Below are positions 1 through 64,000 of a stretch of DNA of 64,000 nucleotides, in pieces. The notes under the pieces were generated by a model. It did not search any database. It saw only the letters and a program-made list of their open reading frames with translations, and had not been told where the DNA came from. Origin of the DNA: Zingiber officinale (Eukaryota > Streptophyta > Magnoliopsida > Zingiberales > Zingiberaceae); contig NC_055992.1 in NCBI RefSeq assembly GCF_018446385.1, forward strand, positions 98,970,947-99,034,946, in the 5' to 3' direction. Made by a program: the position numbers and the translations under genes. Within the stretch, counting starts at the first letter, position 1. The number at the start of each line of letters is the position of its first letter.

Positions 1-1185
1 GCAAAGATCAAACTTGGAAGGGAGGCAGGGAGCGATGACAGGAGACTAGGGAGGCTGAAGGCTTTACCGCGTCGAAAGGAGCAACATCGACGAAGATCTA
101 CACGATGAAGGGAGCAGCATCAGCGGAGATCAACGAGATGAAGGGAACGACGACGTCAAAGGGAGTGGGGACGAAGGAAGCGACGTCGAATGGGCGAATG
201 GCAAAAGACGTAGTGTTTAGGAATTAGGGATTTCTTTTTTACCTTATATTATTAGTATTAGCATTATTATTTTTATTAAAACTGGGGCGACTTCGGGGAT
301 AGGGATAACATTGGCCGGATTTAATTTGGGGGATTTTAAAAATCCCTGAACCCGAATCCATACCCGAATTAACTCCCCAAACCCGTCCCCGTTTCAAGTT
401 TTCCACACAGGGCCCCAAACCAGTGGGGAAAATTGCTACCCCTAGTAACACCTATCCTAAGTAATACTTTCTCGTCTTGCAAATTTAAACTACTTCTACA
501 TGTGTCTAAGAATTTCATACTCGTACCATGTGATACTTTATAAAGACTTTGAGTAATAATACTAACAAGTGGTCATTGTATATATATCTTTATCGCAAGG
601 AGCAGTGAATCCTCTATGGGCTATCCAAACACCTTCAGACACTTCAACTTATACCTAATTATCTCATGTTCACATCTCTAAGGAGGTGCTTTGCTTAAGA
701 TGTCAAAATATAAGTCTCCATGACTAAGGTGATTTGAATACCTCAAGTCGAAAGAAACTTGCACTCGAGCTATAGTAAATTCTTCACAAACATATCCATA
801 TATGTAAAGAACCATATGAAACCTGACAACATGTCATTCTAATGAACTAGTTACCATATCAATGTATCCAGCTAGTGAGTAACAAATGCTTAGTTAGACT
901 AAGGAGTATAACTCGTGCTAGTCTTACAGAATTGATGATGTCCGAATACATCAATTCATTAACCACAGAATATTTCAATATTTCCATAATTACACATGTA
1001 TATACTCTCACTAGTTGTGATCTAATCACAAGTTCTTTTATACTATTAATCATATTGCGGACACTCAGTAAATGAGTTTAAGACCATTCAAACATATAAG
1101 TAAAATATACTCAAATAGTGAATATATATTTATCTAAATAAACAGAACAAACCATAAGACGATTGTCTTAGGACACTTCTCAAAA
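1..1185. other. Non-genic, repeat-like left edge
   Basis: No coding gene is supported here. The first 210 bases are a GC-rich, purine-heavy run with loosely repeated 'gaaggga' and 'cgacg' words. Bases 240-450 have G-runs and C-runs typical of short plant interspersed repeats. Bases 480-1130 are AT-rich with only short chance frames. I see nothing that fixes an element family. Confidence 0.4.
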
Positions 1186-1190
1186 TAACA

Positions 1191-1530
1191 CCAGACTCTC
1201 ATGTCACTCTGTCGAGTTATAAGTGAGGTTTTTTCCTCACGCCTATGTTCCATATTCTCGTACCACTCGATCAAGTTATAAGTAAGTTTTTCCTCGCACC
1301 TATGTTCCATACTCTCATGACACTCGACCGAGTTATAAGTGAGTTTTCCTCGCACCTATGTTTCAGACTCTTATGACACTCAACTAAGTTATAAGTAAGC
1401 TTGCTCTCGCACATATGTTCTAGACTCTCATGTCACTCGATCAAGTTAAAAGCAAACTTGCCCTTACACTTATGCCCCCGACTCTCATGCTGCTCGACCG
1501 AATTATAAGAAAGCTTCCCCATGCATTTCG
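1191..1530. repeat. 60-bp tandem array, about 6 copies
   Basis: A unit of about 60 bp recurs roughly six times. Each copy has a 'gactctcatg' block, a 'cactcgaccgagttataag' block and then a pyrimidine-rich 'ctcgcacctatgtt' block. Starts fall near 1195, 1250, 1308, 1368, 1428 and 1488. Copies differ by several substitutions, so the array is not fresh. It lies upstream of a second array and LTR-like units and is probably part of the same decayed retroelement block. Confidence 0.7.
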
Positions 1531-2009
1531 ACCATCTGGTCGTATGGTCACTTGACCAACATTACCCAAATGAGTTGTCACATACTAATGTTGAACGAAA
1601 GATAATCAAGTCAAGTGTCGCACGAATATACTAACGTGAAAAACTTTCGATTGGTTGAAGTAATGTTTGCTCAAGTTGACAACCGTTTAAGCACTATTCA
1701 CATGAATTGGTATGCACACATTAACATAACTTTAAGGGAAAATTTTGAAGGCTGAGAAACACAAAAAGATATGTCTAGTCAGTCGAGCTTGTAGCCTCTT
1801 TTGACTAGATTTAAAAAGGAGGCTTGTGATGCGATGAATAAAGTAGGGATCCCAAAGTTGAGGTCTAAGTTAAGATGATGTGGCAATCCAAATTAAGGCG
1901 AAGGGGTGATCAAAATCAGGGTGTACGTGGCCGAACGAACCACTTCTCATGGGTAGGGCTCTCAGGAAAAATCCAGTTGGCTCTAGAGTCGATAAAAAAT
2001 TCGAGGCCT

Positions 2010-2575
2010 AGTTCCCCATTTCTTGGGCATGACTCCCAATCTATAGTCAGTCGGCCTCAAAGTAGAGCAGGCATCATGTATCCACCCGCCCCCAAAGTCG
2101 GGCGAACCTCTATACTTAATTCCTCATCTCTCTTGGGCACGACTCCCAGCATATATCCGTCCGACCCTAAAGCTGGCCAGATCTCCAACCTTAGTTCCTC
2201 ATCTCTGTCAGGCACGACTCCTAGCATATATCCACCAGTCCTAGAGTTGGTTAGACCTCCAGACTTAGTTCCTCATCTCTCCTCGGTGTGAATCCCAATT
2301 GTAGCCATTCGACCCGAAGCTGCTTAGACCTCCAAACTTAGTTCCTCATCTTTCATAGGCGTAACTCCCAATATATATTCGCCTGACCCCTGGAGTTAAT
2401 CGAACCATCAGACTTAATTAGTTCATCATCTCTCCTAGGTGCGGTGCCCAACATATATCCACTCGACCCCAGAGTCGGTCGGACTTCTAAATTCAGTTCC
2501 TCATCTCTCTTGGGTGCGATTCCCAATTACATTCACTCAACCCCTGAGCCGGTTAGATCTTCTCTAGGAGATAAC
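2010..2575. repeat. ~74-bp tandem array, 7-8 copies
   Basis: Units of about 74 bp start with 'ttcctcatctct', continue with a 'gcacgactccca' block, and end in a 'gacccnagagtcggtcgga' type block. Seven to eight diverged copies run head to tail. An open frame across 1875-2291 is a by-product of the repeat and is not called a gene. The last monomer runs directly into the first LTR-like unit ('tctctaggagataacat'), and traces of the monomer recur at the later unit joints. Confidence 0.75.
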
Positions 2576-4232
2576 ATATATAGAAAATTACAATAATCTA
2601 TTAGAGAATAATAGCTACCCACCAGAGAATATTCTCTTATTCTGGCATACACACGTAATAGAACCTTCCTCTACCTAGAGGAGGTCTGTTGTACATACTT
2701 CATCATCTAACATATTCTGACATCAAACATTCTCTAATGCCTCGTTATTGCGGAGGTTATGAGGGTCAGTATAAAAAGGGGTCCTCTCCGTTGGCCAAGT
2801 ACGCTTACATACGTATACTCACGCGTATACACACACGAATGCATCCACACTATTGTACTACTGTTCATCTTTTTCCACCATTTTCACCGTTGCTACTATT
2901 CTGACTTGAGCGCCGGAGTACCTGCACCAAGAACCCCCTCCCTGGCCCGGTAATTAACGCTTTCTTCTCCCAATTCATGTTTTTGCTACGCAGATTCATC
3001 CGTGTCAACAGGGTATTCATCTTCTCATGGTCAACATCGGAGCCACCTTGTCAGCGCACCATCTTTCTCATTTTCAGACAAGATCAAATTTGACGTGACT
3101 CCTAGTTACATCTACCCCATCCCAGAGCCATTTTGATCTTCTTTAGGAGATAGTATTACTAAATAATCACAATAACTTGTTAGAGAATAACAACTACTTA
3201 TCGGAGAATATTCTCTTATTTTGATATATACACGCAATAGAACCTTCCTCTGCCTAGAGGAGAATTACTGTACATACTCCATCGCTCAACATATTATGAC
3301 ACAAAATATTCTATGATATCTCATTATTGCAGAGGTTATGAGGGTTAGTATTAAAAGATGTTCTCTCCATTGGCCAAGTACGCTTATATACGTATACTTA
3401 TATGTATACACACAAGTACACATTCACACTATTGTACTATTGTTCATCTTCTTCTATCCTTTTCGTTGGTGCTACTATTTTAACTTGAGCATCGGAGTGC
3501 CTACATTAGGGACCCCCTCCTTGGTCTAGTAACTAACACTTTCTTCTCCTAGTTTCTGTTTTGGCTACGCAAGTTCGCCCATGTCACTAGGGTTTTCATC
3601 TTCTTGTGGTCAACATTAGAGGCACCTAGCCAGTACACCATCTTCCTCTCTTTCCAACAGGATTGAATTTGGCATGACTCTCAGTTACATCCACCCCGCC
3701 CTAAAGTCGGTCAGATTTCCTCTAGGAGACAACATTGTCAGAGAATCACAACAATCTATCAGAAAATAACAACTGCTGATCACTAGAAAATATTCCCTTA
3801 TTCTGGCATATAACCTTCCTCTGTCTAGAAGAGAACTGTTGTACATGTTTTATTACCTGATATATTCTGACACTAGATATTCTTTGACGCCTTATTATTA
3901 CGGGGGTTATGAGAGTCAGTATAAAAAGGGGGTCCTTTCCGTTGGCCAAGTACACTTACATACGCATACTCACGCGTACACACATAGGAGTGCACCCACA
4001 CTATTGTACTTCCGTTCATCTTCTTCCATCCTTTTTGTCGGTGCTACTGTTCTAACTTGAACATCGGAGTGCCTGTGTAAGGGACCCCCTCCCTGACCTG
4101 GCAACTAACACTTTCTTCTCCTAGTCCCTTTTTTTGCTATGCAGATTCGCCCACATCACCAGAGTCTTCGTCTTCTCATGGTAAACATCGGAGTCACCTA
4201 TTCAGCATACCATCTTTCTCACTTTCAGGTAG
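2560..4232 (+). mobile_element. Three head-to-tail LTR-like units, Ty3/gypsy type (fossil)
   Basis: Three copies of a unit of roughly 520-580 bp lie in direct order, at about 2560-3133, 3134-3712 and 3713-4232. Each has a 'cagtataaaaagggg' TATA region (near 2768, 3345 and 3919), then a 'cttgagcrycggagtgcct' segment followed by a CCCCCTCC run, which resembles the R/U5 part of plant Ty3/gypsy LTRs. The first two end in a short 'aatttgrcrtga' segment reminiscent of a primer-binding site, and the next unit follows at once. No gag or pol lies between them. Copies are visibly diverged. Most likely this is an LTR amplified in tandem by unequal exchange; it is a decayed fossil. Confidence 0.6.
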
Positions 4233-7200
4233 GATCATTTATTATAGTAGTAAACTGTGTTAAAGTAACCCAGTTCAACTTTTTCTTTTTTATCCAATTT
4301 ATCAAATATGAAAATAATTTATCAATTTTGTCCGAATTTATCAATAGAGATGATTGAGCATGCCCTAAGTTGTTCACTCCTCGATGATTGTGATATATAC
4401 TTTCATATGTAGAGTTGGTACTGGGCAATAAGGATTGGATTTTTATAGGAGCAATCAGTTGGAGAATAAAATTTCTCTTGCTTAGAGTTATTCGATCATC
4501 ATTATTTATGATCCCTTTGTCTCATTATGAGATTGATACTGAAGAATGTTTGAGATGAGCAAGTCATATTTTACATATGCAGGTAAATTATACCTGCTAA
4601 TATTATTCTTACAAGAAGTTGAGTGTGTCTGATTCTCTATCGTAGTTGTATGTCATCATCAATCGAATTTATGCACTATATCTTGAGTAGATATTTACAT
4701 GTTGAAAGAGAAAAGAGACTATGGACTTTGGGACCTAAAGACATTGAGACGTTATGGTCCTAGGTCTTATAGCTATCCGGGACAAGCAAAAGTATAAAAC
4801 TCGTTATGAATTAAATGGATTTATCACACGTAAATATAAGGCATGCAGACTTATGAACTTATTGGGGTAAGGTGTATCGACTTACCATTAAGTAAAGGCT
4901 TTTACGCATACAAAAATGGGATATTGAACCGAGAGGGATCAATAATAGAAACATCCAATAGACTTATAATCTGGTTCACCCAAGTAGGTAAACAAGTTTA
5001 TAAAGCTCATAAATACTGTTAGGATCTTGAGCACAAAACAACACAAGCACAACAGAATATTATCAAAATCCTTTCTAGAAGCTCAATGTGAAAGAAACCA
5101 TATACTAGTTGAATTAATAGTTCTACCTTTGTTGTGTAACACATGAACTCCCGACAACAACTTTGTCCTCAGTAGATCTTAGCACGATCAAGTGTTCACC
5201 CCTCTTTTGATGTCCACACGAATATATTCTATTTGTCTAACAAACTCACAAACTTAGAGAAGAAGAATCATCTAAGATTGTGCTAGCAACCAACTAAGGG
5301 GTCTCGACCAAGGAGGAAGAAGAAGGAGAAGGCAAATAAGAACACAAGTATATTCACGAAAATGAATCAAAACCCCTTTTGTATTTATTCAATCAATTGT
5401 CTTAATTGACATTAATACTCCATTAATCTAATATGTCTTTTGATCTTCATCCAATGCATGATCAATTCAAAATTGGTCATACCTCTTCCTTGGTGAATTC
5501 GAATTCACCAAGTCACTTAATGAGTCTAACTCATTGATCCTCATCAATCCGAATTGACTCAATGAGTCTGATTTAAATTTGACTTAATTCAATAATTGAA
5601 TCCAATTAAGTCTAACTCAATGAGTCTAATTTAGATTAGACTTAATCTAATGATTCATCATATGAATCCATCTCCAAATTAACATGTTCTTTGTGTGTGA
5701 CCTAATAGGTTCTCGTAATATTGGTAATGTCTCTAAAACTATTTTAGATACATAAGTAATGAGTGACATCTAGTAAGGCATCATGCTACCCAAGTTATGA
5801 GAATGTCGAGATCTGACCTAACTTTCAGTGTCTATTATCTTATATGAGTCAATCTTTCTATCTTTGATATCTAGATTGATTAATAAGGCATAAACCGTAT
5901 TATCCTCTTATTAATCTTTGTGTTTCTTGATCTCTAAGTAAACACACTCAATCAAATAAGCTCAATATCTCATATTGACTAATTTGAGCATGACCATGCA
6001 TATTTGTGTCCTAGTAATCAAGAGACCCACAAATATTACTTTTGTCATATGAAAAAAAGGGATAAATCTCATCTAAATCGCTCACATCCTTCGCATAACT
6101 TATTGCATACATAGTAATCGACTTTATAGTTCACCCTATTACAGATGACGTTTGTTAATACCAAAATATACTACTCCTTATGTAGGGCACCATAGTGACT
6201 TCAAGTTTAAGGACTATTCATACTAATAATCACTGTGAGAATGTTCATGACACTAATACAACGATCCATGAAACATTCTCATGACAGGTTATTCAATACA
6301 TATTCTCTAATATATATATACTCATGTGTCAATATGATATCTCATATCCATGACTTGTGAAATTAAGTTATCCATTGACGTACATGCTAGTCTCAATGCA
6401 TTAATATTGTTCTTGTATATTAATGACTGACTAGAAATAATAAAGAGTAACGTTCTATATATATTTACAATATACCACTATCAATTCAACCAATTGATAT
6501 GTTATAAACTAAAATTTACTATTCTAGAATATTATTATATTTATTCATTCAGCACTGAATTGAAGTAAATAATAACTAATTTTATTTTTTTATTAATTAA
6601 TAAAATATAATAAAAAAATTACTAATATTAATCATCTCATAATAAATAGTATAAGTCAATATACTAACTAATACTACAAGAGAACAAAGATCAAATAACT
6701 ATAAGTCAACAGGCCACTCCATAGAAATCGTATGTCTGACATAGCCATGCCTCCACAATTTAGCTGCCGACTCATGGATGATTGATCACCATGTATCATT
6801 TATCATTTATAGAGGATAAGAATGATAAATGGAAAGGAGATCACATATTCTTCATATATCCTATCATAGGTTTGTTATAAAGAAAGATCAGGAACATGAA
6901 GTTCATATATCCTATCATAGGTTTGTTATAAAGAAAAATCAGGAACTTCCTTCACGTGAAATGGAAGATGATGATTATTTATAGAAGAATATTTAAAATT
7001 TTCAAACAATAATGAGATATCCGAATTTTGATGAGGACGAGACCCTATCTATGCCATGTATAATTCTATCCTTAGGCTACGATGTAGTGGTCAATGAAAG
7101 ATATCATATTATCATTTAAATATTCACAATTTACTCCCTAAATATAATATATTTATAATTTTTTTTCTCCAAATGAGTCATATAATCTTAAGATATTGGA

Positions 7201-7301
7201 TTTTTAGGATACTAACACGAATACTTTCTTAATTATTTTATGATTGATAAAATTTTTTTATAAAATCGGTGAGTTATATTAGATTGAATATATTTTTTAA
7301 T
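4233..7301. other. 3 kb AT-rich, no gene; possible LTR remnant
   Basis: No coding frame of substance is present. Around 5019 the text 'tgttaggatcttgagcac' opens a stretch to about 6500 whose composition resembles a Copia-type LTR or its flank, but I found no matching second LTR, primer site or pol. A short direct repeat ('atatcctatcataggttt') occurs near 6857 and 6907. The remainder is AT-rich sequence I cannot classify. Confidence 0.35.
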
Positions 7302-9569
7302 GTTTTTCGACAATTTACCAAAGGGCGCATATAGAGATCTGAATTTACCAAAAGGCACACTCTACTTTGATATTTACCAAAGAATGCATCTTTTTAAAAG
7401 TATTTCCTATTTTACCCTCCTGACAATTTGACTTTTTTACCTTTTTCTTTTCTCCACTATTTTTCTCTCTCTTCTCTCTCATCTCTTTTTTGCAGAACAT
7501 ATGAATAATATTAGTTTTAATAATATTTTAATACATTTGAAGAAATAAAAATAAATAATGAATAGCATATTTGGACTTCTTGTAATTTCAGAAATCCACC
7601 GGAACTAAAATGAGTGGAATAGGAGCTCTCTAGGTCGATTAGTGGGTTTCGGTCAAAACCCACTGATGGACCTAGAGAACTCCGATTACATCCATTTCAG
7701 TTTCTATGGATTTCTGAAATTACAAGGAGTTCAAATATAGTGTCCATTATTTATTTTGGCTTTTCATAGACATTAACATGTCAAATCAAAGAATCGACAA
7801 AAAAATTCACGTTGGGCTTGATATGGAATCATATCAGGCCCAACGTGGGCCTGATATGACTCCATATCAGGCCCAACATGGGCTATTTTTGCCGATTCTT
7901 TGATTTTATGTATAAATATCTATAAAAAACTGAAATAAATAATGAACATCATATTTGAACTCCTTGCAACATCAGAAATCCATAAAACTCACTAATGGAC
8001 CTAGAGAGCTCCGATTGCACCCATTTCAGTTCCTATGGATTTCTGATGTTGCAAGGAGTTCAAATATGATGTTCATTATTTATTTTGACTTTTTATAAAT
8101 GTTTATACATAAAATCAAAGAATCATAAAAAAAAACCCATGTTGAACCTGATATGGAATTATTTTAATACATATGTTGCATTCTTTGATTTGTATGTATC
8201 CTTGAATGAGTAATAGTTACATGCATAATACTGAATACGTAAACTTATAGTAACTCCATTTGAGATAGTGATAATGAATGTTGTATTGGACTGAAGGGAG
8301 ATCAATTGGGATAGGGACACAACTCCAACCCTGACCAATTGAACAAGTTATTCACAACCTCAGAGTCCAACCGGGCTTGATTTAGTCATGCAAAATTCCA
8401 TTCATCATGCAGTTTTCACTACGGAGGAGTATTCCCATTCATCACCTACTGATCCATTTGTTGCAACTCAGCATTCCGAATTAATACTTTTTGCAAGGAA
8501 ACACACGAGAAATGAAATTGAGCAACCAAAATAGAGAGGAATAATTTCTTGATCTAGGCATAGATTCAGGCAAAGAATGTATTGGAGAATCACTGAGAGC
8601 CCTGTTAGACCTGATATGCTTTCATATCAGGTCCAAGTTGGGCCTGATATGCTTCTATATCAAGCCCACGTTGGGCCTGATATGGAATCATATCAGACCA
8701 AACATGGGCTGTTTTTGACGATTCTTTGATTTTACGTATAAATATCTATAAAAAGATAAAATAAATAATAAACATCATATTTGAACTCCTTGCAACATCA
8801 GAAATCCATAGGAACTGAAATGGGTGCAATCGGAGCTCTCTAGGTCCATCAGTGGGTTTGGACCAAAAATTTCTGATATTGCAAGGAATTCAAATATGAT
8901 GTTTATTATTTAAATACAAACTGTAGAAAGATTTATGTGATGAAACGTTTCCCTTATTTACTTTAAAAAAAAAGGATGGATGATTTTCCTTTCTTTTGTC
9001 TATCTAACGTATGGACGAATTGAACATCTATAGACCTTTGATTTTGCATCAGGTGGGGTGTTCTTTTTTCATAGACGGATTGAAAATCAAAATGATTTTG
9101 CAAAACCACTCATATGTATCAAGCCCAACGTAGATTTTTTTTGTCGATTCTTTGATTTTGCATGTTAACGTCTATGAAAAATCAAAATAAATAATGGACA
9201 CCATATTTGAACTCCTTGTAATTTTAGAAATTCATAGAAACTGAAATCGGTGTGATCGGAACATTTTAGTTCCGATAGATTTCTGAAATTGCAAGGAGTT
9301 TAAATATGTTATTCATTGTTTATTTTTATTTTTCAAATGTATTAAAATGTTATTAAAAGATTAACTAATATTATTCATATGTTCGGTAAAAAAAGAGATG
9401 AGAGAGAAAAATAGTGGAGAAAATAAAAATGTAAAAAAGTCAAATTATCTGTCAGGAGGATAAAATAGGAAATGCTTTTAAAAAAATACGTTCTTTGATA
9501 AATATCAAAGTAGAATGTGTCTTTTGATAAATTTAGATCTCTGCATGTGTCCTTCGATAAATTATCGTT
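7302..9569. mobile_element. Foldback / MULE-like non-autonomous DNA transposon
   Basis: The two ends are inverted copies of each other over about 300 bp: 7302-7600 matches the reverse complement of about 9270-9569 at high similarity, including the 'ctctcatctctttttt' stretch and the 'catatgaataatattag' block. A possible 9-bp target duplication, 'ttttttaat', sits at 7293-7301 and 9570-9578; 9 bp is the Mutator-superfamily size, though this repeat is low-complexity. The interior is made of palindromic modules (about 7551-7757, 7934-8090, 8760-8912 and 9183-9335), each with arms built on 'ttgaactccttgcaa' and 'tcagaaatccata' words, plus palindromes around 'gatatggaatcatatca'. There is no transposase frame, so it depends on a partner in trans. 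MULE assignment is an inference; foldback structure is seen directly. Confidence 0.75.
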
Positions 9570-9783
9570 TTTTTTAATAACACGGTTGTGATTTTATTAA
9601 GAGAAATCAGCATAGAAACAATTAATGTAAAATATTTTATTAACTCATAATATTTGTACAATAATGTCTAAAAAATTATTTTATTAAACAATGTTTTTTT
9701 TTTTATAGACAAACTGTTTCTAACTTCTGAATAAATTTAGGTTCCCCGTTTTACGTTTTAGGTTTCTGGAGGTCCCCATAGCG

Positions 9784-12700
9784 ATGGCTGCGGCGGTGGA
9801 GATGGAGAAGGAAGAGGAATCACCGATGAAAAAGGGAGAGGAAGCGCTAGAACGTCTTAGGTCAGCTGATCCGCCGCTCTATCTTACGCAGTCATCGGAG
9901 TTTGCCCGGGACGCTCGAGCCGCCTCCTGCTTTCTCTTCTCATCCCTGGTCCCCTTCTGCACTAAGCTTCCTGTAGATCGCTTGCTCGTTGAGGGTTTCG
10001 ATGCAGAGCAAATATGGTATCAAATCGACCTTCTCTCGCGACCCTTGCTCTCTACTGTCCGCCGGGAGTTCAAACGACTCGAGGAAGAGCACCATTCACG
10101 CGCAGGCTTAAGCACTATAGACGCTGACGGAGACGGGGAAGAGATGGTGGTGGAGAAGGACGAAATCTCTGTGGATGACGAAGGCGATGAAGAGGATGGA
10201 GATGAAAGCGAGGAAAAAGGGTCGGAAGACGAGGAAGATGGCGAGGAGGACGACGAAGATGATGGAGAGGCAGATGAGGAGGAAGAGGAAGAGGAAGAAG
10301 CAGGCGAAGCAAAAGGGAACGTGGTTGAAGATAAGTTTTTGAAGATGCAGGACTTGGAGAACTATTTGGAGAATGCCGAAGCGAAAGAGTATGGGCACCC
10401 TGTGAAGAAAGGAAGCGGACGGAAGGAGAAGGATGATGACACCGAGGAGGAGGAAGATGATATGGATGTAAGGTTATTTTTTTCCATGTTACTAGTTTAT
10501 GATCATGAATTTGGTTGTTAGTTCTTGCTTTAAGAATACATTTTGTAATTCTGAATATAACATCTCAGTAAACTTATGAATTGTTTGCTATTCTGCAAGT
10601 TGCTTTGCCATTTGTACATGATGGTCTCAAAAGATTCTTTCTTTTGATTTAACATATTCATACCTACGAAAGTTCCTATCTTACAGTAATCTAATCACAA
10701 GTACAAACTTCTAGTTCACATCTGAGGATTCTTAATGCAGTTCACTTTGCCTTCTATGTTGGAGCGTAATATATGAGAGAATCATGTGGTCTACGTTTTG
10801 TTAGACAAAATCTTGCTGGTTTGGTCAGTTTTTGAATTAATGAATGAGTTTTATCTAGATAATTTCTCATTCTTCATGAGAGCTAGAGTTTTGAAGTACT
10901 GAATACAATTCCCTTTGCATTCTTAACAGGATGCTAGTTGTTGTACCCGAGAGATGCTTGAGAAAAATTTCCTTAGTTCCTTTTTCATAGTTCTTGTTCC
11001 TTCCTCAGAAAAAAATGTCAATATGTTTGCAATTATCTTTTCATGTTATTTAATTATTTGAAAAACATTACTTCTGCTCTTTTTGCTTCTTTTTCATTTA
11101 TATGGGTTAGGCACCAAAAGCATAACCAAAGCTTGTTTTGTAGATAAAGTATTTTTTTTTTCTTTCTAAATTTACATGTCAAGAACAGTAAGAATATCTA
11201 ACTGCTGTATTCCTTTTCATGCTTTATGTTTGTCTGAACTTTCAGCTTGAAGATTTTGATAGTGACGGGGATGAAGATGCAGAACTAGGTGCAAATGCCA
11301 GGTTTGTGTACTGGAATGATTTACATTTTTAAATTTATATTTGGAAACAGCTGTGTCAGTTTTCTTCTTTTCTAGACAACGGTTATAAAGCCTGAGAGAA
11401 ACCAAAGATATTCTCTTAAAAATTAGAAAGACAAGCAAGATGGGACATGGAAAATGAAACTAACTGTCAAGTCATTGTCTTTCATTTGCCCATATTTTAA
11501 GTATTTTTGTTGTATGGTTTGTTTGTATGCCATCAGTACTAGCCTTCTCATTTTTTGATGTTGAAGACTATATATGTGATGTGAGGATATTAGGACTGGC
11601 AGTTGCTAAAACCAATAATTAAGGAAGTGAACATGCATGTTTGAAAGTTCTAAATCTAACTCCTAGCTAGATTACTTAGATATTTAGATGTTCCCAAGTC
11701 CTTAAGCCCGTGTATGTACTAGCACTATTCTAGTTATTTCAAATTCCCATTTAATATTTTTATTTTCAAAATTGGCATTAATTGTTCTTTTATTACTTTT
11801 TCTCATCAATAAAATGCTTTCCAGGTATGAGGATTTTTTTGGGGGCAACAAGAAAAAACAACAAAAAAAGTGTGGTACTGTTGGAAAGAGAAAACGCTCT
11901 TCCACTGAACTGGATGCCGTTGATCATTTTGAGAACACTGATGAAGATGTTGAGAAGAATGATAGCGAGGTCACAAAGCCTAGACATTGTGCTTAATTTC
12001 TCTGATTCAACTATTAGAATGAGTTTGACATTTTGTTAGGCATGTGTGTTTATTTTTGCAATTTCCTTTGATACAACAGCAAAAGTTACTCTCAACTCAT
12101 GAAAAGGAGCTTCAAAAGATGCGTTCAAAAATAGAGGAAATGGAGAAAGCAAACTTGGATCCTAAATCCTGGACCATGCAGGGAGAGGTACACCTTTTTA
12201 TTTATATATTTATAGAAAGATCTATATAAAAGAACCAAGAGTTGTTGTTTTTTGTAGTTTTTAATTTTGCATTTACAAGAAAGAAAATAATTTTATTTCA
12301 GTTGCATTTTGAATTATATTGAAGACTAGACATTGGGTTTAACAATTTACTTCTTGCGATAGGTTACTGCTGCTAAAAGGCCGAAGAATAGTGCTTTGGA
12401 AGTGGACCTTGATTTTGAGCACAATGTAAGACCTGCTCCAGTAATCACAGAGGAAGTTACTGCTTCCCTTGAAGATATAATCAAAAAAAGGATCATTGAG
12501 GTAGTTTCATTGTGTTACAATATTAACAGCATTAGATATTTGTTTTCCACCAATGTGCATAGTCATTCATAAAAAGAGCAGAATGAAATTGTTATCATTT
12601 GTCTTTAATGATCAACTAACTCTCTTCACTCTTCAGTCCTTACTAAAATGATTGAGATATTCTAAAATTAGATTTCAGCTCGATGAAGAATGTTCTTTGT

Positions 12701-15059
12701 GAGTGTACAATAGTGCAAGCAGAGCAATTAAATGTGCTAGTTGTTGTAAGAGTTTTACTGAAAATGTGTGATAACACATCTAGTTTGTCAGGAGTCAGAG
12801 ATATGAGGTTTATTTGCTGAAATCACTCATTTTACAATTTAACAACATTTAGGAAGTGCATTTCTCAGTGCTATAACATTATGTTTAGACAAATTTGTGG
12901 AATTAATTTCTATATATTTTTTATTTAATTAACAGAAGTGTTAAGTAATTATCTTTACAACCTTTTATTCTCGGACTTTTGTTTACAAAAGTATTTATCC
13001 TCTGTTGATGTTAATTTTCTTAGCAGATGAACTATCCAATCTAGCTAACCGGTCATTGTGCATACCTAGTCTTAGTGTTCATCTCTGTTTTTTAATTAAT
13101 ATTAAAAGATTCAGTTTAAGTCTAGTCAATCAGTGTCAGTTGCAGGATTGTGGATACTATTTTTGTGCCATCATCAATCTAATTCAAGTTAATGATTGCT
13201 TCCAGGGTCATTTTGATGATGTTGAAAGAGCTCCTATCTTGCCATCTAAACCCCCTAAGGAGACCAAAGAGATGGTGATTTTCTTGTTCTGTCTCTAAAT
13301 TTGGCAACATTATGATATATAAATTGAACACTTCTAAGTGGGAACAATGTCATAATGGACTTTTTAACAGGATGAAAATAAGAGCAAGAAGGGTCTTGCC
13401 GAGATATATGAGGTTTGCTGTTTCATTCATGCAAATCATTTTTATTAATTAGTTAATGCGTGATACATAGACTATACTCACTTCTCTCTCTCTATTTTTT
13501 TTTTTTTTGTAATTTAGGAAGAATATGCACAGAAGACAGGTCTAGCTCCAGCTCTTCTTTCTGCTTCTGATAAACTTAAGACTGAGGTATTTTACTTGTC
13601 TACGTATTTACTATTCCTGTATGGTAAATTTTGTCATAAAAATTCAAACTGAACCCTGACATTTAGTAGCTATTTTTACCAAAATTTTCTGCATTTTTTT
13701 CAATTTGTAATATCAGCAGCTGGTAGGATAGTTAATCATAGTTTAGTGATTGATGATTGATGGGAATGAGAATTTGTATGTCTTAGGTGTCAGTTTATAA
13801 GTCTTCATCGACTCATTTTCTTTAAGCTCAACTGTTGTATGCTCACCATTGAGCAATTATATAGAAACCTCTCACGCTCTTTGCGTTTCCCTCCTTTTTC
13901 TTTGTTTGCCTGGGAAACTCCCTCTTTTTCAGAAGTCCTGATGGAAGGTTATATTATCGACAGATGTCTTTCTTACTGATGCATATAATGAATTTACTTT
14001 ATAGCCAAAAAAAACTGACATTGGGATATCTGCAATCTGAATTTGTTAATAATACAGATCCACTAGATCTATTGTATTGATCTGCAATAACATATCTGGT
14101 TGCTTGTGTAGCTTCTCAGCTTTTCTCATCCCACACTTTTTTCTTTTATGCCTGCAGGCAACAATGCTATTCAAAAAGATTTCCTTGAAGTTGGATGCGC
14201 TGTCTCACTTCCATTTTGCTCCAAAGCCGGTTAGCAATAAAGCTTATCAAGTGTTTAATTCCTTTAGTACTTATTTTTTGATTGACCATAAGTTATGATG
14301 TAGGTTATTGAGGACATGTCTATACAAGTCAATGTACCTGCTCTAGCAATGGAAGAGGTAAAAATATCTTTTGAAGGTTTTTTTAGTTTATGGTAAAAAA
14401 GTTCTGAGTCACTGAAATACAATGGTTTTCCAGGTTGCTCCATTGGCCGTCTCAGATGCCGCTATGCTTGCTCCTGAGGAGATTTTTCATGGAAAAGGAA
14501 ATATCAAAGAAGAGGCAGAATTAACAAAAGAAGAGAGGAAAAGGAGACGGGCCAACCAGAAAAGAAGATTTAGAAGATTGAAAGGTATCCTTTATTCGCT
14601 TATATTTATGGTTCTGCTTATTTTCATGCTTGTCTACAATCTGTGCATAATGGTCAAAAAAAGGTATTGGTGAACTTGTGACAGACATGATCCATCACTT
14701 AGAATTACATAGTTCTTTATGTATATGAAACTTAGCATAAGCAAATGAAACCATCAGAATGTTTTATCACTTAACGAACTCATCACCCAACTTGATTTAT
14801 CAGTGGGTGGTGGTTTGCCTTCCAAAAACAACTAGTAATGGAAAAAGGTTAGGTAAGAATGTTGTCTTTGGTATGTCACAATCCTTTTAAGATTCTATAG
14901 CCAAATTTTCATTTGTCTCTGTTCTTGGCAAAATGTTCCTTAGTAGATTGAAGGGATATTGAACTTGTATTTATCTGCATTTTGACAGCTGAAACATTTA
15001 AGAGAGCAGTGCAAAAAACCGGTCAAAGTGCAGTGCCCGGTGCTACTAATGGTAACTGA
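9784..15059 (+). CDS. MPP10: MPP10, U3 small nucleolar ribonucleoprotein component
   Basis: Twelve exons read in frame: 9784-10467, 11246-11301, 11825-11969, 12080-12187, 12363-12500, 13206-13274, 13371-13412, 13518-13586, 14158-14229, 14304-14357, 14434-14584, 14989-15059 (stop TGA). All introns are GT-AG and phases agree, giving about 552 residues, close to other plant MPP10 proteins. The N-terminal part is globular; residues about 115-175 are a dense Glu/Asp tract. The C-terminal half carries the diagnostic Mpp10 stretch: '[13 protein letters not shown]' in exon 7, '[17 protein letters not shown]' in exon 9, 'MLAPEEIF' in exon 11, then a basic '[15 protein letters not shown]' tail. MPP10 acts with IMP3 and IMP4 in the nucleolar U3 processome, in early 18S pre-rRNA cleavage. 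The start ATG (gcgATGGCTGCG) follows a short AT-rich leader. Donor 3 ('gag|gtcaca') is the weakest splice site. Gene identity is very likely; exact exon ends are inferred. Confidence 0.93.
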
Positions 15060-15990
15060 TGCTTACACGACTGATTATCAAACAGCATAGTCCTTTAGCT
15101 TCGAGCTCCTTCCTGATATTCCATGGGGAAAAAAATTTGCAGAGAAGCCAGATTCATGAACACGAATTGTTAGTGATCTTTGGAGTTTTACTCTTTGAAC
15201 CATTCCCTATCCAATGGAGTAAGTATGCAGGATTCGCTAGTCGTTCGAACGAAGAGATTACTGGGCAAATCCTTTTGCACGGAAAGAGGAAGGCACGATA
15301 TTTTTACTCGAATACAACCCACTTGTTTTCATATGGTGTATGTGACTGTTTTCTGTGGCTTCGACCACCTAAATGTGCTACTGGAACTATTTTTCTCCAA
15401 TTCTTTCTAATATTTTAATTACCATGTGTTATTTGATGGCCAGCTTATATTTGTGTTGCAAATATTGTTATATGTTTCTTTGCTATGCTTAAGAGATGTG
15501 CTTTTTGCACCTCTCCTGACCCATTCCCCTTGCTTTTACGTTTATACCCTTTTTAGTTTTGTTTTGTTTTGTTTTTTTGACCAGTTTTTTTTTAATTTAA
15601 CAATGCTGTTACATGTTTAATTGTAGACTTTCCTAATGCAAGATTAGCATCTCAAATATATAATGAAGTTTTCAAGAATAAATATATTTCTCTCTTAAGA
15701 TTGGTGGCTGTAAATGTTGGCTTCAGATTTTTTTTTTTTATTCAGTTTGATTTCTAATTTGTTTCAGTAGATGATAGTTTATCTGTAATCATGATGTCAT
15801 TTTTAATTTGCATTGGCTTTCCTTAGTTTTACGTTAAATATTTGATTAAAGTTTCATATTTGTTAAATATATTTCATCTGTTTTTGAATTATTTTATTAT
15901 GAAAAAGATCATCTGTTAGTTCATCTTAGATCAAATGAAAAAGGCCATCTTGTATATTAGTCGATCTTTAATCAACGGAAGATAAACAAG
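15060..15990 (+). other. MPP10 3' flank, no further gene
   Basis: T-rich sequence following the MPP10 stop, with several AATAAA-like words (for example 'aagaataaatata' near 15676), probably holding the 3' UTR and poly(A) site. A frame at 15059-15418 shows no family resemblance and is taken as chance. Confidence 0.5.
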
Positions 15991-16821
15991 AATAGACTTA
16001 TTGGATAAAATTTTTAGTTTTTTTTTTGGATAACATCGTCTAATTAAACACAAACTGAAAAAGAACAGTTGAATTACAAGTTGGCAATCGAAATTGCCAA
16101 AATAGCAGAAACATGGTCGTAGTCGCGAGCAAAATAGAGCGTTGGAGCGAGGAAAAGAATAGTTTTTTGGTGGAGCATCAATCGTAGGGTACGAATCAGA
16201 AGGTGGGGAAGAAGATTCTGACGACGGCAAGGAGGCAAATGGTGACGAGGTTGCGCGAGCACCAAGCAAGTGGCCTCCACTTGACCTCCACGCTCGAACT
16301 TTTCATTCACTTCGAGCTCTTTTGTGGCTCCTTGGAGAGGATGAAGTCTGCACCCTTCATCCGCATCTCCTGCACGCACCGCGTGAGAGCCCGCTCATCC
16401 TTGCGCTCCCTCTCCAGCCGTTGCAATATCCGCCAGTAGGCGCGCACGACGACTTGCACCGCGACGGTCATCGCCAGAGAGGTGGTCAGGGAGAGGCTGC
16501 AAGGGAGCCACCGGCCGCGGCAGGAGGCGTCGACGACGGAGGCGATGAAGAGGAGCGTGAAGGAGAGGTCGTGGAAGGCTAGGAGGAGGTAGGAGAGGTG
16601 GAAGACGTCGTGCTTGGCGGTGTCCATGCGAGCCTCGAGGATTGCAGCGCGACGACCGTGGCAGTCCTCCTCTGGCTGGCAGAGCTTGAAGAGGAGGAGA
16701 TGGCCGGAGCTCTCTGCGATCTAGTTTAAAGGATGATATTACTGTTGAAATCAATAGGTAAAGGAAAGAAATAATATAAAGTTTTTTTGATAATCTTATT
16801 ACTAAAATCAATAGACTTATT
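15991..16821 (-). repeat. 12-bp direct repeats around a probable retrocopy
   Basis: The 12-mer 'aatagacttatt' occurs at 15991-16002 and again at 16810-16821. Between them lies the intronless minus-strand membrane-protein copy. Next to the left repeat, at the copy's 3' side on the minus strand, is an A-run (T-run at about 16018-16028 on plus). Direct repeats plus a 3' A-run plus no introns is the signature of LINE-mediated retroposition. The A-run is interrupted and the 5' boundary is not otherwise marked, so this is an inference. Confidence 0.5.
16196..16627 (-). pseudogene. Plant three-helix membrane protein copy with one in-frame stop
   Basis: On the minus strand a 106-residue frame starts at 16627 (MDTAKHDVFHLSYLLLAFH) and stops at TGA 16309-16307. 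The same frame continues with 36 more residues (MKSSSVEVKWRPLAWCSRN...) to a second TGA at 16198-16196. The continuation looks coding: a basic/aromatic segment followed by a third hydrophobic helix. Predicted helices are about residues 10-31, 46-63 and 127-140, with the charged segment 'RLERERKDERALTRCVQE' between helices 2 and 3. From memory this resembles a conserved plant family of short uncharacterised membrane proteins that read through this point, so the first TGA looks like a nonsense change. Function unknown. It is intronless and flanked by features of a retrocopy (separate entry). Alternatives: a functional shortened protein, or stop read-through. Confidence 0.6.
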
Positions 16822-16879
16822 TATACAAATTGTCCAATACAATAATGAAAAGATTAAATAAGACATCCAATCATAATAA

Positions 16880-17285
16880 TTATAAACATAGTAATATAAT
16901 AGACTTGGAAATATTATTTTTCCTACTTAATTCATGTTGATTGTGTGCCTGAATGTTGAGTTTGAGTACTAGCTTGGTGAAACGTTGTCTAGATAATGAC
17001 TTAATAAATATATAAGCAATTTGATCTTCCGTAGAGATATAAGAAATCGAAAGTTGTCGAGTTGTCATACGTTCACGAACGAAATGAAAATCAATCTCTA
17101 CATACTTGCTACGAGCATGAAAAACAGGATTTGTCATAAGATAAGTTGCTCCAATATTATCATACCATATTTTAAGCGTAGCAGTTGGGAAAAAATATAA
17201 TTCTGAAAGAAGATATTGTAACAAAATAATTTTTGACGTTACATTAGCTATAGCTTTATATTCAGCTTCAGTACTCGAGTGAGAG
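16880..17285 (-). mobile_element. Ty1/copia pol 3'-end fragment (fossil)
   Basis: The minus-strand frame matches the C-terminal RNase H region of plant Copia polyproteins: 'IWYDNIGATYLMTNPVFHAR', 'KYVEIDFHFVRERM', and 'QIAYIFIKSL' just before the usual end of the domain. Only this terminal piece is present, with no LTRs and no upstream domains. It is an old broken fragment. Confidence 0.8.
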
Positions 17286-17289
17286 ACTG

Positions 17290-18978
17290 TAAATTACTTC
17301 TTTAAAAGTCAAAAAAACTCGAGACTAATTAATAAGATAGTAAAAAGAGACAAAAATAAGACTCGAGTAATGATATTTTTTTTCCACTCTTTCTATTTTT
17401 TTCTGATTTTTTTTCTCCCTGTTTTTGTGTTTGCTTTTTTTTGCAATTTTTTTGCTTTTGTTTTTTTTTCTAACAGAAACGGAAGAGAAAAAAAAACTAG
17501 AAACGGAGAAAAAATAAAATAAAAATAAAATGAATAAATAATAATTTTACTTTACTACCATTAATATTATCGAAGCTAGATCATCGCCGATTAATATTGT
17601 CGAAGTTATTACCGTCGATAAAAAAAAAAATTATTATTGTCGAAGTTGCCGAGGTTATCATAATGTAAATGATTAATAAATCTCAATTGATTGAAATCAA
17701 TTAAAATTTTTTATTATTATTATTAATTATAATACGAATTATCATATAAATCATAAAATATAAGTTGAGGAGTATAAAAGTCATTTCAATATGAAAAAAA
17801 GGGAGGTGTGGTGTTAGAAGGATGGGAAAAGTAATGTACTATGCTTAAATAGCGTACTAAAAACTTAATCTTTTTAAAAATATATAAAAAATAAAGAAAA
17901 CCTTTACTTCTAAAATAAATTAAGGAATGATTATCTTGATGAACAAAAAGTCATAATTGTTAATAATTGCTCTCTTTTAATCCTCAGAAGCAAGTTGACA
18001 ACTTGCACATAAATTAATATTTCCTGACTCGAGAAATAAGGCTCCCAAAACCCTAATGCTTGGTAGGTCTCTTGCTCTATAAATGATACCATGTCCACTC
18101 CTCGCCGTCAGTGACCTTCCTCGTTATTATTATTATTATTATTGTGTTTTTGTTTAGGTGCAAGATCTTGAATTCTTCATTCATAGTTTCGTGTTTATGT
18201 GTGTGTGTGTTTTTTGATATTTTTGTGCAAAATCTTCCAAACGGGCTGCGGCGTCATGCAGTGAGCAGTCCGCCCACCTTTTGCACAGATCTATTGCTGG
18301 CTTACTTCCTGACCTTCAACTCACCTCGACGTGTTGAAGGTCGCCGACGGCTTTTTGATGAAAAGCTAATGCAAAGCTAGCATATATATATATATGTTGC
18401 GTTTACGTTCATCTTTTTCAATTTGACGGCTTGACTTTGGGTGAATTTCGCTCGATTTGATTAACTGATTTTTTTTTTTTTTTTTTGCAGATCTATGAAC
18501 TTTGACTTTACTAAATGTGGTGTGTTGTTAGATTATAATTGATACTATAGATTTCATTTGTTTTAGTCTCTCCGCGTTTATGATTCTATTTTGGTCTTCA
18601 GCTTTCTTTCTCTCTCTTTTGATTTTGATGGAGAAAATGGAAAAGGGCTAAATGGATTGATTACAAATGACCCATGGTGTTAAAAAACTTTCGATTAAGC
18701 CATATCTAGAGTAATAAAGTGACACGATTTATTGCTCAAGAAATAAGACTGCACAATACACACAAAAGGGCTAACAAACGAAAAGGGTAAAAATAACTAA
18801 TTGAACTGATTTCGGTGGTGTATGCATATGCTATAACACTGACACGGTTGTAATATTTGTTGACATATAAAACGCAACTTTTTATTTTTTTAAATGTTTA
18901 ATAATTTTTATTATATCTTCTAGAAAAGTAGAAAAACAGTGTTTTACCGCAAGAGAGCGGTCGCGATTTTTTATTGAC
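17290..18978. other. AT-rich, no coding gene; promoter-like patch near 18076
   Basis: Mostly T-runs and AT-rich text. At 18076-18084 a good TATA box ('gctctataaatg') is followed about 30 bases later by a GC-richer leader (18105-18380) that contains a short hairpin, and then by a T-tract ending in 'ttgcag' at 18490, a good splice acceptor. This looks like the start of a transcript, but the only frame (18111-18380, beginning with an Ile run from a TTA repeat) has no family resemblance. It could be a 5' UTR exon, a non-coding RNA or chance. Confidence 0.35.
18311..18342 (+). other. Perfect 10-bp hairpin in the promoter-like patch
   Basis: 'gaccttcaac' at 18311-18320 and its exact reverse complement 'gttgaaggtc' at 18333-18342 enclose a 12-base loop. 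It is too short for a plant miRNA precursor arm and matches no miRNA I know. It lies in the only GC-rich stretch of this interval. Confidence 0.5.
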
Positions 18979-19655
18979 TTAAAAGTGTACCTTAATTTTA
19001 AAACTACTAAAAAGAGAAAAAAAAAATGATATTATTCCTTTCTTATCCCTCCTATCGACCTCTTAAAGCTCATCACTCTTGTCATTTTTCAATACATCTT
19101 CACTCTCTAAAATTAAAAAGGTCTATGTTTTCATATTAGGCTCACTATTGGGCTTAATATGATCTTATATTATATCCATGGTGGATTTGATATTTTTCTA
19201 TTTAAGATTCATGTTGGACTTGATATTGGATCAGTTTTTTCGGGACGATTTAGTGGTTAACATATGAGGTGTTGTCACCATAAGATCTGAAATTCAAATC
19301 TTGATAAAGTCGAGATAAATGTCTCTCTTATGTGCAAATCATTATTCCAAAAGCTAGTAGTCGTCCGTGATTTATCTCCTCCGTGTTGGCCTTGAGACGG
19401 GTTGGCGGGGAGGGGGGGCTTGAGGCGAGCGTATTCGTCTTTTGCCACATTGATATTGGATCATATCAAGCCTAGAGTAGATATGATATTTTCCATATCA
19501 AGCCTAGCCTAAGCCTGATATTTTCCCATATCATATATTTTGGGCTTGATATGAAAAATAGTGTGGGATTTAGGAGGTTAACGGAAGGGATAGGAAGCAA
19601 ATAACATTGTCTTTAGTACTATTTTTGATAATTTTAAAATTAGAGTATTTTTTAT
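18979..19655. mobile_element. Second foldback-type DNA transposon
   Basis: The left end (from about 18979, 'gtaccttaattttaaaacta', through 'cctttcttatccctcctatc') is the inverted counterpart of the right end ('taggaggttaacggaaggg' to about 19655), giving imperfect terminal inverted repeats of 80-100 bp. The interior holds inverted 'gggcttgatatg' and 'catatcaagcc' words, the same vocabulary as the palindromes of the 7.3-9.6 kb element, so the two are probably related. There is no transposase. A SINE is inserted inside it at 19234-19449, so this element is the older one. Confidence 0.6.
19234..19449 (+). mobile_element. tRNA-derived SINE, copy 1
   Basis: A 216-bp insertion flanked by the perfect 14-bp direct repeat 'ttgatattggatca' (19220-19233 and 19450-19463). 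The body starts 'ttcgggacgatttagtgg', with an A-box-like 'tagtggttaacat' and a weak B-box-like region near 19290, and ends 'tcgtcttttgccacat'. The same body occurs at 19743-19943 and, reversed and truncated, at 59242-59361. It lacks a long A-tail, as some plant SINEs do. Confidence 0.8.
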
Positions 19656-19660
19656 ACAAA

Positions 19661-20460
19661 GAACATCCCCATTGCATCGTTAATGGGTGTTATAACACCC
19701 CTTCATGTTAACATGTTCATAATATTGAACATCCCCATTGAAGTTTTCTCGGGACGGTGTGATGGTTAAGACATGGGGTGTTGCCACATGAGATCTTGGG
19801 GTCGAAAATCGACATGACCGAGCATAACCTTCCCCATGTCTTGGCCATTTGCACTAATGGCTAGTAGTCACACGTGATTTACCTCCTTTGGCCTAGGGAC
19901 GGATTGACGATGACGTTGAGGGCGAGCGAATCGTCTTTTTGCCACATGTTCATAATATTGAACATGTTAAAGACAACATGGGGTGGGCCAGCCCTCGCCC
20001 ACCCCTGCTTGTATTTTTTTTAAAAAAATATTTATTAAAAAAATATAAATTTCAAAATAAAATGGGTCAATAATAAATAACAAAAATATTTTTTAATAAT
20101 AATATTATTTATTTTTTTAAAATGGTAATAATTTAATTTTTTATCTACTTTTTCCAACGGTTTAGATTTGTATTTTGTATTATTTTATTTATTTACAATT
20201 TATTTTTTATTTAATTTGAATTAAATTTATAAAAACAAAAAAATATAAATTAACTGTTATTATTAAAAAAATAATAATAAATTTAATATTTTAAAATATA
20301 TTTATTTAATATGATATAATTTTAAATGGATTGTGAGATTAATGAATAATGAATATTAACGTTAAAAGAAATATGGGTGAAAGAGATATATTGTTATAAA
20401 GAGTATGTAGTTTTTTTATGGGATGATAATATTATAATTTGGATGCATTATGGATGCTCT
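19661..20460. mobile_element. MITE-like element with inverted 'agcatcc' ends
   Basis: The left end 'gaacatccccattgcatcg' and the right end 'gatgcattatggatgctct' are imperfect inverted repeats. The interior is strongly AT-rich with no frame. The same kind of ends and 'gggtgttataacacccc' words occur in the element at 23570-23931, so they look like one family. SINE copy 2 is inserted near its left end. Confidence 0.55.
19743..19943 (+). mobile_element. tRNA-derived SINE, copy 2
   Basis: About 201 bp, closely matching copy 1. It shows the best promoter boxes of the three copies: 'tggttaagacatgg' (A-box-like) and 'ggggtcgaaaatc' (B-box-like). It is flanked by a 22-bp direct repeat at 19711-19732 and 19944-19965, with 10 extra bases between the left repeat and the body. 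Confidence 0.82.
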
Positions 20461-21698
20461 AACTAAGGAAATGTGGCGCTCTTTTGGTTACCAAAATAGT
20501 AGAAAAAAGAGTATAAAATTTTCATAATTTTTTTTTGAAAAAAATATTATGTTTTATCAATAAATCTAGTCATATAGAAGGTTTAGGGGTGGATTAGTAT
20601 AATGTGTATATATATCCTAAAATGTACACAGTAATTTAGTTTGTAATCATAATCGAAGTAATAATAAAAAAAATTACGGTAAGTTTGGAAACAAACTAAA
20701 TTAAATTAATTTTATTATATTTGAATTTATTTGATAAGATAATTGAGTTTACAATGCATAAAAATTTTGTAAAAGTTAGTTATTAGCTCTAGTGACTCTA
20801 TATCATTTTGATTTTAATTTTTTAAGTGATATTTTAACGAACAAACTAAAGATGAGAACTTCATATTTATTATATTTTAAATGAACATAATTTAATTATG
20901 ATCGAACACCTAGAAACTAGAAGTAATTACTATGCTCATTTGACTTCTTTTTTATTTAAAAAGGAAGTGACGCTAATATGATGTTGTATTAATTTGAAGT
21001 GTCATTTTAATTTTTACCTCATCTTTTTTTAATGAGAGATTGAGCTTGATTATTTAAAAATTTTAGAATTTTAAATTTATTCAATTGATTATTAAGTTTG
21101 ATAATAGAACTTCCTTATTTATTTTAATTATTTATTTATTTTGATTAAAATTTTATTAATGATTCATGAATATTATTCACCAATAATTTAAATTTTTTAT
21201 TTGTTTTAATTTTTAATAATTCATATATCTAATTATTTGAGCCAGTGTGTGGTTTCACAACGAGTTATATATCTTCCTATATGAGAACATTAATTTACAG
21301 TGTACCATAGTTAGAAATTGATCTATGATCAATATCTCGTTAACTATGAAAATTTCTTATCGTTGCACTGTAGTCTTGGAATTATAATTCCTATTTATAA
21401 ATATTAACGAGTCACATATCCAAATTTATTCATCTAAATAGTTTATATGTATTAAATAAATATAAATAAGTTTTTATGAGGTTGAATACTAAAATTGTTT
21501 ATAAATATTTGATTTATTGACAAAGACGGATGAGTTACCGTACATAGAAATGAAGAGCGGAATAATCTTTAAAAAACTTATACAACTCTCAAATGCTCAA
21601 ATGTAAGAATGGAACGAGTCTTTAATCATGATTAACCATAAGACAAATTAATTATTATAATAATTTAAAATATTTAATTCTATCAAAATTAATAATAT
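20461..21698. other. AT-rich spacer, nothing recognised
   Basis: About 1.2 kb of very AT-rich sequence with only short chance frames. No inverted ends, splice-bounded exons or promoter pattern stood out. Confidence 0.5.
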
Positions 21699-23021
21699 CA
21701 CAAGAAATAAGGAAAATAGCGATAGCTAAATATTATTATTAACAACGAAATATAAATTCCTCGCTAATAAAACAAACATTAGCAACGTGTTTGTCGAGTT
21801 TACATTAGCGACGAGTTTGTTAATTTGTCGCTAAGAAAACAAACATTAGCGATGAGTTTGTCTAATTTGCCGCTAATATCAAGATTAAGCAACGAATTTA
21901 TCAAATTCATCACCACCATCCTGCCACCTCTCCTCTTCGAATTAAAAGAGGAAAAACCAACAACCACCATCGGAGAGCTTCATTTCCACCACCGGCTCCA
22001 CATCCACAGCCCCTTCTTCTCTTCGGGTTAGAATAGAAGTGAAGCTTCTTAATCATCCGTCTATCTACCTCTTCCGGTTAGGAGAATGAAGACCCGACAG
22101 CTCCACCTCTTTGGGTTAGAAGAGGAGGATTCGCCCTCCATTCCGATCCACATATGACAGCCCTTCTTTCCTCTCCTCTTCGGGTTAGAAGAGGAGTGAA
22201 CATCCACTTTATCTTCTGATAACCCCTCTTCTCTTCAGGTTAGAAGAGAAGAGGTCCTCCTTCATCCGTGCTTCAATCAACCCCTTCCGAAGCTCCATCC
22301 CTAACTGTGTTCGGTCACTCCCATAAATTTGGGTGATGTCTTTAATTATGTGTTGAGTGTTGATTATTGATGTGTTGATGGTTGATTAATGTTGAGTTGA
22401 TTGTTGAATTGTAATGACATTAATCTCCCATGTTTCAAATTGCATGCGTTAGACTTGAATTGGTAGATGCATATTAGGTGTTCGATGAAATTTCCCAACC
22501 ACTTTTGCTCCTATATTTGTTGCAATTATGCTAGTTTAATTTCATGCAATTCTTGTTTTTTGATGTTTGTTCTTGTGATTAAGTTAGATGAAGTATGTTA
22601 GATTAAATTAGGTTTTTGTTGAATGCTTTAAGATTATTATTCATTAGGTTTAGTAATACTTGCTTTGCTATTCATTTATTCTATTGTCTTTTTATTCATT
22701 AGGTTTAGTTTAAATCTTGTTTTGTTATTCATTAATTTACATCATCAATAGATTTTTCTTTAATGATTAATCAGATTTATTGAGAAGAAAGCATTGGATT
22801 GGAGAGACTTATATTCAATTGAAGCAAATCATAGCTTTTAATAACCATTAGATTTGTGAAACAATTTACTTTAAGTTTCCATTGATAGAAAATTAGTGGA
22901 AGATCCTAATCGATAATCCAAAGAACTTGTGGGATTACATATCAACAAAGATATAATCATCAATTAATATGATATTTATTTTAGTACATCATTTTTTATT
23001 TTTTTTTCCCTTAATATGTAG

Positions 23022-23159
23022 CTAAACGAGAAATATCTTGATTTTGAGCACAAGGAGACTGTTGAAACTTTACGGCTTACTACTTGGAACATTCCTGAAT
23101 GGGGTTCGTTGAAGTTGCGCCAGCTGAGACAGTGTCGTAGGCAGAAATGCTCCGTCGTA
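23022..23159 (+). other. Exon-like segment inside the CACTA-like element
   Basis: A 138-base segment, open for 46 codons, is bounded by an acceptor (T-rich tract ending 'atgtag' at 23021) and a strong donor ('gtaagt' at 23160). It reads with ordinary protein composition ('LDFEHKETVETLRLTTWNIP'). I do not recognise the family. A captured host exon or part of a decayed element gene would both fit. Confidence 0.45.
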
Positions 23160-23569
23160 GTAAGTTCTTTGGATGTGAACTTGATGGTATATATGATTTT
23201 TATTTGTTGTGTTACTTGTTGTTAGAATTGTGAATTTGTTAATTATTGATAGAGTTGTGTTATTTATTTGTTGTGCTGTTGTTAGAGTTGTTCGTGAATA
23301 TTGTTAGAGTTGTGAATGTTTTGTGAACTTGATGGTGTTGAAATATGAGTATTTGTGAGTTTCTTTATGAATTTGTATATAGGATATGAATGAAAATAAA
23401 TATTTTTTTTAAACAATAGTTAGCAACGATTTTGGAGAAAATCATCGCTAACAACAATTTTAGTGGCGATTTTCTCTAAAATCGTTGCTAACCGTCGATA
23501 CCCAGCAAATTTTCTAAAAAATGATTTCCTATGAATTTATTATTAAATCAGCTCTAACTAATTATATTA

Positions 23570-23931
23570 GAGCATCCGCAACGTTAATTCGTTATAACAT
23601 TCACCACCTCATCAAAAAGTATATGGCCCACTACCACATACTCATTATAACAATATATCTCTTTAACTCACATCCCTTTTAATATTAACACTCATTATTT
23701 ATGGACCTCACCATCCACTTATTCATCCTTTTTATTAATTTTTTAAATAATATAAAAAATTTATAATTTAAAAAAGAAAAAGAAAATATTAAAAAATTAA
23801 GAGAGAGGGTGTTCAAACCTTTGAACATGAACACCTTTGAACACCCTCTCTCCTTTCTCTTGTGAGTGGGTATTATAGGGGGTATTAAATGGATATTATA
23901 ATACCCATTTAACACCCCATTGAGGATGCTC
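23570..23931. mobile_element. MITE nested in the CACTA-like element
   Basis: About 360 bp with terminal inverted repeats 'gagcatccgcaac' and, at the right, 'ttgaggatgctc', flanked by TA. It contains an internal inverted repeat around 'gtgttcaaaccttt' and 'cctttgaacacc'. It interrupts the CACTA-like element and is therefore younger. Confidence 0.65.
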
Positions 23932-24599
23932 TAAAACGACGAGTTTAGTAAAATTCGTCGCTAACCAATGTGTATCTTAGCAGTGCATATATTAATCTTA
24001 ACGACATTTTATAGTATGTCGTTAATTTTAGCGGTGAATTATTAATAATCGTCGCCAAATATGGTTTACGACAAGTTTATTATGATGATCATAGCAACGA
24101 ATTGTTTTTGCCGCAAACGATTATTAGCGAAGAAATAATGAGTTTAGCTATGGAAAAATTTCGTAGCTAAATTTTGTTGTTCTTGTAGTTGATCTCAGAT
24201 AAAACTAATACCTCAAATTAAATATTACGAATATATAATAATGTACCTACTTATCCACGATCCATATTCTTCCATATCTAATATTGTAATTTGTTTATAG
24301 CTAATCATAAAAAATAAAATAAAATATTTTGCTCTCTATATATTAACTCACACAAGTTAAATATATGTGGAAGTGTTTTTTTTGGTTTAGATTATTTTTG
24401 TTTGTTAATTTATACAGTTCGTCCGACTAATTAATTTGAGAGAGGATGGGTTTAGTCCTATAATTTTTTTTTATTAGGGATAACAGTAAATCGGGAAGTA
24501 TTTATGAAGTGATATCTAGATGACCAATATTTTTAGGTATGTTTTTCACTTGAGCGAAAATACTTCTGCAATACCCCATAAGTGAAACTCAAATATTAA

Positions 24600-25600
24600 A
24601 TTTCTTAGTGATCCCGTTCGAAAGCAGAGAAGATGGTTCACTGGAAAGGTGACTCTGATGTTGACTGTTTGAAGACTTTGATTCAACAAAAAGTGACTCC
24701 GCAGTTCTTCGTATCAAAAGGAGTGTTAGTGGTCGGACCAAGGGGTCTCGATGTAGGCTCTCCAACATTTAAATCAGTGATTGAGTCGAATATATGAACA
24801 GTAGGATGAACAGTAGCTATGAGTGTATAAAATTACATATTATCACATACATCCATTTGTAGATGAAGACCCCCTTTTATAGTGTTATTATTTGTCTGTG
24901 CACGAATATTAAAGTATTTAAAAAACATGATAGACTATAAAGATATTCTAATACTTTTTCTAAAATGGATCCACAATCTCTGTGTTTGGCAGAGGAAGTT
25001 TCTACTATACAATTTGCATGCAGAATATTTTCTGTCATGCGTGGCATAAGACGTCAAAAAGAAATATGAGATCGTTGGATTGAGAGGTCGTATGCTTACA
25101 TGTCAAGCCGATTGAGTTCCTCCTATGACTTGATCGACAATCGCTGATAAGGATTTAGTCGATTGGACTTATAGAGTGTTGTCGACAACTCGTCATTCAC
25201 TCGACCTATTTGTTTAGCTAAAGGATTTAATCGGACCAGGCATCCATTCTGTTAGATTGGACTATAGATCCAATTGGCTAGACTACTCGACCTAGTTAAT
25301 TATAATCATGTTATTTTTCAATTGACAAATAAGTCTTTGCTCTAGAGAGTGATGACTCGTCTTGAGTTATTCGTCAATATTTAGAGACTCGACGTCCGAT
25401 ACACCCAATGGTCTGGTCAGATAACCTAATGGGCTCGACGTCCAACCGACCCAAATGGTCCGGTCAAATTACCTCTCGGCCACGATGATTGACCGTGCTG
25501 ACTTCAAAGATTGACCTTTTCTTGACTTTGACCGTCATGTCAATCAATCCTATTAACTTTTACCTAACTCGAAAACTCCGCATCATCAATTGTATGACTT
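24600..25600 (-). mobile_element. Possible gypsy-type LTR remnant (fossil)
   Basis: On the minus strand a TATA-like 'cactataaaaggggg' motif (about 24875-24889 on plus) lies in a GC-richer stretch with 'ctcgac' and 'gtccgac' words typical of the LTRs in this genome. There is no partner LTR and no coding domain. Boundaries are not defined; a solo LTR is the simplest reading. Confidence 0.35.
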
Positions 25601-25923
25601 AGTTATTTATTAGAGGGTCTGACTATTAAACCGTGATCCCACAAAAGTTTTTGTTTAGACTAATGGCTTAACATGAGATGTTTAAATTTTGTAAAACACC
25701 AGTAAACCCTTAATCAATCACACATACACACTGTAAGTAATTAATCACTAAAGTATTAATTAATTTGAATATTAATGAAAAATGGCGGGTTCGAATGGAT
25801 CCGTTCCCGGCAAATTCTTTCATTTTCTATGTACAAATAAATACTCAATACTTTTCTCTGTTCATTCAAAACCCTTCCTCGTCTCGCTTCCTCAAAAAAA
25901 AAAAACAGAGAGAGAGGGTTCCA

Positions 25924-26436
25924 ATGGCCGCTGGATTTTTCCATTGCTCGCTGCCAGCCTTGTGGGCCAGAAAGCGCCGGCGAACGGAGCGCCGTCGCTC
26001 TTCGCCTCCGCCGTCTCCTGTCCTCAGTCAAGATGAGGAGGACTGCATCCTCGGCCTCCTCAAGCTGTCGCGTTCCCCGCTCGCCCCTCACGGCGGGGTT
26101 CAGCAGCCGACAGAGCCAAAGCAACAGCCGGCGCTTCTTACCCGATCGTCGCCTCCGCCGACGATACAGCAGCAAGAGCAGTCTCTGCTCTTGTCCCCGG
26201 CGCTGAAACAGCATCGGAAGAAGGAGCCGCTTCCTCCTCCAACGCCTTCGACCGATGATCTGCGCCCCTACAAGTGTTCAGAATGCGGCAGAGGATTCAC
26301 TTCGTACCAGGCCCTCGGCGGCCACAAAAGCAGCCACCACCGGAAACGCCCAGCGCCTAGCCCCCTGTCGGAAAAGCAGCGGCACGTGAAGGCGAGAAGA
26401 TCAATAGCGATGCCATCGACTTCACTGGTGGAGTGA
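25924..26436 (+). CDS. C2H2 zinc finger protein, single QALGGH finger (ZAT-like)
   Basis: Intronless, 170 residues. The ATG at 25924 is chosen because a TATA-like 'acaaataaata' lies near 25830, so in-frame codons before it are probably upstream of or within the leader. Residues 38-48 ('EEDCILGLLKLSR') resemble the L-box of C1-type ZAT proteins. A plant C2H2 finger spans residues 116-138, 'YKCSECGRGFTSYQALGGHK', with Cys-x2-Cys, the QALGGH DNA-contact helix and the closing His pair. Basic clusters at 17-26 and 139-160 may be nuclear signals. ZAT proteins usually have two fingers and a C-terminal EAR (DLN) repressor motif. Here there is one finger, and the frame stops at TGA 26434-26436; an in-frame continuation contains 'LGIDFNQP', similar to a DLN box. 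Such genes act in stress and development as nuclear DNA-binding regulators; the exact target is unknown. Confidence 0.8.
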   Translation: MAAGFFHCSLPALWARKRRRTERRRSSPPPSPVLSQDEEDCILGLLKLSRSPLAPHGGVQQPTEPKQQPALLTRSSPPPTIQQQEQSLLLSPALKQHRKKEPLPPPTPSTDDLRPYKCSECGRGFTSYQALGGHKSSHHRKRPAPSPLSEKQRHVKARRSIAMPSTSLVE

Positions 26437-27247
26437 TCGCCGAAGCAGCAACTAGGCATCGATTTCAACCAGCCGGTGATAGTTGGCCGCCGATGAATCT
26501 CCTTCCTCTCTTCTCTGCTTTAATTTCAATTTAGGGCAATGAGTTTGATTCATTAATTTCTTGCTACTACAAAACTAATTGTTGTAGTTTCTGTTAATAT
26601 TTAAAAATGTTGTACATGATACAAAAACATTTATTCATTTATTTTTGATAATTTCGATGATCTATCTTTTGAAGGGGATAAAAAACATTTGAATGCGTTT
26701 CTGATTGATATTTCTATCTGTAATTGTTTAAAATGCGTTGGTTTTGATTTCCTATTATTGATTTCAGCATAGCTTTCACTTAATGCATAGCTAATTTCTA
26801 TCTACAATTTTTTATAATTTTAAAAATCAAGAGAAGTTTTACTAAATATTAATAAGGGCATTTGAACACCATCATTAATTTGAATGTTAACACACACTCA
26901 AATTCATATTTAGTCTTATTGTATATTAAATAAATAAAATAAATTTTAAATGTATACTTGTAATTCCATAATATTATTATTTTAAATATATTTATTACTA
27001 AAAAAAATTTATCTTCTCTTACCGGTGTTGTTTATTTAAAAATAAAATTTATTATAGATTTGAAAACAGTACAACCTAGAAAAAAAAATCATAGTTACAT
27101 AAAATTAAAATAACATATAAATTAAACGTTTGGAAATATATAAAAAACTAATTCCGGCATATTTTAAGAATTCACGAAATTTCTTAAACTAGCCGATTGG
27201 AATTTATCGATTTTTTTTATATAAAATTTAATCATTCAAAGACCATT

Positions 27248-27248
<1 letters not shown>
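26437..27248. other. Zinc finger gene 3' flank, AT-rich
   Basis: Contains the probable 3' UTR of the zinc finger gene and AT-rich spacer up to the TA microsatellite. No gene is seen. Confidence 0.5.

Positions 27249-27308
<60 letters not shown>
27249..27308. repeat. (TA)n microsatellite, about 28 units
   Basis: An uninterrupted TA run that stops at the left LTR. A short 'atatatataaaa' continues on the far side of the retrotransposon at 37614, so the element inserted into this microsatellite. Confidence 0.95.
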
Positions 27309-27309
<1 letters not shown>

Positions 27310-28123
27310 GATCCTGTCCGAATCGCTGAATCAACGAACGCTGGGTACGTGACGCTCTCCAAGCTGCTGACGTAGATCTCCGGCCGGTCGTACGGTGCTC
27401 TGGCGAACCTGCACAGAAATCGGGCCAGGAAGGGGTTCCCGGCGACGATTCTCCGACGCTCAAGTCAGGCAAAGCTCGACAACAAAGAAGTAGCTCCAAA
27501 TATTGTAAAATGCGTACCTCTGGTGAAATGCAAAGCTCCTTATATAGAGCTGGGGAGGAGCTCAGGCACACATACCTAAGCAAACACGTGTCCTCAGCCC
27601 ATAACCCAGTAAGGGCCTGTCAGCAATTAGCTTACCTGACACCATACTGCTACAGTCCAAGCATGTCTTCGATGGGACAACGGCACCCCTTGTCGTCAGA
27701 TTTGGAGTATGGCCGGATTATAAAGCATGCCCGCTGTCATAATATGTCCTTTGTCCTTTTCTCCTTACTCCCTGTCGGGCGTCCGACCGGCCAGCACTTG
27801 CCTTACGTCCGGTCGACCATATATAGTCATCTACTTGGGAGATACTCGGTGATGTGCTTTGTGGAAACTGTTAGCAATATGTTACCTTATGTCTTCGGCT
27901 GAGCGTGCCATCCGCTCAGCCTTACAATCCTGTTCGACGAGCGTCGGAACCCTAACTCCCCGCCGGGTGCCTTTGACTCCGCTGGGACCTCGCTCGGTCG
28001 ACCGGTCTCCTCTTCTCCGGTCGGCCGACCGATCCCCTCTTCTCCGGTCGGTCGTTCGGCCCTTTGACTTCCACGTGGCATTGACTTCCCTCAACCGAAG
28101 TGCCTCTTCTTATCGTCGGATCA
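27309..28123 (-). repeat. 3' LTR of the Tat-like element
   Basis: 815 bp, collinear with 36803-37613 throughout. In element orientation it starts TGATCC at 28123 and ends GGATCA at 27309, with the inverted dinucleotide ends TG/CA. It follows the polypurine tract directly. Confidence 0.93.
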
Positions 28124-28140
28124 CTTGCCTCCCCTTCAAG
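28124..28140 (-). other. Polypurine tract next to the 3' LTR
   Basis: On the minus strand 'cttgaaggggaggcaag' abuts the TGATCC start of the 3' LTR. This is the expected plus-strand priming site and independently supports the minus orientation. Confidence 0.8.
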
Positions 28141-28483
28141 TCTAGTCGAAAGAGGCGATTAGTCCGACTGACTGGACCGTCAGTTGAGCCGAGCGGCGCG
28201 CTGCCACAACCATCCGCTCGGAAACCAAGGGTAGCCAAAAGGCCAGTCAACGCCACCGTTACTCAGCATCTTTTCGAATTTTCCGCCAATCTTCATCATT
28301 AAGGTCTAGCACGCGCGCATTAAATGTGTTCCAGTGGTTGAATGCCACGTGGCGATGCTGTCGTCATCGTATGGCGGCGGCATGGTGTCCTGATGGATCG
28401 AGGTGGTTCGAAATGAACGGCACGATGAGTACTCCGATTCTCGCGACCTGGATCCAACGGTGGAGGCCGCTCGGGCTCTACCC

Positions 28484-28490
28484 TATAAAA
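28484..28490 (+). promoter_or_regulatory. TATA box for the antisense extra gene
   Basis: 'tataaaa' in a GC-rich context, about 270 bases before the ATG at 28762 and outside the LTR. It points opposite to gag-pol, so the extra gene appears to have its own promoter. Confidence 0.65.
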
Positions 28491-28761
28491 AGCTTCGTTC
28501 TCTCTTCGCCGCACTATTGCTCTCGCGTGCCTTCAACTTCTCGCGTTCCAGTTCCCCGGCGATCTCCTTCTTCTGGTTTCGGCAATCTCCGATGCTCTTT
28601 TCTTCAATCTTCCTCTTCGTTGCAAGGTTCTCTTTCTTTCCCTCTTTGCTTCCGGTGTTTTCTTTACATTTCCTTCCAAGTTTCCATCTTCGGGACACTG
28701 TTCTATTGCCATTTTGCTTTTATCTTCTGCTTCGTCTTTTTTGGTTTCGTCCTCTCGGATA

Positions 28762-31000
28762 ATGGCTAGTTCTTCTCATCCTGAAGACCAATCCCTCGAC
28801 CCTTGGTACACCACCCTGCAGTCACGATTCGATCGGCGTGACTTTGATATTCTGACCGATAATTTTGAAATCCCCGGTGATTTTGAACTTCTGTTAGCCG
28901 GTCCCTCCGCTCGGCCACACAAGCCGCCGCGCAGAGCTTTCTGTGTCTTCCGTGACCAGTTTACTGCCGGTCTGCGTTTCCCTGTACATCACTTCATTGT
29001 AGATGTTTGTAACTTTTTTGGTGTTCCGCTCGGCAGTCTAGTACCCAACACCTTTCGCCTTCTCTGTGGTGTTGTTGTTTTGTTCAAGATCCACAACATC
29101 CCCCTCCGACCAGAGGTCTTTAATTATTTCTATTACCCCAAGCAGTCCGAGCCGGGCACCTTCATGTTCCAAGCTCGGCCCGGCTTAGTCTTCTTTAATA
29201 AACTGCCTTCTTCCAATAAACATTGGAAGGAGTATTTTTTCTATATTCGTATGCCCGATCAGGCCAATTTCCGGACCAAGTGGCAGGTCGACCTACCCCC
29301 CACTCCTGAGCTGAAGAAGTTCAAGACCCGACCGGACTACCTCCATGCTGCAAATATGCTAGCCGGTCTGCGGCTTGACATCAATAAGCTTCTGCACGAA
29401 GGAGTGATGTACATCTTCGGCCTGAGTCTCATACGGACTCCTCTTCCGAGCAGCTTCGTTAAGAATTTTACTTGGGCATATACTTTGATTGCTAACTGAT
29501 TTCTCTTCTTTCCTTTGCAGCGGACATCGTCATGGAGTCGGTAATGACCGGCATTTTGAAAAAAAAGGCGGCAGTGCTCGAAGCCGCGGCAGCAAAGGAG
29601 ATGGAGGCGCTCGACATCCAGCCGGTCGGCTCGCATGAAGGGGAGAGCGGGACTCATGAAGAGTCAGCCGCTCAGGCCTCTCAGCAGAATGTGGCAAGTG
29701 GAGCCACCCCCAGCGGAGGACCAACTGTCCAAGAAGAAGGTTCCGCTCGGGAAGAGGGACAACCCGGCTCGAAGAGGCGCCGAGTGGAGACTCCAGTCCG
29801 ATCGGCTACGTCTGTCGTTCAACCGTCCGCCCGAGCTACTACACGTGCTCGCGGCAAGGCTCCAGAGGTCGAAGCTATTTCGTCTGACCGGACGCCCTCT
29901 GAATGGGACGAGCCGGCAGCCCCTATTGAGGCTATTCATGTCAACACCCTTCCGCCTGCTCCTCAACCAGTCCAGCGTTCAACTATCCTATCTCAATTTT
30001 CGGCGCCGGCCTCTGATCCTCTTCCGACCGCCGGTCGGATGACCCCCGGTCATGGCCGCACTGTACGGGTCACTCTTCATCTCCCGACTGAAGAGCTGCT
30101 GCCAGAGGCCGACCGCCCAACCGCACCCGAGCACACCATCACCTTGAAGGGGCCCCTAGCTGAGATGTGGGCCGACGCTCGGGCGCGCGTCGCGCTGATC
30201 CCCCTCCGAAATTTGGCCAATAGCCACATGCAGGAAGCCACGGGGGTAAGTTTGTTTTCTTCGAAGTTTGGTATGCATTATCTCCGCTCGGCCACTAACA
30301 ACTTCTAATTTTCTCTCGCCAGAGATGGGTGGAGGAGATAGCTGTCTCCAACCGCCTGACGATGGTGGACGAGGAATTAAGACAACTGATGGCGGCTAGC
30401 GGTTCGTCCGGCTCTCAAGGCCCTTCGTATGCTGAGCTGCAAAAGGAGCTGAAGAAAGCTCAAGATTTGTTGGCGGCCGAGCAGAAGAAGTCGGCCGATC
30501 AGGCCCACGCCTTGGCCGAGTCCGAGCGACAGGTCAAATCGCTCGACACAAAAATAACCCTAGCCACTACTCGCAAAAACACGGCCATCTCCAATCTGGA
30601 GAAAAAGAATGTGGAGGCTCGGGGCCTAGAGCAGAAAGTAAAGGGGCTGATGGACCAGCTCGATGGCGAGAAAGCAGGTCGCTCGGCTGAGGCACTGAAG
30701 CATATAGACGAGCTGAAAACTCTGCAGGAGTCCTTCGACGTGTCTCAATTGGCCTTCAAAGAATACCAAGAGGCTGAGCCGAGCTGGGTCACCGCCCTGA
30801 GACAGAATTACATCCGCTCGCCCGAATTTTCAGAGAAGGTTTGTGAGCGGATGTACACTGCCTTTGACCTCGCCATGACCGCCACCACCGCATATTTGAA
30901 GTCCAAGGGGCAACTTCCCGAGTCCTTCGCCATCCCGGCTGCAGATCAAGTGGCGCTTCTTGACAATATCCCCAAGGATCTTTATGATTATTTAGAGTAG
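28762..31000 (+). CDS. Extra gene (aORF) of the Tat-like element, antisense to gag-pol
   Basis: Three long open segments run on the plus strand: from the ATG at 28762 to about 29450, 29521-30245, and 30323-31000. The spacer 30246-30322 is a good intron (donor 'gggGTAAGT', pyrimidine tract and AG, phase 0). The first spacer ends with a branch-like 'gctaactgat' and a strong acceptor at 29520; its donor is not resolved. The first segment ('FCVFRDQFTAGLRFPVHHF', 'NTFRLLCGVVVLFKIH') resembles the plant 'putative gypsy type transposon' domain (Transposase_28). The middle is low-complexity, rich in Ala, Pro, Glu and Arg. The third is a long coiled coil ('ELQKELKKAQDLLAAEQKK' onward) with a helical tail. 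Extra ORFs between pol and the 3' LTR are known in Tat elements; their function is unknown. It looks more intact than gag-pol. Confidence 0.75.
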
Positions 31001-31340
31001 AAGCTTAAATGTAATCTAGCCGTTCGGCTATGAACTACCCCCTTTTTGTAATTTGGCTGCTCGGCCTTATTTTCTTTAATGTAATCTCCTTTTGCTTGTT
31101 GTTTCTTTGATATGATATCTCGAATCGAAGTTTATCTGTGTGCCGACCGCCCGCCTTTTATCACACTTAGATGCCGATCGTTCGCTAAATATGTAACGTT
31201 CCCCTTAGCAGAGATCGTTGGCTAGATACTAATGAAGTACCTTCGGGTATAGAGCCGAGCGGATCGGATACAGGAGCGGTCGAACGATATTGACGCTTTG
31301 ATAACAGAATTCCTTGGACACTTGCCGTCCTTATTGCCCT

Positions 31341-32236
31341 CTTATGCTCAGAGGGTTTATAGACGCCGGCTCGTCTCTCGATTTTTAACGTCGGAGCTCG
31401 ACGGTCTTCCGCTCGGAGGGGTTATAGACGCCGGCTCGTCTCTCGATTTTTAACGTCAGAGCTCGACGGTCTTCCGCTCGGAGAGTTTATAGATGCCGGC
31501 TCGTCTCTCGATTTTTAACGTCGGAGCTCGACGATCTTCCGCTCGGAGGGTTTATAGACGCCGGCACGTCTCTCGATTTTTAACGTCGGAGCTCGACTGT
31601 CTTCCGCTCGGAGGGTTAATAGACGCCAGCTCGTCTCTCGATTTTTAACGTCGGAGCTCGACGGTCTTCCGCTCGGAGGGTTTATAGACGCCGGCACGTC
31701 TCTCGATTTTTAACGTCGGAGCTCGACGGTCTTCCGCTCGGAGGGTTTATAGACGTCGGCTCGTCTCGATTTTAACGTCGAGCTCGACGGTCTTCCGCCG
31801 GAGGGTTTATAGACGCCGGCTCGTCTCGATTTTAACGTCGAGCTCGGCGGTCTTCCGCCGGAGAGTTTATAGACGCTCTCTCGATTTTTAACGTCGAGCT
31901 CGACGGTCTTCCTTCGGAGGGTTTATAGGCCACTCGTCTCTCGATTTTTAACGTCTTAGCTCGACGGTCTTCCGCTCGGAGGGTTTATAGACGCCGGCTC
32001 GTCTCTCGATTTTTAACGTCAGAGCTCGACGGTCTTCCGCTCGGAGAGTTTATAGACGCCGGCTCGTCTCTAGATTTTTAACGTCGGAGCTCGACGATCT
32101 TCCGCTCGGAGGGTTTATAGACGCCGGCACGTCTCTCGATTTTTAACGTCGGAGCTCGACTGTCTTCCGCTCGGAGGGTTAATAGACGCCAGCTCGTCTC
32201 TCGATTTTTAACGTCGGAGCTCGACGACCTTCAAGG
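31341..32236. repeat. 66-bp tandem array inside the Tat-like element, about 14 units
   Basis: The unit begins 'gggtttatagacgccggctc', passes through 'gatttttaacgtcggagctc' and ends 'ggtcttccgctcggag'. Most units are 66 bp; several between about 31740 and 31980 are shorter. A three-unit block with private variants ('gacgatctt', 'ggcacgtc', 'gactgtctt', 'ggttaatag', 'cgccagctc') occurs at about 31480-31660 and again at 32046-32230, so the array grew by a block duplication of about 566 bp. It separates the antisense extra gene from pol. Confidence 0.92.
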
Positions 32237-32350
32237 CTAAGTTGAACATTGCCGTTCGGCGAAGCTATTTGTCATCCTTTATCTTTTTGCTGCATGCATT
32301 ACAAGTACATAGGCGACCACAACGTATGCAAGATTACATCAGCGCACCTC

Positions 32351-35300
32351 TTACCCAGCTCGGTACGGCTGGAGATGATTCGCGCTCCATGGTCGATCCA
32401 GCTGCCGGTCGTTTTCATCCTCCAAATAATAAGCGCCCGAGCGGAGCTTTTCGATGATTTTGAAGGGCCCCGCCCAAGGAGCTTCCAGCTTGCCAACGTC
32501 GCCAACCGACTTTACTTTCTTCCAGACAAGGTCACCAACCTGGAACGATCGGGGAATTACGCGCCGGTTGTAATTTTGCTTCATCCATTGTCGGTACGCC
32601 ATCAGCCGGACGGACGCCTTGGCTCGCTCTTCTTCGACCAGATCCAGCTCCATGTTCCTCCGCTCGGCGTTATCATCATCATAACTCTGGATCCGGACAG
32701 ACTCTACGCCGACTTCGACATGAATAACTGCTTCGCCGCCATACACCAGATGGAACGGCGTGACGTCCGTGCCCTCCTTCGGGGTCGTTCGGATGGCCTA
32801 TAGGATGCCTGACACTTCATCCACCCAGCTTCCTCCCAAATGGTCGAGCCGAGTGCGCAAAATGAGAAGAATTTCCCGATTGGCTACTTCAGCTTGACCG
32901 TTACTTTGGGGATACGCCACGGACGTGAAGTGTTGCTCGATGCCATAGCTTTTGCACCAATCTTCGAGCAACTTTCCCGCGAATTGCCGCCCATTGTCGG
33001 AGATGAGTCGGCGGGGGATGCCGAACCGGCAGATGATATGTTGCCAAATAAACTTCTTGACCATCTGCTCGGTGATCCTGGCCAGTGGCTCGGCTTCCAC
33101 CCATTTGGAAAAATAATCGACAGCCACTAGTAGAAATTTCCTCTGCCCGGTCGCCATAGGAAACGGACCCACGATATCCATTCCCCATTGGTTGAACGGA
33201 CATGACACGGTAGTTGCCTTCATTTCCTCCGCCGGTCGGTGGGAGAAGTTATGGTACTTCTGGCAAGAAAGGCACGTCGTCATGGTCTGAGCGGCGTCTG
33301 CTTGCAGGGTTGGCCAAAAGTATCCGGCCAGCAGGATCTTCTTAGCCAGCGATCGTCCGCCCGGATGCCCTCCGCACGATCCTTGATGCACTTCTTGGAG
33401 GATGTACGCCGCGTCTTCTGAGCTTACGCATTTCAACAGCGGGCGGGAGAAGACCTTCTTGTAGAGCTGGTCTCCAATAAGCGTGAACCGACCGGCTCTC
33501 CTTCTTAATTGCTGGGCTGCTTCCCGATCGGATGGTGTTGCCCCCGATCGAAGAAACTCCATGATGGTTGTTCTCCAGTCGCTCGGAAACTCGAGGCCTT
33601 CCATCCGATCGACGTGTGCCACCAAAGATACTTGCTCAATAGGCTGCTGTATGACGACCTGCGTTATTGAACTTGCGAGTTTGGCTAACTCATCTGCAGC
33701 CTGGTTTTCCGCTCGGGGTTCAAATATGTCTTCAAATCTTCGAACGCCCGATCACATTCTTCGTCCCAGTGAAATTTAGTGGCTTTGCGCAAGATTTTGA
33801 AAAAAGGTAAGGCCCGGTCGGTAGTCTTGGAGATGAATCTGGACAGAGCAGTTATCCGACCGGTCAAGCGCTGCACTTCCCTCAGATTTCTTGGGGGCGG
33901 CATATCTTGTAGGGCTTTCACTTTGCTGGGATTTGCCTCGATGCCCCGCTCGGTCACTATGTAGCCCAAGAAACGCCCGCCCTTGGCTCCGAACAGACAT
34001 TTCTGGGGGTTGAGCTTAACTCCATACATCCTCAGTGTTCTGAAAGTCTCTTCCATGTCTCCAAAGAGATCGACCGCTCGGACGGACTTGATGAGAATGT
34101 CGTCCACGTATACTTCCAGATTTCGCCCGATCTACTCTTTGAACACTTTGTTCATCAATCGCTGATAAGTGGCTCCCGCGTTCTTTAGTCCGAACGACAT
34201 CACATTATAGCAATAGGTGTCGTTGGCTGTAACGAAGCTGACTTTTTCTTGGTCTTCTCGGGCGAGCGGCACTTGATGATAGCCTTGATATGCGTCGAGC
34301 ATGCATATCAACTTGCAGTCGGCCGTAGAATCCACCAGCTGATCGATCCGGGGCAGAGGATAAAAATCTTTCGGGCACGCCTTGTTAAGGTCCCGGAAAT
34401 CGATGCACACTCTCCATTTATTGCCTGGCTTGGAGACTAGTACCACGTTCGCCAGCCAGCTAGGGAACTGGACCTCGCGTATGTGGCCGGCCTCCAAGAG
34501 TTTCTCGACCTCCGTCCGGATGATTGCATTCTGTTCGGCCCTGAAGTCCCTCTTTCTCTGCTTCACCGGCCGAGCGTCCGGTCGGACGTGGAGCTCATGC
34601 TGCGCTATACTCAGTGAAATTCCGGGCACCTCATGCGTCGACCAGACGAAGACATCACGGTTTCTCTGGAGGCATTTGATCACTTCCTCTTTCTGGTTGG
34701 CCTCCAGATCGGCCGCAATGAACGTTGTGGCCTCCGATCGGGTCGGGTGAATCTGCACTTCCTCTTTTTCTTCATAAACCAAAGAGGGAGGTTTTTCAGT
34801 TATAGCGTTCACCTCAATCCGGGGCGTTTTCCGAGCGGCATTGGATTCTGCTCGGACCATCTCAACGTAGCATCACCGAGCCGCTAGTTGATCTCCTCGT
34901 ACTTCTCCTACCTTGTCTTCTACTGAGAACTAGATTTTCTGGTGGAAGGTGGAGACGGTCGCTCGGAACTCACTTAGAGCCGGTCGTCCCAATATGACAT
35001 TGTACGCCGACGGAGAGAGTCCACTATGACGAGGTTTGCAGTCCGCGTCCTTCTGAGCGGCTCCTCTCCCAGCGATATGGCCAGCCGGATCTGTCCGACC
35101 GGCTGAACTTCATTGCCCGTAAACCCGTAAAGGGGGGTTGTCATGGGCAGCAGCTCGGCTCGGTCAATTTATAGTTGATCGAAGGCCATTTTGAACATGA
35201 TTTTGACCGAGCTTCCTGTGTCAATAAAAATGCGGTGTATTGTGTAATTGGCTATTACCGCTTTGATGAGAAGAGCGTCGTCATGGGGGACTTCAACTCC

Positions 35301-36790
35301 TTCCAAGTCCCTGGGCCCGAAACTAATTTCGGGTCCGCTTGCCCGTTCCTGGCTACAGCCGACCGCATGGATCTGGAGCTGCCGGACGCTCGCCTTCCTT
35401 GCTCGGTTAGAGTCGCCTCCGGTCGGCCCGCCAGCAATAATGTTGATCTCGCCTCGGGAAGTATTACTTCTATTTTCTTCTTCCCGAGCGGACGGTCGGG
35501 GCCGTTCCCTAAACATCCGGAGATTCTCCCGCCTCGGAGAGCGATGCTGCTCGGGAGTCTGTTGTTGTCGCCTGTCAGCTATCGTCCGATCGGCTTCACG
35601 AGGCCTCTGTCGCCTGTCGGCTGATGGCGATCGACGACCGCCACTACTAGGAACGGGGTGGGCGATTAGAGGAAGACTCCGGCAATCCCTGGTATTATGT
35701 GTGTCCGTCCGGTGGAAGGAGCAGAACATTGGGGTCCATTTCTTCTTTGGCTTGGGCCGCGCGGCAGCTACCTCTTGCACGTGGGACCTAGCATGGGGGG
35801 AGCGGATTGCTTCGACCCTCGGTCCTCTGGGTGGCTGATGAGCAGCGTGCGGCTTTCGCTCGGCAGGAGGAGCCCGCTCGGTTGGAGTTTCTTTTTTCCG
35901 GGCCGCTTGGGCTTCCTCCACGTTGATGTATTCGTTGGCCCGGTGTAGCATGTGGTCGTAGTCTCGGGGCGGCTTCCGAATAGTGATCGGAAGAAATCCC
36001 CATCCACGAGGCCTTGTGTGAAGGCATTCATCATGGTCTCCGAGGTGGCCATTGGAATATCCATGACCACTCTGTTGAACCGCTGGATGTAGGCTCGGAG
36101 CGATTCGCGGGTTTCCTATTTGATGGCAAACAGACTAACACTGGTTTTTTGATAGCGCCGACTGCTTGCGAAGTGGTGGAGGAAGGCCGTTCGGAAGTCT
36201 TTGAAACTTGAGATAGATCCGTCCGGCAATCTCCGAAACCACCGTTGGGCCGATCCCGAGAGGGTGGTAAGAAAAACTCGACACTTCACTCCATTTGTGT
36301 ACTGATGAAGAGTGGCCGTGTTATCGAACTTACCCAAATGATCATCCGGATCGGTGGTTCCGTTGTACTCACCGATCACTAGAGGCACATAATGCTTAGG
36401 CAGGGGGTCTCGTAGAATAGCCTCTGAAAATTGACGGTTGATCCGCTCGGGAGAGGCGTCCGCTCGGGGGGCTTTCCCTTTTTTGTTATCTCGTCTTGGC
36501 ATTTCATCCGAAGAAGATTCTTGATCACGATTAGTTGCTGCGGCTTCAGGAGGAGTGTGGAATAGGGCCCGATGGAATGCAACTGTGGCTTGCGGTGCTT
36601 CCGCTCGGCTGCCTGATGCTGACGTCGCTTGCTGCTCCGCCCGCTCGGCTTGTGACTTTTGTCTCTGTTCCATAAGCTTGGTGGCTCTTGTCTCGATCAA
36701 AGCATCGAGCTCCTTTGTGGAGAGCATCACCGAGTGCTGTCGTCCAGCTTCGTCCATTGCTTCCGATCGGATGCAGGAGCGTTCCCACAT
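32351..36790 (-). mobile_element. gag-pol region of the Tat-like element (broken)
   Basis: Domains recognised on the minus strand: gag with 'HYVPLVIGEYNGTTDPDDHL' and 'SGSAQRWFRRLP' (about 36790-35950), a Cys/His segment and protease with 'IFIDTGSSVKI' (about 35700-35169), reverse transcriptase with 'WRVCIDFRDLNKACPKDFYP' and 'MLDAYQGYHQ' (34860-34132) and the palm region beyond, then integrase with an HHCC-type zinc region ('GYFWPTLQAD', 'CLSCQKYH') and the catalytic core ('WGMDIVGPFP', 'LISDNGRQF') at 33625-32798, and a C-terminal tail to about 32351. The order protease, RT, integrase is that of Ty3/gypsy. The region is interrupted by several breaks and is not expected to be functional. Confidence 0.9.
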
Positions 36791-36800
36791 ACGACGCCAA
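36783..36800 (-). other. Primer-binding site of the Tat-like element
   Basis: Read on the minus strand directly after the 5' LTR and a few bases: 'ttggcgtcgtatgtggga'. From memory this is close to the tRNA-Arg-type primer sites of Tat/Ogre-lineage elements. It fixes the orientation of the element as minus strand. Confidence 0.75.
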
Positions 36801-36802
36801 AT

Positions 36803-37613
36803 TTATCCTGTCCGAATCGCTGAATCAACGAACGCTGGGCACGTGGCGCTCTCCAAGCTGCTGACGTAGATTCCAGCCGATCGTACGGTGCTCCGGCGAA
36901 CCTGCACAGAAATCGGGCCGGGAAGGGGTTCCCGGCGACGATCCTCCGACGCTCAAGTCAGGCAAAGCTCGACAACAAAGAAGTGGCTCCAAATATTGTA
37001 GAATGCGTACCTCTGGTGAAATGCAAAGCTCCATATATAGAGCTGGGGAGGAGCTCAGACACACATACCTAGGCAAACACGTGTCCTCAGTCCATACCCC
37101 AGTAAGGGCCTGTCAGCAAGCTTACCTGATACCATACTGCTACAGTCCAAGCTTGTCTTCGATGGGACAGCGGCACCCCTTGTCGTCAGATTTGGAGTAT
37201 GGCCGGATTATAAAGCATGTCCGCTGTCAGAATATGTCCTTTGTCCTTTTCTCCTTACTCCCTGTCGGGCGTCCGACCGGCCAGCACTTGCCTTACGTCT
37301 GGCCGGCCATATATAGTGATCTACTTGGGAGATACTCGGTGATGTGCTTTGTGGAGACTGTTAGCAGTATGCTACCTTATGTCTTCGGCTGAGCGTGCCA
37401 TCCGCTCAGTCTTACAATCCTGTTCGACGAGCATCGGAACCCTAACTCCCCGCCGGGTGCCTTTGACTCCGCTGGGACCTCGCTCAGCCGACCGGTCTCC
37501 TCTTCTCCGGTCGGCTGACCAATCCTCTCTTCTCCGGTCGGTCGTTCGGCCCTTTGACTTCTACGTGACGTTGACTTCCTTCAGCCGGGGGGGCTCTTCT
37601 TATCGCCGGATCA
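36803..37613 (-). repeat. 5' LTR of the Tat-like element
   Basis: 811 bp, the partner of 27309-28123. In element orientation it opens TGATCC at 37613. It is flanked outside by the interrupted TA microsatellite and inside by the primer-binding site. Confidence 0.93.
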
Positions 37614-38829
37614 ATATATATAAAATTTGATGAGACGGTTGAGAATTTTTGATTTTTCTATAAAATGTTTTTTTAATTGAATATTGTTAATATATAGATG
37701 CTATAACATTCACATATTGATTATAAATACTAACTAAATATTATAACACTCATATAGATGCTCTCTGTTTTTTCTTTTTCTTTTTTAAAACCAAAACATT
37801 CGCCCAAATAATGCTGTGTGTGGTGATTAATTCCCAAATTAACATCAAAGTTTACTTCTTATAACATTGAATAATATTTTTTTTTTCTCACTGCCCGTTC
37901 TCACCTTCAATAATCAAGTTAATATGGAAGTAAAACTGAATAATAACTAAAAAATTAAAATTAAAAATCTACTAAGGGAGAGATTAGTCGTGAACTCGAG
38001 GCCGTTACAAGAGTATCAATTTAGATATGTCGAATGAGGTCGGATTCAGATTTAATTGAGATTTTTTTTTTAATCTCAACCGGAAACTCAAATTCAATTC
38101 AAAATCTTTAAACTTGAATCTAAACACGATCCTAATAATCTGAAAAACTAATTCAAAAGATTGATATCATTATATATAAAATTATCTTAATTTTTAAAAT
38201 AAAATTTTATTTAACCTAAAAAAAAATACCCACTAAATAATGAAATCCTAAATTCAGGTCAAATGGGATCGATCCATATTCGACCCAAAATATTTCAATC
38301 CAAAATTTCTCCCATCCAAACTCGACCTAAATTTAAAAATTTTCAATTCAAACCTATGTTTTTTTTATCGATTCATATCGAATCATCGGACCGAATTTAT
38401 TTTTTGACTCCCTTAATTTACAACCAGACCGGTGTGGTTCCCATCAGACGCGGCATCTGGTTTTCCTTTGGATTCTCGAGCTAACCATATCGGCCGAACC
38501 GGACAATCCGGTTCGATCGGAACCGATCCAAAGTCGAGCACGGTGGATAGCGGTGGAGCGCAGTAGGTGGGAGCTGGAGGCTGGAGAGGACATGCAACTG
38601 CGCCGTCAAAACTCAAAAGTCACCGCAAGCAAAGGTAGAGCATGAGCATGACCCACTGACGACTCGCATCTCCAACTGTCCACCGCACGCAACTACAATT
38701 TACGCCTGTGGTCCTCCTAATTAATCAATCACTAACAAAGTACGCTTTGTTCTTCTTTTTTATCTGTATGCTTCCAGCTTAAGCTAATCGTCCTAAATTT
38801 ATGCTCCATCTCATCGACAAAATAGCTGG
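37614..38829. other. Spacer between the Tat-like element and the kinase gene
   Basis: AT-rich at first, then a GC-richer stretch (38400-38700) with no convincing frame. Likely includes the 3' UTR of the minus-strand kinase. Confidence 0.45.
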
Positions 38830-40131
38830 TTACTTCTTGGAAATGGCGTCCCCTTTTTGATGATCTCTTGGAGGAATATGATTACATTTTTCTGTTTTTT
38901 TGAGAGAACGAAGAACATAATTGAAGTGCTGAGAATTTGAGAAAAAGATTGTGTTTTTACTACTAGTGTCAAGAGGGGAATTATGTGTCTGTTCTACAGT
39001 TTGATTCATAGATTCTCCGGCAAATGGATCGTTTCTGTTTTCTGGAATTTCCGATTGAATTGAATCGAAGGAGTGTGGGTCTGAAGCAATGAGATCGGCT
39101 TTTGCTGTCGCTGCGGCAGATTCATCCTCGTTGGATCTCACTGTGATCCAATAGCCATCGGTTTCCCAATTGATCGCCTGAGAGACGCTGCCGGCGAGTC
39201 GCCGGAGCCTCTCCCTCGAGCTGTCGGAGTGGTTCTCTTCTTCTTCTTCTTCTTCTTCTTCTTCTTCTTCTTGGGAGTCCCACATTCCCTGCTCCAGCGT
39301 GCTCTTCGGGGAGACCCAAACTTGGTCGGCTGGAGGGGAGGTGTTTTCCGGCGAGCAAGTCGTCTTGGAGACGAACGGGTGCCGCAGCAGCGTCTCCGCC
39401 GTCCACCGCTCACGCGCGTCCCTCCTCAAACACTTCGCCACGAAGTCCCTGGCCTCCGGCGACAACCATCCGGGCCACTCGGGGACGTCCGCCGTGAACC
39501 CGGCGCGGTGCAGGGCCGCGACCGGGTCGGTGATGTCGGGCCACGGCGGCTGCCCTGTGGCCATCTCGACCACCGTACACCCGAGCGCCCACACGTCGGC
39601 CGGCGCTCCCTGCTCCTCGCCGCGCGCGGCCTCCGGCGCCATGTACATCGGCGTCCCTGCCACCGACGGCGCCGCCCCAGAAGTCCGCCGCGCGCACCCG
39701 AAGTCCGCCAGCTTCGCGCCTCCTCCGGGCCAGAGCAGGACGTTCCGGGTTTTGACGTCGCAGTGAGCGACGCCGGCAGCGTGGAGGTGAGCGAGGCCGT
39801 GTAGGAGGTCTCCGGCGTAGGAGCGAATCTCCGCCTCCTTGATTCTGCCGCCGCGCGCCGCTATGCGGTCGTAGAGCGAGCCTAGAGGGGCGTACTCGAG
39901 GAAGAGGTTGTAGACTCCGGCGGCGACGTCGGAGCCAAGGCAGGAGACGACGTTAGGGTGGCGGCGGAGCGATGAGAGAATTGCCTGCTCTCGTTGCAGG
40001 GGGGCGGAGAAGCAGAGGTCGGCGGACTTGACGGCGAAGACGAGGCCGGAGGGGGACGCTACCGCGGCGGAGACAGTGGCGGTAGAACCGCGGCCGATGG
40101 TCGGGCCTCGACGCCACTCTCCGATGGCCAT
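38830..40131 (-). CDS. MAPKKK17/18-like protein kinase
   Basis: Intronless, 433 residues from the ATG at 40131. An in-frame extension to 40263 is rejected because a TATA-like 'tatataatg' (40195-40203) places it upstream of the likely transcript start. Kinase domain about residues 6-270: glycine loop 'IGRGSTATV' (12-20), ATP-binding lysine K35 in 'FAVK', helix C glutamate E48, catalytic loop 'HCDVKTRNVLL' with D125 and K127, 'DFGCA' with D143, activation segment 'GTPMYMAPEAA'. All catalytic residues are present. 'HCDVKTRN' and the GTP(M/E)YMAPE segment fit the plant MEKK-like MAPKKK15-21 group, whose members MAPKKK17/18 are ABA-induced and act upstream of MKK3. The C-terminal part is non-conserved, with a run of about 13 Glu coded by a GAA/GAG microsatellite. 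The kinase call is certain; the subgroup is probable. Confidence 0.9.
   Translation of the reverse strand: MAIGEWRRGPTIGRGSTATVSAAVASPSGLVFAVKSADLCFSAPLQREQAILSSLRRHPNVVSCLGSDVAAGVYNLFLEYAPLGSLYDRIAARGGRIKEAEIRSYAGDLLHGLAHLHAAGVAHCDVKTRNVLLWPGGGAKLADFGCARRTSGAAPSVAGTPMYMAPEAARGEEQGAPADVWALGCTVVEMATGQPPWPDITDPVAALHRAGFTADVPEWPGWLSPEARDFVAKCLRRDARERWTAETLLRHPFVSKTTCSPENTSPPADQVWVSPKSTLEQGMWDSQEEEEEEEEEEEENHSDSSRERLRRLAGSVSQAINWETDGYWITVRSNEDESAAATAKADLIASDPHSFDSIQSEIPENRNDPFAGESMNQTVEQTHNSPLDTSSKNTIFFSNSQHFNYVLRSLKKTEKCNHIPPRDHQKGDAISKK
39235..39272 (-). repeat. (CTT)n microsatellite coding for poly-Glu in the kinase
   Basis: About 12 CTT units on the plus strand read as GAA/GAG codons on the minus strand. 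They produce the acidic run just after the kinase domain. Length may vary between alleles. Confidence 0.9.
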
Positions 40132-40194
40132 CGGAATCGAATACGGAATTAGGTGAAGCTCTACTGGATCTCGACTGAGAAGAGAACAAAGGAC

Positions 40195-40203
40195 ATTATA
40201 TAC
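40195..40203 (-). promoter_or_regulatory. TATA-like box of the kinase gene
   Basis: Minus strand 'gtatataatgtcc', about 65 bases before the chosen ATG. It supports the start at 40131 over the longer frame. Confidence 0.55.
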
Positions 40204-40499
40204 AAGTGAGAGTTGACTTTCAGGGATCCTTGGTACTTGCGTTCGGCGGAGCGGTGGAAGCACAGGTCAACCTCGATCACATGTGGAGACCTCGACGAGG
40301 GTTGACAGCGAAGACAAATCGTTGTCTCGAGGCCGGACACGGCACAGCTTCTTCAACCAGTTGCGATTGTCCGCGTTCGACAAATCCAAAAAAATCTTCA
40401 CAGGTGGAGCAGTTGACTCCGCATTGACTTGGAATAGGAAGTCAGAACAGTCTAACTTTGTGATTCAGAAAAATACGGTAAAAGGTTTAAATTTGGAAT

Positions 40500-41097
40500 A
40501 GTCTAAAGATTAATTGATTTAACTTTTATAAAGTTTACATAATCTTAGTTAAATACATAATTAAGTTGTGGATAAGTGAGTCGTGGAGGGTATGGAAAGA
40601 GAATATTAGGTGAGTAGGCAACGGTTGCACCAAACGCAGGCGGGAGATGACTTTGGGTGAACAATCCAACAGTTGACTTGACGCCTAAAATGATTTGGTT
40701 TGACTTTATATCTTCGATTTTTTCCATTTTCAACGCAATCTAATCTAACAAAACGAGGCCTTTGCCAAACACTTGTGGGAAGGTAATTAGGCGGGTTTAC
40801 TGGGATGGAATTCTATGAAGAGGGAATATCTTCTTTTTTTAATGATATATTATAATATTTGGGTGGATAATTAGTCCAATTTTATTCTCCTTATTTTATG
40901 ATTTATTATAATACTTTTCAAAATAAATTTAAGGCGTAAACTATTATAGTCTTTGGCTGGGCCGAACACGCCCCAGGTGCGTGGGCCACTGATCGTGTCC
41001 GTGTCTGGACCGGCCCGGCCCAGTTAAGTCGCGGGGTGACGGATCGGACTCGACTACGCTATCGCGGACGGGTGGCGTTCGGGGAGATCGAGATGAG
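40500..41097 (+). promoter_or_regulatory. Intergenic region with site II-like motifs upstream of the coiled-coil gene
   Basis: No gene. Close to the ATG at 41098 are 'gtgggccac' (40982-40990) and 'cggcccagtt' (about 41017), matching the TGGGCC/GGCCCA site II motif common in promoters of plant housekeeping and organelle-related genes. The GC-rich start region contrasts with the AT-rich upstream part. Confidence 0.45.
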
Positions 41098-44000
41098 ATG
41101 AGCTTGCGATGTGGAGTCGTCCTCCGCCCGTGGTCCGTCCATGGCTCCCCAGTGATCCCTTGCCGGACGGGTTTTCCCTCCGTGGTGGCCTTCAACCATA
41201 CGCGGCACCGCCTCGTGGGTTCCGACCAGCTGCGGATTCAGCTGGACCAACTGCGCGTCGAGGCCGAGATCACCCGCTCAAAAGGTGCTCTCGTTTCCTT
41301 TCCCTTGCTTTGTTCGGTAGGACAAGATGGCGCAAGGGTTTTATTATGCTTAGGAATGTTCTTTTCTTTATGGTCTCACGAAAGCTCGATGAGCATTCTT
41401 ATACTTGATCCGTTTGGGCTGAGGGAGCTGTTTTGATCTTGTGGCATGTTGGTTTTGGCGGAAGAAAAATAGAAGAATTGTGGTTTTGTGGTGAACTATA
41501 GAATGGCAATGAAGAACATATAAAAGATTGAAATCTTTGGATATAAAGAAACATTGCAAAGAGCAACCCGCTTCTGAGGTATAGGGGTTTGTGAATAGGC
41601 GATTTTTTTTAAAAAAAAATATCTCAAATATAGGAAATCAATAAAAAAAATATTAGAATTTTGGTCCATTTTAAGCCACAAATTCTAGAAGGTTAAGACT
41701 AAAAAAAAATGTTGAACCGTCACATTAGCAACCCCCTACAACGACCCCACGTCGTATGGAGGGAGGTTCAACAGGAGCACAGGTGGCAAGCGCATGGCAG
41801 GACCTCTCCAGGCAATGAAACCCCTGGGATTGACCCCTGCCCGATTCAGACTGAATACCATGCGCTTACCATCTGTGCCAAGCCTGGGGGCTAGAAGTTT
41901 AAAACTTAAGAATCAATCAAACGTGGTTTTCTAAATAGAATTATTGTATTAGTACTTAGACTATTTGACCGTTTTGGGCTGTAAACCATTTGTTAGATTA
42001 CCATTTATAAAATCAAGAGGACCTAACATCGGCAGTGTTCATGTTAGACCAAGCTACTTGAGCTCCACCATAAGGTTCTCGTCAATTTTTTTTTGGTTGA
42101 CACCATGTATCTAGTTTAGACTAATCTCGGGGGTGACCGGTCCGACCCCACAGAAGTTTCCCACCAGCCACCAGGGTATATTGAGAAGCGCTCACAGCAG
42201 GCAGCCCATCAGTCTAATGTTCTTAGGTCAACCGCCATTAAGGGAAATTCATCCAAGGGTATATCACTATTGAGATCTAAGATCATTTAAATCATCGTTA
42301 ATTATGTTAAAAAAAAAATCTTCTTTTTTCCCCTCTATCCTCACATTTTGCTGCTAATCAATTCAGCTTTTCATATTTTATTGTTGTTGATTTTAACTTT
42401 CCATAAGCCTCACACATCTCTCTTAGCATTCTCAACATTGAAATCATATAGAAAGAGTAAGTTGGGTATCAAGAAAAATCATGTAACAATACAAAATTAG
42501 ATTATAAAATAATAAATTTTGCAATTGCCTCAATGCGATTTAATCATCATTAAGACCTTTATGCATTGACCCATAACTCATGGACTACCGGAACTTGTGG
42601 TTGATATCGAATAATTTATTTTTATTCTTTTCTAAAGATGACTACTATAACCTGATAATTTTATAGTTCCATTTATAGCATAATATCATGCTTTTTTTTA
42701 ATTACCCCTCATTTCTATTACCTTAACCTCAAGTTTGAACATCTTGATTCCATTCTTTCCTTGGTAGACATTACTTTACAATGTCAGAAGATGAGAATTC
42801 TAATGCAGACCTCAAATAGTTGCTTAATTCACTGATTGTTTTACGTTATGTGGTAGTCTTCTCAGTATTCATTAACTTACCCTGTTTTGAACTGGAGCAA
42901 GCAATAGTCATTTCTTGTATATGTGGTTTATTGTCATTCTAAAATATCACGTATTTCGCCAGCAAATAATGCACGATTGAGGCTTATGCGTCTTACAGAG
43001 GCAGCTGAAAATCTCCAAAAAACAGCTGCTAAAAGCATCCAAGTCGGTAAGGAAAATGAAGCAAGGGAATTGCTAATACAAAAGAAGAAGTTGTTGCAAG
43101 CATTGGAGAAATCAAAGAATCGAATTGAGGTGCTTGACAAACTTTCAGCAAAGGTTACTGAGGTGGAAAATCAAATATCTATTTCTGCAGGCTAATTGAG
43201 TATATTCACCTCATTATTGATTACTTATCTTACTCTGCTAAGTGCTAAGATCTATAGATCTGTGACTGTTATATTTATTTTTGAAGTTTTCTCCATTAAC
43301 CAGTTTAAGTAACCTTGAGCTCTAGCAACAATATCAATTCTAGAAAAGTAGATATTCCAAGAGAGATCCAGGAATTTAACAATATCTAACCAAGCAACAT
43401 TTTCAAAATTGGGCAAGTGGGTGAACCACTGGCCTAACTGATCACTAGTTCTTCCAGTTCAACCAAGCTAAAATTAGGTTCAACTAGAATTTCTCCATCA
43501 CTCGAACCAGATCAGGTTGGCTTTCCTTTCCCTGGTTCATTGTGAATAATCCTACTAGGCTGGAAGATGCATAATTGCAACATTTAGCCTAGTTTTTTTA
43601 TTGGAGAGTTACTGTTTATTGTTTTGCATCTTCTCTCTTTGTTCACTTCATAGTATAGCCTGTGTTTTAGGAATAGGTGAAAATGAGAAAGAAACAATGA
43701 TTTTTAGAAAAGGTGGATAGAGAGAAGCTATAAAGTGAGTCTCTCACGTGGAAATGTGGTTTCCTTAGAAGGGAAAAAAATATGTAAACTTTCTGTCTCA
43801 TTGTTTCCTTGAAGGGAAGGGAAGAGAAAGAAAGAAGAATAAAATTAAATTTAGTATGTTTTTTAAAAAAATATAGAAAATTGACATATAAATTGAGTCA
43901 ATGATTTCGTTTTCTAAAACAACTAGCTGTTGCCAGTTGAGTAGTTTGCTGTTCAATTTGGGCAAAAGAAAATGGGAGAAATTGGAGAAAAATTATCTAT

Positions 44001-44949
44001 CGCACTCCAACGCTTTCTTTCTGTCCAAAACAACAGGGAAACTCTTTTCTATCCATTTTCATACGTTCTATTTCTTTCCCCTTCTTTTTCCCACAAGTAA
44101 AGACAGTCATAGTGTTCAAGAATGATAAATTTCTGTCAAATGTGACTTGAAGGGCCATTTTCACTTGAAGAAAAAAGAATATTGCCAAGTAATTTTTTTT
44201 TTAACTACAATTATCTACCAGTTGAATTGGCTTTTGTAGGATTAAGATTCAGATTTTCCAAGAAAAAGTAGCTATTAATATATGGAAACAAAATTGAGAG
44301 GGTGGCAAAGTAATGTGTGGTGAATCCTTTTGAGTATTATTCTTTTTTGTATATTCTCCATTATATATATCTACAATCTTGGATCCGTGTGGTGACTTTC
44401 TGATGATGTTAATATCCTCAATGAAAAGCTTACTCTTCTTATTATAGACATAATATTTTTTTAGAAACTAGTATGTCATTAAAATATTATTAGTGTTTTG
44501 TGTTTATCTTAGGTTCATTATTTATGGAGTTAACTTATTGCTAAAGGAATTGTTCCATAAGTTGTTAATGACATATAATTTCACAAGGTAAAGGTTCTCT
44601 ATATGGTGGATTTATTTGAAACAGTGACTGCTTTCAGGCGATTTCTCTAAAGGAAACACAACTAATTGGACAAGTTGCCATTCCACCTGTAGATAACCAG
44701 TTGGACTCTCACCAACAAATTCATTTCATCAGCCCAAATGAAGAAACTTATGAAAAATCCAGTTCAGGAAGTTCAGAGACCTTGCTCAAGCATATGTTTG
44801 AACAAATTGATCTGAAACTTTGTTCGGTAGAAGCTGACATAGATAATTTCTTAAGCGCCCAAACAGAAGAAAGCAAAGAAGTGCAGGTGAATGCAAAACT
44901 AGAGTTATGTGAGATTCTGAAGGATGTACTCCGCATCAGAGAAAAGTAA
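41098..44949 (+). CDS. Uncharacterised plant coiled-coil protein
   Basis: Three exons: 41098-41284, 42963-43162 and 44638-44949, phases consistent, 232 residues. The N-terminus is basic and hydrophobic (MSLRCGVVLRPWSVHG...) and could be an organelle-targeting region. Residues about 48-130 are a long amphipathic coiled coil ('QLRIQLDQLRVEAEITRSK' then 'NNARLRLMRLTEAAENLQ'), followed by 'AISLKETQLIGQVA' in exon 3. I recognise the coiled-coil pattern from conserved plant proteins without assigned function. The stop TAA at 44947 overlaps a good donor ('gaaaa|gtaag'), so a further exon is possible; none was recognised downstream. Intron 1 holds a SINE and the left edge of the large duplication, and exon 2 recurs at 63704-63903. 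An exon-2 read-through frame ends at a stop soon after the donor. Confidence 0.7.
41725..41885 (-). mobile_element. Different tRNA-derived SINE in intron 1
   Basis: On the minus strand 'gatggtaagcgcatgg' resembles a tRNA A-box and 'ggggtcaatccc' a B-box, spaced about 40 bases, near the start of a 160-bp GC-richer block in an AT-rich intron. It is unrelated to the SINE family at 19.2, 19.7 and 59.2 kb. Boundaries are approximate; no clear target duplication was found. Confidence 0.5.
42166..43259 (+). repeat. Direct repeat, left copy (matches 62909-64000)
   Basis: From 42166 onward the sequence matches 62909 onward at an offset of 20,743 bases, changing to 20,741 after a 2-base difference in a T-run near 42693. 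I saw no other difference. It covers the end of intron 1, exon 2 and part of intron 2 of the coiled-coil gene. The match runs to the end of the window, so its true length is unknown. Confidence 0.95.
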
Positions 44950-46812
44950 GTTCAGTTGGCTTACCCTATTTTGCGATAAGAATCTGAAGGGTTATAGTGT
45001 TGTTCTCTATTGTCATTTATAAAGATGGAAATAATGGTTTATGCAGTAAAATCTACATTTATGAAATTGATAATGTTTCAGTGGTATGTAAAAAGCAAAA
45101 AGTCCACCAATCTTCTGATTGATTAAAATAACAATATGTGCTAGAATATTTTGACTTTCATAACTATAAGATCGAGAGAACTTCTAGGCATTGCAAAGCC
45201 CATCTTTTATTGTTGCATTGTACCTCAGACCTGGCTCTTTTTGGTACAGAATTGCTAGCATGATGGAGATCAACACAGATGATATATGAGCTCTGAGCTC
45301 TCAGTTGTTGCCAGCTGATATAAGCTGGGAAATGTTGATGGTACGAAAATTTCATGCCATAAAGATTTCTTTTGCATGTGTTTTTAAAATGACATACTGG
45401 GAATCGCAGCATTTTAGACGTTGAGGTAAAGAATGCTGTATATTTATGCAGTGAGTTGTATAAAAAAGTTTTTGTCGACATAAAAGTTTCAGTATTCCTG
45501 CCAAAGTGCCAATACATGCCATGAGACAACTGAAGGATACAAAGGTGAATCTCATGCAGTAAGATCATAGCATATATTGGCAGGAAAACTGTGTTGCCAA
45601 ATTTAACAGAAAACAAGTTTATTTTCAAGATTGATATGGGGGGCAAATATGCTGGAAAACACATTGATTCTTTAGTGGACAAGTACTGAGAAAGGGATAG
45701 GTCTGTCCTCTTTCTACAAGCCTTTTTCGTTTTATTTCAACTCTTTAAAATTGATTTTCACCTCAGCTAGTATATACTGAAAAAATAAAGAAGATAGGTT
45801 GTCCAGTATTACTCATTTGATCCCTTGTGCCAAGACATTTGATGTTATCTCTGTCGTGAAGCTGTTTACTAATGAAGCAGATGAGCGTAAATACCTTGCC
45901 TATGCTCCCTCTGCTCAGAATTTCGAATGACTTAACATTAATACATCATTTACAATAGCTATGATATTCGTATATTGGCGGGGTAGTTTTGATACAGCAC
46001 CGTATCTAAATTTATCCATATTGTGCTACAGGGAATCATGATATTTGATCCAGGAGCAGCTCATGAATATCACTCAGGAGTGTCCTCAAGAATCAGTAGT
46101 TCTTGATCAAAAAATGCATTTGACCCAGCCTCTGCTTAAGTTTGCATCCTCTTTGTTTCCTGCTGTGAGCTGCTGCTTTATCTCTGCAGAGTCTCATAAC
46201 CATGTTCATCATTTTATGAATCAAACAATTATTGATCATCCATTGTGCAAAATGTTTGTGCATATTGGACAGCATGCAGAATAAAGGTATGAGACCTCTT
46301 GTGGAGTTCTATTGTGACTAGGAGTTTTTCATTGAATATAAGGTCAATAATATAATAAGAAGGCTGACGGTTTGGATGAGTTAAATATTTTTTTATTTAT
46401 CTCGATCGTCGGTCGAAAGTTTTCATGGGCTGGACCGATCAAATTAGTTGGTAGATGATGTTCTATTCCAGTAACAAAGTTAGGAATGTGATAATACTGG
46501 ACACAATTTTTTACACGATCTTAATTCTTAAGCATAACAAAATTAAAATTTTAAAGTAACACTAACACTACTTGAATATATAAATGTTTTGACACAAATT
46601 GATCCATTTATTAAGATAATTTTTTTTAAAAAAAATATTAATATTTTTAAAATTTATATAATTTTATTTTTTAAAAAAAGTTTAATTTCATTCTGCACTT
46701 GTGAAATTATTTTTTCTGAGTTTAAACTCCAGACCTAATCTTGTGTAGCGCCAGAAGGCCGGCGGTGCACCGGCGAAGGGCAGGAGGGAAGGGGAGGGAA
46801 GGGAAGGAGGAG
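44950..46812. other. Intergenic between coiled-coil gene and desulfhydrase
   Basis: Contains the likely 3' end of the coiled-coil gene and the promoter of the next gene. A plus-strand frame at 46045-46284 and a minus-strand one at 45164-45682 have no family resemblance and no supporting signals, so they are not called. A purine-rich leader ('ggagggaaggggaggg') precedes the next ATG. Confidence 0.5.
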
Positions 46813-49800
46813 ATGTCACTGCGCCGCGTCACCATCACGGTCGCAGCCCCACTCCCTCCTCCTCTTCAAACACCGCCTCAACTTCCGATTCTCTCGAGAT
46901 TAAGAGTCGCACCCTGCCGCCGCTGCTATTCCAACCCCAAACCCTCCCCTCTCCTCCGCCGCCAGTGGATGCTGTCGTCCCCGTCCGCTCCAATCCACGC
47001 CATTTCGTTCACCAAACCCTCCACTTCTTCCTTTACCTACTACTCCAACGGGCTCAGCGTCTCCCATCTTAGATCCGCGGAGGAAGCTAAACCTTCCTCA
47101 TCCTTCTATTTGATCCGAGACGACCTCTTGCACCCGTTGGTCAATGGAAACAAGGCGAGAAAGCTCGACGCCATTATTCCGCTCATCCTGCGCCACGCCG
47201 CCACAGACCTCGTGAGTCGCACGCCTACTTTTTTTCTTCTCCATCGTGCGTTTCTTCCGTCATTGGGATGCAAGTCTTGATCTTTTACATTTTTTCTTTG
47301 ATAGATTACCTGCGGAGGTGCCCAGAGTGCTCATACGGCAGCTCTTGGTACCATTATCTATCTATCTATATATCTATATATCCATATAGGTGGTTTAGGT
47401 GAAATTATGCTTAACGAGGTGGGTTTTGGTGCAGCTGTATGTTGCGCAGAGAGGGGGATGAGGGCGCACCTATTGCTCCGAGGTGAACAGCCGGCAGTGC
47501 CCACGGGCTACAATCTGGTGTCTTTGATGTATGGGAGTGTGAGTTATGTCCCAAGATCAGTATACGCTAATAGGAATGAAATGCTTATGAAACATGCTGA
47601 GTTGGTGGCAGGTGATCAGGTAAATGTGGTTTGGGCAGATGATATTCTGAATTTAGAGAATGATGAGCTGTCTTTGAACGACAATGGAACTCCTCTTTGG
47701 AAGGTTGGGAATGTTAGAAGAGTTGTGATTGTTAATGAAGGTGCTGGCAGTGTAGCAGCACTATTGGGTAGGTTGATTCGATCATAATCATGGAACCAAA
47801 TGATCAATGGCATCTTTTTTCTTATACTTGTGAATCAACATGTTTTCTTCTTTATCCTTTATGCAATACAACTGTCTTCGATCATTCACTGCTTAACCGG
47901 GTTCATTCCATGTATGAAGTTACAAATGTGCATGTGTTTGTGCTGCACATTTCAGCTCTCAGATACCTTGGCTTCTTAACTGCATTTATTATTAATTATG
48001 AGAACACATTTCAGGAGAAAATCTATCTCCTTGCTTCTCCTCTTTTGCATAGTCTACATAACCTCTGAAAAAAAATAGTTTACATAAATATTACCGTCCT
48101 CAGCTAAAATCTTGTCCTTGTTTGGTTGAATTAGGGTTTAGGGTTTTGAGATGGTGAAGTGTTTGTTAGTGGGTGTTCCATCTTGGCTTATGATGCCAGC
48201 AGGTTTTTGCTAACAGGGATATTGTAGGAGAGATGCAGTTGGAGTAAAGCTTATATTTTCATGAGGTTAGTACTTTGTTATTAATCAATCTGTCGCAGAA
48301 ATTATCACTCTACCATTTCATTCTGCTTCCATTACCTTTGTGTATGATCCTTTCTATATTACATATCTTGTGAGCACCAAAAACTAAGAGTTCTAGTAGA
48401 GCCTCAATCTTAGTTCTGTCTCCATGTATAACATCGAGAAGTCAAGAATAACAGTGACTTATAGTGGCTGTGGGTGAACATAGTAGAATTGGCCACTGTT
48501 CTTGAATTTTATCCATAAACAACTAGTCACTTATTGGATTGTAATGATGTTTATGCAACCAACCTACTCTGATTTTGTGTTTTCACCTTCTATATTTTAA
48601 ATCATCGTTGGAAGTTCTATAATCCTTGCTGGCTCTGACAGTGTTCATCTTTTGCTAGTTCATCGTTGGAAGCTCTCTCATCGCTTGCTATAGTAACTGG
48701 ACTTGTTTCATCTTCTTTTGGATTATTTTGTACACAAACATCCACATGGCTCCTAGTGTGTCTTGTTGCAATGCCAGTTCTATACATCAAGAATCAAATG
48801 ATTTATCCTTTAGTATTAGAATATCAGGTTTGATTTTCATTTTGTAGGTCTCATTCGGCTTGTAGAATATCTTTCTCAAACCCACATATTTGGAACAGAT
48901 CAGAAGATTGCTTTAGTAGTAGATGCTGGTACTGGGACAACAGCTGTTGGTTTGGCTCTGGGCATTGCATATTTGGGGTGAGTTCAAAATCTTACTAAAC
49001 CTTTGCTTTATAGATACTTCTTTACTCTGCCTAAAGTTGTCATCCAGCTTTTGCCCAAAATTATTCATTGTATTGCAGTGCACTAATAAGAAATTTTGAA
49101 AATGTTCTCATGGGCTAGGCAAGAATAAAATGTCTTGGTTAGTCGGTTTAACTGCTGTTGCTTTCCTGTTGCTCTGTTACTTTTCCATGCTCCTGCATTA
49201 TGACACATTCTTTACCACAATTGAATTGGCAACATAAAAATTGCTTGCACGTGGGATAATTCTGTCATCTCTTGGAACCTTATATACATCTGAAACTTAC
49301 ATCAAGTAAAAATGTAAATGTAGCACAGTTCTTAATCCACCACATCCAAAAAAGAACATCGTAGACTTGTTGAAGGATTAGCTTAGCTTATTTAAATGAC
49401 ACTACTGAAGCTGGTTAACTCAAATAGTACAGTGATAACATAAGGATTGTCCTTGTTAGTCTGTTCAGTGGGAGTTACTCGAGCCACTTCCTAATCTGAT
49501 CCTCAATATTTGATTATTAGTATGCCAATTTCTATCTTCAAACTCATTTTCAAGTTAAGTGAACCCACGAAATTCATCAGTTTGAGCTGGAAAAATCACA
49601 AGAAAAGGCTACCTATATCTGTCTACTTTCATGTTCCTGCTCCATCTACTTTGACAATATTGGAATGCTTTAGGTTACAATTTTGAAGTTTTATGAGCAT
49701 TTCCATGCTTTCCCTGACACATATCTGAGCTGTCCAAAACCTCGTTTTTCCTTGTAGGCTTCCATGGAAAGTTGTTGCAGTCATGCTTGCTGATACTAAA

Positions 49801-52259
49801 GAAAAGTACGAGGAATGTGAAAAATGCCTTGTATCTGACTTTAAGAGGGTTTATGGGTTAGAATCTCTTGAAGACGATGAGGGAATTGTGCAATGGGTCG
49901 AACGACTCCATCCAAGAAGGTATTGACATATATGGACAACTGAAGTGCATGTTGTTGGTATTGAAATTATTTGCTGCATTTAGGAGGTTAATATTCTTAT
50001 GTATTTGGTTCTTGATGCATCTATTCATGCTAATTCTTTGTTTGTGTGAACATAGCAAGTAACAACACGATAATCTTAAGAGTTGATCTAGAGAATGTCA
50101 CCTATAGTTATTTAAGGTGTGAGACGTCTAAAAGTGCATAGGTGATATGGGGCCTGAGGCACTAGGCGCAAGGTAAGGCGCACGCCTTACCGAAGTAAGG
50201 TGTTTGAGTATAAATTTATACAATTTAAACATATATAGGAAATTTTTACCAACATATTTCACTAAAAAAATTATAATCCATAAACTATTAAACAATAATG
50301 TAAATATAAAATTCACTAACATTCAAATATTGAAATAGTTTATCTTCATAATTAAAAACAAACTTCAAATTAAAGAAAAAACAAACTTCAAATATTGAAG
50401 AGCCATATAGAAAGAAATAAGTTTGCTAGGGAGGTTGATGTTCATTTTCTAGGGGAGAGGAACAGTTATGCAATAAAAATATGTTGTGTGCATGCAACAT
50501 AATTAAAGGTTGATGTTCATTTTCTTGGGGAGAGTCACTCAAGCTAATTAAAGGTTGATGTTCATTTTCTAGGGGAGAGGGAGAGTCATGCTAGAAAAAT
50601 GTCTCATGCATGAAACCTAATTAATTTAAAGATAATTAAAGGTATGGGTTAGAGCATCTACATCAACTTCCCTAAACACAGAATTTACTTTAAATTTTAC
50701 ATTTTACGTAAAAAAAAACCTTTGCATCATCCACCTTATCTATTTCCTAAATTTACATTTCATGAATAGTATTTCTTTAAATTTAGGGAATGAAATCCAT
50801 TCCCTAAACATTAAAATATCATTTAATTTGGGAGAGAGAAAAAATAAAGAGAATTGATTGGGTAATGAAAAGTATATATTATAAAGAGAAAAAATAATAA
50901 AAAATGGAAGAGAGAGAAGAAAATAATAAAAAAATAAGATAATGGAAACTTTATAGTAGCTGATATAGTGTGCAGTGAAAAGTGATTATCTAAATTTAAT
51001 AAAGATGGTTTATCCCAAATTTTAGAGATACTATAGAGAAACTGATGTGGATGCTCTTAGGCTTTTAAAAAAAAAATCTCACTTCAATGAGGTTAGGGAA
51101 ATCATGCCTTAAGCATGCCTTAACCTCTCAAAAGGCGCGTGCTTCTTTCAAGTATTATGCCTAAGTCACTACCCAAGCGCAAATGGCGTGCCTGGCTATG
51201 TAATCAGGGGCATGCTTTTCACAACTATGATGTCACCTATTTAATATTAGTATTTAAAAACCAGAGGAAAAATTCTTCATGACCTGGAAAATGCTTAGGC
51301 ATCCCATTTTTCTTATGTTTCAAATGATGCTTTATTTGAAGATGTCGGCATGCATTTGGTGACTCTAATTTGGCGAACCTCATCATTGATTGTTTTACTG
51401 AGATTAGACACGCCTAAGATTTTAGCGACATAGAAAATAATATTGCCATAGATAAACGCTTCTGAAGTTGTTAAGGCCATGCATTGATGCACGTATGTTG
51501 GTTAACTTGTTCCTTCCTAGGAAAATTGATAATTGGTGCTGCTCGATGCATATCCATTTCCTTCTCCCTTTGATGTTGTTTTATTTAAGTTTTGAACATT
51601 ATAATGTGGCTGCTCTCTCACTTAATCTCTCTTTATTCGATAGTTTTTTTCTTCCACTTTCTACTGTTTGTCCCAGTGCACACATCTACTCTCTCTTGAT
51701 CTGATCCTACTGAATTATGAAAGCTGCATGGTTGATTTGCCTCTTTTCCATCTCTAGGCTACTTTCTTCTTTGATATAATGTTCGACAAGTTCCAGCAGC
51801 ACAGCCAAGACTTGTGTCAAATTTGTTATTTTTGATCATGATCGTGGGAGAATAAGTAGCTTAGGTGTGATGAGATATCGATGTGAAACATACAGTTTTC
51901 TTTCTAGTGGGAACTTAAAATTTTCATTGTGGTTTTTTGTTTACTTGAGGCTCTGCTTTTCCTGTAAACTCTTCAAGATATTGTCCTGACTCAATATTCT
52001 GCACTTAACAAGGTTTGGGAAGGTACTGGATGGGGAAATAGATTTGTGCAGACAAATTGCACAGCAAACAGGAGTTCCCTTGGATCCTATCTATACTTTG
52101 GCGGCTTGGGAGCAAGCAGTCCTATTTGCTGATTCGGAAGATGAGAAGGATTCTCTAGTGGTGATGCTCCACACTGGTGGCACTCTCGGTTTGTTTGGGT
52201 TGGCACAAAGGTATGCTTCTGATTTCAGCTCTTCAGGACCCAACAGGCATGCTTTATAA
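46813..52259 (+). CDS. DCD2: D-cysteine desulfhydrase 2 (PLP enzyme, probably mitochondrial)
   Basis: Six exons: 46813-47211, 47305-47347, 47435-47767, 48848-48977, 49758-49919, 52013-52259 (stop TAA), all GT-AG with consistent phases, 437 residues; Arabidopsis D-CDES2 is of similar length. The first 70 or so residues are Ser/Pro/Arg-rich with few acids, as in an organelle transit peptide. The fold-type II PLP core follows: '[20 protein letters not shown]' with the probable Schiff-base lysine K114, then '[13 protein letters not shown]' (substrate and cofactor loop), '[15 protein letters not shown]', and '[20 protein letters not shown]' (phosphate-binding Gly-rich loop). '[12 protein letters not shown]' lies near the C-terminus. 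The enzyme family breaks down D-cysteine to pyruvate, ammonia and H2S and is related to ACC deaminase. Intron 5 is about 2.1 kb because of nested transposons. Assignment to D-CDES2 rather than D-CDES1 rests on the 'CGGAQSAHT' and 'LLLRGEQP' segments. Confidence 0.9.
50106..51229. mobile_element. DNA transposon in intron 5 of the desulfhydrase gene
   Basis: About 1.1 kb flanked by the 11-bp direct repeat 'atgtcacctat' (50095-50105 and 51230-51240). The ends have weakly inverted 'atagttatttaagg' / 'cttttcacaactat' sequences. Both subterminal regions contain 'aggcgc' and 'gccttac' words in inverted orientation, a pattern of several plant non-autonomous hAT-like repeats. There is no transposase. 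A MITE is nested inside. Confidence 0.6.
50652..51056. mobile_element. Tourist-like MITE nested in intron 5
   Basis: 405 bp with inverted ends 'gagcatctacatcaactt' and 'actgatgtggatgctc', flanked by TTA on both sides (50649-50651 and 51057-51059), the PIF/Harbinger target size. The interior is AT-rich and has no frame. Confidence 0.75.
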
Positions 52260-53606
52260 CGAGCCAGATTAAGGACATACGTTGTTGGGACTTCCGGTTC
52301 TTGAGTTTCTCGATCCTAATAGTCTTTCCATTTCAGTTTGCTAACGAGGGTCGTTGCTTCATTGATATTTACAGAGTTGTACAGCAACTTGAAAAGCACT
52401 AGAGCTGCTCTATCTAATTGACATCTTGAATACTTTCTTACGAATACTGCAAAATTGGCTTGTAATTGCTTTTGTTATGACGTTCATGAATTATGTGTTT
52501 CTTGAAATCTTCGAAATGTTGTACAGTAGTTTTATGATTTCCCCCGTTCTTCATTTTACGAGTATTAATGTGCCTGTATTAGGTGAGGCTGTTCTTCATT
52601 AGCAGCGTTTCTAGTTTTGTTGATGTATGAGTACTTCTAAACCATACTTATCAACGAACTGGCTTTGGTATCGATTCGAGGGATTTGCAGACTTCGTAAA
52701 ATAAACTTCTAAAGGACAAACTAATAATGTTTCATTTAACTCTCAATTAAGATTGGCCAGTGCTCAGTATTTTGCATTTTAGATTGAACTTTTGAAATCA
52801 AAATTAAAGACCGTTTCTCAAAACAAATGGAAACTGTTCGAATCAAAATCACTTGCTGCAATGTATGAAATAGTCTTTGGAGCAAAAAAATAATATCACT
52901 AATTCCAAATGGCCCAATATCGCTGACCTCATAATAAAATATAGATAAATAAATTATGAAAATTTTATTTTATCCTAACATAACAACCCTTTACATAAGC
53001 AAAATTAGACATTACGAAGCATGTTGTATCTATCACAAAACTTATTAAAATAAATATTCATGTACGTACCAACTACATCAATCCATGATGACGCTATGCA
53101 TGCCAATTTCTTCTATGTATCACAATTAGACCATACACATTGTAGTAAAACAAAATGATTTGGTATTTCTTCCATCCTAAAGACGAGCAAAACGTACACA
53201 CTAGTGATAACCAGAGAGATGAACATAACTATATATATATAGAATCTCCATGACAACACATCATGAACAGTGCACCATGGGTTCTCTATTACAAGCAATT
53301 CGATGCAATTTGCAACCTACATGGGTTTGAACAACCACTGATAATATTTAAGGTTTTCTAATCATAAAAATCCTTGGCATTGCTGTCATAGAGTCAAGAG
53401 AGCAGTCTTCATAAATAGAGGTTTAACCTCGATAATACAAAGCAAGTATTTTGTCATGGATCATGTGCTCCACGATTCTCCATTAGCTCCATGATTTTCA
53501 CTGTATACAAATAAAATGTCGCTCTCTAAAACATCTCCAAATACAATATCAAACCTGCAAATTTACATATTCCAACTCCATGGTAGCGCCATACAGTTAG
53601 TATTCA
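52260..53606. other. Intergenic, no gene seen
   Basis: 3' flank of the desulfhydrase gene and AT-rich spacer. It probably also holds the 3' UTR of the minus-strand exon to its right. Confidence 0.5.
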
Positions 53607-53813
53607 TCATTTTAGTGCAGAGGATGGAATGACAATTTCGAGTTCATCCATGGTAGGACAATCATGGATGCGCAAACAATGCTCATTTGCTAAATGCAGC
53701 AGACAAATGAAAGTCAAATGGGGAGATATATCTTTGGCTGAATCTAATGAGCAGTCAATTGGGAGGTGGAGTAAAATCTGTGTCAGATAAACTGTGGCTT
53801 CAGAATCCTGACT
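53607..53813 (-). CDS. Last exon of a condensin CAP-H (Barren) gene, partial
   Basis: On the minus strand a good acceptor ('ttgttgattgcag') opens a 68-codon exon ending in TGA at 53609-53607. It reads 'SQDSEATVYLTQILLHLP', then 'DISPHLTFICLLHLANEHCL', then 'MDELEIVIP'. The 'ISPHLxFICLLHLANEH' core and a short acidic end closely resemble, from memory, the C-terminus of plant condensin I subunit CAP-H (kleisin), the part that contacts the SMC subunit. No preceding CAP-H exon was recognised between here and 62.9 kb; upstream lies a LINE and other repeats. Either a long intron carries the rest of the gene beyond this window, or this is a stranded fragment. Confidence 0.6.
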   Translation of the reverse strand, partial: SQDSEATVYLTQILLHLPIDCSLDSAKDISPHLTFICLLHLANEHCLRIHDCPTMDELEIVIPSSALK

Positions 53814-54163
53814 CTGCAATCAACAACCAAAAACGAGTTGGAATATAATAAAACAATCAAGAGCATTTAGAAAATGCAACATAGCTAAATGTCCAATTTC
53901 CACACAAAAGTTTATGATGAATGCATTAGCAGACGGAATTCGGAGAGGCATCTGTATCTTATTTGTAGAGAAAAATAATCAATGATTAGATTGGTAACAT
54001 TACCATCAACTGGCAGCTAAATTCTATATATTCAAACGGCTTCTTTACACCACATGCACGTTACATGATAGGGCCAGGATTGTTGCCCCATTCTGCTGTG
54101 TTTGTTACGTTTAAAAATTTCATGGATTAATTATTTTCCAACAAAAATAACTCTTTTGCATAT

Positions 54164-57100
54164 ACAACAACAACCAAGCCTTATTCCACTAGGTCGAGTC
54201 GGCTATATGAATTCGTTTACACTATTGAACTCTATTTCCTATTATATCATCATTTATACTTAAATAAATTTTATATTCTTTTGTTGTTATTAACCAAGTT
54301 TTTTTTTTGTCTTCCTCTTCCTCGTTTGATATGTATGTTTGTCATAATTTTACATCATCTAACAGGAGCATTTATTGATCATCTAAGTACATGCTCGTAC
54401 CATCTTAAACGTATCTCTCGGAGTTTTCTCTCAATAGATACAACTCTGACTTTCTCTCTAATACTCTCATTTCTTATTTTATCAATCCTCGTATGTCCAC
54501 ACATTCACCTTATCATCCTCATCTCTGTAACTCTCATCTTCTGCTCATGTGCTCAAGTTATAGCCCAACATTCAGCTCCATATAACATAATAGGTCTAAT
54601 TGTAATTTTGTAAAACTTTCCTCTAAGTTTTAGAGATATTTTACGGTCACATAAAACGCTCAACGCTCTCTTCCATTTCAACCATTTTGCTTATATTCTA
54701 TGTAAGACATCTCTCTCAATCCCTCTATCGTTTTTAAAAAATGATCCTAAATATTTAAAATTCACAGTTTCGGACAACTCATCATCTCCTATCTTAACAA
54801 TTGTCTCATTATGTCTAATATTGCTAAACTTAAATTTCATATATTTTGTTTTTATTCTACTAAGTCTGAAATCTTTCCCTTCTAATGTTTCCCACTAAGA
54901 TTCCAGCTTAGCATTTACTCTTTCACGTGTTTTATCTACCAAAACAATATTATCTGCAAACAACATACATTACAGTACTGTGTTTTGAATGTGTGCAGTG
55001 AGTTCATCCATAATTAGTGTAAAAAATAGAAACTTAGAACTAATCCTTGATGTAACCTTATCTTTATTGGAAATGCTTCAGTTACTCCGCCAAAAGTCTT
55101 TACTCTGGTCGTTATATTTTCGTACATATCCTTAATTAGTTTAATATATATTACGCCAACACCTCTCTTTTTTAAAATTTTTCATATAAATTTTCTTGGA
55201 ATTCTATCATAAATTTTTTTAAGTCAATGAATATTATATGTAGATGTTGTTTTTGCTCCCGATATTTTTTAATTAATTGTCTAGAAAAATGTATAACTTC
55301 TATTGTCGACCTTCCATGCATGAACCCAAATTGATTTTCAATCATCGTAATCTCCTTCCTTAATCTTTTTTCTATTACTCTTTCCCAACGTTTCATTGTA
55401 TGGTTCATTAGTTTAATACCCATATAGTTTAAATAATTTTGTACATCTCCCTTATTCTTATATGAGTAGAGTACTTACCCTCCATTGATAAGGCATTTTT
55501 TTCGTTTTCAATATTATATTAAATAATTTTATAAGTCATTCAATACCTTATTTTCTTAGGCACTTTCATACCTCTATTGGAATATCATATGGTTCAACTG
55601 CTTTTCTATTGTACATCTCATTTAAAGCTTATTCTACTTCTGAAGTTTGAATTCTACGACAAAAATTTAAATTTCTATACTCATTTGACCTATTTAATTA
55701 TCTAAGTTAAGTCGGTCACCTAAACGTTCATTAAAAAGTTGATGAAAATACCTCTTCCACCGCTCTTTTATTTCTCCATCGTTTACTAGTACCCTATTAC
55801 ATTCATCTTTAATATATTTTATTTGGATAAGATCTCTTGTCTTCCTTTCTCCCATTTTAGCTATTTTATAAATATCTCTTTCCCTTCTCTTGTATCTAAT
55901 TTTTTATATAATTGTTCAAAAGTTTCACTCTTTGCTTTATTTGCTACTTTCTTAGCATCTTTCTTGACTATTATATATTTTTTTAAAATTTTTCTTATTC
56001 TTACAAATATATAATTTTTATAAGTTAATTGTTTTTCCTTCACCTTCTCTTGTACTTTCTTATTCCACCACCAAGATTTTTTACTTAGTGGTGCATGTCT
56101 CTTTGACTCATCAAGTAGACTCTTTGCTACTATTATCAACTTCGATATCATCTTATCCCATATCATATTAGAATCACTATATATTTCACATAATACTTGT
56201 ACTTCTACCTTCTCCTTTTTATTTCTCATCTTTTAACTTCCACCACTTAATTCTAGGACTCGTATATATTTTCTTTTCATTGATATTATGCTTGAGGCGT
56301 ATATCCAACACTACTAACCTATATTGGGCAATTAAGCTTTCTTTAGGGATGACCTTGCAATCTTTACAAATCTTTCTATCTTTCTTCCTAACTATAAGAA
56401 AGTCAATTTGCGATTTATTATTTCCACTTTTGAATGTGACTAAGTGTTTTTTTCTTAAAAAATTTATTAGCTAATAGAAGTTCATATACTATTGTAAAAT
56501 CTAATATAGGTTCCCTTATTCATTTCACGTTTCAAACCGATAACCCCCATGTACCCTCTTATATTACTCATTTTTCACTCCGACATACCCATTTAGATCA
56601 CCTTATATTAAAATCATTTTATTTGGCGGAATGTTTTATAATACTTCATCTAAGTCGTTCCAAAACTTTAATTTAGTAGATTCATCTAATCCTGCTTGCG
56701 ATGCATATACGTTTCATAGTCTCTGTCACCACTATTCTCTTAAGGGCTATAATTCTATCCTCTTTTCTAACTACTATAACTTCATCCTTTAACAAACTAT
56801 CTACAACAATACTCACTTCATTCCTTGCTTTACTCTTTCCTGTGTATTATAATTTAAAACCTAAGTTTTCTATCATCTTTATCTTCTCGCCTACTCATTT
56901 TGTCTTTTGTACACACAAAATATTAATTTTTCTTCTAATCACCCCTTTTTCTTATGCCAAAGATCTTGCCATTTCCGAAGGAACTAGAGCTACATTCCTT
57001 TTCAATTTTCATTCAAGAGTTCCTATGTGTTTCCACATCCTTTTTTGAGACCTCAAAAAAGAAAATGGACAAATTCCTTTTCTTAGGAAAACATACAAGG

Positions 57101-57540
57101 AAAAGGATAAAGGTAACCCCACTATTAACTACTTCATTTTCATTTATTAATTTCATAGTTATAGAAATATTAATTTCATAGTAATAGAAATACATGTCCT
57201 ACCGAGATAAAATTTGTAACTTACTATCCTCTTGTCTAGCAAGCATTGTATCTACTACCTCCACTGATTTACTAATGTGAGTTCCTATGCTCCATATACT
57301 AAATCTTAAACTATTAGTTTTCCTATTATATTTGTTCATATCCAACCTATGATGTGAGAACTATTGCTTATTTAACACTATACCCAAGTTTTCATGGAGA
57401 TATAGCGATCCTTGCTAATATATTATAGTCGGACTCTGCAACGTGAACTCTTGCATATTTAACACTACACCCGAATTCTGGAAATATAGCGATCTTTGCC
57501 AAGGCGTTACAGTCGGATCCTGCAACGCATTCCTTCCTAA
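54164..57540 (-). mobile_element. RTE-type LINE, degraded, nearly full length
   Basis: The 3' end, on the plus strand, is 'acaacaacaaccaagcc' followed by 'ttccactaggtcgagtcggc', a hallmark of plant RTE LINE tails. Reverse transcriptase is recognisable on the minus strand at 55172-55423 ('NQFGFMHGRSTIEVIHFSRQ' then 'LHIIFIDLKK'). Minus-strand sequence at about 55860-56230 and 56250-57000 corresponds to the linker and endonuclease part. Many frameshifts and stops scatter the frames, so it is inactive. The 5' boundary is approximate. It sits upstream (in gene sense) of the CAP-H-like exon, where an intron would be. Confidence 0.8.
57364..57528. repeat. Two tandem copies of an ~82-bp unit
   Basis: 'tatttaacactayaccc' ... 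'atatagcgatc' ... 'acagtcggatcctgcaacg' occurs twice in direct order, diverged by about 20% by eye. It lies at the presumed 5' end of the LINE and may be part of its 5' UTR. Confidence 0.6.
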
Positions 57541-59222
57541 GAACAACCTAACATTAGTACAATAATTTAATAAATCCATTCATTGAATATTTGTCGTAAT
57601 TTTAACGTTGACTGACAACCTAACGAATTGCATTGCATTGCCTTGACCGACAACCTTGCAAGAAAAATAATGCTTTTGTATATATATATATTTGCATTGC
57701 ATTGCCTTGACTTTTCTCCGGGATCCCGCATTGGCCCCGAGACCCCGCATTGATAGGAACTTCATGCTTCGAGGTTTTTTTTTCCTTTTTTTGCCTTGCC
57801 TTTGACCTTTGCTTGATCATACCTCGAAGGTGATGGTTGCAACATAAATCAATCTAGTTCGAGAACAAACTTGCCAAAGAATATCAAGTTACACTTGGTT
57901 TATGGAAAGAATCTAATTGATCTTCCAAAGATACGATCAAGAAAAAGTTCTATGCAAGGTCAAAATATATAGAAATCGTTTAATCTTTTAGAGGATAGAG
58001 ATTGAAACTTGATCTTTCAAGTTTGTTCCAACTTGTTGAATCAAGAACTCATAAATCAAACGATTTTTTTTTTTTTTTTCAAAACATGACCTAAACTGTG
58101 AGGCTTGTGAAAAATACAGCCAGTATCAATAATATACAATTTCTTTTAAAAAATTTAACAATCATATTCATATGTTTGTGTCCAAAACAAACATTAATTT
58201 GCACCTGCCATTAGGATATTATAGATTGAATGTTAAAAATGACCTACAATTTCCTGGAGCTTATGCTGTTGTAACAATTAATTCATAGTCTTAGTTGGCA
58301 AATGCTCGTGAAATAGTTGCATAAGTATGTCATGTTTGTAGATCGAATATTGATTATTTTGGATAAGCTCCAAAAGGCTACAAAAATTGGTGCATCTACA
58401 ATTTTGATTCAACTTTTTAGTACAAGGCTTAAAGTTCAGACCATAACTAGTAATTAATCTAAATCAAACGAGTTAACGGAGGAGAATTTAGAAGTGATTT
58501 GGATTATTACTAAAAGAAGGAAGAAGGTGAAACATAAGAAAATATATATACAAATAGAAACTACTACATAACAAAATGGGTGCTAAAAGCTTTATAAGAC
58601 TTCAATATAGCTATATACAACTTAATCAGACTTGCTCTAAAAGAAAGCACAATCAATTCCTTGTTTTTGACAAACTGTTCATTCCTTTTGTTTTGCATCT
58701 TATTCCGGAGTCCAAGTTTAGTTGTATAGGATGAAAAACTTCAACCTCTAAATTAGTGAAACCCAAAAAAGTCAGATTCTTGTGATTGAATTGATTTAAT
58801 CGAGAAAAAGCAATCTCACACATGAAGCTCCTACTCATGCATATCCCAAAGAAGGATCGAACCATATTTTACGCAACTTTACCTTATATTTTCCAAGAAG
58901 CTGTTTCCGCAACTCAAATCCATTACCTCAAGATTACATAACAATAACTTTACTATTGTACCAACATTCCCTTTCAATTGATTAAATCAGTCAAGCAAAC
59001 CTAAGTGAGGAACGATTCAATTGACTCATTTTAGAACTAGCTCAAAATGGAGCTCAGTAACAGCTTGATGTTTATTAGTCAAAGTAAAGTCATGAGCAAG
59101 GCAAAGTTTGCATTCTTCAATTCATATCTAAACATGGGGTGAGAGCTCAACAATTTTGGAAACTAAGACTCAAATCTCGAAGCCATGTTCAGCTGAGGCT
59201 CATGCTCAACAAACTATTGGGA
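57541..59222. other. Repeat-like spacer, no gene
   Basis: AT-rich with short chance frames on both strands. No inverted ends, promoter pattern or protein family was recognised. Confidence 0.45.
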
Positions 59223-59241
59223 AAATGTGAATGAAAACATG

Positions 59242-59361
59242 GTGGCAAAGATGAATGCGTTCGCTCTCAGCGCCCTATCAACCCGTCTCCGGATCAACAC
59301 GGAGGAGATAAATCACGGGCGACTACTAACTTTTGGAATAATGACTAGCACATAAGGAAAG
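59242..59361 (-). mobile_element. tRNA-derived SINE, copy 3, 5'-truncated
   Basis: 120 bp on the minus strand, matching the 3' half of the SINE at 19234-19449. It is flanked by the perfect 19-bp direct repeat 'aaatgtgaatgaaaacatg' at 59223-59241 and 59362-59380. 5' truncation with an intact long target duplication is typical of LINE-driven insertion. Confidence 0.85.
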
Positions 59362-59380
59362 AAATGTGAATGAAAACATG

Positions 59381-60399
59381 ATACATCGGAAAAATGACAC
59401 TGATATATAGTACAAGAGGTGTGAATCAAAGACCCGAATTGTACTAATCCAAAGGGTTTTCGTGTGAATACTATTGCACGCAGTGGATAACAGTCGGGTA
59501 GTGTGTCCATGTGACTCAATCAGAATTTATCATGAGTCTCTTTTGTGTGTTCAACTGGCATTAGGAGCGCGCCACATGCCTTGCATGTTTCTTATCACAA
59601 GCTTTTGCATACTCAATGACTCATGTCACATTCTGTCATATGCTTTTGCACGAGGATGCCACATGTTATCATATGCTTTTATATGAGAATGTCACATGTG
59701 TGCATGTCAGTACATGTAGCCCAAGAAGCTCTTATAAAGAGAAGCACGTTGATCTTGAGCAGAACATGAATGAGAAAAGCTTTACATGCTTTTTTCTTCA
59801 TATGGAAGAAAAGGCAGAAGCAATTCTAAGCAGAAGTTTTTCTTCAAGCAGAATAAAGCAAAAAAGGTGTCAAAAGTAAAGAGAGATCTCTTCTCCTTAA
59901 ATTCCCTCATTTCTTTGTTGTTTTGTTCTACCGTACAATTTTTCACTCAGTAGATATTCGTGATACCGTTTAGATATTCGTTCATGTCAACCTATTCTAG
60001 ATTATATTCATGATTTCGCCATTTTTATTCTAGGAAACAAACATTCAAATGTGACCTCTTAGCATCCCTGAAAGTGACAAATATGTTTTAAGGATACTGT
60101 CTCGTAGGACTCACCATCTTTGTTCCTCGAGCAACACTCCTCACTCGGACTCAAGACTTCGGGTTTGTTCGGCATCCATCTCAAGCCTTCTGCATCAACT
60201 TGATACTCGAAGCACACACTGACTCGGCAAGTTGACGAATCAACGACTTGGCAAATTCCCTTTCCAACTCGAACTTCGGCAATTAAGCTTATTAAGATAG
60301 GTTGACAACTTGAGATAATCAACTCAAACCATCTTAACAGATAAGTAATCACTGTCCCTCCGATAGATTATGGATAGAGCAACAACAAACTTAAAACAA
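59381..60399. other. No gene; possible Copia flank
   Basis: Contains a 'cttataaagagaagc' TATA-like patch near 59731 and repeated 'tcatatgcttttgcac' words (59636-59680). It could be LTR or leader of the Copia fossil to the right, but no matching LTR or primer site is seen. Confidence 0.35.
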
Positions 60400-62908
60400 A
60401 TCTATTCTGTTAAGATGGCGACAGAAGATGTTAAGATACAACAAAACATGTGTTGACCTCCTCCGTCCTGATTGAAAATGTTTAAATCAATCATATGGAA
60501 AAACTAAAGAAGTTCACTGGTTTAAATCTGATACGGATCTTGACCGAGGAATCTCCTAAATATGTTGAGGATGTAAATGATGTGAAAACCATGGACACAT
60601 GGAACAAATATAAGTTTCTATGCTGAAACTACATCCTTAACAACTTTGTTGACTCACTATACGTTGTGTACTGTATAAAGAAAATGGCAAAGGAGCTGTA
60701 AGAATCCCTGGACAAGAAATATAAATTGGAGAATGTTGAGGCCAAAAAGTTTATTGTTGGTCGCTTCTTGGACTATAATTGGTTGACTCCAAGACGGTAA
60801 TTAACCAAATCTAAGAGCTTGTGTTAATCTTGTAAGAAATTTACTCAGAAGGCATGATGCTAGTGAAACACTACATGTGGCAACGATCATTGAGAAGCTA
60901 TCTTCCAACTGGAAGGACGTCAAGAATTATCTGAAACATAAGCGAAAGGAGATAAATGTGGAAGAATTCATTATTAGACTTAAAATGAGGAAGACAACAA
61001 GAGTTCAGGCTATTGTGAATGCCAACGTTGTCAAGCATAGTTAAAGCTCAAAATAAAAGAATCCCAAATCTTCAAAGATGGGACATAGAGGAGACAATTT
61101 CAAAAAGAAATTCTTTGGAAAGTGCTACAATTGTGACTGAGTTAGTCATCAGTCTTCGGAGTGTAAAAAGTCAAAGAAGCAGGAGGTCAATCTGAATGAG
61201 GAACTAGACATGGACCTCTATTTCGTTGTTTCTGAAGTGAACCTAATAGGTTCAAACCTACGATAATGGTGGACTGATATTAGTGTGCCACCGGACATGT
61301 TTACTACAACAAAGAGCTACTCCACAACTTTAAAGAAGTCAAAGATGGAGACAAGCTATTCATGAGAAATTCAACAACCTCGGACATAAAAGGCCAAGGG
61401 AAAGTGATGTTGAAGATGATCTCAGGTAAGGAACTAACTCTAAACAAAGTGTTGTATGTTCCAGAGATTTGAAAGAATCTAGTATCCGTATTGCTTCTTA
61501 GCAAGCATGGGTTCCGAATTATGTTTGAGTGAGATTGGATTGTGTTGTCCAAATATGGAATGTTTATAGGAAGAGGCTATATAAATGATGGGTTGTTTAA
61601 ATTCAATGTAATAACCATTTGACCTAAGATAAATAAAATCGAAATCTCTTCTATGTATATGCTCGAGTCTTCCAATTTATAGTATGGTAGACTAAAACAT
61701 GTTAACTACGATATTTTAAGTAGATTAATTAACATACAAAGCATACCTATATTCCACCTTGACCTGAAACACAAGTGTGAGATTTGTGTTGAAGCAAAAA
61801 TAACAAAGTCAACCTTTCAACACGGTGAAAGAAACACTAAAGCACTCGACCTAATTCACACAAACAAGTAGTGAGAATAAGTACTTCATCACTTTTATAA
61901 ATGATCACACAAAACACAGTTATATGTATCTTCTCCAAAGTAAGGATGAAGTTATAGATAAATTTAAACTATATAAGAATAAGGTTAAAACCAACTTAAT
62001 ACGAAAATTAAGGTGAGGTGAATATATATATCACCATTCGCTGAGTTATGTGCTAAACACGGAATTAGACATGAAACAACAGTTTCCTTCTCCTTAACAA
62101 AATGTGTTGCTTAGCAAAAGAATCACACTCCAAATGATATGATAAATGTTATTCTATTGAGCTCTAAATTGCTAGAGCAAATAAGGGGAAAGTTGTGCTA
62201 ATGGCTAATTACATTTTAAATAAGGTATTTTGAAAAAAATAGAAAAGAACCCTTATAAGTTATGGACTGGAAGACAACTATCCTACAAATACTTGCGAAT
62301 GTGAGGTTGTCTTGCAAAATGTTGGTTCCTGATCTGAAAAGGATTAAGATAGGATTAAAAAATATTGATTGCATATTTCTTGGATATGCTCATAACAACA
62401 ATGCCTATAAGTTCCTTGTGTTTAAATCTTAAATACCGAATATACACAAGAACTCGATTATTAAATTGAGAAATGCTTCGTGAACATGTATTGCCATATA
62501 AGACTCAAGAGGAAGAAAATTCCTCCAAATGGGCATTGGAATCACAAGAAGAAGTTGATGAACCTGTTGAGGTTGAGTTCACAGGAAGAAAAAGAGTTCG
62601 GGTGGAAAAATCCTTCGGAACAGATTTTATCACCTTCATATTGGAAAATGATCCCCAAAGTTATTCAGAAGCAGTAATTTATTCTGAAGGACCTAATAGA
62701 AAGCCACAATTACATCTGAAATTGACTCTATCTTGCAAAATCATACTTGGGAACTTGTGACTTCCTACAGGAAGTAAACTACTAAGTTGTAAGTGGATTT
62801 CAAGAAGAAAATAGAATCAGATAGCACGATTAATAAGTAAAAGGCAAGATTGGTAATTAAAAGTTATCGACAACACGAAAGCGTTAATTACTTTGATATG
62901 TATCTCCA
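60400..62908 (+). mobile_element. Ty1/copia retrotransposon fossil, partial
   Basis: Plus strand, in Copia order: gag-like segment (about 60490-61060, 'EKLKKFTGLN'), CCHC-type knuckle region near 61120-61190, protease/GAG-pre-integrase region (about 61230-61830, 'GKELTLNKVLYVPE'), integrase traces (61830-62450) and the first part of reverse transcriptase (to 62908). It is heavily broken with many breaks and is clearly old. There is no LTR pair. It ends exactly where the duplicated segment begins at 62909. Confidence 0.8.
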
Positions 62909-64000
62909 AGCCACCAGGGTATATTGAGAAGCGCTCACAGCAGGCAGCCCATCAGTCTAATGTTCTTAGGTCAACCGCCATTAAGGGAAATTCATCCAAG
63001 GGTATATCACTATTGAGATCTAAGATCATTTAAATCATCGTTAATTATGTTAAAAAAAAAATCTTCTTTTTTCCCCTCTATCCTCACATTTTGCTGCTAA
63101 TCAATTCAGCTTTTCATATTTTATTGTTGTTGATTTTAACTTTCCATAAGCCTCACACATCTCTCTTAGCATTCTCAACATTGAAATCATATAGAAAGAG
63201 TAAGTTGGGTATCAAGAAAAATCATGTAACAATACAAAATTAGATTATAAAATAATAAATTTTGCAATTGCCTCAATGCGATTTAATCATCATTAAGACC
63301 TTTATGCATTGACCCATAACTCATGGACTACCGGAACTTGTGGTTGATATCGAATAATTTATTTTTATTCTTTTCTAAAGATGACTACTATAACCTGATA
63401 ATTTTATAGTTCCATTTATAGCATAATATCATGCTTTTTTAATTACCCCTCATTTCTATTACCTTAACCTCAAGTTTGAACATCTTGATTCCATTCTTTC
63501 CTTGGTAGACATTACTTTACAATGTCAGAAGATGAGAATTCTAATGCAGACCTCAAATAGTTGCTTAATTCACTGATTGTTTTACGTTATGTGGTAGTCT
63601 TCTCAGTATTCATTAACTTACCCTGTTTTGAACTGGAGCAAGCAATAGTCATTTCTTGTATATGTGGTTTATTGTCATTCTAAAATATCACGTATTTCGC
63701 CAGCAAATAATGCACGATTGAGGCTTATGCGTCTTACAGAGGCAGCTGAAAATCTCCAAAAAACAGCTGCTAAAAGCATCCAAGTCGGTAAGGAAAATGA
63801 AGCAAGGGAATTGCTAATACAAAAGAAGAAGTTGTTGCAAGCATTGGAGAAATCAAAGAATCGAATTGAGGTGCTTGACAAACTTTCAGCAAAGGTTACT
63901 GAGGTGGAAAATCAAATATCTATTTCTGCAGGCTAATTGAGTATATTCACCTCATTATTGATTACTTATCTTACTCTGCTAAGTGCTAAGATCTATAGAT
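62909..64000 (+). repeat. Direct repeat, right copy (matches 42166-43259)
   Basis: Nearly identical to 42166-43259 apart from a 2-base T-run difference near 63436. It contains a second copy of exon 2 of the coiled-coil gene at 63704-63903 with the same splice sites. Exon 1 is not duplicated within the window: the sequence left of 62909 is the Copia fossil. The copy runs off the window end. Confidence 0.95.

Follow-up and report, generated by a model that had tools for sequence, protein, structure and literature searches.

The locus examined here, a segment of 20.7 kb that stands twice in a row in the assembled genome of ginger (Zingiber officinale), raises the question of whether the plant itself carries a recent tandem duplication or whether the repeat was made during assembly, and, if it is real, how it arose.

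Extent of the duplicated unit

The window, a stretch of 64,000 nucleotides (contig C7, 98970947-99034946), was extended on the right by 49 kb and on the left by 20 kb, giving 133 kb in all; positions below are numbered from the first base of the window. Self-comparison aligned 42166-43259 with 62909-64000 over 1,094 columns with 0 mismatches and one gap of two T in a T-run, in agreement with the initial annotation, which had reported a direct repeat of at least 1.09 kb at an offset of 20,743 with a 2-base T-run difference. That annotation had suggested comparing sequence further to the right with 42166-62908, and in the added sequence the match spans the whole unit: 42166-56566 aligned with 62909-77328 (49 mismatches in 14,440 columns) and 56599-62909 with 77317-83654 (89 mismatches in 6,344 columns), after which, at 83654, the match stops. 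Self-comparison and three-way alignment delimit unit A, the left copy, at 42166-62908 (+ strand, 20,743 bp), and the added genome stretches complete unit B at 62909-83654 (+ strand, 20,746 bases), of which the window shows 62909-64000. Both units are complete, lie in the same orientation and have zero bases between them, i.e., they form a direct, adjacent duplication, and the 133 kb examined hold two units, not more. The observation of a 20.7-kb tandem repeat is confirmed. There is no N in the 133 kb, and the letters of the window are A, C, G and T only. In the three-way alignment described below, 146 of 20,679 aligned bases are not the same in the two units; eight of these 146 are breakpoint flank bases, four per end.

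Single copy on the homologous chromosome

When a 1,092-base query was searched against the genome (3.09 Gb, 211 contigs), full-length matches were obtained twice on C7 and once, at 96%, on a second contig, C8; 40 of 225 candidates were scored, and among these 40 no further full-length match occurred, the other 38 matches being fragments of about 90 bases or less. C8 carries the unit once, at 86414488-86435327, and is continuous across both breakpoints. Its surroundings (C8 86.392-86.442 Mb, the extent of the stretch compared) are collinear with 12535-90422 in pieces of 87-99% identity.

Unrelated queries paired the contigs from 1/2 to 21/22, each of the 11 pairs being represented by at least one paired match. 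The accessible part of the genome report (PMC8342452) describes a diploid ginger assembly of 3.1 Gb with 11 chromosome pairs and 219 scaffolds, in which the longer homolog of each pair is named A, and a heterozygosity of 3.78% is given in the accessible part of PMC8342499. In view of the 11 contig pairs and of the pair number and size (3.1 Gb) published for ginger, we regard the C8 copy as most likely an allele and infer that C7 and C8 are very probably ginger chromosomes 4A and 4B of the phased diploid assembly. That the two are not homologous, and that the unit is an interchromosomal segmental duplication, would agree with their being separate contigs of 163.5 and 141.0 Mb; this reading is very improbable in view of the collinearity around the unit, which holds as far as the C8 stretch reaches, the demonstration of all 11 contig pairs by unrelated queries, and the homologous pairs of the published assembly (PMC8342452, accessible part).

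The same part of PMC8342452 describes two large inversions on ginger chromosome 4, i.e., on the same chromosome pair if the identification as 4A and 4B is right; those inversions are of megabase scale, whereas the window (99 Mb on C7) is collinear with C8 in the same orientation. Separately, several peptidase loci at 133-142 Mb of C7 have counterparts at 116-123 Mb of C8 that are reversed in order and strand, as an inversion on that pair would give. A ginger protease fragment matched C8 at 122.28 Mb exon by exon (97, 86 and 89%), the next best locus reaching about 80%, and a PDB search with another peptidase listed 1cqd, a ginger protease, as ninth of 48 relatives. The fragment match speaks for Zingiber without being proof, and the 211 contigs here compare with 219 published scaffolds.

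Genes within the unit

A hand-built, predicted model with GT-AG splice sites places a D-cysteine desulfhydrase-like gene of 437 amino acids and six exons in unit A (46813-52258, + strand; exons 46813-47211, 47305-47347, 47435-47767, 48848-48977, 49758-49919 and 52013-52258). The gene lies complete within the unit, with 4.6 kb before and 10.6 kb after it, and the added sequence contains both the second unit from 62909 and the further full desulfhydrase gene that the initial annotation had expected there. The reading frame is open in A, B and the copy on the homolog (C). Five coding bases differ between A and B, resulting in four amino acid changes (N111S, D329N, D341G and G431V, A to B), and the first-intron donor of B reads GTGGTC, which, judged from its letters, may weaken that intron. 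A search with 261 residues gave nine exon matches, all at the three copies A, B and C (18 of 18 candidates scored), so that a diploid would carry three desulfhydrase-like genes. The gene is tentatively assigned to plant D-cysteine desulfhydrase 2 (DCD2) rather than DCD1, and has a GNKxRKL lysine motif as in DCD2.

The desulfhydrase label proposed earlier is supported at the family level. The product matches PF00291 (PALP) in Pfam with 39.8 bits (cut-off 35), TIGR01275, the best of eight NCBIfam models, scores 99.7 bits (E 1.9e-28) but stays below its curated cut-off of 289.4, and matches in PDB are D-cysteine desulfhydrases and ACC deaminases. The gene product is likely a PLP enzyme of D-cysteine desulfhydrase-like type, with a predicted desulfhydrase activity. 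Like DCD2, of which tomato SlDCD2 is an example (PMC10031741, accessible part), it would be a PLP enzyme with D-cysteine desulfhydrases and ACC deaminases as relatives.

Two further coding-like exons (42929-44948, + strand; by eye about 42958-43152 and 44639-44946) show no difference between A and B and gave six matches, at the same three places only (42 of 42 candidates scored). The initial annotation had called them CAP-H-like; this label found no backing, as the joined exons have no Pfam match, and specifically none to a condensin family profile, at E <= 0.1. The idea that this gene has a first exon encoding a CSL zinc finger was discarded, the motif having been sought in the 133-kb stretch and not found.

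Junction and breakpoints

The junction (62903-62915, + strand) reads TCTCCAAGCCACC, with TCTCCAA on the left and GCCACC on the right of the fusion point. Its right parent is TCTCCAATATCG at 83648-83659 and its left parent CCCACCAGCCACC at 42160-42172; the two overlap by 1 bp, an A common to both, and just before CTCCAA the junction has one T fewer than unit B and the homolog. The left breakpoint, 42166, falls within a dispersed repeat of about 170 bp (42086-42254), which all five of the further loci that were aligned resemble at 76-81%. The right breakpoint is probably inside an old Copia-like element: the part of the element that lies at 59443-62908 (+ strand), with an LTR-like segment and gag-pre-integrase coding sequence, is cut by it, LTR-like segments at 80162-80989 and 86775-87650 (about 76% alike) bracket it, and C8 also has both of these segments. 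The Copia label is one that we assume from the gag_pre-integrs domain.

The position of the left breakpoint within a dispersed repeat would suit unequal crossing-over between pre-existing repeats, i.e., non-allelic homologous recombination. Such an origin calls for long homology common to both breakpoints, whereas 1 bp is all that the parent ends have in common, and the right parent end (83000-84300) matches, within the 133 kb, only itself and its own duplicate. Homologous unequal exchange is unlikely because the parent ends lack long homology, to the point that we consider it extremely improbable; the initial annotation had likewise seen no obvious long homology at 62908/62909 and had argued from this against unequal exchange.

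The overlap of 1 bp is a blunt or few-base junction as found in end-joining or microhomology-mediated duplication, but it does not discriminate, since it fits end joining, replicative models and a blunt contig join alike. A contig join is the core of the main rival to a real duplication: two 4A contigs overlapping by 20.7 kb would have been joined unmerged, and 4B-like patches in the copies would reflect haplotype mixing at contig ends. We regard this as somewhat unlikely. It is favoured by the junction without homology and by the T missing near it, which could mark an unpolished end. According to the accessible part of PMC8342452, the assembly was built from Canu-corrected ONT reads with SMARTdenovo or wtdbg2, Hi-C scaffolding and LR_Gapcloser; on such a route, with ONT data and two rounds of gap closing, overlapping contigs can stay unmerged, and 577 gaps remained between 796 contigs. 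That divergent haplotypes can give rise to false duplications has been described (PMC2864568 and PMC9516828, accessible parts). Those false segmental duplications likewise consist of near-identical adjacent copies with a homology-free junction; unlike them, the ginger locus has its other haplotype separately assembled and shows four indels private to one copy.

Conversion-like tracts and divergence of the copies

The three-way alignment shows 437 differences between A and C and 467 between B and C in 20,608 positions. Private sites in 42170-59250 number 45 in A, 5 in B and 351 in C, and the 45 A-private sites cluster into 13 runs with a maximum length of 12 sites; in 0 of 20,000 shuffles was the number of runs as low or the longest run as long. 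Conversion-like tracts at 43747-44031 and 45158-45448 consist of 12 and 9 consecutive informative sites, respectively, at which B equals the homolog and A differs. In the longer runs generally, B equals the homolog, and A departs from it roughly as much as the haplotypes ordinarily do from each other; conversion of B by the 4B allele, or a consensus in which haplotypes were mixed, would have this result. Apart from the four private indels described below, most A-B differences form clean tracts in which one copy has the 4B allele, a pattern expected of gene conversion, template switching or a mixing of haplotypes. Unit A has a homolog-like tail of its own (59840-62899), in which A differs from the homolog at 13 of 3,050 positions and B at 82 of 3,050; seven of the 13 differences are common to B. 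The tail is homolog-like almost to the junction, and the rest of A is not.

Homolog-like patches occupy the end of A and fall mainly within the first half of B; these are places in which, under a faulty contig join, contig ends would be least pure. The tracts, together with a 4-bp deletion in A at 44004, could stem from haplotype-mixing correction or polishing. Against an artefact, the tail of A is not simply homolog sequence, given the 13 differences and the seven that B has in common; this number is to be set against a base error estimate of about 0.0014% in the accessible part of PMC8342452.

Random sequencing error in A was rejected as the source of the A-B differences, because transitions and transversions stand at 27:18 among A-private sites (235:116 among homolog-private sites) where random error would give 1:2, and because the tracts are clean. 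If runs of three or more sites are set aside, A has 9 private substitutions and B has 5 (binomial p = 0.42), a balance as for two loci ageing side by side; different ages were rejected as the cause of the 45:5 asymmetry in private sites, which is explained by the tracts and vanishes into this 9:5 ratio outside them. Arithmetic outside the runs gives a post-duplication distance of about 0.09%, compared with about 2.1% for homolog-private sites, and the duplication would thus be young, at roughly a twentieth of the haplotype distance. From near identity the initial annotation had derived three options, of which the recent event is favoured, gene conversion finds a counterpart in the conversion-like tracts, and assembly error is disfavoured and kept as a rival.

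Private indels and the reality of the duplication

An indel was counted only if sites at which A and B are identical and the homolog differs lay close to it on both sides. Relative to the other copy, B has 22 additional bp (an exact repeat) at 45660, with the nearest such columns 13 and 27 away, and 8 additional bp at 46029 (columns 59 and 18 away), and lacks 45 bp at 56554 (columns 27 and 101 away); A has 8 additional bp at 45499 (columns 18 and 8 away). Within the 45 bases absent from B, A differs from the homolog at two sites, so that the segment in A is not that of the homolog. Two indels were left out: the 4-bp one in A at 44004, because it falls within a tract, and one of 23 bp at 60489, situated in the homolog-like tail. 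The A-B indel events of one or two bases (17 of 27, alignment ends included) say little. The mere distinctness of A, B and C was not accepted as proof of three alleles, because mosaics of two alleles are distinct as well.

The four indels of at least eight bases could hardly be explained by two alleles, since random mixing would need switches within tens of bases. Mixing of 4A and 4B during assembly can make tracts but hardly the +22, +8 and -45 bp changes of B and the +8 bp change of A, and the version of the 45 bases in A is not the homolog's. A duplication in the plant is favoured because these four indels are private to one copy next to sites that set A and B together apart from the homolog, and because unit B is complete and without gaps, and the homolog runs uninterrupted through the position where this unit ends. 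On this comparison of sequences, we consider a real, recent 20.7-kb tandem duplication on haplotype 4A, with a single copy on 4B, to be the probable explanation.

Mechanism and significance

If the duplication is real, it may have formed by non-homologous joining, either end joining or replication template switching with 1-bp microhomology, in which the end of one unit, inside the old Copia-like element, was fused to the start of a second, inside the dispersed repeat. Short tracts of B and the last 3 kb of A would then have received the 4B allele by exchange with the homolog, either in the course of this event or afterwards. In a variant that we think unlikely, the 3-kb tail of A and the duplication would both come from one interhomolog break-induced replication event, with the mosaic arising at the same time: repair would switch by homology from 4A to the homolog near 59.6 kb, copy 3 kb, and then jump back 20.7 kb with 1-bp microhomology.

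Between the ginger haplotypes, the accessible part of PMC8342452 lists a total of 17,445 duplications, which range in size from 504 to 70,145 bp. Copy-number variants between plant haplotypes are likewise direct duplications of kilobase scale that comprise a whole gene, occur on one haplotype and have blunt or microhomology junctions, and we see no essential difference between them and the present locus; the duplication is ordinary in kind, well preserved and probably real. Among the papers listed for this subject, no title or abstract opening deals with this locus. Should the duplication not be real, the locus would illustrate in detail how a spurious one can come out of an assembly, and would advise caution with counts of haplotype duplications in ginger. 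If it is real, one extra gene copy would be present, three instead of two in the diploid, with a possible effect on dosage or expression, and both breakpoints and the single-copy allele would be preserved, so that the origin and exchange history could be read directly. The locus would then be one at which the two haplotypes of a crop propagated clonally have recently come to differ in gene dosage.

Sequence flanking the duplicated unit

Comparison of the contig carrying the window (C7) with C8, which we read as its homolog, identified a stretch of about 10.3 kb (27311–37613) that is present on C7 and missing from C8, where the empty site lies near position 86409910 within a TA repeat. In the self-comparison of the window, a pair of direct repeats, each about 813 bases long and 94% alike, bounds this stretch, and by eye their outer ends read TG and CA. 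Judged from sequence, the stretch is probably an LTR-retrotransposon insertion in one haplotype. Within it, at 31340–32232, the self-comparison also revealed a tandem array whose period is about 65 bases. Elsewhere in the window it showed degenerate direct repeats of 0.5–1.1 kb at 2518–4226 (76–79% identity) and nested direct and inverted repeats at 7308–9567 (77–95% identity).

Immediately left of the duplicated unit, and outside the duplication, a family match places a protein kinase open frame (PF00069) on the minus strand at 38830–40266, which appears MAPKKK-like by eye.

Loci elsewhere in the genome

Papain-family gene clusters occur at 51.64–52.17 Mb of contig C11 and 54.39–54.89 Mb of C12, with main-exon proteins that are identical or nearly identical on both homologs; three genes of the C11 cluster have a TAG stop in common. 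The unplaced contig C126 carries two peptidase exons (299662–301929) with a counterpart pair near the start of C10 (222596–224711), and exon scores of the two pairs are the same or nearly so. The C126 segment is perhaps an unmerged duplicate; if so, it would be relevant to the artefact rate of this assembly.
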